Assembly (NCBI GenBank): GCA_019614645.1 | Contig: JABWDB010000011.1 | Span: forward strand, 4,265,501-4,329,500 | Length of the DNA: 64,000 nt | From: Stratiolaelaps scimitus | Lineage: Eukaryota > Arthropoda > Arachnida > Mesostigmata > Laelapidae | Direction: 5' to 3' | Shown here: piece after piece, positions 1 to 64,000 of the stretch | Layout of the letters: every line of letters begins with the position of its first letter | Position numbering within the stretch: position 1 is the first letter of the stretch | The notes under the pieces: model-generated | What the model saw: the letters and a program-made list of their open reading frames with translations, nothing else | Database searches by the model: none | Told to the model about the DNA's origin: nothing | Translations under genes and position numbers: made by a program

Positions 1-121
1 GGCTATGTGTTCGCCGTGTTGCATACCGGCGTCATCGTTAACAACCCGCCAATTCCTCGCTGGCCGGCCTTTGAAGTTCTTGAGTCCTGTCGCGATCTGA
101 AGCTTCGCATTACTCAACCCT

Positions 122-509
122 TCATCTTAGCATACGCTTCACTCCGACGAGCTGGTCCAAGGGAACAACGTCCCAATCTTCTCCCAGGTAGCTAGATATT
201 CGATCGAGGTCTTCAGAGGTCTTCACGCACATGCAAAATAAATCTCGAAAATGCGACTCGTAAGCGAAATCACCGCTGCGACTCTTGTTCAAATCGCTGC
301 TGTATCCACGTTGTTCAAGCAGCAAGGTGGCGCGCGATAAGAAGCTCAAAATAGCGTCCTCCTTTTCCGGGCTATGCTCGTTCAACGTAATGATCGGCAG
401 TCGGCGACATGTACCGAGCACGTTGAAAAGCTCGACGGGGCACTTTCTCAGACCCTGTCCATTACGATTTGATTCTATCGGCCGGCAAGACTCGCCGGGT
501 GCGTGCTGA
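122..509 (-). CDS. C-terminal exon of an unrecognised protein (partial)
   Basis: An open frame on the minus strand runs from about 555 down to a TGA at 122-124. It carries normal-looking protein composition (mixed charge, leucine-rich helices, the stretch SYLGEDWDVVPLDQLVG near the end) and no low-complexity. No convincing ATG opens it. A minus-strand AG at 510-511 is a plausible splice acceptor, so this is probably the last coding exon of a gene whose other exons are not identified; they may lie upstream on the minus strand between 510 and about 1900. I do not recognise the family. It could also be a chance frame, but about 130 codons without a stop at this base composition is moderately unlikely. 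Confidence 0.4.
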
Positions 510-1988
510 CTGCGTACCCGACTGGCCTGCGTGCTGGTACGCGACCCGGGTCAACTAGAGCAGTTCGGCCAGCGTGACACTCGAGACAAGAGGAGACACA
601 CGGCCGCCGGCCTCTCCGCCATAATCAACTATAGCACAAATAATAGATATCGTTGTAATTATTGCTATCGGCCGGCACGAACAATCTAACAACGAGCGAT
701 CAATGTTTTCTCGTGCGATTGTCTGCGCGATAATCAGCCGTAGTCATAATCAGTATAGATAGTGCAAACAGGGCACGATAAGTAAAAGTCAAAATACAGA
801 ACGCCTGACGACAACGACGCACATAAAGGAGACGAAATATTAACATCATACATGCATTCATATGTGAAGATATCACATAGACGCTAATTGGTGACAGCGG
901 AGATAGCTTATTATATCATCATGCTGAAGGCCGCACAAGGGCGAGGACCGAGTCGTTTCGGGTGTGCGCAGGCATTGCGGTGTGCGTGTGCCATGTCAAT
1001 CAATGGCTCGGTCGTCAAACACTCCCGTTGTCGGGAGGTGTCGAGCGTCCAGCAGTTCGGCGGACCAATTAGCTGTGTTAACTTAATTGGGCCTGTTGGG
1101 AAATGGAATCGTTTCTGGTCGGTGGAGCGACCGGAGCAGAATTTGAAAACAAAATCGTGTCGAGTCTCCATCTTGTTAGACAGGATGAACATGGACCCAT
1201 TGGTGCAATTCTGATTTTGAACAAGCGGATTACTAGAGATTCTGCGCCAGAATCGATTCTGGATATGATATTATGATTTTCCGGCGCAGCAGAAAGTCGC
1301 TGCTTTGTTATGGTGGATTCGCTGTAAGATTCCACTTCTGTCATGTTCGCCTTTTGCAGATAAATAGCCAGATTCTAACAGGTAACAGCGAACGTGGACA
1401 TTACTCGTTGTCTTGGTTGATAATTCGATGAAAATTTTGCATTCTCGATTTGATTGGGTGATTTAGGCCTTTGTTGCTTCGTCCAGACATTGAGGCATAT
1501 ACGTTTTCATGGAACCAGTTCATGACTAAGCCAACTAGCCTATAGTTATCCACGTTCAACTTCATCCACTATTGTTTTGTTGAAGGAACTTGTGGTTATA
1601 GACGCCCACTAGCTTTCTGGTACTGGGTTCTTTTCCTCTTTTCGAGCAAATTTCCTCTTCTCCAAAAAACTAGCAGGAAGAAACCTTTCTTCTTTGAGGT
1701 CCCGCAATTGATATACGGCAGATATAATCTGGACAACCTTTCGATTAACGTAATCACACTGATGACTGTCCCCATATTGGCGTATACGTGTGCCAGCTAC
1801 CTTGGGGACAGACGATACTAACTATGCGAATAGTAACATCGAATGCATTCAAACACTTGAACATTGCCTAGGCATTAAGGTTAGGAGGAGTGGACGCGGG
1901 GTCATTCATTTATTCAATGATGTATTGATGGAGGGCAGCGTACATAACTTGATTTTGAACTCTTGCCCATAACCGCAAGCAGATACAG
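510..1988. other. No gene recognised; probable intergenic or intron sequence
   Basis: I see no coding pattern, repeat family or RNA gene here. The missing first coding exon of the cuticular gene (its ATG and the first signal-peptide residues) should lie in or before this stretch. I cannot place it. Confidence 0.4.
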
Positions 1989-4900
1989 CACGTGGCAGTG
2001 TGTAGTGTCGCACTGTGCACACTTGTCGGAGCACAGTTCCCGTTCAGGGGCTCTTCGCAGTCGTCAGGCAACTTCGGCGGCGATTTCCAGCCGTTTACAA
2101 ACTTTGACCAGTACGCAAGAAACTCGCCGGCCACAACCAGCGGCTTCGGTTACGGGAGTGCTCCGCAAAGGTTTGTGTTGTTTTCTATTGCCAAAATTCT
2201 GCCCGATAATAGGATGGGTAGGATAGGTATGTCCAGTGGATATGCAAGGACATCGTCACGGTGGCTCCGAGGGCTCGGAACCCCGGTTGCGTCTACGGTT
2301 TGAATCCCGCGGCACATACACGTATGCTTTGGTGTAATACAAGAGTAGTTCTAAGCCATGATCCGAGTAACTACCCCTCTAGGACAAAGGAACAAATCTG
2401 TCGAAATCGACGGTTCGTTTAACGACAGAGCTGTGTCATTTTGCTCGTCGTGTCCGTCCCGTTCTTGTGCTTAGCTATAACATCCTAACGCCGCTTCGAC
2501 GTCTTCACGTTTCAGCAGCAACCCGAGCGGCAACTATGACTTGAGTAGGTCGTTCAACTTTGATCGTCAGTCGATAAATGACGTGCCCCAGGGTTTCTCC
2601 ACGACAGGACAAAATTTCCAGGTATGCTGCACACAGCTCGAACACAGCTGGCTATTATGGATCGCCAGCACTTTCAAGTATTATCTCTAATTGTCTGCAC
2701 AGACAAACCGCATTCATCCATTTGTCATATTGCCGTTACGTCGTTTAAGAGTCTCTGCTCGAGATCGTTAATAAACTAATCCTAAACTAAACTAAACTTT
2801 TTCGGGCTGACTCTCAGCCAATAAACTAATCCTGCGTACCGTTAACTACTCTCTACGCGAAAACATGAAATCCTTTCTAGGCTCCCCGATTCCAGCCCAC
2901 GCAGTATCAGCCTGCAAATTATCAGGCCCCCTCGTTTAATGTACCCACACCGACCTCTCCACCAATTCGATATCAATCGGCCCCCGCTCAACAATACCAG
3001 CTAAGTAACTTCCAGCATCCAACCGCGCCACCGCAATACCGCCCGCAGACGTTCCAGCCACGGGCCATCGCAAATGTTCAGCCTTACAGGCCACCGCCGA
3101 CACAGCGGCCTTACCAGGCCCAACCAATTGCTACAACGCAGTATCAGCTGCCACCCGCACAGCAGTATCAGGCTCCACCACCTCAGCGATATCAGGCCCC
3201 ACAGCAGTATCAGGCCCCACCACCTCAGCGATATCAGGCCCCACCACCTCAGCAATATCAGGCTCCGCCGCCTCAGCAATATCAGCAGCCGGAACAGCAG
3301 CGGCCGCGAAACGCTTTCGTGGATAGGGCCAGCCTCTCGTACGATGCGGCGGCCCCCGCGGCTGCACCATACACTCCGGTGCAGCAGGGCCGGCAAGAGC
3401 CGCCGACGAACTCGGCTCAGCGACAACAGGCGGCAGAAAGGCCTGCGGTAGTCCACGCGCCAGCACCTGTCCACTATGTCAGTATCGGGTCGAAACTCGA
3501 GGGTGACTACAATTTCGGATACGATACGGGAAAGGCGGCAAATGGCGACGAGTCGTTCAGACGAGAGACGCGTGACCCTGACGGAACCGTACGAGGCTCG
3601 TACGGCTATGTGGATTCGAACGGGAAACAGATTACCGTACACTACGAAGCGGGTAAAGAAGGCTTCAAGATTCTGTCCGACGATGAGGCGAAGGGCAAAC
3701 GTGAGCAGGCTGCCAAGGGACAGAATAGCCTTGGCGATGGCCGTCCCCAGGCCCAGGGTGGATTACCACCTCAAGGTAGGTGGGGGGGGGGGGGTGAAGC
3801 TCAGAGGTTTCGAGCTGAGACACTAATATGTAGTGGTAGCACCTAGCCCATTCTATTTTTGTCCCACTAAAGCTATTCAAGAAGTCCTCTTTCGAAGCTG
3901 AGGACTTTGACCTCGATAACAACTCTTGTACCCAATCTACTTCGATAACAACTCTTGTACCCAATCGACTTCGGTTACTTCTTCTGTAATTGGCCTGTGT
4001 TACGTCACAGCTTTATTGGTCCTTATTGACACCTACAAACCAATTGTTCGCTGGGCTGATTTTTCGTTGCAGTAATTTCGAGGCCGGCTCAAGATATCGC
4101 GGTTCAGCAGTCGGCACCTCAGCTCGCTTCCGACGCTCCTCGGAACGAAGGCGCGCCTCGACGTCTGCGCAAACGGTGCGAATTTCCACGTTCGCTGCCT
4201 TTTTGTAAACTGTAATCGCTCGTGTTCGCATGTAAACTCAACCATGGCTGCTACGAGTGGACAACACGAAACCTCTGCGTTGGTCCATTTACAGCCGAAA
4301 TATGATATATACGTCTAGTGAAGGACTGATATGAATTTGGGTTCCATACGTGATAGCCAGCCTTCTTGCCTTCCGAATAGACGCCTACGCGAGATTCGTC
4401 CACAATTTTATAGACTTCATAAACACTTCTCTCAAAGTACTATATATATATATATATAAATATATATAGTATATATATATAAATATATATAGTATATATA
4501 TATAAATATATATAGTAATATATACACTCAATTTGTGTTTTCTTATTTTGCTGCCCAACAGACGCCGCCAGCGACGTGCCGTCGACAACGACGCCGATGA
4601 CGAAGACGATAGCGATGACGTAAAGCCACGGAAAGCCTTCGGATCACGCGTTTCCTCATCCGGGTCGCTCCGACCTACGGGATCCCCGCGGCCGAACCGA
4701 ATCCGTACCCGACGTCCCATCAACCCTGACGGACGGAGCCTGCGTCCAACTCGACGACCCGGCAGCATCGGCGACGATTCTCCGCCCCCTGCTCGACACA
4801 GGCAAGTGGCACGCACTCGGGTCGTCATCCGGACAACGACACCTCTGCCGGCGCCTCCCACAGCTAGGCCGACAGTACCCCGCCGTCGGGTGATTCCGTC

Positions 4901-5726
4901 GCCCGCGCCGACACCACCAACGCTCGAGGACGTCGTCGCTCCTCCTCCACAGCCCAAACGTCGCCGTAAGATCAGGAGAAAGTTCAGGACAACCATTGCG
5001 CCAGTGCTAGGGGGAACACCGTCGTTCACTCAGAATCAGCTGATTGAGGCACGCTCGCCCGTTGTGCTTGAACGGACACCCGTCCTCCCACCGGCTCCAC
5101 CGAGTCCGATAGCTCCGTTCAGGGGTTCATCTATTGCGTCCGTGCCTTCCACATCGGTCACGCCCCCAAGCACAACCGCCAGTCAGATTCAACGGCCGCA
5201 ACAGATCCTGACGCCGGCCTTCCTTCAGCCGCCACCGCAATTCCAGCCCGCTGCCGAATCACCCGTTGTAAGCAGATTCAATCAGCCCCCAAGCAATCCC
5301 TACGCGCAGCATGTCGACAGTCCTCAATCGCTGTACGACCAGCTGACCAACTCGATCTACCAGGAAGCTGGACGGGTACCGACTACAAGAACCCTCCAAC
5401 CGCACCAGCAACAGGTCGGCGTGCCCCGATACTCTCCCGTGCAACAACAACCATTCCGGTTCCAGCAAGCTGCCCCTTCGCAGTTCCCCTACCAAGCGCA
5501 ATACGGTGCCGCAGGACCATTCCCCGTCTCGCAGAGCTTCCAGTCCCCTCAGTTCTCCAGCCCTTACCAGGTAAGGCCGCGATTCCAGCAGGCCGGCTAC
5601 CAGACGCCGCGCTACCACACGCAGGCATCGGCCAATCAAGACCTCTACCCATACGCCTCGGATCAGCAGTTCAGCCATCATCCGAGCCTTCTATCGTACG
5701 ATATTGGATCAGCGCGAGGACTCTAA
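1989..5726 (+). CDS. Cuticular protein with RR chitin-binding domain, Pro/Gln-rich (5 exons seen, 5' end missing)
   Basis: Five exons join in phase: 1989-2170, 2516-2621, 2881-3775, 4073-4175 and 4562-5726, each bounded by AG and GT, totalling 2451 nt (817 codons including the TAA). Exon 1 starts inside a signal peptide (hydrophobic VAVCSVALCTLVGAQ), so the ATG must sit in a small upstream exon, as is usual for arthropod cuticle genes. Next come a Phe/Asn/Ser-rich stretch, a long Pro/Gln/Tyr region with QYQAPPPQ repeats, and then the chitin_bind_4 domain (EGDYNFGYDTGKAANGDESF onward). Exon 4 is short and basic. Exon 5 opens with a basic/acidic block (RRRQRRAV, DDEDDSDD) and continues as a Pro/Gln/Ser-rich tail ending YDIGSARGL. 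The family is secreted and binds chitin in the extracellular cuticle. The joining of exon 4 to exon 5 is inferred from phase: if exon 4 is read through instead, it ends at a TAA at 4213-4215. Confidence 0.8.
3139..3300 (+). repeat. Coding tandem repeat QYQAPPPQ
   Basis: About six imperfect copies of a 7- to 9-residue Gln/Tyr/Ala/Pro unit lie inside exon 3 of the cuticular gene. Similar Pro/Gln/Tyr repeats are common in structural cuticle proteins. Confidence 0.8.
3487..3678 (+). other. Rebers-Riddiford (chitin_bind_4) domain
   Basis: The domain begins GSKLEGDYNFGYDTG and ends QITVHYEAGKEGFKIL. The family hallmarks are visible: the aromatic-rich strand (YNFGYDTG), the central G-x-Y-G-Y-V-D-S-N-G-K motif, and the closing hydrophobic V-x-Y-x-A-x-x-x-G-F. 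It lies in the middle of a long protein, about 260 residues from the visible N-terminus, rather than near one end as in many short cuticle proteins. Confidence 0.9.
4441..4525. repeat. AT-rich microsatellite with tandem TATAGTA-type units
   Basis: An intronic (TA)n tract is organised as three repeats of a unit of about 32 bp containing a tataaatatata core, just upstream of the exon 5 acceptor of the cuticular gene. Confidence 0.8.
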
Positions 5727-7009
5727 GCCGGGTTCATCTCGACAATCGGCGCTAACGACACCTGCCTGATACTCGTCGACGTTGTGCTGCCTGCATTCAT
5801 CCTCGTTGAGTTTCGCCCCTACAGCGCGTTCCAACCACAGCAAGGACGGCAAACAAGCGTCTATGTGGGTACATTGATTTGTTAGGCTTGTGGGTGCGCC
5901 GACCCCGCATCGACGAAGTCCGTCGCGAAGTCGGGGGGATAATCGTCGTCGACGCCGACAATCACCGTTTTTCCTTGTGCGAGGCCCAGTCATTTGGTAG
6001 CACGCCATCACCTGTATAGGATCATCCTCTCTGTAATCATTCACCCGTCGTTGTTGTGACACTGTTGTGCAACATGTTGCGCAAAAACTGACACAAGATA
6101 TATAGTGGATGATAGCGATGTTTTTTATCGCTATCATTTCATGCTTTGCGCAGATATAAAGACATCATTCGATACGCATAATGATATCGGGGCCAGACTC
6201 TGATGAACTGCTATCTGATATGTACTAAAAACAATATTGATAATGATAATAATAAAAATGCTAACGATATTGTGTTGTACGGACGGAAGCACTTGAGAGT
6301 GCTCGCGGCATTGCGTGACTCGTCGATATTGCCGCAGCTCGAGGATGTTCGTTTGTTATGTATTAAAATAAAAATAATAAATGTACTATTTAACTAATGA
6401 ACATTTGCGCCTGTTGATCTAATAGCGTTGTATATCTATATCAGCCGCCCTATGCAGCTCTCGGTGTCGTAGGTCGGCCTAGTTGTTTGGTGTTCGACCG
6501 TAACACTGTTGATTTGCCACAGTGAAAAATTTAAATCTGCCCTGGAGCACGGGACAGAAACAGTGGCCTCGGATTACCGAGCGTTATAGACATGATTGCT
6601 AGTGATACTCTTGTATACAGATGTGAAACACGGGAGAACTTTCCCACCCCCTTGAAGTGGCAAGCTGCCTAAGAAATGATTACCCCAGTAGAGCTCATTA
6701 CGATTACGTACATGATGCTCATTATTCGGCTAATAAGAAATAGGGAGCTGATTTACGGAGCAGCCAAAGATAAAGGTAAAGGTTCTATTGGTTTATTAAA
6801 GGAGCTGCATTTTTATAATGCTTAGCGCACTTTGATTATCACGAACTGTTCGCGATAATATCGCTAGAAGAAGCGCTTCCCGCATTATCAACAGTAGACC
6901 GCTTCGTGCCGATTACAATTGTGTTCATACATTTTAATAACTTCTTCAAAAAGCCTTTCAATATACCTAGATATCCGCCTTCAGACTATGAAAACGTCGA
7001 CCCCGGTGG
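5727..7009. other. 3' flank of cuticular gene; no further gene seen
   Basis: Candidate polyadenylation signals (AATAAA-like words) occur at about 6365-6385. The rest is AT-rich sequence in which I see no gene or repeat family. Confidence 0.45.
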
Positions 7010-7175
7010 CATGATGCATACGTGTGCGCCTTGCAACCGGAGGAGACGAGTAGGTGCACGGGTTCGATTCCCACCGTTGCACAATTGCATTTAAAGGGGC
7101 TTGTCCATCTTATGAAGCGAATGCCTAAAGCACAACGGCGGACGTTAAATGTTAGCTGTGAGTCAGCCCGAAAAA
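7010..7175 (+). repeat. tRNA-like SINE copy (pol III B box)
   Basis: A perfect pol III B box, GGTTCGATTCC, lies at 7061-7071, with an A-box-like TGGCATGATGC about 50 bp upstream and tRNA-like flanks. The segment from TGTGCGCCTTGCAA to the GAGTCAGCC-like tail recurs at about 19780-19975 and 31921-32116, so this is a dispersed repeat and not a single tRNA gene. No cloverleaf can be folded with confidence. A tRNA-derived SINE is the best reading. Confidence 0.65.
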
Positions 7176-7599
7176 TTGATTTAAGCCATGAAAACATAAG
7201 AAACGACATACACACGCAGTGTGAGAGAGACAAGAGACACGAATTTGCCATCACTACGCGAACGGCGCCCTTCGCGCGCTGCCGGTTGAAGCAGCCGACA
7301 GAGCACCGTTGTTGCAGCCTCTTCTCTCGCATGGACTCCACAAGCGCGCTATCTCTCGCATTCTCGATCGCTGATTCGCCGCCACCTTCTCGCCCGAACA
7401 AACAAACCGAGCGACACTAACAGCAACAACAACAATAACAGTCAATATTATCACGCTGTACATACAGGTGCGGTGTATTCCATCGTGTTGTTGTTGTGGT
7501 AATTGTTTGTGCTCCATTCGAGTGAGTGCTCTCGCCGTATTTTTCTGAACGAGCGGACGTTTCCCTCGCTTCGTCGTGCAAGTCAGACAGCGTGTGCGT

Positions 7600-10500
7600 A
7601 TGAAGAGACGGAGCTCATCGGCAACCCCCGCGGAAAAGGTAAGTGATCTGCAAACGGTGCTGGTGCTGCCTCGGGTCGTTTTTTCGATGTTGAACGAGTC
7701 GAGTCTCGCGGGATCGCCCAACGGACGATTCTGGAGAGGCCACAAGGCCCAGACTGGGCGCTCCACCATGTGCTCGTTGGAGCGCTGGAAGTCAGAAGTA
7801 CCCAACCGGGTATTCGATGATTGTGGGAGCGGGCGGTGGGGTTGAGGGTGGATAAGCACGCACATAGAAAAAAATTGTATACGATCATTTGCATTTAGTG
7901 GAGGGAACAGCAATTCGTGTTGAATCGGACACCTGCCCCTCTGTTTTTGCCAATTGAGTTCAATTTGAGGGACGTTACGCTGTACCACAGCAAAATGCAT
8001 GTATTCTATTTAGCTGTGCATCCCGCTTGATTCAATCGGCAATCGATTACAGATGGAGGAGATGAATTTCTGCTTCGACACCACCGACGAAGACAACCGT
8101 CCCTTGCAGCGGCAAAAGTCGACGGCGCCTGTACCCAGCGGACGCGCTGGGATTGTCAGCACTCAGCTCGTCATCTACGACTGGCCCGTCTATGACCTCA
8201 AGACTCTCTGTACCCGCATGGAAGAGTTCGTAAACCTCTTGCTTTCCTCTTAGTTGTGTGTCTACACGTTATTAGGAATTATTGGCTAGAGCCAGTTGTT
8301 ATTAGTTGGGCAGGATTGTGCAAGAAACGAATTTCTGCTAAGGCGGATTGAAACGAACAAGCATCGTCTGGACAATTTCGGTTCGACCTCGCCCATGAAC
8401 GATAGTGTTCTTCGTCAGACAGGCGCACGACACATATCCTACAGTACTAGGTGGCACTTATTTTCTTTATTATCTTTGATTTTATCATATATGTAAGTAT
8501 GTAGCGAGATTTTGTGCATATGAGCGAAGCCTACAACTGTTAATCGTTCTCACATTGTAAAAAATACGTGAATCGCACAACACGCATATATATATTCCGG
8601 CCGAATCCTGCGTACAATGCGCCCTATAATGAATTTGAACTTTCAGGGCTAGCCTGCGACTACCGCGTTTGGCAACAACCCCCTATAACAAAGTCGAAGC
8701 GCGCATGGACTGGAATGAGGTGGCTTTCGGTGAACGGACCGCTGAGGAGTGTCGCGTAAAATGGCAGCAGATCTCAGCCAACGTGAGGTAGGACTCAAAG
8801 CAACAAACACGCACAGCACAGCATGATTTACACGGCATTTTTATTCAATTGGCATGGCCTGCATTATACTCACGTCGAACGTCTGCTCTTGGAGGCGTTC
8901 TCCCGGTGGAACCTTAACGGTGTTCGTTTTACCTTTCCCCGATGCCGTCTCAGAAATAAATATAATTATTAAGAAATCTTACAATGTTACGAGGAAAGAC
9001 GACCCTGTATATATATATTTATATATATATATATATATAGTGCAGGCGTATGCATACGTCTCTAACTAGATTTAATTAAATACGATCTCACATAATTCGT
9101 AGTGCTATTGATACCTACGTGTACCTAAACAGCGATCGATAGATTGCAGAGATATATTTATTTTCCTTGTAAGAAAGGCTAGTGTGTGGTGAAATATTGA
9201 GGAGATGCAGCTGCCTCATATATTCGTCCCGTCGGCGGTATCTGTTACGCAGGAACTTTCGTACGATCTCCGAAATGCTGACCGACACGCAACGCTGGCT
9301 GGAGTCAAAACCCCGCAAGGCGAAACTGGCTCTCACAGATCATCCCGATAAACCGACGAGACCGGCCTCAATTTTCATTCGGTTCGTACAAAATCACCGA
9401 GCAGAAATTATCTGCTCAACGTTTCAATTCGTCACTATTCGTTCACTAGCGGCAGTGTTTTGTCATTGGAATATAACGAACGTAGGGTGAACCTGCGTGC
9501 CATTTTGGACAGTTGGAAGAGCCTGAAGCCTAGAACACTGCGTTAGGCCTTTTTTTGTTAGTTGCTGAAAAGAACTGCAGTATTGTATTGAGAAACGAAT
9601 TCGACGAGCTGCGACAAAATGAGTATTTCCTGTTATTGAAGTCGTCAACGAAAGCTGTTCTGAGTTTTCCGCTCATTATTCGACGATACCTTCTAGATAT
9701 ATGGCGTCGGAGATCCCGAATATGAAGGCAAAATATCCATCAATGGGTCACAGAGATATCGTACGAAAGATTGGTGAGACTTACAAAACGATCTCGCCAG
9801 CGAGAATTACACAGGTTAGTAATCGCAGGCGCAAAATGGCTCCCTTCTCAAATTCAGCTGTAGGCCGGTGCAGGTTGAATGCAGCCTGCTGATGTAGGAA
9901 TATAATTTAATCGACAAAATTTTGTTATGATTTGAACGCAGTATGATATAATGAGTGCAAGTGCACCGCCTGGATGGAGGCTCCTGAGATCAACCACGAT
10001 TTTTCTTTTCGACCTTGTTGCTATTGACGGTGGTGTAACCTGCTAACTCGTGGTAACCCTTGTATCTAGATGAAAGCAGAATATCAACGAGAGAGCGACG
10101 AGTACTTACAGCGTTTGGAGAAATTCTACGCCGAGCATCCCGAAGCGGCTCCGTATTCGCGGACGGCGAACAGCGCGTTGGGCAATAACGGGACTGCATT
10201 CATGCATTTCGTCGAAGAAAAGATCAGGGAACCCAATTTCGCAAATGTTAGTTCAGCATTTTCTACATTATATATATATATATAGCGCAATTCGGGTTAG
10301 CAGGCTGTCAAAGTCTATGGACAGACAAAATCCAATCTCGCACATCTCAATACTTCTCTTTCTAAAATGGAGGTGTTTCTGAACTTAAGCCGAGCAAATT
10401 GCTCGTGCCGCAAGCGTCTGAAGTGACACTTGAGTATTGTCACCTCACTATCGCATTATGGCTCTGTAAAGGACATACGCTCTATCTCTTATGCTCATAG

Positions 10501-13043
10501 ACTCATGTGCTTACATATGACGGATGCTGCGTACACCTACACTAAATCGGATACTGGCAGCTGAGGACTAAAAATAAATCTCCGCCTTGATTGATCGCGG
10601 CGTTACAGGCAACGAAGAACGAGTTGCGAGCAACTTGGAATAAATTAAGCGACGAGAAAAAGATTGCATACATTGAAGCGGCCCTTGATACCAATCGGCG
10701 AGCGGAAAGTCAAAGTTCAACGCTCATGCCTAAAGCGGTAAGGCGAATGCGGCTTAACTCAACGAAATGACATGAAACTGTATATATATATATATATATA
10801 TATACATATATATACATATATATATGGTAGTAGTTACAGTAGTCACACGACACTCGTAGGGATAATTTTCTCGACTGCAATCTTCTTCAACCAGATTGAC
10901 TCATCCAGTTTTCATCGCTCAGTCAGCGGGAAGGGGCGGTAACGATGCTTGTGGCTTTCGTGTTGATTGCGGCCATTTCGCTATCTATTATATATATATA
11001 TATATATCACGTTCTCTTCCAGACATGCGATGTGCTAAGCAAGGACGAACGTGAACTCTACGATCGCTTCCTGGGCAAACCAACACGGCCCCCAGCGACG
11101 GGTTTCGCTCTGTTCAAGTCAATCGCCTCTGTCGAGCTAAAGGACCTTAACGCCGTTGAACGAAACAGTAAGCGACTGATAAAGAAACTTCAACGAATTT
11201 GTTCGATCCTCTCAGCGAGTGACTTTTACATCATCGGATGACATTTAGATAATATGGACATTGCACAGTCTGCATAGTAACAGATATGCACGTCATGATA
11301 TTTGCGTATTCATCTGATCAGAAACACTTTGAAGAGGGATAAGCCTGTTTGATTATCACATATGATAGTATGGTTTTGTTGAGACTTGATCCCCATAAAC
11401 GTAGTTATGTAATAATTAAAAATAACAGCAATTTATTAACGTATACAATATATATATTGTTTAACGTTCGTTTATTTCAGAGGAGTATCACGATCGCTGG
11501 TCGTTGATGTCGCGCGCAGAACAAAACAAGTTCAATAATGAGATTAAACTTATGCGCCAGTCATTCGACAATGACATGGTTGAATACTTGAAACGGCTTA
11601 AACAGAGAGAGCAACTTCTCATCGAAAACGGACCAGGAATGTAAGCTGATACGTTAACTATATGTATTTTCTAGCATCACAACTGGTGTGCATTCTCTGA
11701 AAATTAGCCTGAAACGGGAATTTTGATTAATTTTTCAAATTTTAGTTAGGCAATATATGAGATAAATTCTAACGACTTTTACTTCCGAGACGGCCCCCGA
11801 GAACTGATATCTCTCTCTCTCTTTCTCTCTCTCTCGTTGGTTGAATTTGATTAGAGAGATGATTTAATACTGGCTGTAAGTCAGCCGAAAAAATTACTTT
11901 TTACTTTAGTGGCTTGACGGACTCTCGGATCAAAGGCGAGCGCTCCGATGTCACCACGAGCTAACGCATATGTCTGGCTTCCTTTAGCTGTGTTAAAATG
12001 CCCGCGACGTTGTCGAACGGGAAGGCGGACTCGGGTTCGCCGAGAAAGTCGCATTTGCTATCAGCATCCGCGGCGTCCTCCACGAGGACGGCACCTGTTA
12101 CTCAGCACAGTGCGTCCCGTAAAAGGAAGATGGATATTACAGTGGGAAGCGACGAAGAAATCATAGATGCTATAGACTGTTTGACGACGCCGTCGAAACC
12201 GCAACGAAAATATAGCCAGACAACTGCATTTGTCACTCCTGGCGGCAAAATGGATTCATTAGACAATGATAAAATGGCACCGCGTACGAGAGGCAGAGCC
12301 TGCGGTACGCCGGCAAAAGTCAGCCAAGCCGGCAGCTCAAGGATCACCGCCTTGAGCTGTTATCAGGAGAGAGAGCTAGAAAACTGGCGTGAAATCAATC
12401 CTGGCCTATCGGATAAACAGGTAAGCCCGAATAGGTTCATTTATGCACAAAAAAAAACACAACGAAAAACGGTTCCGTGTCGTTGGTGGCTGAGGGGTCC
12501 CCATCGATCTTTGTCGATGCGTGTCATATAATATATAGACGTCCGGTGGACGATGGAGCTGCGGCATTGCCGAGGCCACTTAGTCGTCGACTTGGTTGAT
12601 CTTCAGATTTTACTAAACAGGTTGAAAAAAAAAACAATTTACGCAAAACGAACAAATAGTGCACAAGAATATCAACTACGAAAAATAGTCAACGAGCAAA
12701 ATGGATACAAATTTCTAATATTGCTCAGATCCTGTATTCGCCACTGTGTAGCACATCCGGTACCATTGGATCGACGATTTACGCGTTCCAGATCATCGTC
12801 GCTTCAATTGTATGCTATTCTATAGAATTTGAATCATTCACGTATCGTGTCTATCATAGTGAGCACTTTTCTAGCGGACTCGTCCCTCTATCTCTTCGCT
12901 CTCCGTTTGCCCACTTGCAGTTGCTGAAGTCGATCGCCGCAGCATTCGACGAGTTGCCCGCTAAGAAGAAGGCGAAATGGGCCGCAAAAGCTGAGAAGAG
13001 GTTGCAGAGGATGATGAACGCCGATGGTGATTCAAACGAGTGA
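7600..13043 (+). CDS. Multi-HMG-box nucleolar transcription factor, UBF/UBTF-like (11 exons)
   Basis: Exons by frame and splice sites: 7600-7638, 8053-8229, 8647-8787, 9253-9381, 9697-9814, 10070-10246, 10609-10737, 11023-11167, 11481-11640, 11988-12420 and 12921-13043 (TGA). All junctions agree in phase except exon 2 to exon 3, which is off; a missed micro-exon in 8230-8640 or a non-canonical site would explain it. The protein of about 590 residues contains several HMG-box-like segments. One is a UBF-like first region (RMDWNEVAFGERTAEECRVK, then NFRTISEMLTDTQRWLE). Others follow, including HPDKPTRPASIFIRYMAS and FLGKPTRPPATGFALFKS, and a degenerate last one ends KKKAKWAAKAEKR. UBF proteins bind the rDNA enhancer/promoter in the nucleolus and assist RNA polymerase I. 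The acidic tail of vertebrate UBF is absent. Another multi-HMG protein is possible. Confidence 0.65.
10780..10826. repeat. (TA)n microsatellite, intronic
   Basis: Simple TATATA/TATACA tract in the intron between exons 7 and 8 of the HMG-box gene. A shorter one sits at 10989-11007, and a (TC)n tract at 11811-11836. Confidence 0.9.
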
Positions 13044-13758
13044 ATACAGTTTTAGCTGTGTCAGTCAGCGAGATCAGCATCTGAGGAGCGTCCGTTCCTC
13101 GGCCAGTTCGTTGCTGGTTAGCATATACGATCTCTGAAAAGCAGGATGCCGAGGACAGATTTGTTGAGTGTCTCCTTCAAAGTGTGCGCGGAAGCGGACA
13201 CGGCGTTCACTCGTCCGGCAAAGGAATACTCCGACTGCCGTATGTCTGGGTCGTTCTTCCAACCTGCAACTGCAATTTTCAAGTGAATATTATCGCTAGT
13301 ACGTTAACATCTACTGGATTACATAGATGCTACTAAATTACAACATTACATTACCTAGCAATGTTATAACATGTCACTAGATAACGCGGACAGTACGGTA
13401 GCTTGTTGACAACGAATTGAGTGAAATAATTACGTGTTAATGAAGTGGGTACGCAGTCCCTGGCTGAATGAGTTCGTGCAGAGACTTTGGAAATGACACA
13501 GGTAGGTATATATATATAAATGGGTGGGTGAATATGTTTCACTGTATTTCGTCATAGTAGGTACAATGTATGAACGTAACTTGGGCTATTACTGTGGAAT
13601 CAGTTGGATGACGTAGACAATCAGAATAAAAGTGGCTGCTATGTATAGCGGTGTCGGTATTGTGTGGTATGATAGATGATGGACAATTGACCATTTTATC
13701 TACATGTTCTCCCATTCCAGGAGACTGCGGCGCCCAGTTGAGCTGTGCACGTCTGCTG

Positions 13759-13789
<31 letters not shown>

Positions 13790-15359
13790 GTAAAACTTCA
13801 ATGTAAAGACTAGGTTTACATAGTGTGAATATCAGCTTAGTTATCCCAATCTCAGACAGAAAAAAAATGTACTCATACGCTTCTCCTGCATTAGCCTGGT
13901 ATACTAGGTAAAAATGATTAATGAAATTAGCTGGCACTTGGATTATGAGGCGTGGACTTCACGTCGACGCCGAGAATATGCGTATCATTGATGCAAACGA
14001 GATGCCAACGATAATAATAATAAACCCTATATATTAATAAACTTGCAATAGTTGATATGCAGATTACTGCCTTACGTGGACAGAAATCAGAAGCTTTTTA
14101 TTACCTAGGGTTTTTTAGGCGATGAACATTTTTAGAAGCAAAAGTCCTGCACATTACTGGCAGGCATTTACATTACTGGCGCTCGTGGGAACCCATTTGC
14201 ATTGCATTACGCTGCGCTTTTAACGCGTACAATTGGGAACCGCACGGGTCCATTCGTGGAGCATTTATGATCCTGGTGCTCATAGATTTCCTTCTGCTTA
14301 AGGTCGCAGCTGGGAACTTCTGTAGGACGATACCTCTCCTTGGTTCCGCCTTCGTCCGGGAGTAGCTCACGAGGGCATTCGTCTGGCTCCCGAGACGTTT
14401 GGAAGGGTCGTGTTCGTCATTAATGCCAGTAAAAGGAACATTACTTTGTTTCTACTGTCATAAAGCAGTGTAGAGGTCACTCCTTTTCACTGTGTCACTC
14501 CCGTGACATAGTGACGCCGTGGTCAAAGTCGGTTAAATGTCGCGGCCTCACGCTTCACGAAACTCAGCGCCAGGAACACCTTGCCACCCTCGCGCCTAAG
14601 CCTGTTAAGCGGTATTTGCCATGCTGCACCGTCTCAGCTGGGCCTCCCTGCAAGTGGCCTGATATTCCTCTATAAAACGGTGCCGATCCCGCTCACAACA
14701 TTGCTGACATCATGTTCGTGTTGCCTAAACTGCAGGTACTGTATTCACTCGTGGTCGCGCGCCTTGCCTTTGAAATATCAAAAGTTACTACTCCAAACAA
14801 CATTGCCTTCCCTATCGTCCCGGTGGTGAGAACTACTGCCCATAGGCCGACCCCGAGTTTATGGTACCATCTGTCACTATAGATGGTAGCCGACATGCTT
14901 TCGCTAATCGTCAACCCTCTCTGGGGCCCTCTTCCTCGAGAGATTCGTCTAATCTCCTCGGTTAAAAAAATCGCAGGAGGGCCAAACACATTTCTTAATG
15001 CTCATCTCTAAGGTCTGTTTCGTGTTCAATATTTTCAGCTTCGGACATCTTACAATCTACAATGTGGAATAGAATATGTTGTTATAGAATATGTTGTTAT
15101 TTTAGCAAAATTGTGCAATCTGTATCTATGCCAAATTTCTCGTTGGAAGTCAGAAAGCTATTACTGTATTAGGTTTGCTTGTGTTCGGTGCATCTCGTTT
15201 ATATTGTTGCCTATACTACGAATTATTATTGGTATATTCTCTATTCGAATTCTATATCGTACTTTTACGGTTATTAATGCTGTCGACAGTGTGTACCCAC
15301 ACTGTGATGTTAGCATCTTCTTTATTCTTTTTTTTCAACAAGAACTTGAGCATTGTAAA
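13044..15359. other. No gene recognised; contains (ATT)n tract
   Basis: A (TTA)n trinucleotide run lies at about 13757-13789. Around 14530-14990 the minus strand has a broken frame with weak resemblance to LINE coding sequence, but I cannot support a call. Nothing else is seen. Confidence 0.4.
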
Positions 15360-15825
15360 ATAGGCTACAGTTCTATCACTAAACCACAATTGGAATTTGA
15401 ATTCCCCCAGCCATCCTGCAGGCATCGGCCTCTCCGCAGAGTAGTTCTGCTTCCCCGTTATGCTGTCGCCGCATTGAAGTCTACGGCAAAGATGGCTCTC
15501 TTGTGTATCTCGCGTGTTTCTACGCTCGCTAACAGGCCATTGAGGTACCGTGCAAACCCTTCCCTTTTTCGGTTTGGCGAGAAATAGCAGCTATGGATCA
15601 TGGTCACTTCATCAGTTTCGGTCTATGAGAACCCTTCTCCCGCCGTTATTCCTCTGATTCCTCGCTCTACTGCCGCATCAACCCTTTCGTTCACCTTGCA
15701 TCCAGCTGAACCCCTGGCTCGAACTACATTTGGCTCACTCAGCAGACATAGGTCAATGTTTAGCCTCTGCACTGAGCTTGTCAAGGGCATCCCCCCAGCG
15801 GTTCGGACTAACCGGCACAAGCTTT
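15360..15825 (-). pseudogene. Decayed LINE endonuclease domain (R1/I-like, APE type)
   Basis: On the minus strand one frame reads an apurinic-endonuclease-like LINE domain interrupted by two stops. Recognisable pieces in order are LNIDLCLLSEPN, then SCYFSPN, then AVDFNA (GDFNA in live elements) and GSRTTLRRGRCLQD. These match the hallmark motifs of R1/I-superfamily endonucleases. The stops and the altered GDFNA glycine show it is dead. It is head-to-head with the ORF1 remnant at 15940-17609, so the two are not obviously one element. Confidence 0.65.
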
Positions 15826-15939
15826 AATAATATTTATTTATTGTTACCACTCTTAGACGTGCCTGAGGCTTGAAAAGAACTACCCATCCAGAACCAGTCT
15901 GCCCAGAAAAATCAGGTGGGAGCGTAGGCAAAAGGCACT

Positions 15940-17609
15940 AGAAAGATTTCCGACACAGAATTTGTATTGTCATTCCAACCAAGGAGGGGGGAAATCTTGG
16001 GATCTGACGAACTGGAGTCCGCTTCCAGCCAGGCTTTCACGCCCTCAGCTGATAGAGATAAAGGACATAGAGGTAAGCGAAAACGGGCCACTAGGGCCAA
16101 ACAGCTATGGAACAGGTTAATACATGTCCAGGACGAGCGAGATGCCTTGAAACGCGAGAAGAAAACCCTGAATACGAGGATCTAGTCCCTCAACAGGATC
16201 AGGCTCATAGCAGGGATTGAACTAGACGGTGCCGATAGCGGCAACAAAGGTGAGGGAAGTAGGAGACTCAACGAGGCACATCAGAAAATCAGGCATCTGG
16301 AGGAGATATCGAAATGCCCGAAAGGCATGACGTCCGAAGCGGAACACAGATGTAGGACGGTCCACGACGTACGCAAGAGAATTGTAGATATCAAGGACAA
16401 CGGAGAAGTCCGTATCATAAGTGAGGATTGGCCGTAGATTGCTTCCGACTCCCTAGAGAGCGTCCCAGAGAATGGTCTGCTCAAGAAGCTTCTTAAGGAG
16501 GTCGTTATCAGTAAAGACTCGATGCTAGATAATGAGGTTATAGACTATCTGGGATGCAGGACAGGATGGTAGACAGGACTTACCCCCGGTAAAGTCATCA
16601 CACTTAGAAATAAGAAAACATAGGAGAATCGTAGTCACTTTAGTCATAGGAATGCTTGAGTCGTCCAGCCCCTGAGTTTTAGGTAACGATAGGCAGGGGG
16701 AATCAGGGTTAAGGTGGATTAGAAACAGCCTTTAACAGCTACCCTCAAGGGACTAAATGACTAAATAATTTTATTTAGTCATTTGGTCCCTTGAGGGTAG
16801 CTGTAAAAGGTTACCCTCAAGGGACTAAATGACTTCTTGGCTGAATTACTATCCAAGAACAAGGATAGACGCATAATCCTTAGAATAAACGAGAGTACTC
16901 ATTGTGCCTCAGCTAACCTGGTTAAAACCATTAAGACGAGGCACAGCCCTGAAGCTGACCTCAGGGATTACAAGTCCAAACAGGCCCTATGGGGATTGAT
17001 CCCTGGCTACAAGGGGTAGAGATCAAGAGCCTCTTGGCGCAGAGTATCCCTGATTTTATAGGGGATGTTGAGGTAGAACCAAAGGTTGGTAAAACGGGGC
17101 GAGTGGTACTCGGTTGTTAACATTGGGAGGAGCTATGCCACGTACCTCGTGGATCGGAAAATAGTGCATCTCGGCACTAGGTGGTGCAAGGTACAAGGAA
17201 TTGGTTCGGCCCGTCATCATCTACAGGTGCTATAAACCGGGGCACACTGCGTCTGAATGCTCCAGCGATGCCCAACTTCAGAAACTGTGCTACAGGTGCG
17301 GACTAAACCAGTACCTGGTTGAGGACTGCCAGGCTACAGCGGCATACTGTACAGCACGACCTGCCAGAACACAGTGCAATGGTGAAGGCCAGCAGAATCT
17401 CCAGTAAAATGGGTCGTCGTTCCTGGGTAGTCACGACGGTTCCGGTACAGTCCCTGATAAACCACGCAGGCATCGGCGTAGCCCAGACGTCGACTTTGAA
17501 CCGGGCCCTTCAGCGATGGACTGACAATGGAAAGAATATGAAGAAAGGTAGGAAACGCAGAGCAGAACTAGACGACCCTCTCAGGGACACGACGCCTTGC
17601 GCGAGCTGA
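15940..17609 (+). pseudogene. Decayed LINE ORF1 (Gag-like, CCHC knuckles)
   Basis: A broken plus-strand frame begins with charged, coiled-coil-like sequence (QLWNRLIHVQDERDALKREK). It continues with a domain such as RRIILRINESTHCASANL and ends with zinc-knuckle remnants: CYKPGHTASEC and CYRCGLNQYLVEDC, the second having lost its histidine. This order matches ORF1 of R1/jockey-type LINEs, an RNA-binding nucleocapsid-like protein. Several stops and a 70-bp palindrome at 16735-16804 disrupt it. An ORF2 start may follow at about 17590, but no RT can be followed. Confidence 0.6.
16735..16804. repeat. Near-perfect palindrome inside LINE ORF1 remnant
   Basis: Two 34-bp arms with essentially no loop and one mismatch. 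The core word ACCCTCAAGGGACTAAATGA occurs in the left arm, inverted in the right arm, and a third time directly at about 16813-16832, where it runs into the ORF1 frame. The structure looks like a local fold-back duplication. Confidence 0.9.
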
Positions 17610-17929
17610 ACTTGCAACAAACAAAATCCTGTTACAAGTACTCTTCGAAATATTTTATACAAGGTGTGTTGTCACGCAGGAAGCTACCAGGAAAACTGGC
17701 ATTGAAACACAGACTTGTGCAAAATATAAAAGAGCGTCACGCCTGGTGTCGTTCTTGAACCTTTGTGTTCCCGTCGTGTCGATAAGAAACTCCGTAGCTT
17801 GTTTATCAAATTGTGTACTTTACAAGTATGTGAACGGCACAGTTATTTTCGTTCCCTTGTTGTTTCACAGAGGGGAAGATAATAATATATAATATATATA
17901 TTTCACGACACCGTGGTTCCAGACTGATC

Positions 17930-19106
17930 AAATGAGCGAAAACACGATTAATCTCGTATTGCTACTCAACGACGAGGCTCGGTCCTGCCAGCCTCTCCGC
18001 TGTTGCGTTGTGCTAATTGTAAGTGGTGCTTTACGTGCGTCCGGCACTTCCGTGATGAGCGCTGAGGGCCATGCCTCCGGACGACTTGCCGAGTGCCCCG
18101 CCCTCAGGGCGAAGCACCCCTCCGCCCCTCTTGAGCACGCCTTCCCCGAACGTCCCCCGTAGGTCGACATTGTCCCAACGTCAACTGATGAGGTTTTTGC
18201 GGCCTCTTTCCTCCTCCCAAGCTCGTCAGCCGGCCCCAATGGCCTACGACCGCGTCATCTCAGGGACTTGCTCTCCCCGGCGCCCGGGGCAGTCGCCACT
18301 GCCCTCGCGAAAGCCCTCCTGGCCTCAGCGCCACTCGTTGTTGACCAAGCTCGCCTCCGGGCCGTCGACAGGCCTGGTGCGGGGGCATGACTCCACGCGT
18401 TGCCCTCCTTGTCCCTTGGCACTGCTTTCTACGATTCCTCCCTCCGCTTCTGTGTGGGCCTCCACCCCGGGGCCCCTGTGATTGCGACCCACAGCTTGGA
18501 GCCTTGCGGGGACCCTGTTGCAACGAATGGCCACCACGGACTCTCGTGCCTGCGAGCGCAGCGCCGGTCGCCATCCGCGACACACGATACTTAATGACAC
18601 GCTCGTGAAGGGCTTGCACAAGGGAGCCACAGGCCCTCGACACTGCCGACGAGCGTCGTCCAGACAGCCTCACACTCATCCCCTTCCACCGAGACCTGCA
18701 CCTCGTTTGGGACTGCACGGTGGTTGACACTCAACTTATGTCAACCGCTGTGCAACTAGCCCCGGTCAGGCGGTAGCGCGTGCGGACCGGGCCAAGTTAC
18801 CGCCGCACTCCAGACCACTCACCTCTTTTCCCCCTTGCTTTTGAAACCTCCTGCACGGACCGCTCACTGCGAACTTCCTCGAACGAGTCTACCATAGGCT
18901 GATCCCTGCCACCGGGGACAAGCGCGCAGGATCTTTTTCTCTGCAACGCCTGTCCCTCGCTGTGCAGAGAGGCAATGCCATCGCCTTCCTCGGGACAATG
19001 TAGGCCTCTGCCCCGGTCCCCAACTAATTCCCCCCAAATAATCCCTACAGCTAATTCCTAATTGTATGTTTGAATAAATGTGTAAGATCTCGTATTAAAA
19101 AAAAAT
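17930..19106 (+). pseudogene. 5'-truncated, internally deleted LINE-like RT element, C-terminal part with poly(A)
   Basis: Broken frames match the minus-strand element at 41010-42262: LRFCVGL-type sequence, then CGDPVATNGHHGLSC, then the conserved end GSFSLQRLSLAVQRGNAIAFL. An upstream piece reads LPSSSAGPNGL, a motif found ahead of the RT domain in some retroelements, so the RT core has been deleted. The 3' end has AATAAA at 19073-19078 and a short A-run at 19098-19106, as expected for target-primed retrotransposition. Frameshifts make it non-functional. Confidence 0.6.
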
Positions 19107-19504
19107 TGTTTTGGTGGACCTGGTCAACAATTTTTTATTGTAGATGACCTGGTCTTTCAACGCTGGTGGTGGGGCGACGACTGGGACGCCGCTCATGCAA
19201 CTGCGGGGGGGCGTCGGCCAGGAGCCGATTCTGGCCCTCTCTCCCTTACCATCTGCAGGCTCACGATAAGTCACTGTATGAGTTCTGGGTCAACTGGGTC
19301 GCCGGAGGGACACAGGCGTCCGATAATGCTTTGCCTATATAGCGCAGGAACACCTGAAATCTGATCTTGGATGAGTCTGACCGTGGTGAGATCTAGGTCC
19401 CCATCCAGTAATCTCCTAGTAAGATGTAGCAGGGGAGCACCCTGGCAAGCTCCGAGGCAGTTTTATAGGCGCGGCAGACCTTAACAGCCGGGGGTCTTTG
19501 GGCA
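19107..19504. other. No gene recognised
   Basis: GC-rich sequence between the LINE poly(A) tail and the start of the duplicated unit. Possibly more LINE debris on the minus strand, but I cannot support it. Confidence 0.3.
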
Positions 19505-19779
19505 GTTCGTAAGAGATTTCGGTCCCGGTCACGACAATGTCTACAATGGACACCTAAAAAGTGGCTTTGTGTTGGCTCAGTGCCGACAGCGCTGTTTAAC
19601 GACATGCCATCTTGCTCGTTGCCCCCAAGGACAAGGGCGATCCGATAGCCCCCTCGTCATTGCGACGCATCGCAGATCACAGCCGCAGATTCATTCCGTG
19701 CACCAATCCTATGATGAGAGTATAACAGAGCGGGCAATTCATTTGATATCGGTTATACCGTTGAACCGGGTATTCGCGC

Positions 19780-19975
19780 GTATTCGTGCGCGCCTTGCAA
19801 ACGGAGGAAACGAGTAGATGCACGGGTTCGATCCCCACCGCTGCACGTTTGCGTTGAAAGGGGTTGTCCGTCTTACGAATCAATGCAAAAGCAACACCGT
19901 GGATGTTAAATGTTGGCGGAGAGTCAGACCGGAATCAATCATTTTGATATTGATTCCGGTCTGACTCTCAGCCAT
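19780..19975 (+). repeat. SINE-like tRNA-derived segment, copy A
   Basis: Contains the B box GGTTCGATCCC at 19825-19835 and is homologous to the SINE at 7010-7175 from the tRNA-like head to the GTTAAATGTT tail. It ends in the hairpin at 19919-19969. Confidence 0.6.
19919..19969. repeat. Perfect 21-bp inverted repeat, 9-nt loop
   Basis: The arms GAGAGTCAGACCGGAATCAAT (19919-19939) and its exact reverse complement (19949-19969) lie at the SINE tail. The same hairpin is in copy B at 32060-32110. Only one arm's worth (GAGTCAGCC-like) is present in the SINE at 7010-7175. Confidence 0.9.
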
Positions 19976-20002
19976 CGTCGACCTATTTCGGACCTACTAT
20001 AT

Positions 20003-20495
20003 TGTAGTAAACACATCCACACACAACAACAGCACATCACGCCTGCACAGATGTTTCTGCCAACAGAGCTGTCCGTTCTCGAGGAGACCACACACATGAA
20101 CGTGCAGTCCACACGCCGACCACCAGACGTCGTGCCAACCACACTCTCCAAGTGGAGATGTGCACTGCTACCTCGAACGTTACCGCCGCCGACGCGGCTG
20201 TGCACGGCACAGCGACGTAAGTGCGGGCTACACTAACAGCGCATGACCAAACAACGTTGCCGTGTTAGAAGCCGGCAACCTACCTGGGTAGCGGGAGCCC
20301 TGACTAAACTAAGTTAACGGCAATGCCCGTAAACAATGTATACTTAAATACATATGTATGGTAATCACAATGCAGCACAGAATAAAGAATGTGACTTACG
20401 CACGTCGAGCGCCGTAAGTCATTATCGATACCTGGTATCACAGTATTCTCATTGATACCACCGTAGGGCCGCCTACAATAAGTAGTAGTCCTACA
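20003..20495 (+). repeat. 5' LTR of the Ty3-type element
   Basis: Begins TGTAGTAAACACATCC and ends GTCCTACA. It carries a polyadenylation signal AATAAA at 20381-20386 and an AT-rich TATA-like stretch near 20336-20358. Confidence 0.95.
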
Positions 20496-20539
20496 GGGTG
20501 GTGGAGGTGCAGAACGACCCATACCTCTCAGCCAAGTGA

Positions 20540-20850
20540 GTCCGACTGACCGCTTGCCGCACCGGGTGGACGCTGACGACCAGCTCCCCGACGATCGAGC
20601 ATTGACCGCTCGCCGCACCGGGTGGACGCTACGACGAGCTCCCCGAGGAATCGAGCACTAACCGCTCGCCGCACCGGGTGGACTCTGAGAACAGCTCCCT
20701 GCAGAATCGAGCACTGACCGCTCGCCGCACCGGGTGGACGCTGACAACAGCTCCCCGAGGGATCGAGCGCGTCCGCTCACCGTACCAGGTGGACGCTGCG
20801 ACCAGCCCCCTGAAGCGCCGAGCACTGACCGCTCGCTGCTGCTGCCACTG
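20540..20850 (+). repeat. Tandem repeats in the retroelement leader
   Basis: About five imperfect copies of a unit of about 57 bp with the core GACCGCTCGCCGCACCGGGT, between the 5' LTR and the gag ATG. The gag frame is open through the later copies. Confidence 0.85.
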
Positions 20851-20853
20851 CGC

Positions 20854-21876
20854 ATGAGTACGACCCGCTCCGGTAGGTCGTACGGTACTGTCGCAAACCC
20901 CACCACCTCGGCCGCCTCGGACGACTCCTTTGAAAGCGTAGGATCGACCGACGAGGCCCCAAACATGGCACTCAACTCCATCATCGTACAGGTTCCCCAG
21001 GAACCCCCAAAGTACTCGGGGAAGAGCACGTCATCACGGGCAGCCCAATGGTTGCGCGACTACGAAGCGACCGCCACGTTCAACGGTCACAACGCGGACC
21101 GCAAACTCGCAGGCGTCCGCTTCGCCTTGCAGGATGTCGCCGCGTCATGGTTCGATACGGCCGGAGAACTCGCGACGTGGGACGCGTTTCGTACCGCGTT
21201 CAAGGCACGGTTCATGGACACAGCCGCGGCGAACGAGCAGGCATTGCAACAGCTGCATAAAGCCTACCAGGACGAGGAGACGTCCTGCCTGCAGCACCTG
21301 GAGACGACACTGAGGTGGTGTCAGGAACTTACACCTCAAATAAAGGAAACCGAACAGATCCGTTGGTACGCCCGGTCAGCAAACCTCTCGTATCGCGCGG
21401 CCCTAATTGCGAACCTACCAACAACGCTCACACGGCTGCGGGAGACACTGACAAACTTCGATTTACTGCTCATGCACGGCAATGCTCCGCCGTACGACGG
21501 GGACAGTCACCGAGTCCAACGCATCGTGGAGGACTACGAGCCGCAGCCACCGCACCGCGATGGCAGACCGCGCACGCCGTCCCTAACTCGCACGCGGAGG
21601 CTCACACCATCCCCAGCCCGCAGCACCGCACGGTCGCCGTCGCAACGCCGCAGTCCGCCGCCAATCGAACAACCAGATGGCCCATACCTCAAGGGCCAAC
21701 GGTTCACGAGGGACGGCTCGCCGTATTGTAACTGGTGCGGCCACCCGGGCCACGTACTAGACCAGTGCCTGAACCGGAAACGAGGAAAGCCTCCCAACCG
21801 GGAGTCACCGCCGCGCCAGAGTCGCCGGCCCAACCGAGCCCGACGGCCGGGAAACGACCAGAGCCGCTGGTCCTAA
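20854..21876 (+). CDS. gag: Gag polyprotein of the Ty3-type element
   Basis: A 340-residue protein. The first ATG after the leader repeats is at 20854; the frame is open further upstream but without a better ATG. The N-terminus is Ser/Thr-rich. The central capsid-like helical domain (AAQWLRDYEATATFNGH, then ASWFDTAGELATWDAFRTAF) is typical of retrotransposon Gag and forms the particle shell. A Ser/Arg/Pro-rich stretch precedes one CCHC zinc knuckle, CNWCGHPGHVLDQC (C-x2-C-x4-H-x4-C), which binds RNA. The frame ends at TAA 21874-21876 inside the start of pol. No stops or frameshifts are seen, so it looks intact. Confidence 0.9.
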   Translation: MSTTRSGRSYGTVANPTTSAASDDSFESVGSTDEAPNMALNSIIVQVPQEPPKYSGKSTSSRAAQWLRDYEATATFNGHNADRKLAGVRFALQDVAASWFDTAGELATWDAFRTAFKARFMDTAAANEQALQQLHKAYQDEETSCLQHLETTLRWCQELTPQIKETEQIRWYARSANLSYRAALIANLPTTLTRLRETLTNFDLLLMHGNAPPYDGDSHRVQRIVEDYEPQPPHRDGRPRTPSLTRTRRLTPSPARSTARSPSQRRSPPPIEQPDGPYLKGQRFTRDGSPYCNWCGHPGHVLDQCLNRKRGKPPNRESPPRQSRRPNRARRPGNDQSRWS

Positions 21877-21896
21877 ACTCACTGGGAGCCAGCGGC
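21849..21896 (+). promoter_or_regulatory. Putative -1 ribosomal frameshift signal between gag and pol
   Basis: The heptamer GGGAAAC (21849-21855) sits in the correct phase (G GGA AAC) in the gag frame, 18 nt before the gag stop codon. Seven nucleotides downstream an exact 8-bp stem can form, GCCGCTGG (21863-21870) with CCAGCGGC (21889-21896), with an 18-nt loop. Slipping back one base here enters the pol frame. This is the standard slippery-site, spacer, stem-loop layout. The activity is inferred. Confidence 0.75.
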
Positions 21897-24800
21897 GTCG
21901 TCGAACTCCAACACAACCACGTCCCCATCACCGTGTCTGGACACGGACCTACATCGGCCTTGGTCGACCTGGGAGCAGACATCTCCGTGGTCGGCGCCGC
22001 CTTTTTGAAGCGTCCAACAGTCCGGTTTGGGACCGAAGGGCTCCGACCCATCACGACAGCCAGCGGTCATCCCCTAAGAGCAGAAGGAACATGCACACTG
22101 AGAGTGGGCCTGGGCAAAAATAAACCAGTACTACCGTATGATTTTGTCATCCTTCCCGAGCTCAATGATCGCATGATCTTAGGAATAGATTTCTGGAGCA
22201 CATATCGGGCAGTCATAGACTTAAACCGCGACAAAATTTCCCTCGGCCGAAGTCACTACCACCACAGCGACGACCCGAGAGTCAATACTAACAGCCCACA
22301 ATCTACCCCATTTCGAATGATCCGTACAACGGCAGTCCAGCCACACACCATTACAATGATCACCGTCGAAGCGGATAACCCACACACACGCCTAGCGGCA
22401 CGACCATGCCTCCTAACCCCAACACCTAACCTATGGTTAAAAAAATCAATTATCATGCCCCTGTCCCTTGTTGAGACCGAAGATGGGCGCACGACGATTT
22501 GGGTTGAGAATCAGTCTACGCGTAGGATCACACTACCAAAAGGGATGGTCGTCGCAGACGGTTTCCGCATTAAAATCTCCGGTGACAACCCGACAATCGC
22601 CACAATATCCACCGGTCCACGTAGAGAAACCCGATCACACGGAAACAACCGAAGTGCCATGCAACAATTGGCCGATGCCGTCAGCAAGGACCTCCCAGAA
22701 AACGAACATAAACAACTATGCGACATCCTAGCCCCCTTTAGCAGCATGGTACCCAAGGAGGGCGATCCTCCAAGACAAACTCCATACGTCACCCACTCCA
22801 CAGACACCGGCGACGCACTACCTGTCAGACGACGGTACAATCGGCGCTACGCTCCAGCCGAACGGGAGATAATTGATAGGGAAGTTCAAACGATGGAAAA
22901 ACAAGGCATCATCCGGCAGTCAATAAGCCCATGGAGCAGCCCAGTTGTGCTTGTCAAGAAAAAAAATGGCGACTACAGATTCCGCGTCGATTACCGAGAA
23001 CTCAACAAAATCACACGGAAAGACACCTATCCCTTACCAAGAATAGACGACGCACTGGACTGTTTGGCCGGCTCGAAATACTTCTCATCCCTTGACCTCA
23101 AACAGGGCTACTTCCAATGCCCCGTCGAACAAAAGGATATAGAGAAAACAGCCTTCACAACGCCAGACGGCCTTTTCGAGTTCACGGCAATGCCGTTCGG
23201 CCTCTGCAACGCACCCGCCACCTTCGAAAGACTGATGGACACCGTCCTTCGAGGACGCAAATGGTCCTCCTGTCTGGTATACCTCGATGACATCTGTGTT
23301 TTCGGTAAGACTCTCCAGGAACACAACGAGCGGCTGCAGGACGTCCTGGACTGTCTTGACAGAGCTAACCTGTCGCTAAACGTCACAAAATGCTCCTTTG
23401 GCGCATCCCGATTAAAAATCCTAGGTCATGAGGTAACCGACACAGGCATTCGACCCGACCCCACAAACATAAACGCCATCAAACACTTTCCGACGCCCAT
23501 CAACCAGAAGGCCGTGCGGAGCTTCCTAGGACTCTGCTCGTACTACCGAAAGTTCATACCCAACTTCTCGAAATTAGCCGCCCCATTGAACGAACTCCTT
23601 AAGGACGGCGTCACGTTTACCTGGACGACACCAGAAAAAACCGCCTTCGCAAAATTGAAGACCCATCTCCTATCGCCACCCCTCCTCGCACACTTCGACC
23701 CCAACCTATCTACAGTGTTGCGGACCGACGCATGTGGCTATGGATTGGGAGTCATAGGAGCACAAGAGCACAACGACGGGTCCGAACACGTAGTAACCTA
23801 CGGCAGCCGCACCCTTAGCAAAGCCGAGAAAAATTACTCCACAACTGAACAAGAATGCCTAGCCATTGTGTGGGGCATGAAGAAATTCCGTCCGTATACA
23901 TACGGACGACCCGTCACCGTCGTCACCGATCATCACGCGCTATGTTGGCTCATGACGGCAAAAGACCTCACCGGCCGTCTGGCCCGGTGGGCCCTCTTGC
24001 TGCAAGAACACGACATCTCTGTCGTGTACAAACAGGGGAAGAAACACCGCGACGCCGACTGTCTCTCGCGGTACCCTACCAATCACACAAACAACCAATC
24101 GACCAGGGACCCAATCGCCAACGAGCAGGTAGCGATCATAACAACTACCCGGTTAGCAGAGGAGCAACAGTCGGACCCCAACCTTCAACCGCTGCGAGGC
24201 CGACTTACCGGATCACCCACGCTAACCATAGTCAACGGTATCCTATACAAACACAACTTCTCCGAAAATGGCGAGAGTCTGCTACTAGTCCTACCGACTA
24301 GGTACCGCAGGGAGGCTTTGCTCGCCGCACACACTGACAAAGAAGCAGGACACCTCGGCTTGGCCAGGACGTACGCGAGATTAGGCCAACGCTACTTCTG
24401 GCCGAAGGCCTATCGCGACACGGAACGATTCGTTCGCTCATGCCCAGAATGCCAAAGAAGGAAGTCGGCAGCCGCGAACTTCGGCACACTCCAACATATG
24501 CCGACCCCCGCCACACCATTTCACACCATCGGCATCGATTTGGTCTCTTTCAACCCGACGCGGAACGGCAACAAAGTAATCGTGACGGCGATCTGCCATC
24601 TCACAAAGTACTTAGTTGCAGGTGCGCTACCCGACGGGTCAGCCGAAGAAGTTGCTAAGTTCTTGGTGAATCACGTCATTCTCGTGCACGGCGCCCCGTC
24701 TGTTATTATCAGCGATAGGGGTCAAACTTTCATGTCCAATCTTATCGCCGAAATCACCAGGCGCTGCGGCACAGATCACCGCCGTACTTCACCCTACCAC

Positions 24801-25841
24801 CCCCAAACCAATGGACTAACAGAACGATCGCATCGTACACTCGCCGATATGCTCGCGAAGGACGTCAACGAACGCCAGTCGGATTGGGACGAACTGCTCC
24901 CATACGTGGTCTACGCGTACAACACCACGCCGCAACGCGCCACCAAGCACTCGCCATTCTTCTTGACCCACGGCCGGGAGTCAACATCTACGTTCGTCTC
25001 ACAATTCCCACCCACACCATCCGACCGGGCAAGCTCCATCGACGACTACGTCGATAAACTCGTCGATCGAACCAACTACGCTCGCAAACTGGCCCAAACG
25101 TTGGCAGACATGGAGAAGGGTGTTAATAAGAAACGCACCGACCGGGGCCGTAGAGATCCCGACTTTGCCCACGGTCAGCTTGTGCTCCTCCACATTCCAG
25201 TACGCACAGTTGGCCTCTCAGATAAGTTGAAAAAACGATACTTTGGGCCATACACGATCATACGGAAAACAGGGCCAACAAATTTCGAGATTGCACCTAC
25301 TCCGGACGCAGTCCTGCCACGAACCCGGAGAACGAAACAGATCGTACACGTCTCCCGCCTCAAACGCTTCGTCCCTCGGCCCGACTATTTGACCTCGAAC
25401 ACAGCTAATCTCCCCACCGGCAAAGACCAACTACCCCCGTCGACAAATCAACGACCCTCCTCTCAACACCGGACCCAGCGAACTTCATCCCGGTACAACT
25501 TACGTGTCCGGCCGAAAGAAACAGCTCGCCTGGCCGCATGGAAGGACGATCAGCTAACCATATTATGTAGTCAGACTCGGGACGAGTCTTTTCGTAGGGG
25601 GGGGAACTGTAGTAAACACATCCACACACAACAACAGCACATCACGCCTGCACAGATGTTTCTGCCAACAGAGCTGTCCGTTCTCGAGGAGACCACACAC
25701 ATGAACGTGCAGTCCACACGCCGACCACCAGACGTCGTGCCAACCACACTCTCCAAGTGGAGATGTGCACTGCTACCTCGAACGTTACCGCCGCCGACGC
25801 GGCTGTGCACGGCACAGCGACGTAAGTGCCGGCTACACTAA
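21849..25841 (+). CDS. pol: Pol polyprotein (protease, RT, RNase H, integrase), expressed by -1 frameshift
   Basis: Open in the -1 frame relative to gag (open back to 21735 without an ATG) and uninterrupted to 25841. Visible domains: an aspartic protease with DLGADISVV, where families usually have D-T/S-G; RT with FRVDYRELNKIT, MPFGLCNAPATFERLM and the catalytic YLDD at about 23279; RNase H with RTDACGYG, EQECLAIVW and VTDHHALCWL; an integrase HHCC finger (HTDKEAGHLG ... CPECQRRK), then a D, D(SDRGQTFM), E(HPQTNGLTERSHRTL) core; and a GPY/F module (FGPYTIIRKTGP). The frame has no stop before the 3' LTR and reads about 230 nt into it. The element copies itself through RNA and integrates cDNA. 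Apart from the unusual protease residue all catalytic positions look intact. Confidence 0.92.
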   Translation, partial: GKRPEPLVLNSLGASGVVELQHNHVPITVSGHGPTSALVDLGADISVVGAAFLKRPTVRFGTEGLRPITTASGHPLRAEGTCTLRVGLGKNKPVLPYDFVILPELNDRMILGIDFWSTYRAVIDLNRDKISLGRSHYHHSDDPRVNTNSPQSTPFRMIRTTAVQPHTITMITVEADNPHTRLAARPCLLTPTPNLWLKKSIIMPLSLVETEDGRTTIWVENQSTRRITLPKGMVVADGFRIKISGDNPTIATISTGPRRETRSHGNNRSAMQQLADAVSKDLPENEHKQLCDILAPFSSMVPKEGDPPRQTPYVTHSTDTGDALPVRRRYNRRYAPAEREIIDREVQTMEKQGIIRQSISPWSSPVVLVKKKNGDYRFRVDYRELNKITRKDTYPLPRIDDALDCLAGSKYFSSLDLKQGYFQCPVEQKDIEKTAFTTPDGLFEFTAMPFGLCNAPATFERLMDTVLRGRKWSSCLVYLDDICVFGKTLQEHNERLQDVLDCLDRANLSLNVTKCSFGASRLKILGHEVTDTGIRPDPTNINAIKHFPTPINQKAVRSFLGLCSYYRKFIPNFSKLAAPLNELLKDGVTFTWTTPEKTAFAKLKTHLLSPPLLAHFDPNLSTVLRTDACGYGLGVIGAQEHNDGSEHVVTYGSRTLSKAEKNYSTTEQECLAIVWGMKKFRPYTYGRPVTVVTDHHALCWLMTAKDLTGRLARWALLLQEHDISVVYKQGKKHRDADCLSRYPTNHTNNQSTRDPIANEQVAIITTTRLAEEQQSDPNLQPLRGRLTGSPTLTIVNGILYKHNFSENGESLLLVLPTRYRREALLAAHTDKEAGHLGLARTYARLGQRYFWPKAYRDTERFVRSCPECQRRKSAAANFGTLQHMPTPATPFHTIGIDLVSFNPTRNGNKVIVTAICHLTKYLVAGALPDGSAEEVAKFLVNHVILVHGAPSVIISDRGQTFMSNLIAEITRRCGTDHRRTSPYHPQTNGLTERSHRTLADMLAKDVNERQSDWDELLPYVVYAYNTTPQRATKHSPFFLTHGRESTSTFVSQFPPTPSDRASSIDDYVDKLVDRTNYARKLAQTLADMEKGVNKKRTDRGRRDPDFAHGQLVLLHIPVRTVGLSDKLKKRYFGPYTIIRKTGPTNFEIAPTPDAVLPRTRRTKQIVHVSRLKRFVPRPDYLTSNTANLPTGKDQLPPSTNQRPSSQHRTQRTSSRYNLRVRPKETARLAAWKDDQLTILCSQTRDESFRRGGNCSKHIHTQQQHITPAQMFLPTELSVLEETTHMNVQSTRRPPDVVPTTLSKWRCALLPRTLPPPTRLCTAQRRKCRLH
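25596..25607 (+). promoter_or_regulatory. Polypurine tract
   Basis: A G-rich purine run directly abutting the 3' LTR at 25608 is the expected plus-strand primer for reverse transcription. Confidence 0.8.
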
Positions 25842-26100
25842 CAGCGCATGACCAAACAACGTTGCCGTGTTAGAAGCCGGCAACCTACCTGGGTGGCGGG
25901 AGCCCTGACTAAACTAAGTTAACGGCAATGCCCGTAAACAATGTATACTTAAATACATATGTATGGTAATCACAATGCAGCACAGAATAAAGAATGTGAC
26001 TTACGCACGTCGAGCGCCGTAAGTCATTATCGATACCTGGTATCACAGTATTCTCATTGATACCACCGTAGGGCCGCCTACAATAAGTAGTAGTCCTACA
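25608..26100 (+). repeat. 3' LTR of the Ty3-type element
   Basis: 493 bp, starting TGTAGTAA and ending CTACA, with two single-base differences from the 5' LTR. Followed by the target duplication ATAT. Confidence 0.95.
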
Positions 26101-26296
26101 ATATTTCAAATTCAGGCGACACTGTAAGGCTGATTTAATGACAGAATTAGAACTACCATTCGACAATAACGATCCGTGGTCAATCTTGCCAACCGGTTCG
26201 AACCGTCATCAGCGCTGAATTCGTGGGCTGCCACGTCAGGCTCAGCGTCCATAGTAGGTCCTAGTTGAGGGGAGCCTACGAATCCCATACCAAATC

Positions 26297-27184
26297 ATGG
26301 ATATATTCCATAGGGATAACAGTAGCCCGAACCGAACTTCAGCCGGTAGGGCTTGGCGACGGTGTTCCAAGACCAACCGAGTTAACAAGATCCCCAAAAT
26401 CCTACGAGGCAAAGGCGCCGATGAAGATAAGGAGCCAAGAGGCAAGACAGATAGAAGATTGATAAGGCATGTGTTCTTGAAGTCGCTGGCATCCCGTGAG
26501 TCAGTTGTATTGCCCGTCCCACCTGAACGTGTGTATGCGAAGGACGAATGTCGCCTGTGTGATTTTACCAACTTTGTGAAATCCCTAAGCCCCGATTTTC
26601 TCAATCTCACCTCATGTTTCCGATTTGCACTTACGGCTGGTCCGAGGATTCGCGTTCATATGTTGTGGGTGGCGGAGTTGATTTGTGTGGCCAGTTCGGC
26701 AAAAGGCGATCAGCAGCAGGGGTGCGCCCCGGAATGGTTACCAGATGAGATGCGCGAGCGCAGTTGTTATCACTGTGCTGAGTCACACGGGCTGTGCGTC
26801 GGAATAGTGGAGGCGTTGTTCAATATGTATTATTACGGTCTCCGGTTCCGAATAGATAGGGACTACAAGGCCGACAAGGTGCGTATCCTCTTTCGAAATG
26901 ATTATTCGATTGAAGTGGTCAGTGGACTAGCGACAGTTTGGCCCGTGGAGTGGACGGTTGGCGCGCCTATAGGAGCCATTATTCAATCGCCGAATTCACA
27001 AAAACCAGTGGAGATTCGAAGCAGGCGCGAAACGAACATATATCTTCGACGGTACAAACGGCTAGTTGTCGTAGAGATGCTCGGGATCGGCGGAGAGATC
27101 ATATGCAAGTTAATTGTTGACTGGCTGCAACCCATTTTTGAGGACTTTCACGATTTGAGCCTATTGCTTTCGATGAATCCGTAG
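26297..27184 (+). CDS. CRLCDF-family protein (unrecognised family), copy A1, intact
   Basis: A single-exon frame of 295 residues from ATG 26297 to TAG. The N-terminus is basic (RRCSKTNRVNKIPKILRGKG, residues 21-40) and could serve as a nuclear or nucleic-acid-binding tail. Family motifs: PPERVYAKDECRLCDF (Cys85, Cys88); PEWLPDEMRERSCYHC with SHGLC (Cys157, Cys160, His164, Cys167), a possible zinc site; and VRILFRNDYSIEVVSG, then VWPVEWTVG and the closing PNSQ. No signal peptide or membrane segment is evident. AATAAA at about 27240 lies close after the stop. The copy at 32336 encodes an identical protein. I do not recognise this family and assign no function. Conservation of the Cys/His pattern across copies supports a real protein. 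Confidence 0.7.
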   Translation: MDIFHRDNSSPNRTSAGRAWRRCSKTNRVNKIPKILRGKGADEDKEPRGKTDRRLIRHVFLKSLASRESVVLPVPPERVYAKDECRLCDFTNFVKSLSPDFLNLTSCFRFALTAGPRIRVHMLWVAELICVASSAKGDQQQGCAPEWLPDEMRERSCYHCAESHGLCVGIVEALFNMYYYGLRFRIDRDYKADKVRILFRNDYSIEVVSGLATVWPVEWTVGAPIGAIIQSPNSQKPVEIRSRRETNIYLRRYKRLVVVEMLGIGGEIICKLIVDWLQPIFEDFHDLSLLLSMNP

Positions 27185-28435
27185 GACTGCAGCAGGAAGC
27201 CCGAAGGCAAGCAATGAAATAATTTGCAAAATAATTTCAAATAAAATTATTCAACTGATCACTGATCAATTAGCGTGTTTTAACGCTTCTTAATAGTCGG
27301 CTAGACAAGTCCCCTCTTCTGTATAAATGTCTTTTTTCGGTTGCACCGAGAAAGCACTCGACGTTTGCTCCAAACGAATTCAACTGAGGTAGATTTGACT
27401 GCGGTACTTCTATTCAAGTCATTCCTTCCAAAATTTTCACAGGGGTCGTGTAGGTATACTAGTATCACAATATAAATATTTCATACCAAAGGATGTTGTC
27501 ACGAAGGCAACGTATACCAGGGGAACTGACATTTCGTTTTGTAGACAGATTCTCGTCGTTTGCCAATGGTAATATACTTCTCACTCAAAATCGGGTCAGC
27601 TATGACTTAGGGAAATGTTAGGCAGGTTGTGTACTTGTGGTTTAACCCTCGATAAAACCAAGACCTCTTTTTGATATTCATACGGCCGCATCTCACTAAA
27701 TACACGGATGCACAATACATATAAGTGCATTTATCTAACAAGATTAGAGGACGTACATAGATGCACAGGGTGTCAAAAAACAATCAGTCGTTTATTCACT
27801 TAAAGACGGGATCATCATTTGGACTGAATTGGTCCTCGCTGTCAGTTTCATCGAAGACATCGCGGGAAGCCGGCTCCACAAAGTGTGTGCATTCGATGGG
27901 GCTCTTCAATGAAGATTACTCACTGGAACACCTTCAATCTAACAAGCTAGCCTATCCGGCCTCGTTCGCAACTAACGCCTGGGGCTCGCAGCCGACATGT
28001 TTTCCCATTTCTGACATTCGTCAGAAATGCAACGGCTATCTCAGTTAGGGACGCTTGCCAACTAGCTGGAGTGACACTTTGCTCAGTGATATTGCTAAGG
28101 GTAAAGGGCGACCCGCTCGTGCCCTCGTCATGGAGAGCGATTACCAAGAAGAGCTGCTGCTTCAAAGTTTTGGCAGTTCTCATCACCTGTCGACGCAGTA
28201 GATTTCTGGAGACCTGTTCTTGCATACGAGCCGAGCAACACTGATTTCGCCCAGGACCCACTACCATCAAGGCGTGCAGCGTCCTGCTCCAAGAAATAAC
28301 CAGAAAAACTCATCTGTTTGTAACTTTGACAAACCTAAATACTAGCATGTACCTTTAGATCACACGCCGATCGGCGAAGGTCGATGAATTTCAAATTGCG
28401 AGGGTCCTTTATCTTATATTACGGCGTGCAGCGTC
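27185..28435. other. Non-coding part of duplicated unit
   Basis: No gene recognised. A 25-bp word beginning GCGTGCAGCGTCCTGCTCC occurs at about 28270 and again at about 28425, flanking about 150 bp. Confidence 0.4.
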
Positions 28436-28566
28436 CTGCTCCAAGAAACACCTCGCGTTATTCGGCGTAAAGGGCAAGCTCTCTATGCAGCATACGCGGA
28501 TTTTAAGTCGACGTTCGATTCGGCTCCGCGGGACAAAATCCTTAAGGATTTTGTAGCTTGGTAAGA
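28436..28566 (+). pseudogene. LINE reverse-transcriptase fragment, copy A
   Basis: One frame reads LYAAYADFKSTFDSAPRDKI, matching the non-LTR RT domain-A motif (usually YAAFVDFKSAFDSVPR). It is bounded by stops and joined to unrelated sequence, so only a fragment remains. Repeated in copy B at 34475-34605. Confidence 0.6.
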
Positions 28567-28730
28567 CTCCTTTTTGAAACCTTGGTAAGACTCGCTTTCA
28601 TGTACAGCCAGCACTTGCGAGGCTGTCTGAACCTCCTAGGGTCAGAATGAGAGGAAAATCTTCGGATGAGTACTGTAAAGGAGCTGCCGGCTAACGACAG
28701 CGGCTTCCAATATGATAATGAAAGTCCAAT

Positions 28731-29270
28731 ATGTATGTCCAATATGATAATGTAAGTCGAGGACAGGCTGGCCCGTCACAAGCAAAGAGAAAAACTAACC
28801 AAAAGCGTCTTCTGTGTGTTTGGTGGACTAGCAAGGGAATTGTACATCGTGAGCTCTTGAAGCCTGGTGACACTATAAATGCTGATGTCTACTCAGCACA
28901 GTTAAAACACGTGCACGCTGCGCCAACCGAAAAGCAACCAGCCAGCCTCATTATAAGGAACGGAACCATACCCCAGAACGATAACACATCGCGCGAACTA
29001 CCTTGGACACCATTTAAAGATTAAATTGGCAAGTATTATCCCATCCACCACATTTTCTTGACCTCGAGCCGTCAGACTATCATTTTTTCTTGAATTTGCA
29101 AAACAGCATTAGTAGCAAAATTTTCATCTTCACGGAGGTGAAGGCAGAAACCGCTATTATTTTAAAGTTTTTTGCGGCCCAGCCAGAAAGCTTTTACGAG
29201 AAGGGAATTGTTGACCTACCGAATCGATGGGCGAAATGTGTAGAAGCCGAAAAAGACAACAAGCATTGAG
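28731..29270 (+). pseudogene. mariner-type transposase remnant, copy A
   Basis: A frame reads LLCVWWTSKGIVHRELLKPG and then TINADVYSAQLKHV, the hallmark central region of mariner transposases. The C-terminus is recognisable further on in another frame as ESFYEKGIVDLPNRWAKCVE, ending at a TGA near 29270. Frameshifts and stops lie between. The DNA-binding N-terminus is missing and I did not find terminal inverted repeats. The catalytic D-D-D set is not complete. Dead copy of a cut-and-paste element. Confidence 0.8.
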
Positions 29271-29668
29271 TGCAAATCGAGTTATAAGCGTTTTAATTAG
29301 CATTCAAAAACCGGATAACACACATTTCCACCCGTAATATATATTGAGCTAAAATAATGAGAGCATTAATGAGAGCATTAGTAATACTATAATTATAATA
29401 ACACTAATCCCCGTTATGTGACACGCCTGGTACTTAGAAGTAAGGGTGTATAATGTACCAAGGTTTGCAGCAGCTATAAACTCCATAGTCTGTCTATGTA
29501 ATTATGTACAGTTATCTTCGGTACCTTATTGTGTGAGACTGATTTTTGTTCCGTAGGCACGGACTGACTCTTAGTCATAAACCCAAAACAAAGTGATTCC
29601 CCATCGCCCCCCGGGAGTCTCCTGGACGGGAGTCTCACTCCGTTGTCATCCACACGTCCACACCTCCT

Positions 29669-29746
29669 AAATGTATAGTTTTTTTTTTTTTGTGGACCAC
29701 CCACGACCTTGCGGGTGGCAAGTTTATTAAGACAAAATGTATAGTT
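29669..29746 (-). repeat. Short retrocopied 3' end with poly(A) and 12-bp target duplication, copy A
   Basis: The duplication AAATGTATAGTT occurs at 29669-29680 and 29735-29746. Between them, read on the minus strand, is about 40 bp containing AATAAA followed by a run of A's. This is a 5'-truncated processed insertion made by LINE machinery. In copy B it lies at 35696-35771 with a shorter A-run. Confidence 0.8.
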
Positions 29747-30106
29747 AACACCTGTCATCTGCACAACCTTAGATACACTCTGTGCACCGCGCATAATGTA
29801 CACAAGAGTTCATAGAGTGTCGTTGTCTATCGGTTATCCGGCTGGTGGTTACATAGCGGGGGAGCTTTCACTTGATATCGGTTATTATGTCGATCGAATT
29901 TCGGGTCCAGAGGACACTCGGAAAGCTGCTGCAATAACATAGAAATAGTTAATTACCACTAGATAATAACACACATTTCGAACCAACAATTTCGAATTTG
30001 TGAACTGTCGATGAGAGAGCTTAATTCGTGGGCTGCCGCGTCAAGCTTAATAGTAGGTCCATGAGAGGTCCTCACTGAGGCGAGCTGACGCATCCCCTGC
30101 AAAATC

Positions 30107-30944
30107 ATGGATATACTCCACAGGGATAACAGAAGCCCGAACCGAACTTCAGTCGGTAGGACCTTGCGACGGTGTTTCAAGACCAGCCGAGTTAACAAGA
30201 TCCCCAAAATCATACGAGGCAAAGGCGCAGATGAAGAGGATGAGAAGCCAAGTGAACAGAGAGGCCAAAGATTGACCAGGCTTGAGAGACTCAAGGAGAG
30301 GGCGGGGGATGCTTTGAAAAGTCAGTTGTATTGCCCGTCCCACCCGAACGTGTGTATGCGAACGATGAATGCCGCCTGTGTGATTTTATCTACGTTGTGA
30401 GAGGTTTATTCGGCCACCTTCCAGCGTTCGTCAAAAGTATGGATAACTTGTTCATTCGCGAGTTTTACTTCTCTGCCAGTATGAAAAACACAGTAAGCTG
30501 AAATGCGCCCCAGAATGGTTACAGATGAGATGCGCGAGCGCAGTTGTTATCGCTGTGCTGAGTCACACGGGCTGTGCGTCGGGATAGCGGAGGCGGTGTT
30601 CAATATGTTTATAGATTCAGATCGGGATACATGAGAAGTTCAAGGATTTCAAAGTGCGTCTCCTTTTTCGAAATGATTATTCGATTGAACTGGTCAGTGG
30701 ACGACACGCATCCTTGCCCGTGAAGTGGACGGTTGGCCTGCCTAAAGGAGCCATTGTTCAACGGCCGAATTCACAGGAACCAGTGGAGATTCGAGCCAGG
30801 AAGCAAGTGAGCGTAAGAGTCCTTTCGAGTACCCCTAAGGCTTTTATAAACCTGCTCGGGCACCATGAAGAGGACTTATGCTGTCTAGGGGTTAAATGGG
30901 TATTCCCGATATTTTATCTTGAAGACCTCGAGATATTGTGATCG
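30107..30944 (+). pseudogene. CRLCDF-family gene, copy A2, broken
   Basis: Starts like the intact members (ATG 30107, MDILHRDNRSPNRTSVGRTL). A frameshift near 30320 moves the ERVYANDECRLCDF segment to another frame. A stop follows near 30501, and the EWLPDEMRERSCYRC region is shifted by a missing base in GGTTACAGATG (the copy at 36132 has GGTTACCAGATG). The C-terminal block RLLFRNDYSIELVSG remains open to 30941. This single-base deletion occurred after the duplication. Confidence 0.85.
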
Positions 30945-31645
30945 TAAACAATGGTATGGTTCATGCAGGGTTTCAGCAAAATAGGAAAGTCGAGGTTAGG
31001 TCAGGTCAATTTGTTGAGGACTGGTGCATGGAACTTCAGTGGGATTCCCCCCGAAGGTGAACAACGACTCCGTTGTTCGACGACTGTGCCACATATGAAC
31101 CAACATTGATCCTTTCCACCATGACTCCTGATCTTCGTCAAAGTAGCTCCATGGCAGCCGTGTATCGATATCACCATTAGAGTGCACGGGGCGTGGGTGA
31201 ACTCGCATAATACAGTCGGCAACACGAAGGATTATCGATGCCAGTTTTACTTGATTTCCAAATTGCGATAATAATAATAATAATAATAATAATTAAAAGA
31301 ATGTGTTGAAAATATTTGTGAATATTTATGTTAAAGATTTTGACTGTTTAGCTTGGAAAAAAACAACTACCGATTAACAGTGGTTTTTTACAGGCTAATT
31401 TTCTACACGAATTTCTTCGTCTATCCTCCCGAGATACGTTTTGTACCGCCTCATATTTGCAGTTCACTCGAGAAGTCAAATTGTGGCTCGAATCGCCGAT
31501 GATACTATAGCTCCCATTCAAATGCGAGTTGATTATGGAATAGATGAATATCTGTCCATCCGTGCTTTACAGGAAATACGACGGTTATGATGTACCCAGT
31601 GGCTCTTATGATTAGGAATATGTCACAGTAGCTCTTCGAAGAGGA
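30945..31645. other. 3' non-coding segment of the unit
   Basis: Shared with copy B (36971-37547) and, inverted and diverged, with 39181-39900. Contains a (TAA)n microsatellite at about 31267-31293 within a segment missing from copy B. Confidence 0.6.
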
Positions 31646-31920
31646 GTTCGTAAGAGATTTCGGTCCCGGTCACGACAATGTCTACAATGGACACCTAAAA
31701 AGTGGCTTTGTGTTGGCTCAGTGCCGACAGCGCTGTTTAACGAGATGCCATCTTGCTCGTTGCCCCCAAGGACAAGGGCGATCCGATAGCCCCCTCGTCA
31801 TTGCGACGCATCGCAGATCACAGCCGCAGATTCATTCCGTGCACCAATCCTATGATGAGAGTATAACAGAGCGGGCAATTCATTTGATATCGGTTATACC
31901 GTTGAACCGGGTATTCGCGC

Positions 31921-32116
31921 GTATTCGTGCGCGCCTTGCAACCGGAGGAAACTAGTAGATGCACGGGTTCGATCCCCACCGCTGCACGTTTGCGTTGAAA
32001 GGGGTTGTCCGTCTTACGAATCAATGCAAAAGCAACACCGTGGATGTTAAATGTTGGCGGAGAGTCAGACCGGAATCAATCATTTTGATATTGATTCCGG
32101 TCTGACTCTCAGCCAT
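31921..32116 (+). repeat. SINE-like segment and 21-bp hairpin, copy B
   Basis: Same content as 19780-19975, with the hairpin at 32060-32110. Downstream, the sequence CTACTATATTTCAAATTC is the uninterrupted target of the Ty3 insertion in copy A. Confidence 0.75.
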
Positions 32117-32335
32117 CGTCGACCTATTTCGGACCTACTATATTTCAAATTCAGGCGACACTGTAAGGCTGATTTAATGACAGAATTAGAACTACCATTC
32201 GACAATAACGATCCGTGGTCAATCTTGCCAACCGGTTCGAACCGTCATCAGCGCTGAATTCGTGAGCTGCCACGTCAGCCTCAGCGTCCATAGTAGGTCC
32301 TAGTTGAGGGGAGCCTACGAATCCCATACCAAATC

Positions 32336-33223
32336 ATGGATATATTCCATAGGGATAACAGTAGCCCGAACCGAACTTCAGCCGGTAGGGCTTGGCGACG
32401 GTGTTCCAAGACCAACCGAGTTAACAAGATCCCCAAAATCCTACGAGGCAAAGGCGCCGATGAAGATAAGGAGCCAAGAGGCAAGACAGATAGAAGATTG
32501 ATAAGGCATGTGTTCTTGAAGTCGCTGGCATCCCGTGAGTCAGTTGTATTGCCCGTCCCACCTGAACGTGTGTATGCGAAGGACGAATGTCGCCTGTGTG
32601 ATTTTACCAACTTTGTGAAATCCCTAAGCCCCGATTTTCTCAATCTCACCTCATGTTTCCGATTTGCACTTACGGCTGGTCCGAGGATTCGCGTTCATAT
32701 GTTGTGGGTGGCGGAGTTGATTTGTGTGGCCAGTTCGGCAAAAGGCGATCAGCAGCAGGGGTGCGCCCCGGAATGGTTACCAGATGAGATGCGCGAGCGC
32801 AGTTGTTATCACTGTGCTGAGTCACACGGGCTGTGCGTCGGAATAGTGGAGGCGTTGTTCAATATGTATTATTACGGTCTCCGGTTCCGAATAGATAGGG
32901 ACTACAAGGCCGACAAGGTGCGTATCCTCTTTCGAAATGATTATTCGATTGAAGTGGTCAGTGGACTAGCGACAGTTTGGCCCGTGGAGTGGACGGTTGG
33001 CGCGCCTATAGGAGCCATTATTCAATCGCCGAATTCACAAAAACCAGTGGAGATTCGAAGCAGGCGCGAAACGAACATATATCTTCGACGGTACAAACGG
33101 CTAGTTGTCGTAGAGATGCTCGGGATCGGCGGAGAGATCATATGCAAGTTAATTGTTGACTGGCTGCAACCCATTTTTGAGGACTTTCACGATTTGAGCC
33201 TATTGCTTTCGATGAATCCGTAG
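32336..33223 (+). CDS. CRLCDF-family protein, copy B1, intact
   Basis: Encodes a 295-residue protein identical to that of 26297, with the same Cys85/Cys88 and Cys157/Cys160/His164/Cys167 pattern, the same basic N-terminus and the same AATAAA after the stop. Identity reflects the recent tandem duplication, so it adds no independent evidence of conservation. It sits about 220 bp downstream of the SINE hairpin with no Ty3 element between, so its upstream region shows the ancestral arrangement. Confidence 0.7.
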   Translation: MDIFHRDNSSPNRTSAGRAWRRCSKTNRVNKIPKILRGKGADEDKEPRGKTDRRLIRHVFLKSLASRESVVLPVPPERVYAKDECRLCDFTNFVKSLSPDFLNLTSCFRFALTAGPRIRVHMLWVAELICVASSAKGDQQQGCAPEWLPDEMRERSCYHCAESHGLCVGIVEALFNMYYYGLRFRIDRDYKADKVRILFRNDYSIEVVSGLATVWPVEWTVGAPIGAIIQSPNSQKPVEIRSRRETNIYLRRYKRLVVVEMLGIGGEIICKLIVDWLQPIFEDFHDLSLLLSMNP

Positions 33224-34474
33224 GACTGCAGCAGGAAGCCCGAAGGCAAGCAATGAAATAATTTGCAAAATAATTTCAAATAAAATTATTCAACTGATCA
33301 CTGATCAATTAGCGTGTTTTAACGCTTCTTAATAGTCGGCTAGACAAGTCCCCTCTTCTGTATAAATGTCTTTTTTCGGTTGCACCGAGAAAGCACTCGA
33401 CGTTTGCTCCAAACGAATTCAACTGAGGTAGATTTGACTGCGGTACTTCTATTCAAGTCATTCCTTCCAAAATTTTCACCGGGGTCGTGTAGGTATACTA
33501 GTATCACAATATAAATATTTCATACCAAAGGATGTTGTCACGAAGGCAACGTATACCAGGGGAACTGACATTTCGTTTTGTAGACAGATTCTCGTCGTTT
33601 GCCAATGGTAATATACTTCTCACTCAAAATCGGGTCAGCTATGACTTAGGGAAATGTTAGGCAGGTTGTGTACTTGTGGTTTAACCCTCGATAAAACCAA
33701 GACCTCTTTTGGATATTCATACGGCCGCATCTCACTAAATACACGGATGCACAATACATATAAGTGCATTTATCTAACAAGATTAGAGGACGTACATAGA
33801 TGCACAGGGTGTCAAAAAACAATCAGTCGTTTATTCACTTAAAGACGGGATCATCATTTGGACTGAATTGGTCCTCGCTGTCAGTTTCATCGAAGACATC
33901 GCGGGAAGCCGGCTCCACAAAGTGTGTGCATTCGATGGGGCTCTTCAATGAAGATTACTCACTGGAACACCTTCAATCTAACAAGCTAGCCTATCCGGCC
34001 TCGTTCGCAACTAACGCCTGGGGCTCGCAGCCGACATGTTTTCCCATTTCTGACATTCGTCAGAAATGCAACGGCTATCTCAGTTAGGGACGCTTGCCAA
34101 CTAGCTGGAGTGACACTTTGCTCAGTGATATTGCTAAGGGTAAAGGGCGACCCGCTCGTGCCCTCGTCATGGAGAGCGATTACCAAGAAGAGCTGCTGCT
34201 TCAAAGTTTTGGCAGTTCTCATCACCTGTCGACGCAGTAGATTTCTGGAGACCTGTTCTTGCATACGAGCCGAGCAACACTGATTTCGCCCAGGACCCAC
34301 TACCATCAAGGCGTGCAGCGTCCTGCTCCAAGAAATAACCAGAAAAACTCATCTGTTTGTAACTTTGACAAACCTAAATACTAGCATGTACCTTTAGATC
34401 ACACGCCGATCGGCGAAGGTCGATGAATTTCAAATTGCGAGGGTCCTTTATCTTATATTACGGCGTGCAGCGTC

Positions 34475-34605
34475 CTGCTCCAAGAAACACCTCGCGTTAT
34501 TCGGCGTAAAGGGCAAGCTCTCTATGCAGCATACGCGGATTTTAAGTCGACGTTCGATTCGGCTCCGCGGGACAAAATCCTTAAGGATTTTGTAGCTTGG
34601 TAAGA
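34475..34605 (+). pseudogene. LINE reverse-transcriptase fragment, copy B
   Basis: Duplicate of 28436-28566 with the same domain-A motif. Confidence 0.6.
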
Positions 34606-34769
34606 CTCCTTTTTGAAACCTTGGTAAGACTCGCTTTCATGTACAGCCAGCACTTGCGAGGCTGTCTGAACCTCCTAGGGTCAGAATGAGAGGAAAATCT
34701 TCGGATGAGTACTGTAAAGGAGCTGCCGGCTAACGACAGCGGCTTCCAATATGATAATGAAAGTCCAAT

Positions 34770-35309
34770 ATGTATGTCCAATATGATAATGTAAGTCGAG
34801 GACAGGCTGGCCCGTCACAAGCAAAGAGAAAAACTAACCAAAAGCGTCTTCTGTGTGTTTGGTGGACTAGCAAGGGAATTGTACATCGTGAGCTCTTGAA
34901 GCCTGGTGACACTATAAATGCTGATGTCTACTCAGCACAGTTAAAACACGTGCACGCTGCGCCAACCGAAAAGCAACCAGCCAGCCTCATTATAAGGAAC
35001 GGAACCATACCCCAGAACGATAACACATCGCGCGAACTACCTTGGACACCATTTAAAGATTAAATTGGCAAGTATTATCCCATCCACCACATTTTCTTGA
35101 CCTCGAGCCGTCAGACTATCATTTTTTCTTGAATTTGCAAAACAGCATTAGTAGCAAAATTTTCATCTTCACGGAGGTGAAGGCAGAAACCGCTATTATT
35201 TTAAAGTTTTTTGCGGCCCAGCCAGAAAGCTTTTACGAGAAGGGAATTGTTGACCTACCGAATCGATGGGCGAAATGTGTAGAAGCCGAAAAAGACAACA
35301 AGCATTGAG
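34770..35309 (+). pseudogene. mariner-type transposase remnant, copy B
   Basis: Duplicate of 28731-29270 with the same central and C-terminal motifs and the same disruptions. Confidence 0.8.
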
Positions 35310-35695
35310 TGCAAATCGAGTTATAAGCGTTTTAATTAGCATTCAAAAACCGGATAACACACATTTCCACCCGTAATATATATTGAGCTAAAATAATGAG
35401 AGCATTAGTAATACTATAATTATAATAACACTAATCCCCGTTGTGTGACACGCCTGGTACTTAGAAGTAAGGGTGTATAATGTACCAAGGTTTGCAGCAG
35501 CTATAAACTCCATAGTCTGTCTATGTAATTATGTACAGTTATCTTCGGTACCTTATTGTGTGAGACTGATTTTTGTTCCGTAGGCACGGACTGACTCTTA
35601 GTCATAAACCCAAAACAAAGTGATTCCCCATCGCCCCCCGGGAGTCTCCTGGACGGGAGTCTCACTCCGTTGTCATCCACACGTCCGCACCTCCT

Positions 35696-35771
35696 AAATG
35701 TATAGTTTTTTTTTTTGTGGACCACCCACGACCTTGCGGGTGGCAAGTTTATTAAGACAAAATGTATAGTT
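35696..35771 (-). repeat. Short retrocopied 3' end with 12-bp target duplication, copy B
   Basis: Target duplication at 35696-35707 and 35760-35771. The T-run on the plus strand is about 4 bases shorter than in copy A. Confidence 0.8.
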
Positions 35772-35989
35772 AACACCTGTCATCTGCACAACCTTAGATA
35801 CACTCTGTGCACCGCGCATAATGTACACAAGAGTTCATAGAGTGTCGTTGTCTATCGGTTATCCGGCTGGTGGTTACATAGCGGGGGAGCTTTCACTTGA
35901 TATCGGTTATTATGTCGATCGAATTTCGGGTCCAGAGGACACTCGGAAAGCTGCTGCAATAACATAGAAATAGTTAATTACCACTCGAT

Positions 35990-37650
35990 AATAACACACA
36001 TTTCGAACCAACAATTTCGAATTTGTGAACTGTCGATGAGAGAGCTTAATTCGTGGGCTGCCGCGTCAAGCTTAATAGTAGGTCCATGAGAGGTCCTCAC
36101 TGAGGCGAGCTGACGCATCCCCTGCAAAATCATGGATATACTCCATAGGGATAACAGAAGCCCGAACCGAACTTCAGTCGGTAGGACCTTGCGACGGTGT
36201 TTCAAGACCAGCCGAGTTAACAAGATCCCCAAAATCATACGAGGCAAAGGCGCAGATGAAGAGGATGAGAAGCCAAGTGAACAGAGAGGCCAAAGATTGA
36301 CCAGGCTTGAGAGACTCAAGGAGAGGGCGGGGGATGCTTTGAAAAGTCAGTTGTATTGCCCGTCCCACCCGAACGTGTGTATGCGAACGATGAATGCCGC
36401 CTGTGTGATTTTATCTACGTTGTGAGAGGTTTATTCGACCACCTTCCAGCGTTCGTCAAAAGTATGAATAACTTGTTCATTCGCGAGTTTTATTTTTCTG
36501 CCAGTATGAAAAACACAGTAAGCTGAAATGCGCCCCAGAATGGTTACCAGATGAGATGCGCGAGCACAGTTGTTATCGCTGTGCTGAGTCACACGAGATG
36601 TGCGTCGGAATAGCGGAGGCGGTGTTCAATATGTTTATGGATTCAGATCGGGATACATGAGAAGTTCAAGGATTTCAAAGTGCGTCTCCTATTTCGAAAT
36701 GATTATTCGATTGAACTGGTCAGTGGACGACACGCATTCTTGCCCGTGAAGTGGACGGTTGGCCTGCCTATAGGAGCCATTGTTCAACGGCCGAATTCAC
36801 AGGAACCAGTGCAGATTCGAGCCAGGAATCAAGTGAGCGTAAGAGTCCTTTCGAGTACCCCTAAGGCTTTTATAAACCTGCTCGGGCACCATGAAGAGGA
36901 CGTATGCTGTCTAGGGGTTAAATGGGTATTCCCAATATTTTATCTTGAAGACCTCGAGATATTGTGATCGTAAACAATGGTATGGTTCATGCAGGGTTTC
37001 AGCAAAATAGGAAAGTCGAGGTTAGGTCAGGTCAATTTGTTGAGGACTGGTGCATGGAACTTCGGTGGGATTCCCCCCAAAGGTGAACAACGCCTTCAGT
37101 CCGTTGTTCGACGACTGTGCCACAGATGAACCAACACTGATGCTTTCCACCATGACTCATGATCGTCGTCAAGGTAGTTTCATGGCAGCCGTGTATCGAT
37201 ATCGCGTGGGTGAACTCGCATAATACAGTCGGCAATACGAAGGATTATCGATGCCAGTTTTAACTACTACCGATTAACAGTGGTTTTTTACAGGCTAATT
37301 TTCTACACGAATTTCTTCATCTATCCTCCCGAGATACGTTTTGTACCGCCTCATATTTGCAGTTCACTCGAGAAGTCAAATTGTGGCTCGAATCACCGAT
37401 GATACTATAGCTCCCATTCAAATGCGAGTTGATTATGGAATAGATGAATATCTGTCCATCCGTGCTTTACAGGAAATACGACGGTCATGATGTACCCAGT
37501 GGCTCTTATGATTAGGAATATGTCACAGTGGCTCTTCGAAGAGGAGCTCCATTAGAATTACTACCCTAGAATAGCACGTTTTCACAAGCAAACGTGTACA
37601 ACACGTGGATGCAATCACGGAATTGCATATGAGCACATGAGTGTGCGGAA
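35990..37650 (+). repeat. Left arm of a large diverged inverted repeat
   Basis: Pairs in reverse orientation with 39181-41000. For example GAGGAGCTCCATTAGAATTA near 37541 matches TAATGGAGCTCCTCTTGAAG near 39241 on the other strand. Both arms contain a CRLCDF-family gene (broken here, intact on the right). Confidence 0.75.
36132..36970 (+). pseudogene. CRLCDF-family gene, copy B2, broken
   Basis: Same early frameshift as 30107, so that lesion predates the duplication. Here the EWLPDEMREHSCYRC region retains its frame, but it changes R to H and LC to MC and ends at a TGA near 36660. The C-terminal block (RLLFRNDYSIELVSG) is open to 36967. Confidence 0.85.
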
Positions 37651-38009
37651 CCAGTTATTAGAATCGTTCTGATAACCTGCATGATGAAACATAGCGTGAG
37701 CAACACTGCTTATCCAGTGGAGAATTAGAGGAGAGATCAAACAAGATTATATATTATTATTATTATTAAATTGAATACGTTTTGTTATTGTAGACACAAT
37801 GATATGCGATAAGATAATGCTTTGTATATAATAGTTACTGGATATACAAATCTATATACATCACGACATCTTCCTTTTTAATTCACTAAATTATAAGGAT
37901 AATAGAGTAATTTATTTTAAGATGTAAGATTTTTATTTTATAGCTTTATAATATATAATAAAATATATAATATATATAGTATATTAGAGTATTAGGCTTA
38001 CTAATCCTA
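36971..38009. other. Unit end, then AT-rich sequence without a gene
   Basis: 37651-38009 is very AT-rich (TATAATA-type tracts at 37748-37768 and 37950-37985). It could be the LTR or leader of the dead Ty3 copy that follows, but no LTR pair was found. Confidence 0.4.
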
Positions 38010-39000
38010 AATCTCAATGCTCAGGCTCGTCTCTGTGGCGCATTTGATTGCAATGTTTTTTCCGAACCATATCTCCAATTTGTATATGACTTCCGTTTTT
38101 GTGTTATTGTCCCTTCGGTCCAGTTATCGGTTTTTCTGTCGCCTTTGACAAGGATTCTGTCTCCAACATTAAATTATTTTTGTTCTTGTTCTCATTTTGT
38201 TCCTGTTCCATGACATCGATCGAAATCTGATTTATCTCTCAGATTTCTTAGATCCGATGTTTTGTGGTGTTCTTCCTTAACCAAGTCAAAGGTAGGACAA
38301 AGTTTTCTCCCAAGCAATAAGTTCAGCGGGTGTGATGCCATTTGGGGTAATACGATAAGAGTGTGTACTGTTATGTCGACAGCTGCTCGTATACAGTGAT
38401 TTGTTCGTAATTTCTTAAATGATCGCTTGAGAATGTCTACGAATCGTTCGACCCTGTCCCTTCGACTGGGAGAAAAAAGGGTGCAGATGTTCAACACCAA
38501 TCGACTTAACGAACGAGTTGAATTCGTTTATGATTTGAACTGTGTTCCGTTGTCGGATACTACACGACTTTTGGATTTTCAAATCTAGAGAAAATATTTT
38601 GTAATGCTAGTACGGTGTTCGTTGTTATTGCTGAATTCGTGACATATATTTCAGGCCATTTGAAAAGGCGTCGACTACTATACGGAACGTTCTACCGTCA
38701 AGGGGGCCTGCAAAGTCGATACGGACTCTTTTAAAAGGGGTGGTCGCTAGAGGCCAAAGGGGGTAAGGGTTTACGTTGGGTTTCGAGATCGTTCGATGCA
38801 CAGTTCAGTTTTCGATGTCCTGATCATCTAGAGCCAATAGGCATACGATCTGGATAGACTTCTCATTCTGTTACATCCGGGGTGTCCGTAATGTCATTGT
38901 TTAATAGTTTATGTTGTAGGAGTTAAGGTACGACAATTCTGTCAGCACTCATTAAACATCAGTTGTTTTCTGAAAGTGAATATTTATGGTTTTGGATGCA
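38010..39000 (-). pseudogene. Decayed Ty3-type integrase region
   Basis: Read on the minus strand from about 38770 downward, the integrase core appears in pieces: RVRIDFAGPLDGRTFRIVVD, then DAFSKWPEIYVT, then SDNGTQF, then VERFVDILKRSFKKL, then LLLGRKL and finally a GDRILVK-type C-terminal module. Stops and frameshifts separate them. The order and motifs match Ty3-type Pol and differ in sequence from both the young element at 20003 and the decayed one at 54190. Confidence 0.75.
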
Positions 39001-39180
39001 TCCAAGAGGGCCATTGAAGTAAGTACGTTGAGACCATATACCAGTTCTTAAAGATTTCAGAGCTTGTTGTATAACAGCATCGGTTTTCGTGTGATATTGA
39101 ATTTCAAAGAAATTCAGGGGTCATGGGAGTCAAGGGTAATGAGCCAGTTGAAAATCGTCCTATATGTTGGCAATTACTCA

Positions 39181-41000
39181 GAATGCAACGTGTTGCACAG
39201 GTTTTTTTTTGTGAAATCGTGCTATTCTAGGTAGTAATTTTAATGGAGCTCCTCTTGAAGAGTCACTGTGACAGTGAGCACATCATAATCAGTCATTTTT
39301 CCTGTAAAACACATATGCCGGCTTTACGATGAAGCGATGAGTGAACAGAACATATTGGAGGGTTATAACAAATACACGCGTCTGCCGAAAATCCATTTAG
39401 TCCATAGTCAACTCGCATTTGAGTGGGAAGTATGTTATCATCGACGATTGAACCACAATTTGATTTCCGAGTGAGTTGCAAATATGGAGCATTGGAAACT
39501 ATCTCGGGAAGAAAGCGAGAAAATCAGGTGGAAAATTAGCCTGGAAAAAACTACCGATTAACAATAAAAATGTGAAAGATTATAGACATTTTTAACACGA
39601 ATATTCTTTTTTTAAATCTCCTTTATTTATTATTAGCACAATAAAATAAAGTAAAACCCGAGTACATAATATTTCGTGTTGCTGACTTTATTATGCGAGT
39701 TCCGTTCACTCTAATGGTGATATCGATACACGGCCGCCATGAAACTACCTTGACGACGATCATGAGTCATGGCAGAAAGCATCAATGTTTGATCACCTGT
39801 GGCATAGTCGTCGAGCAACGGACTGAAGGCTTTGTTCACCTTCTGTTCATCTTACGGAAGCTCTATACAGTAGTCCTCAACAGTGAAACCCTGCATGGAC
39901 CATGTTGCTGTCTACGATAACAACATCTCGAAGTCATCCAAGTCAGAAATCGGGAATATCCATCTAACCTCTAGAGAGCATAATTCATTTCCATTGTACC
40001 CGAGCAGCTTTATACTAGCCTTAGGGATCTTCCGAGTGAGTTTTACGCTCGCTTGGTTCTTGGCTTGAATTAGTTCTTGTGAATTTGGCCGTTGAACAAT
40101 GGCTCCTATAGGCAGGCCAACCGTCCACTCCATGGGCCACATTGTGCGTCGTCCACGGACCACTTCTATCGAATAATCATTTCGAAAGAGAATACGCACC
40201 TTGATGATGTGCTTGTACTCCACAGGTATCCAGAGCTGAAACGCGTACACAAACATATTAAACACCGCCTCCGCTATCCCGACGCACGGCCCGTGTGACT
40301 TGGCACAGCGATAACAACTGCGCTCGCGCATCTCATCTGGTAACCATTCTGGGGCGCACTCCTGCTGCTGACTGCCAGTTTCCGGTTTGCCCACATAGTG
40401 CAACTCGCCAAGGAACAGTTTCCGAACGCGAGACGCTTGATCGAGCAGGTAAGGCAAAGTTCGGGCAAGATTCGTGATGTGGCGAACGTAGGTCCCTACA
40501 CATTTCACAACGTTGGTAAAATCACACAGGCGACATTCGTCATTCGCATACACACGTTCGGGTGGGACGGGCAATACAATTGACTTTTTAAAGTGTCCGG
40601 CGAACTGCTTGAGTGTCTCAAGCCTGGTCAATCTTTGGCCTGTCTGTTCAATTGGCTCCTTATCCTCTTCATCTGAGCCTTTGCCTCGTATGATTTTGGA
40701 GATCTTGTTAACTCGGTTGGTCTTGAATCGCCGTCGCAAGGTCCTACCGACTGAAGTTCGGTTCGGGATTCTGTTATCCCTGCGGAATATATCCATGATT
40801 TTGTAGGGGATGCGTAAGCTCGCCTCAGTGAAGTTCGACGCGGCAGCCCACGAATTCAGCTCTGATCGACAGTTCGCAAATTCGCCCTCGTTGGCACAAT
40901 TACCACACACAATACCATCGTTATTGTCGAGTGGTAATTAGCTATTACTCTGTTATTGCATCAGCCTTCGAGTGTCCCCTGGATCCGAAATTTGATCGAC
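39181..41000 (-). repeat. Right arm of the large inverted repeat
   Basis: Reverse-oriented, diverged relative of about 35990-37650. By eye about three quarters of bases agree near the inner end. It carries the intact minus-strand family gene. Confidence 0.75.
39912..40796 (-). CDS. CRLCDF-family protein, minus-strand copy, intact
   Basis: 294 residues from ATG at 40796, chosen because it aligns with the starts of 26297 and 30107 (MDIFRRDNRIPNRTSVGRTL); the frame is open upstream to 40910. A basic N-terminus (RRRFKTNRVNKISKIIRGKG) is followed by ERVYANDECRLCDF (Cys88, Cys91), then PEWLPDEMRERSCYRC with SHGPC (Cys161, Cys164, His168, Cys171), then VRILFRNDYSIEVVRG and MEWTVG. The region between the two Cys clusters is poorly conserved with other members, whereas the motif blocks are almost identical. 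Divergent from the 26297 protein yet still open, which argues for past selection on the frame. Function unknown. Confidence 0.7.
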   Translation of the reverse strand: MDIFRRDNRIPNRTSVGRTLRRRFKTNRVNKISKIIRGKGSDEEDKEPIEQTGQRLTRLETLKQFAGHFKKSIVLPVPPERVYANDECRLCDFTNVVKCVGTYVRHITNLARTLPYLLDQASRVRKLFLGELHYVGKPETGSQQQECAPEWLPDEMRERSCYRCAKSHGPCVGIAEAVFNMFVYAFQLWIPVEYKHIIKVRILFRNDYSIEVVRGRRTMWPMEWTVGLPIGAIVQRPNSQELIQAKNQASVKLTRKIPKASIKLLGYNGNELCSLEVRWIFPISDLDDFEMLLS

Positions 41001-41009
41001 AGTATAACC

Positions 41010-42262
41010 GATATCAAAATCGTTTATTCAAACATACGGTAGGTCGGTATTTCTAGGGATTATGGGGGGGGGGGGTGAGGACGACAATGTCCCGAGGAAG
41101 GCGATGGCATTGCCTCTCTGCACGGCGAGGGACAGGCGCTGCAGGAGGAAAGAGCCAGCGCGCTTGTCCCCGGTGGCGCGGATCAACCTGTGGTAGACCC
41201 CCTCGAGGAAGTTCGCAGTGAGAGGGCCGTGCCCGCCCAAGGTCTCAAAGGCAAGGGGGGAAAACAGGTGGGTTGCTTGGAGTGCGGCGTACTTCCTTAG
41301 CTTTGCCCGTTCCGCACGCGCTACTGCGTAACCGGGGATGGTTGCACAGTGGTTGACATAAGAAGGTGCTAGAGTGTCAACCACAGTGCCGTCCCAGACC
41401 AGGTGCAGGCCTCGATGAAAGGGGATAAGGGTGAGGCCGTCAGGGCGGCGCCCGTCAGAGGTGTCGAGGCCCTGTGGCTCCCTTGTGCAAGGAATACCGG
41501 CGGAGTGGAGGGCCCTCACGAGCGTGTCGTTAAGCATCGTGTGTCGCGGATGGCGACCGGCGCTGCGTTCGCACGAGAGACCGTGATGGCCATTCGTTGC
41601 GACGGGGTCCCCGCAACGCTCGCAGCTGTGGGCCGCAACTACAGGGGCCCCGAGGCGAAGGCCCACACAGAAGCGGAGGGAGCGATCGTCTAGAGCAGTA
41701 CCAAGGGACGACGAGGGCAGCGCGTGGAGCCACGCCCCCGCACCAGGCCTGTCGACAGCCCGGAGGCGAGCTTGGTCAGCAACGTGTGGCGCAGAGGCCA
41801 GGAGGGAGTCCCGCAGCTCCTGGTGCAGGGCATCGGACCACGCCCGCTGCTTGCTCTGTTTGTCCGGAGGGACCCGAGCGCGGACGCCCGTCTGGTCAAG
41901 GGCAGCTTCCTGGGAAGCGGAGAAGTGGGCGAGCGCTTCGGGGGGGAGGACTGTAGCGACCATGTCGGCAACCGCCGTAAGCGACGCGGCGTAGCAAACG
42001 TCAGCCAAGCGGCGTACACTGAGGATGCCGAGGCCACCGAAGCGGACTGGAAGGGAAGCCTGCGACGCCGCTTCCGGAGGGAGCTGGAGGTTCAGGATCG
42101 TCGTCAGGGCTTCCACCACCAAGTCGTCATACTCGTGAAGGGCTGAAGCCTCAGTGCCGGCCGGGCATGTCCTAAGCAAGTGCTGCATGCGTGCCGCCGA
42201 GAAACAGGACCGAAGCAGGAACAGCCCCTGGTGAGCCGATAACAGGGGCAGCCGGTCGAGCA
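41010..42262 (-). mobile_element. 5'-truncated LINE-like RT element, C-terminal coding region
   Basis: One open minus-strand frame reads about 410 residues of retroelement C-terminal sequence: LPLLSAHQGLFLLRSCFSAA, then PVRFGGLGILS, then CGDPVATNGHHGLSC (a Cys/His cluster), ending LQRLSLAVQRGNAIAFLGTL. It is homologous to 17930-19106 but much better preserved. It is truncated at its 5' side near 42262, where it abuts the flank shared with 62003. The 3' end near 41010 keeps the GTATGTTTGAATAAA-like terminus. The N-terminal and catalytic RT parts are missing, so it cannot be autonomous. The LINE-like class is inferred from the 5' truncation and the 3' end. Confidence 0.65.
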
Positions 42263-43978
42263 TCACGATATATATTTCATTTCCGTCATATAATATTCCG
42301 TGTCTATACACACGTTGCAGAATTACGGACTTCCAAACGCGAAACTGAATCAGCCCGTACTAACCGGGGACTAGGAACCGGTTACGAGACGATAACGACG
42401 TTGACCTGCCTGGTGGTCTCGCATCTCCTGTCGCAAGCATGCCACCATCCCGTAATAGAGTACCACGAAGTTCTCATGGAGTAAATAGACATGGATCCCT
42501 CCAAGCTAGCATAGAGAATTGGCCCAATAGAGTTATGGCTGACTATAGGCCTGAACGTGTGTATGCAGCGGACGAGTGTCGCCTGTGCGACTTCAAGGAG
42601 GTCATGACCGCTCTTCATCCACATGTGTCTCGCTTAATCAAGATGTACGCCGATTCTTCTAATACCACCTCCGATGCCTTTCTGGCCTTGAAGGGTCGTG
42701 TGGCGCGGGCGCTCTTAATTGAGTTGAGTGCTTCGCTTGAGAATGGAACGATGAAGCAGGACTCGGTGAGCGCACCGGAATGGCTGCCGGACGAGATGCG
42801 GGAGCGCAGTTGCTATCGTTGCCCCAAGTCCCACGGGCTGTGCATCGGGATAGCGGAGGCGCTGCTAAACTCCTATGGTTACACGCTCCGTTTTTATCTA
42901 AAGACCAAATTCAACGGTTTCAAGGTACGCATCCTCTTTCGAAACGATTACTCGATCGAAGTGGTCAGTGGACGACGCACGGTGTGGCCCGTAGATTGGA
43001 CGGTTGGTCCACCGACGGGGGTTATCATCCAACCTCCGAATTCACAGAAGGAAATCGAGTTTCGAGACCCTAATTTAACGCGTGTAGGTATCAACGCACG
43101 GTGTTTTGTGCTCGTACATCTGAATGAGCTCAGCCCGGCAGGTGAAAGGCCTATCGTTTCGATGTCCATTGACTGGGTCCGACCACCAGCTGACGTCTTC
43201 AGATGTCTCGAAACATTGTTAACGTAGACCAACTTCTTCCCGTAGTCTGCCTTCCAAGACTCGTCCCGACGTCCCGACCTACCAAAATGTCGTTAAAATT
43301 TCCATGAAGTACTCAACAATACTAACAATTCTCACAAAACCATTTTCGTCGTTGTTTATTTCCATAGTCGAGCCTCAGCTGTCTCTGTTCCACTCCCGTG
43401 GTAGGCCCCTTTGTTTGTACATACTGAACGTGTAGGTGGTCGGGAACCGTAGTTCGGAAACGACTTGCGTACGGCATCGAACCATATTTATGCTGGATCA
43501 TTCGACAGTCATAGCATGGAATTAATCTGCGACGAGACAAAATTCTTCTTTGGGCTGTGTTAGAATATTGTCAGGCACAGAACCTTGTCCAAGTACAGAT
43601 TATCTTTTGAAATGGGTAATTCTATTCTATGTAAAATGTGTAGTGTGTAAATGTGTAGTTCTTTCAGCTGGGCCGATTTGAAAATATTATCATGCACCGG
43701 CAGTCTAACGCGCGCTAATCAACACTGTTTCGTGGGTACGGGTGCTACATGAATGACCAAAAAAAACAACCTTTCGGATCAGTTTAGAGCAGAAAATGCT
43801 ATCTGATGGTATCGTTGAAAGAGTTGGCCTTGATCAGACAGCAGCAGGGCACGTCTAAGGATATAACAAAGTATCCGATAAGCGATGGTGGCTACAGTCA
43901 CAATCAAGTAGCCGCACATGTTATGACTAGATACTGCCCTCAGGTCGTTCAGTCTAGATAAGAACTTCGGTCTTCTGG
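42260..43978 (+). repeat. Duplicated segment, left copy
   Basis: Collinear with 62003 to the window end, starting ATATATTTCATTTCCGTC. Contains gene 42439. Relative to the right copy it lacks two blocks around 43508-43535; the larger loss, of about 310 bp, is flanked by ATG microhomology. Confidence 0.85.
42439..43227 (+). CDS. CRLCDF-family protein, short-N-terminus subfamily, intact
   Basis: 262 residues from ATG 42439 to TAG. It lacks the long basic N-terminus of the 26297 type. Motifs: PERVYAADECRLCDF (Cys47, Cys50); PEWLPDEMRERSCYRC with KSHGLC (Cys125, Cys128, His132, Cys135); VRILFRNDYSIEVVSG at 163-178; VWPVDWTVG; IIQPPNSQ. The C-terminal 60 residues end DVFRCLETLLT. Compared with 62170 the motif blocks match almost base for base, while short patches between them change amino acids codon after codon. 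Single exon. No signal peptide or transmembrane segment seen. Function unknown. Confidence 0.75.
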   Translation: MPPSRNRVPRSSHGVNRHGSLQASIENWPNRVMADYRPERVYAADECRLCDFKEVMTALHPHVSRLIKMYADSSNTTSDAFLALKGRVARALLIELSASLENGTMKQDSVSAPEWLPDEMRERSCYRCPKSHGLCIGIAEALLNSYGYTLRFYLKTKFNGFKVRILFRNDYSIEVVSGRRTVWPVDWTVGPPTGVIIQPPNSQKEIEFRDPNLTRVGINARCFVLVHLNELSPAGERPIVSMSIDWVRPPADVFRCLETLLT

Positions 43979-44010
43979 GAAACGCATACATATTCATATA
44001 TATATATCTG

Positions 44011-44160
44011 TACATACGTTCTGCTGTATCTTTAGATGGAAGCTCCGGTAGTGAACAACATTTACAATTCCAATATAATATATATAGATATATATATTAT
44101 ATATTGTAAATGTTGTTCACTGCCGGCGCTTCAATCTAAAGATACAGCAGAACGTATGTA
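44011..44160. repeat. Long inverted repeat, MITE-like (58-bp arms)
   Basis: Arms 44011-44068 and 44103-44160 pair with a few mismatches around a 34-bp AT-rich centre. The tips read TACATACGTTCTGCTGTATC and its complement. It sits just beyond the end of the duplicated segment. Possibly a MITE or a fold-back duplication. No target duplication was established. Confidence 0.85.
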
Positions 44161-44639
44161 GGGCTAGGGATATTACAGTTGTTGTCCTGTCCTGAAGCTA
44201 GGGCCGAATGCAAAGTTGAAACGAAAGGTTCTCCCGGTAGACGAGCTGGTACCGTTAAGCATCACAGAGAGAGAAGGGGAGGAGTGCACAGGTACCGAGG
44301 GTCTCTGAGAGGCCCACTAGGTTCAATGAAAGAAGGCATTGATTTTGTGAAAGCGACTGTCACGGAACTCCACTTGGTGACCAGCATTCGACCTACCCAT
44401 CTTCACTCTACTTCGAATCCAAGTGCGTTTTCCTTGTTCAGTTCAGCAAGAACCTGAGCAAGCCAACCGACGAAGACTCAACAATATACATATATTATGA
44501 ATTTCTTGATATGGAGGGCTGTTGCAGTAATAGCGGACAGCGTTGACTTACCTGGATTGTCTCCTGTCTCAAGCTATTCTATACTGTGATTCCATAATAA
44601 AAGGGTAGCTGAAGCCTGACGAACCGTTACTATCCATGG

Positions 44640-45260
44640 TCGTTCAAGCGAAACAGACGCCGGAGCACACAAGGCTAGAGGGAGCATGGAAAAAAACTCA
44701 CTTTCATGTCACTTCTCAGCACTCAGAACCTGCTGACTATGGCGAGAAACCGGATTTAAGTTGTGTTAGCCGCTCCACCCGAATGCGTTTCTGCGACAGA
44801 CGAGTGTCGTCTATGGGACTTTTTGAAAATTCTCCAGCATAAAATTACACGACACTAAGTATTTTTGGGGAGTGCCTGGGAGCAAATCGGGGATCAGAAC
44901 TCCACTCATGTTCGCGCATGAATGGCTGCTAGCCGAGAGGCGGGAATTGCTATCGTTGTGCCCAGTCCCATGGAATGTGCGTCGGAATAACGGAGGTACT
45001 GTTCAACATGTATGTTAACGCGGTCAAAATTAACTCTACGTAATGTCTACGAGGATTTCAATGTTCGCATTCTGTTTCGAAACGATTACTCCGAGTAAGT
45101 GGTAGACGAGCCGCCATATAGCCCGGAGAGTGGACGGTTGGTCCGCCGACGGGAGTCACCGTCCTACCCCCGAATTCACAGGAGCCAATCGAGTTTCGAG
45201 ATCCTAAGTCTATAGTCCCGGGGAGGGGAGAACGGCTGGTCGTGGAGCGTTGAAACTTTG
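44640..45260 (+). pseudogene. CRLCDF-family gene, badly decayed copy
   Basis: Pieces in different frames: PECVSATDECRLWDF near 44775 (second Cys of the CxxC lost to Trp); HEWLLAERRE near 44920; CCHC-region remnants near 44960 with SHGMCVGI-like sequence; FRNDYS near 45080; EWTVGPPTGV near 45130. Stops and frameshifts lie between. This is the oldest-looking member in the window. Confidence 0.7.
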
Positions 45261-45445
45261 TGAATGTCCGTAGCTCGTCGATCCCTATTGATTGAGCCTA
45301 CCCGCAGCCCCTCAAACCCCCCCAAACCAGCGAGGGGGCTTGAGGTTTCCAAAAGCCGGGGACAGAGCAGAGGACTCCGGGCAGGGAAGCCAACCCCCAG
45401 GAGGCCCTTGCAATGCCGCTCATCGCGATTGAGGTGGATGATAAC

Positions 45446-45512
45446 TTAAGTAGATTGACGCGGACGAAAGATGCTGCTTTGAAGCATCTTTCGTCCGCGT
45501 CAATCTACTTAA
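45446..45512. repeat. Perfect 30-bp inverted repeat, 7-nt loop
   Basis: Arm 45446-45475 (starting TTAAGTAGATTGACGCGG) and its exact reverse complement at 45483-45512. Confidence 0.95.
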
Positions 45513-45675
45513 ACAGTAACCACAAGTAACTAGTGCAGGACTCACAAACCAGCTAAATTGCGTCTCCCCTCCATCCCCCCAGGGCTCGGCATGTCTTTGA
45601 AGACAACTTCGATGCCGTGAGAGGAAAGTCTTACTTATTTACTCTCTTCCTGTCATCGTGTCTGATGACGTTACT

Positions 45676-46660
45676 TCAGCTTCGGGTAGTACTCCATGGT
45701 CGCCTCGGTGGAGGCACCGAGAGCCTCCGAAGAGCGTGGCTGCTCCCCCTGCTAACCCTCCCATAGGAACCTCCCTCTTCCCTTAAGTACCCCCCCCCCC
45801 CCCTCCGAGGAGACTCTTCCTCTCGGCCAGCTAGTTGTTGCCGCCGCCGCCGCCGCCGGTTTTCTTTACTGCCCTTCTCCGCCATAATGGCGTCTATCCA
45901 ACAGGTTCCTTTACTCCACGCCCTGTCGGACGTCATCATCTTGTCGACGACCTCTCGAACGGAGGTGGGATGTGGGTGCCCTTCCGTGCCGGTTCCTCTT
46001 GCCTCCGAGAGAGCGGCACAGAGCAGTACAGTGTGATCCACGTCGTCCACCGCTCCCTTGTCGCACAAGACACCTGTCAGAGTCAGGTTTCCGGATCTTT
46101 ACCATATAAGTCTGGAGCTGGCCATGGCCCGTGAGGACCTGGGTTGACCCATACGTTATGTCGCCGCTGTTGTTCAGCCACACCTTAATCCGGGATCAGT
46201 TGCTTGATCCAGACTGCCTTGATAGGCCCCGAAGGTCCGTCCTGACGTGACCACTCCTCTTGCCACGCGTTGATGGTGGCGCTTCTCGCGGCTGTCAGCT
46301 CCCTCCCGAATTCAAAGACTCGTAAACTCCTTTCTCCGGCCAGGAGGTCCCACGGCAGCATTTTCGCCAGTACCAACAGGGCCTCGGTCTACACGGTGCG
46401 GTACGCCCGCCTTACCCTGATAACCAGTGTCGGTTGAGCCGACCTTGGGCGTTTGCGATTATCTGGTGACCGCATGACCATGTATCCCCACACCGGTGAA
46501 GCAAAGGGCTGTGGATTCCCCCACCGACGCCAGCAATCTGCTCCTGATGGTCGTTGCTCCACGTATAGGGTCTCGCGTCTAATTTCGATTTAAGCAGAAT
46601 TGCACACAGGTGTTGTAGAGGTCGGGTAATACCGCAGGTTCTCGTATATGACACATATAC
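45676..46660 (-). pseudogene. Decayed R1-like LINE, C-terminal end of ORF2
   Basis: Read on the minus strand in shifted frames: KLDARPYTWSN, then MLPWDLLAGERSLRVFEFGR, then INAWQEEWSRQD with IKQLIPD, then VLTGHGQLQTYMVKI, then a Cys/His region DDVDHTVLLCAAL, then REVVDKMMTSDRAWSKG. This order, with W-x-x-W, LIPD, TGHG and the C/D-x-x-H-x-x-x-x-C region, is the conserved end of R1-clade ORF2. Several frameshifts; dead. Confidence 0.75.
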
Positions 46661-46666
46661 GAGAAC
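46638..46666. repeat. 13-bp perfect inverted repeat
   Basis: GTTCTCGTATATG and its reverse complement with a 3-nt loop. Confidence 0.85.
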
Positions 46667-48060
46667 TTAAGCATTGTGTGCAGTTCCTTTAATAAATCAA
46701 CAAAGCTTTACCTTCACCTTACCTTTACTATAGAGCCCCATGAGATAGGCGTAATTCTAAATACAACAATATAACTAGCGAGTATATATAATGCTGCATA
46801 GCATACATCAATGTTCAAAGGATGCCGACATGAGGGCGTCCTGAGCTAAGAACTACTCAGCCATGCCAGCCTGGTCGATAAGTACACCTCAAAACTCTGT
46901 GGGGTCGGCAAACTGTCGATAACTTACGGTCAAATACTTGCTGTCCTCGGGGCGCGTAATTCTGCTTGAGAAATTGCACATAGTATCTTTATTTTTGTCG
47001 AAGAGCACTCCAGCGGTTCAGCGGTGAAATTCCAAATTTGTATTAAGTACGTAATGCAGCTCAGTAGTGAACAGCGTTTTTACGAAATACACACAGTCTG
47101 ATATCAGATCAACGTAAAATCGGATGAGTCGCAGCACACATGGATAATGCATGGAAGTGCGATTTTTTATAAGAAAAAAAACAGACAATTCAATATGGTG
47201 ACAGTAAAGTACAAGTGAAAGAGCTGATCCCCGTACTCCTGTTCGCGGTTGGGGGACCCCCAGCCGCCTCTCCAATCAGACGTTTCCCGGTATCTATCCC
47301 TGTGGAAACTTGACCCCCACGGGAAATGCCGCGAGATTAACTCCAATCTGTTGACCTCGTCACCCGCAAGCAATCACTTGCCAGCCAACATTCGCGAGTT
47401 GTACGCCGACCATTCATAGCGTAATATGAAAATATGTTGTATCTATTAGAGACCTCGGAATAGATATTGCCAAATCCGATTAGTTAGCCACACATCTGAG
47501 CTATCATATCTACGTGAATCAGAATTGATATTTGAGAAACACGGACGTCCACTGCCTCAGTTCCGGACATTACACAAGTCGATTTTGAGGAGGCGCGAAA
47601 CTTGAAGAGCGACAAGTACCGAGGTTAATAGATCTGTATTGTATGTTACTCACCTAGGTCGTGGAACCGATGAATCCCTATTGTGCAAATGTTCTGTTGG
47701 TACTCTCCGTAGTTCTCCGAAGCACAGTCAGGAACATCTGAGTGTAGGCAGGCACGCGAAGAGGCTGTAAATATTTGAATATCATTTCTCGTGTGAACAG
47801 ATGCGTCCAGCTATATATAACAGCTACAAATCAAAAGTTACCAGAAAATCGCTCATAATAACATGAAAACGCCACTCATTTTGCCCCGGGGGGATACTAT
47901 GTGCAAATAATTCTTACGCCCGCACCTAAATAAACGCTCGAATAACGGCTGGTCTAGTGTTCGACAGTGACCACCAAGTCAATAAAAGGAAGTTTACATC
48001 CCCAGTCTCAAAAATGTTATTTTATTTCCAAATACAGCACTTCGACCCGCGGAGCCTAGT
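46667..48060. other. No gene recognised
   Basis: AT-rich sequence without a coding pattern or repeat that I can name. Confidence 0.35.
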
Positions 48061-48080
48061 ATAATATATATATATATATA

Positions 48081-48376
48081 TCAACTTTCCCTCATGGTAC
48101 TTGTTCGCTATTAGTCCCCTCATATATTTAGCCTTTGATGAAATTTACCACCAGCTTTAAGTTGTACTCTCAAACAACTAGACTCTTCAGTGTCACGGTT
48201 CAACAGGCTAGCACAACCACACAGGCTTTACACCTTCTCTGAGCACTCACTCAATAATAATTAAGCCGTACCTCTGTTGAACACGAAACACCTTTACACC
48301 TCATCTCTTATTGTACAAGAATTGGCAATAGGCTTCATTCCAGTTCACTCGCAGCTACTACGGAAATCTCATTTGA

Positions 48377-48407
<31 letters not shown>

Positions 48408-48430
48408 GTTCAGCGGGTGGTCACACTTGA
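48081..48430 (-). rRNA. 5' end of 28S rRNA, truncated (rDNA fragment)
   Basis: On the minus strand the sequence contains the universal start of 28S: the 20-nt site of the ITS4 primer lies at 48384-48403, preceded by CCGCTGAACTTAAGC and followed by AAGCGGAGGAAAAGAAA. Some 200-300 nt later come the conserved GGCTAAATATATG, ATAGCGAACAAGTACC and TGAGGGAAAGTTGA. It stops at 48081 in a (TA)n tract exactly where the conserved core should continue, so it is truncated. Several conserved positions are altered (for example GTACCATGAGGG for GTACCGTGAGGG), so it is probably a pseudogene. Sequence above 48430 may be ITS2. No 5.8S was found. Confidence 0.85.
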
Positions 48431-48597
48431 TTTCAGATACACATAACGAAACGGTTTTCATTATTATCACTCGCGTGATCATACACAATTTATACCATTG
48501 CATCTCAGCAATAGTAACTACTTATTGTAATAATTTATATACTGAAACAAATGTAGCATAGATACGAATGCATCCATGCTGAAATTTTCATTCAAAA

Positions 48598-48646
48598 ATA
48601 GTCATACGAGTATATATATATATATATATTATACTCGTATGACTAT
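48598..48646. repeat. 17-bp perfect inverted repeat around (TA)n
   Basis: ATAGTCATACGAGTATA and its reverse complement enclose a short TA tract. Confidence 0.9.
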
Positions 48647-48927
48647 CCAAGGTCACCCTACAAACATCGATTATATTTAACATTTGAATGTACCACCGGA
48701 AAAGTCATCGGAAATCAGCTTCGTCATCGTTTTATAGCTAAACGAAGCTTTTTTGAAGCCGAAAAAGCTCTTTTCATGAAAAAAAAATATAGAAGTTGAG
48801 GCAAAGATCAATTGGAAATGAACGAAGTTTCCTTTCGTTTGTTGATCGCTCCTTCGTGGATAACAAGGAGTAGTTAAAAAGAGAGAGAGAGAAATAGATT
48901 GATAAATAAGGAGAAAAGGAGGTGAGG

Positions 48928-48958
<31 letters not shown>

Positions 48959-49182
48959 GCATAGAGTGAGAGAGAGAGTGCGAGTCAATGACGCCTGTCT
49001 TGAGAATAACCTTTTACCGCCGCAAGACGAACGTGTGCAGGGGCGAACTGCCAGTGTAATGCAGGTGTTGTCTAGAAAGTCGAATTCGTGCTAAAGCACC
49101 GGCTTGGATTCTTTAGCCACGTGAGGAGACGGGGAAGGGACAGGGGAGGACATGTCCCAAGTGCTTGGTACAGTAGCTGTAA
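48647..49182. other. No gene; microsatellites
   Basis: A (TA)n tract at about 48931-48958 flanked by GAGA-rich sequence. Nothing else recognised. Confidence 0.5.
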
Positions 49183-52100
49183 CTTGTCCCTTACTTGCTG
49201 TCCCTTACTTGCTGTCCCTCCCTTGCTGTCCCTCCCTTGCTGTCCTTCCCTTACTTGCTGTCCTCCCTTACTGCTGTCCACTTGTGACAAGTTCTTACTT
49301 GTCCTAGGGAAGGACAGCAGGTAAGGGAAGGACAGCAAGTAAGGGAAGGACAGCAAGTAAGGGAAGGACCGGGAGGGGACAGGAAGTAAGGGAAGGACAG
49401 CAAGTAAGGGAAGGGGGGAGTAAGGGAAGGACAGCAAGTAAGGGAAGGACAGCAAGTAAGGGAAGGACAGCCCTTCCTTAAGCAAGTAAGGGAAGGACAG
49501 CAAGTAAGGGAAGGTCCTTCCCTTACTTGCTGTCCTTGCAGCAAGGGAAGGACAGCAGGTAAGGGAAGGACAGCAGGTAAGGGAAGGACAGCAGGTAAGG
49601 GAAGGACAGCAAGTAAGGGAAGGACAGCAGGTAAGGGAAGGACAGCAAGTTATGCACACACACAGCCATGTGACACACCAAGTACTGTAGAAGGACAGCA
49701 GGGAAGGACAGCAAGGGGGTGCCTGGGTACCCCCACTGCTTGCACTCCCACGACTGCTTCAGGACTTGTGATACCTTCGTTAGTCCTCCGACTAACGAAG
49801 GACAGCAAGGACTGTCTTCCACAGCAAGGGAAGTAAGGTCCAGCAAGTACCTTACTACTGCTTAAGTGCTGGTACATAAGAAGTGCCAGGACAAGCAAGG
49901 GCAGGGAAGTCCAGTAAGTTGGGTGTGGAAGTAGTCCCTCCTTCCCTGCTGTCCTTCCCTTACTTGCTGTTCTTCCCTTACTTGCAAGGACATAGGGAAG
50001 GGCATTACTTGCTGTCCTTCCCTTACTTGCTTCTCTTTGCAGGCTTAGGTAAGGGAAGGACAGCAAGTAAGGGAAAGACAGCATTACTTCCTCACATGTG
50101 TGCCAATGGACTTGACACAGGGTGACACGCAAGGGACAGCAAGTAAGGGAAGAACTGCAGTCCCTTACTTGCTGTCCTTCCCTGACTTGTCCTTCCCTGT
50201 CCTAGGAATGTCAAGGACTTCTGTCCTCCCCTTCCTTGCTGTCCTTCCCTTACAGCAAGTAAGGTTACTTGATGTCCTTCCCTTACTTGCAGTCCTTCCC
50301 TTACTTGCTGTCCTTCCCTTACTTGCAAGCCCCCTTACTTGTCCTTCCCTTACTTGCTGTCCTTCCTGGCAGCCCTTGCAAGTAAGAACAGCAAGTAAGG
50401 GAAGGACAGCTGTCCTTCAAGCTGGAGGGAAGACTACCTGTCCCTTACTGCAGGACTCTTCCTGTTCTTCCCTTACAGCAAGTTCCCTGACAGCAAGTAA
50501 GGGAAGGACAGCAAGTAAGGGAAGGACAGCAAGTAAGGGCAGCAAAGTAAAGGGCTGTAAGTAACCCTGTCTTACTTGCGTGCATATCCACGCACACAGC
50601 CACGTGACACGACAGCAAGTAAGGACATGTCCCTTCCTTGCTGTCCTTCCCTTACAGCAGCGACCAGCCCTTACTGGTCCTTACGGACAGAAAGTAAGGG
50701 AAGGACAGCAAGTAAGGGTCCTACCCTTACTTGCTGTCCTTCCCTTCCTTCCCTTACTTCCTTCCCTTACTTGCTGTCCTTCCCTGCGTCCTTCCTGCAA
50801 GTAAGGGAAGGACAGCAAGTAAGGAAAGGACAGCAGGTCAGGAGTAAGGGAAGGACAGCAAGTAAGGGAAGGACAGCAAGTAAGGGGGGACAGCAAGAGG
50901 GTACAGTTGGCTGTACTTCCCTTGTGACACACTCGCGTGTCACATGGCTGTGTGCATGTATATGCGTCCTTCCCTTACTTGCTGTCGTTCCCCAGCTAGC
51001 ATATACATGCACACAGCCATGTGACACGCCAGCAAGCCCTTACTTGCTGTCCTTCCCTTACCCTCCTGTGCAAGTAAGGAAGGACAGCTTGCTGTCCTTC
51101 CCCCCTTACTTGCTGTCCTTACTTCCCTTACTTGCTGGGAGCATGGAGTTGAGGTCACTTGGGCAGCAGTAAGGGAAGGACATGAAGTAAGGGAAGGACA
51201 TGAAGTAAGGGAAGGACAGGAACGACAGGGAAGGACAGCAAGTAAGGGAAGGTACTCCCCTACCTGGTAAGGGAAGGACAGGGAAGGACAGCAAGTAAGG
51301 GAAGGTACTCCCCTACCTGGTAAGGGAAGGACAGCAGCAAGCATGCAAGGGAAGGACAGCAAGTAAGGGAAGGACAGTTCCTTCCCTTACTAGGACTGCA
51401 AGTAAGGACAGCAAGTAAGGGAAGGACCTTACTTGGCTGTCCTTCCCTTACCTGCTGTCCTTCCCTTACTTCTGGTAAGGGAAGGGTCCTTACTTGCAGC
51501 CTGCTGGTAAGGACAGCAGGCAAGGGAAGGACAGCAAGTAAGGGAAGGACAGCAAGTAAGGGAAGGACAGCAAGGACACAGCCAAGTGACACACTCGCTA
51601 AGGACAGGCAGGTTGCAAGGGTACAGCAAGGACAGCAAGCTGCTGGGACAGCAAGGGAAGGACAGCATTTAAGGGACCTTCCCTTACTTGCTGGAAGGAA
51701 GCTGGAAGCTGTCCTTCCCTTACTTGCTGTCCTTCCCTTAGTTGCTGCCCCAGGTCTTTCCCTTAGCTGCTGTCCTTCCCTTACTTGCTGCCTACTTGCT
51801 GTCCTTCCCTTACTTGCTGCTAAGGGAAGAACAGCAAGTAAGGGAAGGACAGCAAGTAAGGGAAGGACAGCAGGTAAGGGCCTTACTTGCTGTCCTTCCC
51901 TTACTTGCTGTCCCTCCCTTACCAGTCCTGTCAGCCAATAGGACTACAGTCCTTGCTTCCTAGAAGGACAGCAAGTAAGGGATGTCACGTGGCAGCAAGG
52001 TGGACAGCAAGTACGGGAAGGACAGCAAGTAAGGGAAGGACAGCAAGTAAGGATGTAACTCCAGGGGAAGGACTCATGGCAGGACAGCTCTTCCTGGAGG

Positions 52101-54189
52101 GAAGGGAAGCAAGTAAGGGAAGGACAGCAAGTAAGCGAAGGACAGCAAGTAAGGGAAGGGCATGAAGTAAGGGAAGGACAGCAAGTGGACAGCAAGTAAG
52201 GGAAGGACAGCAAGTAAGGGAAGGACCACATGGACAGCAGGTAAGGGAAGGACAGCAAGTAAGGGAAGGTTACTTGCTGTCCTTCCCTTACTTGCTGTCC
52301 TTCCCTTACTTGCTGTCCTTCCCTTACTTGCTGTCCTTCCCTTAGGGGGTACAAGGTCCCTGCAGTAAGGGAAGGACAGCAAGGGACAACGTGCGTCCCT
52401 TGCAGCATAAGGGACAGCAGCTTCCAGGGGCAGTAAGTCAGAGGGCACCTGCTGCTCCTGGGACAGCAAGGACAGGTGTGCAGTCCTTGCTGGGGTACTT
52501 GCTGTCCTTAGAAGGCACACTTGTCCGACAGTACCCAGGGTAAGGAGGGTACTGCCAGCTTACCACTTCCCTTACTTGCTGCACTTACTTGCTGCCCCTT
52601 CGGGCAAGTAAGAGAAGGACAGCAAGAATGGCATGGACATGCTCCCTTCCTGCTGTTCTTCCCTTACTTCCCTTACTTGCTATCCTTCCCTGTGTCCTTC
52701 CCTTACTTGCTGTCCTTCCCTTACTTGCTGTCCTTCCCTTACTTGCTGTCCCCACGCGAGCATGGGTATTGGGAAGGACAGCAAGTAAGGGAAGGACTTA
52801 CTTGCTGTCCTTCCCTTACTTGCTGTCCTGCCTTACTTGCTGTCGCCTTACTTGCTGTCCTGCAGCTGAATCCCTTCCCTTCCTGGAAGGACAGCAAGGA
52901 GGGAAGGAGTAGTACTAGAAGGACTTACTGTCCCTCAGCAAGTAAGGGAAGGACAGCAAGTAAGGGATCCCTCCCTCTTGCTGTCCAGTAAGGGAAGGAC
53001 AGCAAGTAAGGGATCCTTCCCCCTTGCATGTCCTGTAAGGGAAGGACAGCTCGTGCGGGTAGGGAAGGCTGGGGACTGCAGGGAATAGCTGGGGACTGCA
53101 AGTACCCAGCTTCCAGGGTACTCCAAGACAGCAAGAGTACTAAGCCCTACGGCAGGGCTTAGGAGGGATGCTTGCACAGCTTGGGAAGGACAGCAGTAAG
53201 GGGGGGGACAGCAAGTAAGGAGTAAGGGAAGGACCTTCCCTTACTTGCTGTCCTTCCCTTACTTTCTGTCCTTCCCTTCCCTTACTTGCTGTCCTTCCCT
53301 TAGGACAGCAGGTAAGGGAAGGACAGCAAGTAAAGGCAGCAAGTAAGGGAAGGACAGCAACAGGGACCTTCCCTTACTTGCTGTCCTTCCCTTACTTGCT
53401 GTCCTCCATGTAAGGGAACTTGCTGTCCTTCCCTTACTTGCTGTCCCTGTAAGCAGGACAGCAAGTGTAGGGAAGGACAGCAAGTAAGGGAAGGGTCGTG
53501 CCAGGACATCAAGTAAGGGAACTTCAAGGTAGCCTTACTGTTGCTACTTGCCGGGAAGGTGCTGTCCGAGTAGCAGAGTCCTAGGGGAAGCTGGAAGGCA
53601 GCTGCCCCCCTTGCTGTCCCTTCCTTACTTCCTTACATGTCCAGGAGTGCTATACATGCACCCTTACTTGCTGTCCTTCCCCTTACTTGCTGTCCTTCCC
53701 TTACCTGCTGCAAGGGAAGGACAGCAAGTAAGGGAAGGACAGCAAGTAAGGGCAGCAAGTAAGGGAAGGACAGCAAGTAAGGGCAGCAAGTAAGGGAAGG
53801 ACAGCAAGTAAGGGAAGGACATTACTTGCTGTCCTTCCCTTACTTGCTGTCCTGCCCTTACTTGCTGTCCCTCCTTGCACTCTGTCCTTACTTGCTGTCC
53901 TTCCCTTACTTGCTGTCCTCCCTTACTTGCTGTCCTCCCTTACTTGCTGCCCTACTTGCTGTCCTTCCCTTCCTCGTGAGTGTATACTTCACGTACAGGG
54001 TCCAGTACGTACCCGGGGAAGGAAGTCCTGTAAGGACAAGTGGGAAGCCAAGTAAGAGACAGCAAGTAAGGGGGAAAGGACAGCAGGTAAGGGAAGGACA
54101 GCAAGTAAGGGTCCCTTACTTGCTGTCCTTCCCTTACCTGCCAGTTGTACTCCTACTTACAACTGTCAGCAAGTAAGGGTAAGTGAAGG
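49183..54189. repeat. Scrambled satellite of an 18-bp word in both orientations, left block
   Basis: Built from AGCAAGTAAGGGAAGGAC and its reverse complement, in runs of 1-6 copies that flip orientation repeatedly. The runs are separated by truncated units and by a second module around CACACAGCCATGTGACAC (for example about 49660, 50590, 50940, 51010). Because 18 is a multiple of 3 and no frame of the word contains a stop, all frames stay open and give repetitive peptides on both strands. I regard none as genes. Confidence 0.95.
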
Positions 54190-54334
54190 TCTTTGGAGAC
54201 ACGAATATTTGGAGGCGCCCGCGGCAGACGCCACGCCACCTAGTGGCGGATGTCAACACACGGGCACCGAGTGACAGCTCACAATAAACATCAGTCACTG
54301 CTCAACCTTGGTCTCGTTAATACCTAGCATAACA
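54190..54334 (+). repeat. 5' LTR of the decayed element
   Basis: 145 bp, near-identical to 59281-59425. Contains AATAAA at about 54282. Confidence 0.9.
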
Positions 54335-54389
54335 TGGCGCAGTCGACAGGATTTTGAAACGTCAGACCAAGAAACAGCAACAGGGAAAG

Positions 54390-55446
54390 ATGACTCAACG
54401 AAGCAACACACCACGGCCGATGAGTCATGATGGTGATCGACGCGAAAATTGGACCATTTTCTTGGACGCTTGGACGGACTACGCTCTAATCAACGACGTA
54501 TTCAAGATGTCCCCCCGGAGACAGTTGGCACACTTCACGTCAGTGTACGGAGACGAGCACCGCATATTCTTGAATGGTCTCGGAGTTGAAATGGTACCAG
54601 GGGACAGACAGGACCCGACCGGCGAAGAACCTTGCCTCTCACTCAAAGCACTCCTGGATGCACTGTCCAAAAGTATCGTGTCACAGGAATATCATATTCC
54701 AGAGATATCTGTTTCTGAAGGCCGGCCAGGGGGCGCTCAAACCGTGAAGGAGTTCAGAGAACGGATGACTCAGGTGGCAAAACGGTGTGCGTACGAAGAG
54801 CATGAAAAAGTTATGCTCAGGGACAAACTGATCCTCGGAACTCGGTTGGCAATAGCGAGAGAAGCACTTTTCCGCCACGAAGACCATAAAAAGCTGACAA
54901 CCGAGCAAGTCATGCTCACGCTGGAGACTTACGAAGACAACGAGCGTGCACTGTCAGTTATTGAACGTGATCGACAGGGAGACAGTCGTGATAAGCAGCG
55001 TCCAGAGGAGGTAGCCTTGGTGCGTCAGTACAGAACACAAAAAAAGGAGGCGTCACCCCCGTGATCGACAGTGTCCAAATTGCGGACGAGTACATCCACC
55101 ACAAAGATGCCCGGCAGCAGGAAAAACGTGTAGCGAATGCAACAAAAACAACCACTTCGCGCGTATGTGCAGATCCAAGCAGAAGCACAACATACGGGCA
55201 GTAGAGGAACAGGACATGGAAGCGTACGAAGGATTCGACTCGGACGACACATTCCAGACTGAAACTATCGGTAGGATACCGAAGAGGAAGTTATACACCA
55301 CTCTGCGAACCGGAACTAAACACGAAATAGAAATCAGAGCTCTTCTCCACACTGGTGCAACGTGCAACGTCATGGGACTGTCGACATACTTGACCATACA
55401 TAGCGTCAACAAAGCCGCTCAACTGACCACAAGGACAGAAAGCTGT
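54390..55446 (+). pseudogene. gag and start of pol of the decayed element
   Basis: Open from ATG 54390 to TGA 55064: capsid-like domain (WTIFLDAWTDYALINDVFKM, then FRERMTQVAKRCAYEEHEKV). Two zinc knuckles follow in a shifted frame (CPNCGRVHPPQRC and CSECNKNNHFARMC), then a protease motif LLHTGATCNVMG in which the catalytic Asp is His. It ends at a stop near 55447. The knuckle frame shift could be original (frameshift expression) or decay. The His substitution means the protease is dead. Confidence 0.8.
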
Positions 55447-55694
55447 TGAAAATGTACGACAATTCAAGAGCAGTCACCATAGGGTCCGTTGTGCTAACCG
55501 ATCAAATTCCAAGTCATTGACGGAAAAGTAGAAACGTTACTGTCGGCGAACACTTGCCTAGAAATAGGTTTAATCAAAGTGTCACAAGAAGTTGAAAACG
55601 TGAACATGGTGATACAACAAGACTAGGATCGCATCGACCCCTCATCGAGGAATATAAAGACATTTTCCAAGGGCTCGGTAAACTACCGTAACCG

Positions 55695-58173
55695 GTGAAA
55701 ATCCACATCAAGGAGGAAGCGAGGCCCGTGCAACAGCCGCCACGTACCCCACCTGTCGTTTTCGTCGAGGAAATCGTAGAACGCGTCCGAGAATTGGAGC
55801 ATCAGGGCGTCATACAAAAGGTGGACCACCCGACGGAATGGGTATCAAATCTCGTAGCAGTGCACCGTCCAGGACGTAAGTTGAGAATCGTCTTAGACCC
55901 ACATGCATTAAACAAAGCTATACACAGGCCACGATATCCAATGCCTACGCTTAATGACACACTCCACCGCCTTAGTAAAGCAAAAATATTCTCAGTACTC
56001 GATGCTAGGGATCGCTTCTATCAAATGGTATTGAGCCCAGAAAGTCGAGACTACACTACATTTTGGACACCTATAGGAGATACCAGTATTGGAGGGTACC
56101 TCAGGGGATTGCGTCGGCTCCGGAAGAATACCAGCGACGGCAAGTACAGGCATACGAAGGACTTGGAAAACGTAGCCGTGGTGGCTGACTATACAATTGT
56201 ATGGGGAGAGGGCAAAACATTAGCCGAGGCCACCGAAAACCATCACCGTAGACTACACGCCTTATTTCAGGGAGCACGCACAGTATGACTACGTTTCAAC
56301 AAAAGCAAACTACGTTTAGGTATGTCGGAGGTGAAATTCATGGGCCACGTGATTAGCAGAGAGGGACTTAAAGCCGACACTGATAAAATAAAGGCCATCA
56401 GAGACATGCCACCCCCCAAAAACATAAAAGGCATAATGGGCTTTCTGGGTTGTGTCAACTATCTGCTCCCATTCATCCCTAACCTGTCACAACTCACGGA
56501 ACCACTGCGCAGACTCACACAAAAGCAGTATGAGTTCAGTTGGCAAAGCCAGCAACAAGAAGCCTTCGAAACAATAAAACGAAAACTTACAGAAACACCG
56601 ATACTAGCGTACTTCGACAAAGAGAAACCAATCATATTACAGACGGATGCAAGTGAATATGGATTAGGAGGTGTTCTGATACAGGACGGCAGGCCAGTGG
56701 CGTACACATCTCACTCGTTAAGTTCCACAGAAAAAAACTACGCTGTCATTGAGAAAGTATGTTTAGAAATTCTTATGACATGTAAGAAATTCGGAAACTA
56801 CATATACGCGATGAAGAACGTAACAGTCCATCCAGACCACAAGCCGTTGGAAAGTATATTTTCCAAGGCTTTAGACTCGTATCCAAAGCGACTACAGCGA
56901 ATGAGGCTCGAATTAATGAGGTATGACATAACCGTGAAATACATACCAGGAAAAAACAATATAATTGCAGATCTATTAAGCCGACACCCCTTAGAATACG
57001 AGCAGACAATATATGCAGGCTGGAACTAGAGGAAACAAGACAGAGACCAGAACAGAATTTCCGACCCCTTGATAGAGCAAGTAAACGTTGAGACAACACA
57101 AAATACCGAAATGCAAATTTTAGTCAACAAAATACAACAGGGTTGGCCCGACAAAGAAAAGGATGTCCCAAACGAACTCTTGTCCTTCTGGGGTATACGT
57201 GACGAACTTAGCATAGACCAGGGTGTGATATATCGTGGGTCTGCAGTAGTGGTCCCACCAAATCTGAGAGCAGAATTTTTGCGCCGAAGTCGCATCTCGC
57301 ATACGACGCCATGTGCCGCCGTATCAAAGATACTATATACTGGCCAAAAATAAAGGAAAACATTAAACTTTTTGCAAACCGATGCACAGCCTGTCAGACC
57401 TACAAAATAAAACAACGCGCAGAACCACTACTCCGCAAGAGTATCCCACAACGGCCCTGGCAAATAGTTCATCAAGACATTTTCGTATGGGAAGGAATGA
57501 ACTATTTGGTCACTGTAGATGGATATAGTGACTATTTTGAATTAGATGAGCTGGGCCGGAACACAACTACAAGCCAGATAATTTAAAAGACAGTTCGGGC
57601 GACACGGAAGACCGAGCGAACTACACACGGGCTCAGATCCACGGTACATGGCAAGAGAATTCAGAGTTTTGCAGCACATGGTTGGTTAAGCACACAGTCA
57701 GCGCACCACACCATCACCAATCAAACGGAAAAGCAGAAAGTGCAGTCAAAATAGCCAAACGAATTGTGAAGAAGGTGAGGCACAGTAAAGAGGACATAAA
57801 CATGGCTCTACTAGAATGGCGAGCAACTGAACAAATCGAGGGGCTCTCACCAGCACAAAATTTTTACGGACGAACTATTGCAACATTTCTGCCAGTGAAA
57901 GAAAACAGACTGCAAACAGCCAATTACAAACAGGTTACCGAAACAATCAGTAAACGTCAACAAGCCGCACAAAAAGCGGACAATCACGGCACAAGAGAAC
58001 TCGCTCCTATAATGAGAGCGTTGGTTCGAGTGCAACCGATGGATTTATCACACGAATGGATCAAGGGTCGGTGCATAGAACAAATCAGACCAAGAACATA
58101 CAAAATACGCCTGGAAGGCGGCAACGAACTAATCAGGAATAGAAAACACATCATAGTAGTTCCCACCCCATAA
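55695..58173 (+). pseudogene. pol remnant: RT, RNase H, integrase
   Basis: RT is open at 55695-56288 (LRIVLDPHALNKAIHRPRYP, then FSVLDARDRFYQMVL), but the stretch leading to YxDD is rearranged and reads VADYTIVWG, so the catalytic pair is lost. Frame resumes at 56322-57029 with the RT thumb and RNase H (ILQTDASEYGLGGVLIQDG, PDHKPLESIF, IIADLLSRHP). The integrase finger is at about 57290-57410 (CTACQTYK) and the core at 57470-57800 (VHQDIFVWEG, VDGYSDYFE, then HHQSNGKAESAVK), with stops near 57029 and 57584. A basic C-terminal tail continues to about 58837. Dead copy. Confidence 0.85.
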
Positions 58174-59280
58174 AGCACAATTCATAGTGATAAGGAAAAT
58201 AAGGCGCACTCTGTTTGTTCACAGCACGTACCTGTCAGCGGTCGAATAGTTCCGAGAGCACCTGTAGAACCGGCCGCTCCAAGAGAACATCCAGAAAGTG
58301 AATCGACAGCAAGGGACATAACGATGCACTCGCCAGAGAGCCCATTGGGGCGACAGGGGACATCGGACGCACAGAACGGGCTTAGTACACACACAAATGC
58401 ACCACCGACCACCAACACCACCAGCCCACCCAACACTGCACAGAACACTGTCAGTAAAAGTACACACGGTACCAGCAAAATGGCGACCGTGCACATCAGA
58501 TACGTTACAAGAGCGACAAAGAGCAAAAAATCGGGCGCTTAAATTAAAAGCGCAGGTCACTCCACCACCTCAAACACGCAAGCGCAGAGCAGAGTCTGAC
58601 ATAGCGCACACGGCGCTTAGAATTTGTAACAGACATACGGCAGTGTTCGAACAGAGAACCGAGAACCACGGAACACAGACCACACGCGCGACGTCTCAGG
58701 CTAGTGCCACCAGCAAAGGCGCAACAGGCGAATTAGGCAATAGAGCAAAAGGAGGCGGGAAGAGTGGTAGAAAGCAAGGAGATATTCGTCGACCCGCAGA
58801 GAATACAGCAAAAAAAATAAGCAAACATCGCCAATGAAAAAAAAAAAAAAATAATAATACAATAATAATAATAGACAATTACAATAATAATAATAGACAA
58901 TTACACTGAGTCCATTAAATAAGCATAATTACAAAGATACGGCAAATGGCTGTTTGTAATGAGTCATTTAGTTGTTTTAGTCATATTTTATTCATATGAG
59001 CTGAGAGGGCTGACTCTCAGCCCTCTCTCAGCTGATTCTCAGCTGGCTCTCAGCTCTCTCTAAGCTGACCCCCTCCTGTTTTTTTCAGCTGACTCTCAGC
59101 CCTCTCAGTGCTACAATTTAGGGTTTATAAGACTAAAATGTCTTATAAACCCTAAATTGTAGCACTTGTACTAAACGCTACAACGTTATGGGTCACAGAC
59201 ACAGTACAGTATAATGTAATTGTTACTAGAATTATCAGTCTCCCACATCACTCATTGTATAAATTGTAAAGGAAAGGGGA
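58174..59280 (+). other. 3' untranslated part of the decayed element
   Basis: Contains basic frames (58397-58837) that look like the tail of Pol, an A-run with (AAT)n at about 58838-58890, tandem GCTGACTCTCAGCC-type words at 59005-59105, and the hairpin at 59107-59166. No envelope-like gene. Confidence 0.6.
59107..59166. repeat. Perfect 26-bp inverted repeat, 8-nt loop
   Basis: Arms 59107-59132 (AGTGCTACAATTTAGGG...) and 59141-59166 are exact reverse complements. Confidence 0.95.
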
Positions 59281-59425
59281 TGTTTGGAGACACGAATATT
59301 TGGAGGCGCCCGCGGCAGACGCCACGCCACCTAGTGGCGGATGTCAACACACGGGCACCGAGTGTCAGCCCACAATAAACATCAGTCACTGCTCAACCTT
59401 GGTCTCGTTAATACCTAGCATAACA
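59281..59425 (+). repeat. 3' LTR of the decayed element
   Basis: 145 bp, beginning TGTTTGGAGACACG directly after the polypurine tract, ending CATAACA. Confidence 0.9.
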
Positions 59426-59814
59426 CCTTCCCTTACCTGCTGTCCTTCCCTTACTTGCTGTCCTTCCCTTACTTGCTGTCCTTCCCTTACTTGCTGTCCT
59501 TCCCTTACTTGCTGTCCTTCCCTTACTTGCTGTCCTTCCCTTAGTTGCTGTCCTGCTGTCCTTAACCTGCTGCCCAGGACAGCAAGTAAGGGCAGCACAG
59601 CAGGGTAGCAAGTTACTGAAGGACAGCAAGTAAGGGAAGGACAGCAAGTAAGGGAAGAACAGCAAGTAAGGACAGCAAGTAAGGGGTAAGGGAAGGACAG
59701 CAAGTAAGGTCCTTCCCTTACTTGCTGTCCTTCCCTCCTTGCAAGTGGACAGCAAGACACTGGACAGCACAGGACAGCAAGTAAGGGTACTTGCTGTTCT
59801 TGCCTTACTTGCTT

Positions 59815-60573
59815 CCTTACCCCTACTTGCTGTCCTTACCCCTACTTGCTGTCCTTACCCCTACTTGCTGTCCTTACCCCTACTTGCTGTCCTTACCCCT
59901 ACTTGCTGTCCTTACCCCTACTTGCTGTCCTTACCCCTACTTGCTGTCCTTACCCCTACTTGCTGTCCTTACCCCTACTTGCTGTCCTTACCCCTACTTG
60001 CTGTCCTTACCCCTACTTGCTGTCCTTACCCCTACTTGCTGTCCTTACCCCTACTTGCTGTCCTTACCCCTACTTGCTGTCCTTACCCCTACTTGCTGTC
60101 CTTACCCCTACTTGCTGTCCTTACCCCTACTTGCTGTCCTTACCCCTACTTGCTGTCCTTACCCCTACTTGCTGTCCTTACCCCTACTTGCTGTCCTTAC
60201 CCCTACTTGCTGTCCTTACCCCTACTTGCTGTCCTTACCCCTACTTGCTGTCCTTACCCCTACTTGCTGTCCTTACCCCTACTTGCTGTCCTTACCCCTA
60301 CTTGCTGTCCTTACCCCTACTTGCTGTCCTTACCCCTACTTGCTGTCCTTACCCCTACTTGCTGTCCTTACCCCTACTTGCTGTCCTTACCCCTACTTGC
60401 TGTCCTTACCCCTACTTGCTGTCCTTACCCCTACTTGCTGTCCTTACCCCTACTTGCTGTCCTTACCCCTACTTGCTGTCCTTACCCCTACTTGCTGTCC
60501 TTACCCCTACTTGCTGTCCTTACCCCTACTTGCTGTCCTTACCCCTACTTGCTGTCCTTACCCCTACTTGCTG
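59815..60573 (+). repeat. Homogeneous 19-bp array, about 40 copies
   Basis: About 40 head-to-tail copies of CTTGCTGTCCTTACCCCTA in one orientation with essentially no variation. The unit is the 18-bp satellite word with one extra base and T to C changes. Confidence 0.95.
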
Positions 60574-60754
60574 CGCTACCCTCACCTGCCCTTACTGGTA
60601 AGGGGGAAGGACAGCAGGTAAGGGAAGGACAGCAGGTAAGGGAAGGACAGCAGGTAAGGGAAGGACAGCAGGTAAGGGAAGGACAGCAGGTAAGGGAAGG
60701 ACAGCAGGTAAGGGAAGGACAGCAGGTAAGGGAAGAACAGCAAGCAAGGGAACA

Positions 60755-60812
60755 TATACATGCACACAGCCACGTGACACACTCGCGTGTCACATGGCTG
60801 TGTGCATGTATA
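60755..60812. repeat. 26-bp palindrome of the second satellite module
   Basis: Arms TATACATGCACACAGCCACG... (60755-60780) and 60787-60812 with one mismatch and a 6-nt loop. Single arms of it recur throughout both satellite blocks. Confidence 0.9.
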
Positions 60813-61868
60813 GGCTTGCTGCCGCCCTCCTTCCTTGCTGTCCTTGTACTTGCTGTCCTTCCCTTACTTGCTGTTCTTCCCTTACTTGCTGTTCTTCCCT
60901 TACTTGCTGTTCTTCCCCAGGGAGGGAAGGACCCCCTTACCTGTACTGCTGTCAGTAGCCCTCCGCTAAGGGGTCCAGTCCTTACTTGCTGTCCTTCCTT
61001 ACTTGCTCTCCCCGCGAGTGTGTCACGTGGGTAAGGGAACGACAGCAAGTAAGGGAAGTTCAGTCCCTTGCTGGCTGTCCTTCCCTTACAGCAAGTAAGG
61101 ACTTGCCCCTTCCTTACTGTCCCTTCCCTTACTTGCTGTCCTTCCCTTACTTGCTGATGGCTGTGTGTGTGTGGGAAGGACAGTACTTGTCCCTCCCACA
61201 CACACAGCCATGTAAGGGAGGGACAGGGAAGGACAGCAAGTAAGGGAAGGACAGCAGGTAATTCCCATACTTGCTGTCCTTCCCTGTACAGGACAGCAAG
61301 TAAGGGAATTACCTGCTGTCCTTCCCTTGGCAAGGACATGAAGTAAGGGTCCATCCCTTACTTTGCTGTCCTTCCCTTACTTGCTGTCCTTCCCTTACCT
61401 CGCTGTCCTTCCCTTACCTTGCTGTCCTTCCCTTACCTTGCTGTCCTTCCCTTACCTCGCTGTCCTTCCCTTACCTCGCTGTCCTTCCCTTACCTCGCTG
61501 TCCTTCCCTTACCTCGCTGTCCTTCCCTTACCTCGCTGTCCCTAAGTGTGTATAGCATATCCTGCAACAGTAAGGGACAGCAAGTAAGGGAAGGGCTGCA
61601 GCAAGTAAGGGAGGGGTTAGGGAAGGACAGCCAGTAAGGGAAGCACAGCAGGTAAGGACAGCAAGTAAGGGAAGGACTTATTTGCTGTCCTTCCCTTACT
61701 GGCTGTCCTTACCCTTACTTGCTGTCCTTCCCTTACTTGCTGTCCTTCCCTTGGTACTCAGCCTTGCACAAGTAAGGTGCCGCAAGTAAGGGACAGTATA
61801 GGCTGTGAGCAACTAAGGGAAGGACAGCAGGTGAGAGAAGGACGGCATCTTTCCCTTACTTGCTGTCC

Positions 61869-62002
61869 TATATATATATATATATATATATATCTTTTTT
61901 TCTTTTTATTCACACGAGTTTGTAAAATAGATATATATATATATATATATTATTTCATTTCAGTCATATGTGTCAGGCCAGTTATATATGTATGTATATA
62001 TA
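61869..62002. repeat. (TA)n-rich junction between satellite and duplicated segment
   Basis: Three TA tracts (about 61869-61892, 61930-61951, 61991-62009) separated by short unique sequence. Confidence 0.85.
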
Positions 62003-64000
62003 TATATATTTCATTTCCGTCATATAATATTCCGTCTCTATATACACGTTGCAGAATTACGGACTTCCAAACGCGAAACTGAAACGGCCCGAACTAGGGA
62101 ACTAGGAACCGGTTACGAGACGATAACGACGTTGACCTGCCTGGTGGTCTCGCATCTCCTGTCGCAAGCATGCCACCATCCCGTAATAAAGTACTACGAA
62201 TTGCTAATGAAATAAATAGACATGGATACCTCCAAGCTAGAACAGAGAATTCGCCCAATGGAGTTATGGCTGACTATAGGCCTGAACGTGTGTATGCAGC
62301 GGACGAGTGTCGCCTGTGCGACTTCAAGGAGGTCATGACCGCTCTTCATCCACATGTGTCTCGCTTCATCAAGATGTACGCCGATTCTACTGATCTCATC
62401 TCCGAGATCATTCTGGCCTTGAAGGGTCGTGTGGCGCGGGCGCTCTTAATTGAGTTGAGTGCTACGTTTGAGGATGGAACGACGAAGCAGGATTCGGTGA
62501 GCGCACCGGAATGGCTGCCGGACGAGATGCGGGAGCGCAGTTGCTATCGTTGCCAAAAGTCCCACGGGCTGTGCATCGGGATAGCGGAGGCGCTGTTTAA
62601 CTCCTATGGTTACGCGCTCCGTTTTTATCTAAAGACCAAATTCAACGGTTTCAAGGTACGCATCCTCTTTCGAAACGATTACTCGATCGAAGTGGTCAGT
62701 GGACTAAGCACGGTGTGGCCCGTAGATTGGACGGTTGGTGCTCCGACGGGGGTTATCATCCAACCTCCGAATTCACAGAAGGAAATCGAGCATCGAGACC
62801 CTAATTTAACTCATATAGGTATGGACAAACGTGGTCGTCTGCTCGTACATCTGATTGAGCTCAGCCCGGCCGGTGAAAGGCCTATCGTTTCGATGACCAT
62901 TGACTGGATCAAACCACCAGCTAGCGTCTTCAAATGTCTCGAAACATTGTTAACGTAGACCGCCTTCTTCCCGTAGCCTGCCTTAAATGTCGTTAAAATT
63001 TCCATGAAGTACTCAACAATACTCACAAAACCATTTTCGTCGTTGTTTATTTCCATAGTCGAGCCTCAGCTGTCTCTGTTCCACTCCCGTGGTAGGCCCC
63101 TTTGCTTGTACATACTGAACGTGTAGGTGGTCGGGAACCGTAGTTCGGAAACGACTTGCGTACGGCATCGAACCATATTTATGCTGGATCATTCGACAGG
63201 GATCATTCGACAGGCATAACATGTGTAAGAGAATGGTCGAGAGTTGGGCTAGGCTAGTGATAGGAAACATTGACAAGTCTGGCACAAGTCATTGGTACAA
63301 CCGTATCCGTTTATTTCTGTCAGTGTGTCGACCTTCACGGTTGAGCCACGTCTTCCTACTCCTCCGATGGTCGGTATCTATATATTTTTATACGTTAGGG
63401 GACTTCCCCTCCCCTCCCTCCCTCACTACGTACATTCACAGGCGCACGCAGTGCCACCATCGTACAGATTCACATCATAATGCGTATCACTCTGCCATCA
63501 CGTGCGCTCTACCTACATCTCTGCTTACACATGGAATTAATCGGCGACGTGTAGGTGGTGGCAAAATACGCAACGCTGGAACAACGATCTCCGGAACGTC
63601 ATTACTTAAGGATGAGACAAAATTCTTCTTTGGGCTGTGTGTTGGAATATTGTCAGGCACAGAACCTTGTCCAAGTACAGATTTTCTTTTGAAATGGGTA
63701 ATTCTATTATATGTAAAATGTATAATTCTTTCAGCTGGGCCGATTTGTGCTTGCATGCACCGGCAGTCTAACGCGCGCTAATCAACACTTTCGTGGGTAC
63801 GGGTGCTACAGGAATGACCAAAAAAAAACCTTTCGGATCAGTTTAGGGCAGAAAATGCTATCTGATGGTATCGTTGAACGAGTTGGCCTTGATCGGACAG
63901 CAGCAGGGTACGTCTAAGGATATAACCAAGGATCCAATAAGCGTTATGACTAGATACTGCCCTCAGGTCGTTCAGTCTAGATAAAAACTCGAGGGTCTTC
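62003..64000 (+). repeat. Duplicated segment, right copy (continues past the window)
   Basis: Collinear with 42260-43978 and includes gene 62170. Retains about 390 bp (around 63200-63610) that the left copy has lost. No other gene recognised in 62959-64000. Confidence 0.85.
62170..62958 (+). CDS. CRLCDF-family protein, short-N-terminus subfamily, intact
   Basis: 262 residues, colinear without any indel with the protein from 42439. All Cys/His positions (47, 50, 125, 128, 132, 135) and the blocks PEWLPDEMRERSCYRC and VRILFRNDYSIEVVSG are unchanged. By hand alignment about 45 codons differ in amino acid and only about 4 differ silently; several changed codons differ at two positions. Changes cluster at residues 7-31, 73-82, 97-105 and 206-228. 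The reading frame has stayed open through this divergence. Function unknown; the pattern fits a fast-evolving protein. Confidence 0.75.
   Translation: MPPSRNKVLRIANEINRHGYLQARTENSPNGVMADYRPERVYAADECRLCDFKEVMTALHPHVSRFIKMYADSTDLISEIILALKGRVARALLIELSATFEDGTTKQDSVSAPEWLPDEMRERSCYRCQKSHGLCIGIAEALFNSYGYALRFYLKTKFNGFKVRILFRNDYSIEVVSGLSTVWPVDWTVGAPTGVIIQPPNSQKEIEHRDPNLTHIGMDKRGRLLVHLIELSPAGERPIVSMTIDWIKPPASVFKCLETLLT

Follow-up and report, generated by a model that had tools for sequence, protein, structure and literature searches.

Natural selection has probably driven the diversification of a family of protein-coding genes in Stratiolaelaps scimitus, as judged from an excess of replacement changes between two of its members, A and B, together with a similar excess in six other intact copies. 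The original prediction, made on a 64,000-nucleotide stretch of one contig (hereafter the window), offered either diversifying selection or gene conversion for the A/B pair; the first of these is supported both in A/B and in the six additional genes, while the second proved to be real in the family and, as far as tested, leaves A/B unexplained. In our view this is likely an orphan family confined to a single cluster, in which copies are duplicated and decay, conversion-like exchange homogenises some stretches, amino acid replacement is favoured in a few patches, and a core of cysteine and histidine residues is largely kept.

The window contains eight family loci, five of them intact. Members A (42439..43227, forward strand) and B (62170..62958, forward) each encode 262 amino acids, and their proteins are 83% identical. 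Member C (26297..27184, forward; 295 amino acids) and member D (32336..33223, forward) are identical to each other, while member E lies on the reverse strand (39912..40796) and encodes 294 amino acids if read from the MDIF start that it has in common with C, the mechanically called reading frame extending to 40910. Members F (30017..30938, forward) and G (36042..36964, forward), one a duplicate of the other, are frameshifted pseudogenes that served as our control pair, and member H (44760..45244, forward) is a degenerate fragment. C and F are held in the first copy of a tandem duplication (26095..31249, forward) and D and G in the second (32134..37262, forward); the part containing C and D is almost identical in the two copies and the F/G end has diverged. 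To the left of the first copy is a Ty3 element, and among the named entries in a listing of at least 120 matches to its Ty3 pol most come from a pseudoscorpion, with ticks and spiders, and some fish, frogs and plants, also represented. Cuticle genes mark the genome as probably that of an arthropod, and the Ty3 pol matches hint at a chelicerate.

Searches of the whole assembly (426,401,914 bases in 145 contigs) with A and E returned 19 and 23 matches, respectively, and all of them fall on one contig (C11) between 4.29 and 4.43 Mb, apart from a scrap at 4.68 Mb. When the window and the adjoining 110 kb were searched locally, 18 loci came to light including fragments, one of which is a single weak match. 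Adding the 4.68-Mb scrap brings the family to 19 loci, ten having full frames and nine being broken or fragmentary, and it forms one cluster of about 140 kb. Five intact genes outside the window (I, J, K, L and M) are of the same type as E.

For the A/B pair, the original prediction counted about 45 codons with replacement changes and about 4 with silent changes over 262 codons, without indels, and our recount gives exactly 45 and 4. The two 789-bp reading frames differ at 59 nucleotides (27, 21 and 11 at codon positions 1, 2 and 3), and 10 of the 49 changed codons carry two changes, which are at adjacent bases in 8 of the 10. The raw ratio of 45:4 somewhat overstates the case, since the neutral expectation for this pair is itself about 3.1:1 and ten codons are doubly changed. 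The NG86 method, which splits double-hit codons into paths, gives Nd of 52.0 over 594 sites and Sd of 7.0 over 192 sites, for an omega of 2.49 (Fisher p = 0.018), and codons with a single change show a 35:4 ratio of replacement to silent changes (p = 0.024).

Comparison with flanking DNA, a check proposed along with the original prediction, points the same way. Upstream flanks had been put at 3-4% divergent, and we measured 6 differences in 167 sites (3.6%); the 3' flanks differ at 6 of 243 sites (2.5%) close to the gene and at 17 of 322 farther away. Replacement sites in A/B exceed both the near flanks (12/410; p = 1.9e-4), at roughly three times their rate, and all flanks taken together (29/732; p = 3.2e-4), while silent sites match the flanks (p = 0.62 for near flanks, p = 1.0 for all). 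The changes do lie in patches, as had been claimed: 24 neighbouring changed codons lie no more than 2 apart, where 13.8 would be expected (20,000 permutations, p about 1e-4). From these changes we set the limits of five patches, all on the forward strand and here given for A: codons 7-31 (42457..42531), with 12 replacement and 0 silent codons, codons 66-81 (42634..42681), codons 99-108 (42733..42762), codons 208-229 (43060..43125) and codons 243-255 (43165..43203). If codons 1-32 are set aside, the test of replacement against silent changes drops to p = 0.16, and the test of replacement changes against the near flanks still gives p = 0.0015. The A/B pair alone is significant, moderate evidence, not overwhelming, and the weight lies with the other family members.

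Codon models were fitted with our own Python code, using a GY94-type likelihood and a single silent rate for all codons. By maximum likelihood the A/B omega is 3.02, with omega = 1 rejected at p = 0.0043 and a class of sites above 1 favoured at p = 2e-4. Because multi-base substitutions, when unmodelled, are known to produce false positives in selection tests (PMC10336034), we put double and triple changes into the models. These multi-hit terms improved the fit in the comparisons made and lowered the site-test statistics both in the fits that drew on A, B, C and E and in the six-gene set described below. With them, omega for A/B is 3.48 (p = 0.0075) and the site test gives p = 0.014; the four genes A, B, C and E, with gap-adjacent columns dropped (179 codons), give p = 0.0025, and the site test for C and E alone (227 codons) gives p = 0.077.

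The six E-type genes (E, I, J, K, L and M) provide replication, as the patches derived from A/B were fixed at a time when C and E had been seen but the sequences of I, J, K, L and M had yet to be retrieved. The original prediction had set an omega near 1 over all copies against selection. Whole-gene NG86 values are 1.03-1.84 over the 15 E-type pairs and lower in older comparisons, at 0.80-0.96 between C and the E type and 0.37-0.48 when A or B is set against C or E, a comparison in which silent sites are almost saturated. The excess is found in the patches, with E-type values of 1.25-2.62 there and 0.71-1.68 in the remaining blocks. Disjoint pairings of the E-type genes, which require no tree, give multi-hit patch omegas of 1.99, 2.54 and 2.28 (p = 4e-4, 5e-7 and 8e-6), these three pairings not being mutually independent because the same six genes enter each of them; block omega in the same pairings does not differ from 1.

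A multi-hit site model for the six genes together (293 codons) gives an LRT of 89.9, with 27% of codons at an omega of 6.4, and the result holds in each half of the gene and on an alternative tree. In 60 null simulations, run with multi-hit changes, separate trees for the two gene halves and a single silent rate across codons, the largest statistic was 6.75, and 2 of the 60 exceeded 5.99. The selected sites coincide with codons changed between A and B in 12 of 36 cases (p = 0.006), or in 10 of 32 with the N-terminus left out (p = 0.005). E-type silent divergence (pS of 9-15%) is higher, in every one of the 15 pairs, than the mismatch between that pair's downstream flanks, the flank figure of about 3.5-11% being our own arithmetic on BLAST-aligned stretches and so applying to alignable DNA alone; the genes and their surroundings thus evolve differently. 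Omega is above 1 in defined codons with multi-base changes and recombination allowed for and with a single silent rate, and the family's paralogues are clustered and show birth, death and conversion.

Gene conversion is the alternative already raised by the original prediction, which also proposed tests for it. These tests found conversion-like tracts of 36 consecutive shared polymorphic sites in J/L and 35 in K/M, each unmatched in 1000 permutations (15 pairs tested), and the identity of C and D within a duplication that has diverged in its right part is a further instance. Such tracts elsewhere in the family, and the clustering of the A/B changes, would suit a reading in which the A/B patches were imported from divergent paralogues and the replacement excess was not selected on A/B at all. 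A search of the 426-Mb assembly with A 43050-43190 (codons about 204-251) and with B 62170-62275 (codons 1-35) revealed no donor, each matching A and B only. The genome-wide search covers these two stretches, and the other patches were searched against the 174-kb cluster. There, out of seven stretches from each gene, 5 of A and 4 of B match other copies over no more than 30 bases, one of B has no match within the cluster, and the remaining two of each, near codons 124-153 and 175-195, align with other members for 62-80 bases at 79-87% identity. In addition, exchange between copies whose omega does not exceed 1 would not yield the patch omega of about 2 seen in the E type. We regard import as a very improbable source of the A/B excess.

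Mutation might also imitate selection, whether by changing several bases at once, by local hotspots or by GC-biased conversion, and the adjacent double changes in A/B, the better fit of multi-hit models and the false positives that PMC10336034 attributes to neglect of multi-base changes all lend this some credit. The signal nevertheless persists in multi-hit models and against multi-hit null simulations, and the pseudogene pair F/G is free of patch clustering: over columns aligned to A, 4 of 224 patch sites and 12 of 474 block sites differ (p = 0.79), while A and B have 49 patch and 10 block differences (p = 2.4e-5 between the pairs), a contrast that is favoured by drawing the patches from A/B and in which F/G contribute only 16 differences. 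E-type singletons also show no weak-to-strong bias (53 weak-to-strong against 46 strong-to-weak), and a mutational artefact seems to us very unlikely. Relaxed constraint, with the proteins simply drifting, would agree with an E-type omega near 1 outside the patches and with 9 of 19 loci broken or fragmentary; relaxation cannot push omega past 1, however, and full frames are kept in ten copies. The related proposal, that silent sites are slowed by constraint at the RNA level, conflicts with a silent rate equal to that of the flanks in A/B and above it in the E type, so that we give relaxation or slowed silent change very little credence. Finally, the reading frame could come from a mobile element or from an endogenous virus-like insertion, its diversity being the element's own evolution, as the single open frame and several retroelement pieces in the window might suggest. 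We rejected a transposable-element ORF on the grounds that dispersed copies would be expected, yet the matches are confined to one region of one contig and the scrap at 4.68 Mb. A, B, C and E also lack any Pfam domain, and ordinary genes in this region are long-framed too, including a nearby 653-codon frame with RFX DNA-binding and BCD domains; the mobile-element origin is accordingly hard to credit.

Turning to the protein that has probably been diversified by selection, scanning A, B, C and E against Pfam found 0 families at E values up to 1, NCBIfam gave no match, and two protein searches among about 5.8 billion proteins found no relatives at the sensitivity of the method. Two blocks form the conserved core, both on the forward strand in A: a C-x2-C motif (42577..42588, codons 47-50), whose two cysteines are invariant in all nine distinct intact members, and a C-x2-C-x3-H-x2-C motif (42811..42843, codons 125-135). 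C128, H132 and C135 (A numbering) are, like C47 and C50, invariant in 9 of 9, while at C125, also part of the putative metal site, two intact members, K and L, have a tyrosine. By hydropathy, residues 1-42 of all nine lack a signal-peptide-like hydrophobic stretch (an upstream exon being possible), and there is no membrane span. The first 60 residues of the C and E types contain 13-17 lysines and arginines against 7-10 aspartates and glutamates. Structure prediction gave poor models (mean pLDDT 53 and 42); in them the C-terminal 110 residues are predicted to form beta strands and a last helix, with no telling match, a C2 or lectin-like beta-sandwich having been considered as a candidate fold.

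Since neither a signal peptide nor a membrane span is apparent by hydropathy and the N-terminus of the C and E types is basic, the protein probably works inside the cell. From the conservation of the cysteines and histidine, the hydropathy and the poor models, we infer an intracellular protein whose core would be conserved as a metal-stabilised scaffold, with the variable patches exposed as a binding surface. The comparisons show that family copies multiply by duplication and that some then decay, that conversion-like tracts homogenise some stretches of the copies, and that in a few patches selection prefers amino acid changes to silent ones while the C-x2-C and C-x2-C-x3-H-x2-C core is mostly retained. 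The patches may face a changing partner. Only tentatively do we cast this partner as an antagonist, for which a virus, a microbe, a mobile element or a drive element would be candidates, and the label of an arms race is likewise interpretation. Orphan families with a strong, replicated signal of selection mark sites of lineage conflict, and the partner could be searched for directly in this case, given a family with no detected relative, a single locus, recent paralogue pairs and a built-in neutral pseudogene pair.

Clustered paralogues, rapid protein change and positive selection are familiar from arthropod reproductive and venom families. The present family differs from these in having no signal-peptide-like hydrophobic N-terminal segment, as judged by hydropathy only. 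In its mode of evolution the family resembles plant NBS-LRR clusters, of which the coffee SH3-CNL cluster is described in PMC3113787 as having birth and death, gene conversion and positive selection on particular residues; our genes are likewise clustered paralogues with birth and death, conversion and selection at the level of residues. They are not NBS-LRR resistance genes, however, as NB-ARC, LRR and other Pfam domains are absent from A, B, C and E, the genome is that of an animal, and a recognition role is putative. In lineage-specific expansions of poly-zinc-finger genes, too, recent paralogues show signs of positive selection by dN/dS (PMC2604467), and our family shares with them positively selected recent paralogues and the keeping of cysteine and histidine residues. 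A KRAB/poly-C2H2 gene was considered and rejected, because Pfam finds no C2H2 finger, KRAB, SCAN or BTB domain and the spacing is instead C-x2-C and C-x2-C-x3-H-x2-C. That the family represents a novel arthropod system of intracellular recognition, with metal-stabilised proteins from one locus whose patches would diversify much as plant resistance clusters do, keeping pace with viruses, mobile elements or drive elements, is a reading that we consider rather unlikely. The mode of evolution is already known in other systems, and the family itself is apparently new as far as our searches show.

The tandem duplication that holds the intact genes C and D, together with their frameshifted relatives F and G, has its two copies at 26095-31249 and 32134-37262, and the divergence between them is uneven, with 8 differences up to position 29961 against 29 from 29961 to 31249. 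This uneven spread of differences suggests a conversion tract across the part of the duplication containing C and D. The left edge of one copy is occupied by a young Ty3-type LTR retrotransposon (20003-26100), whose LTRs, at 20003-20495 and 25608-26100, are 99.6% identical; the left flank of this copy, 19504-20003, matches 31645-32144 at 99.4%.

Further along the window, the region 49300-61550 is rich in an 18-19-base satellite (AGGGAAGGACAGCAAGTA and relatives), including an array of 41 copies at 59788-60573, and a second, broken retroelement with reverse transcriptase and RNase H pieces is found at 54354-58170. A single fragment of eukaryotic 28S rRNA, 328 bases long, is present on the minus strand at 48090-48417 (model positions 24-358) and has diverged from the consensus.

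Two genes encode cuticle proteins: the one at 2881-3843 contains a Chitin_bind_4 domain, and another is at 8052-8957 of a further stretch, L010. An RFX transcription factor gene was identified in the nearby stretch L012 (7474-9432), and because its DNA-binding and BCD domains share a single 653-codon open frame, the sequence suggests that long exons occur in this genome.

Among the E-type genes, the intact family members at 39912-40796 in the window and I-M in the further stretches L013 to L016, silent divergence is 9-15%, and downstream flank divergence is lower than silent divergence in all 15 of the 15 gene pairs. This silent excess over the flanks looks as if linked variation had been kept near the patches, the codon stretches where replacement changes cluster.
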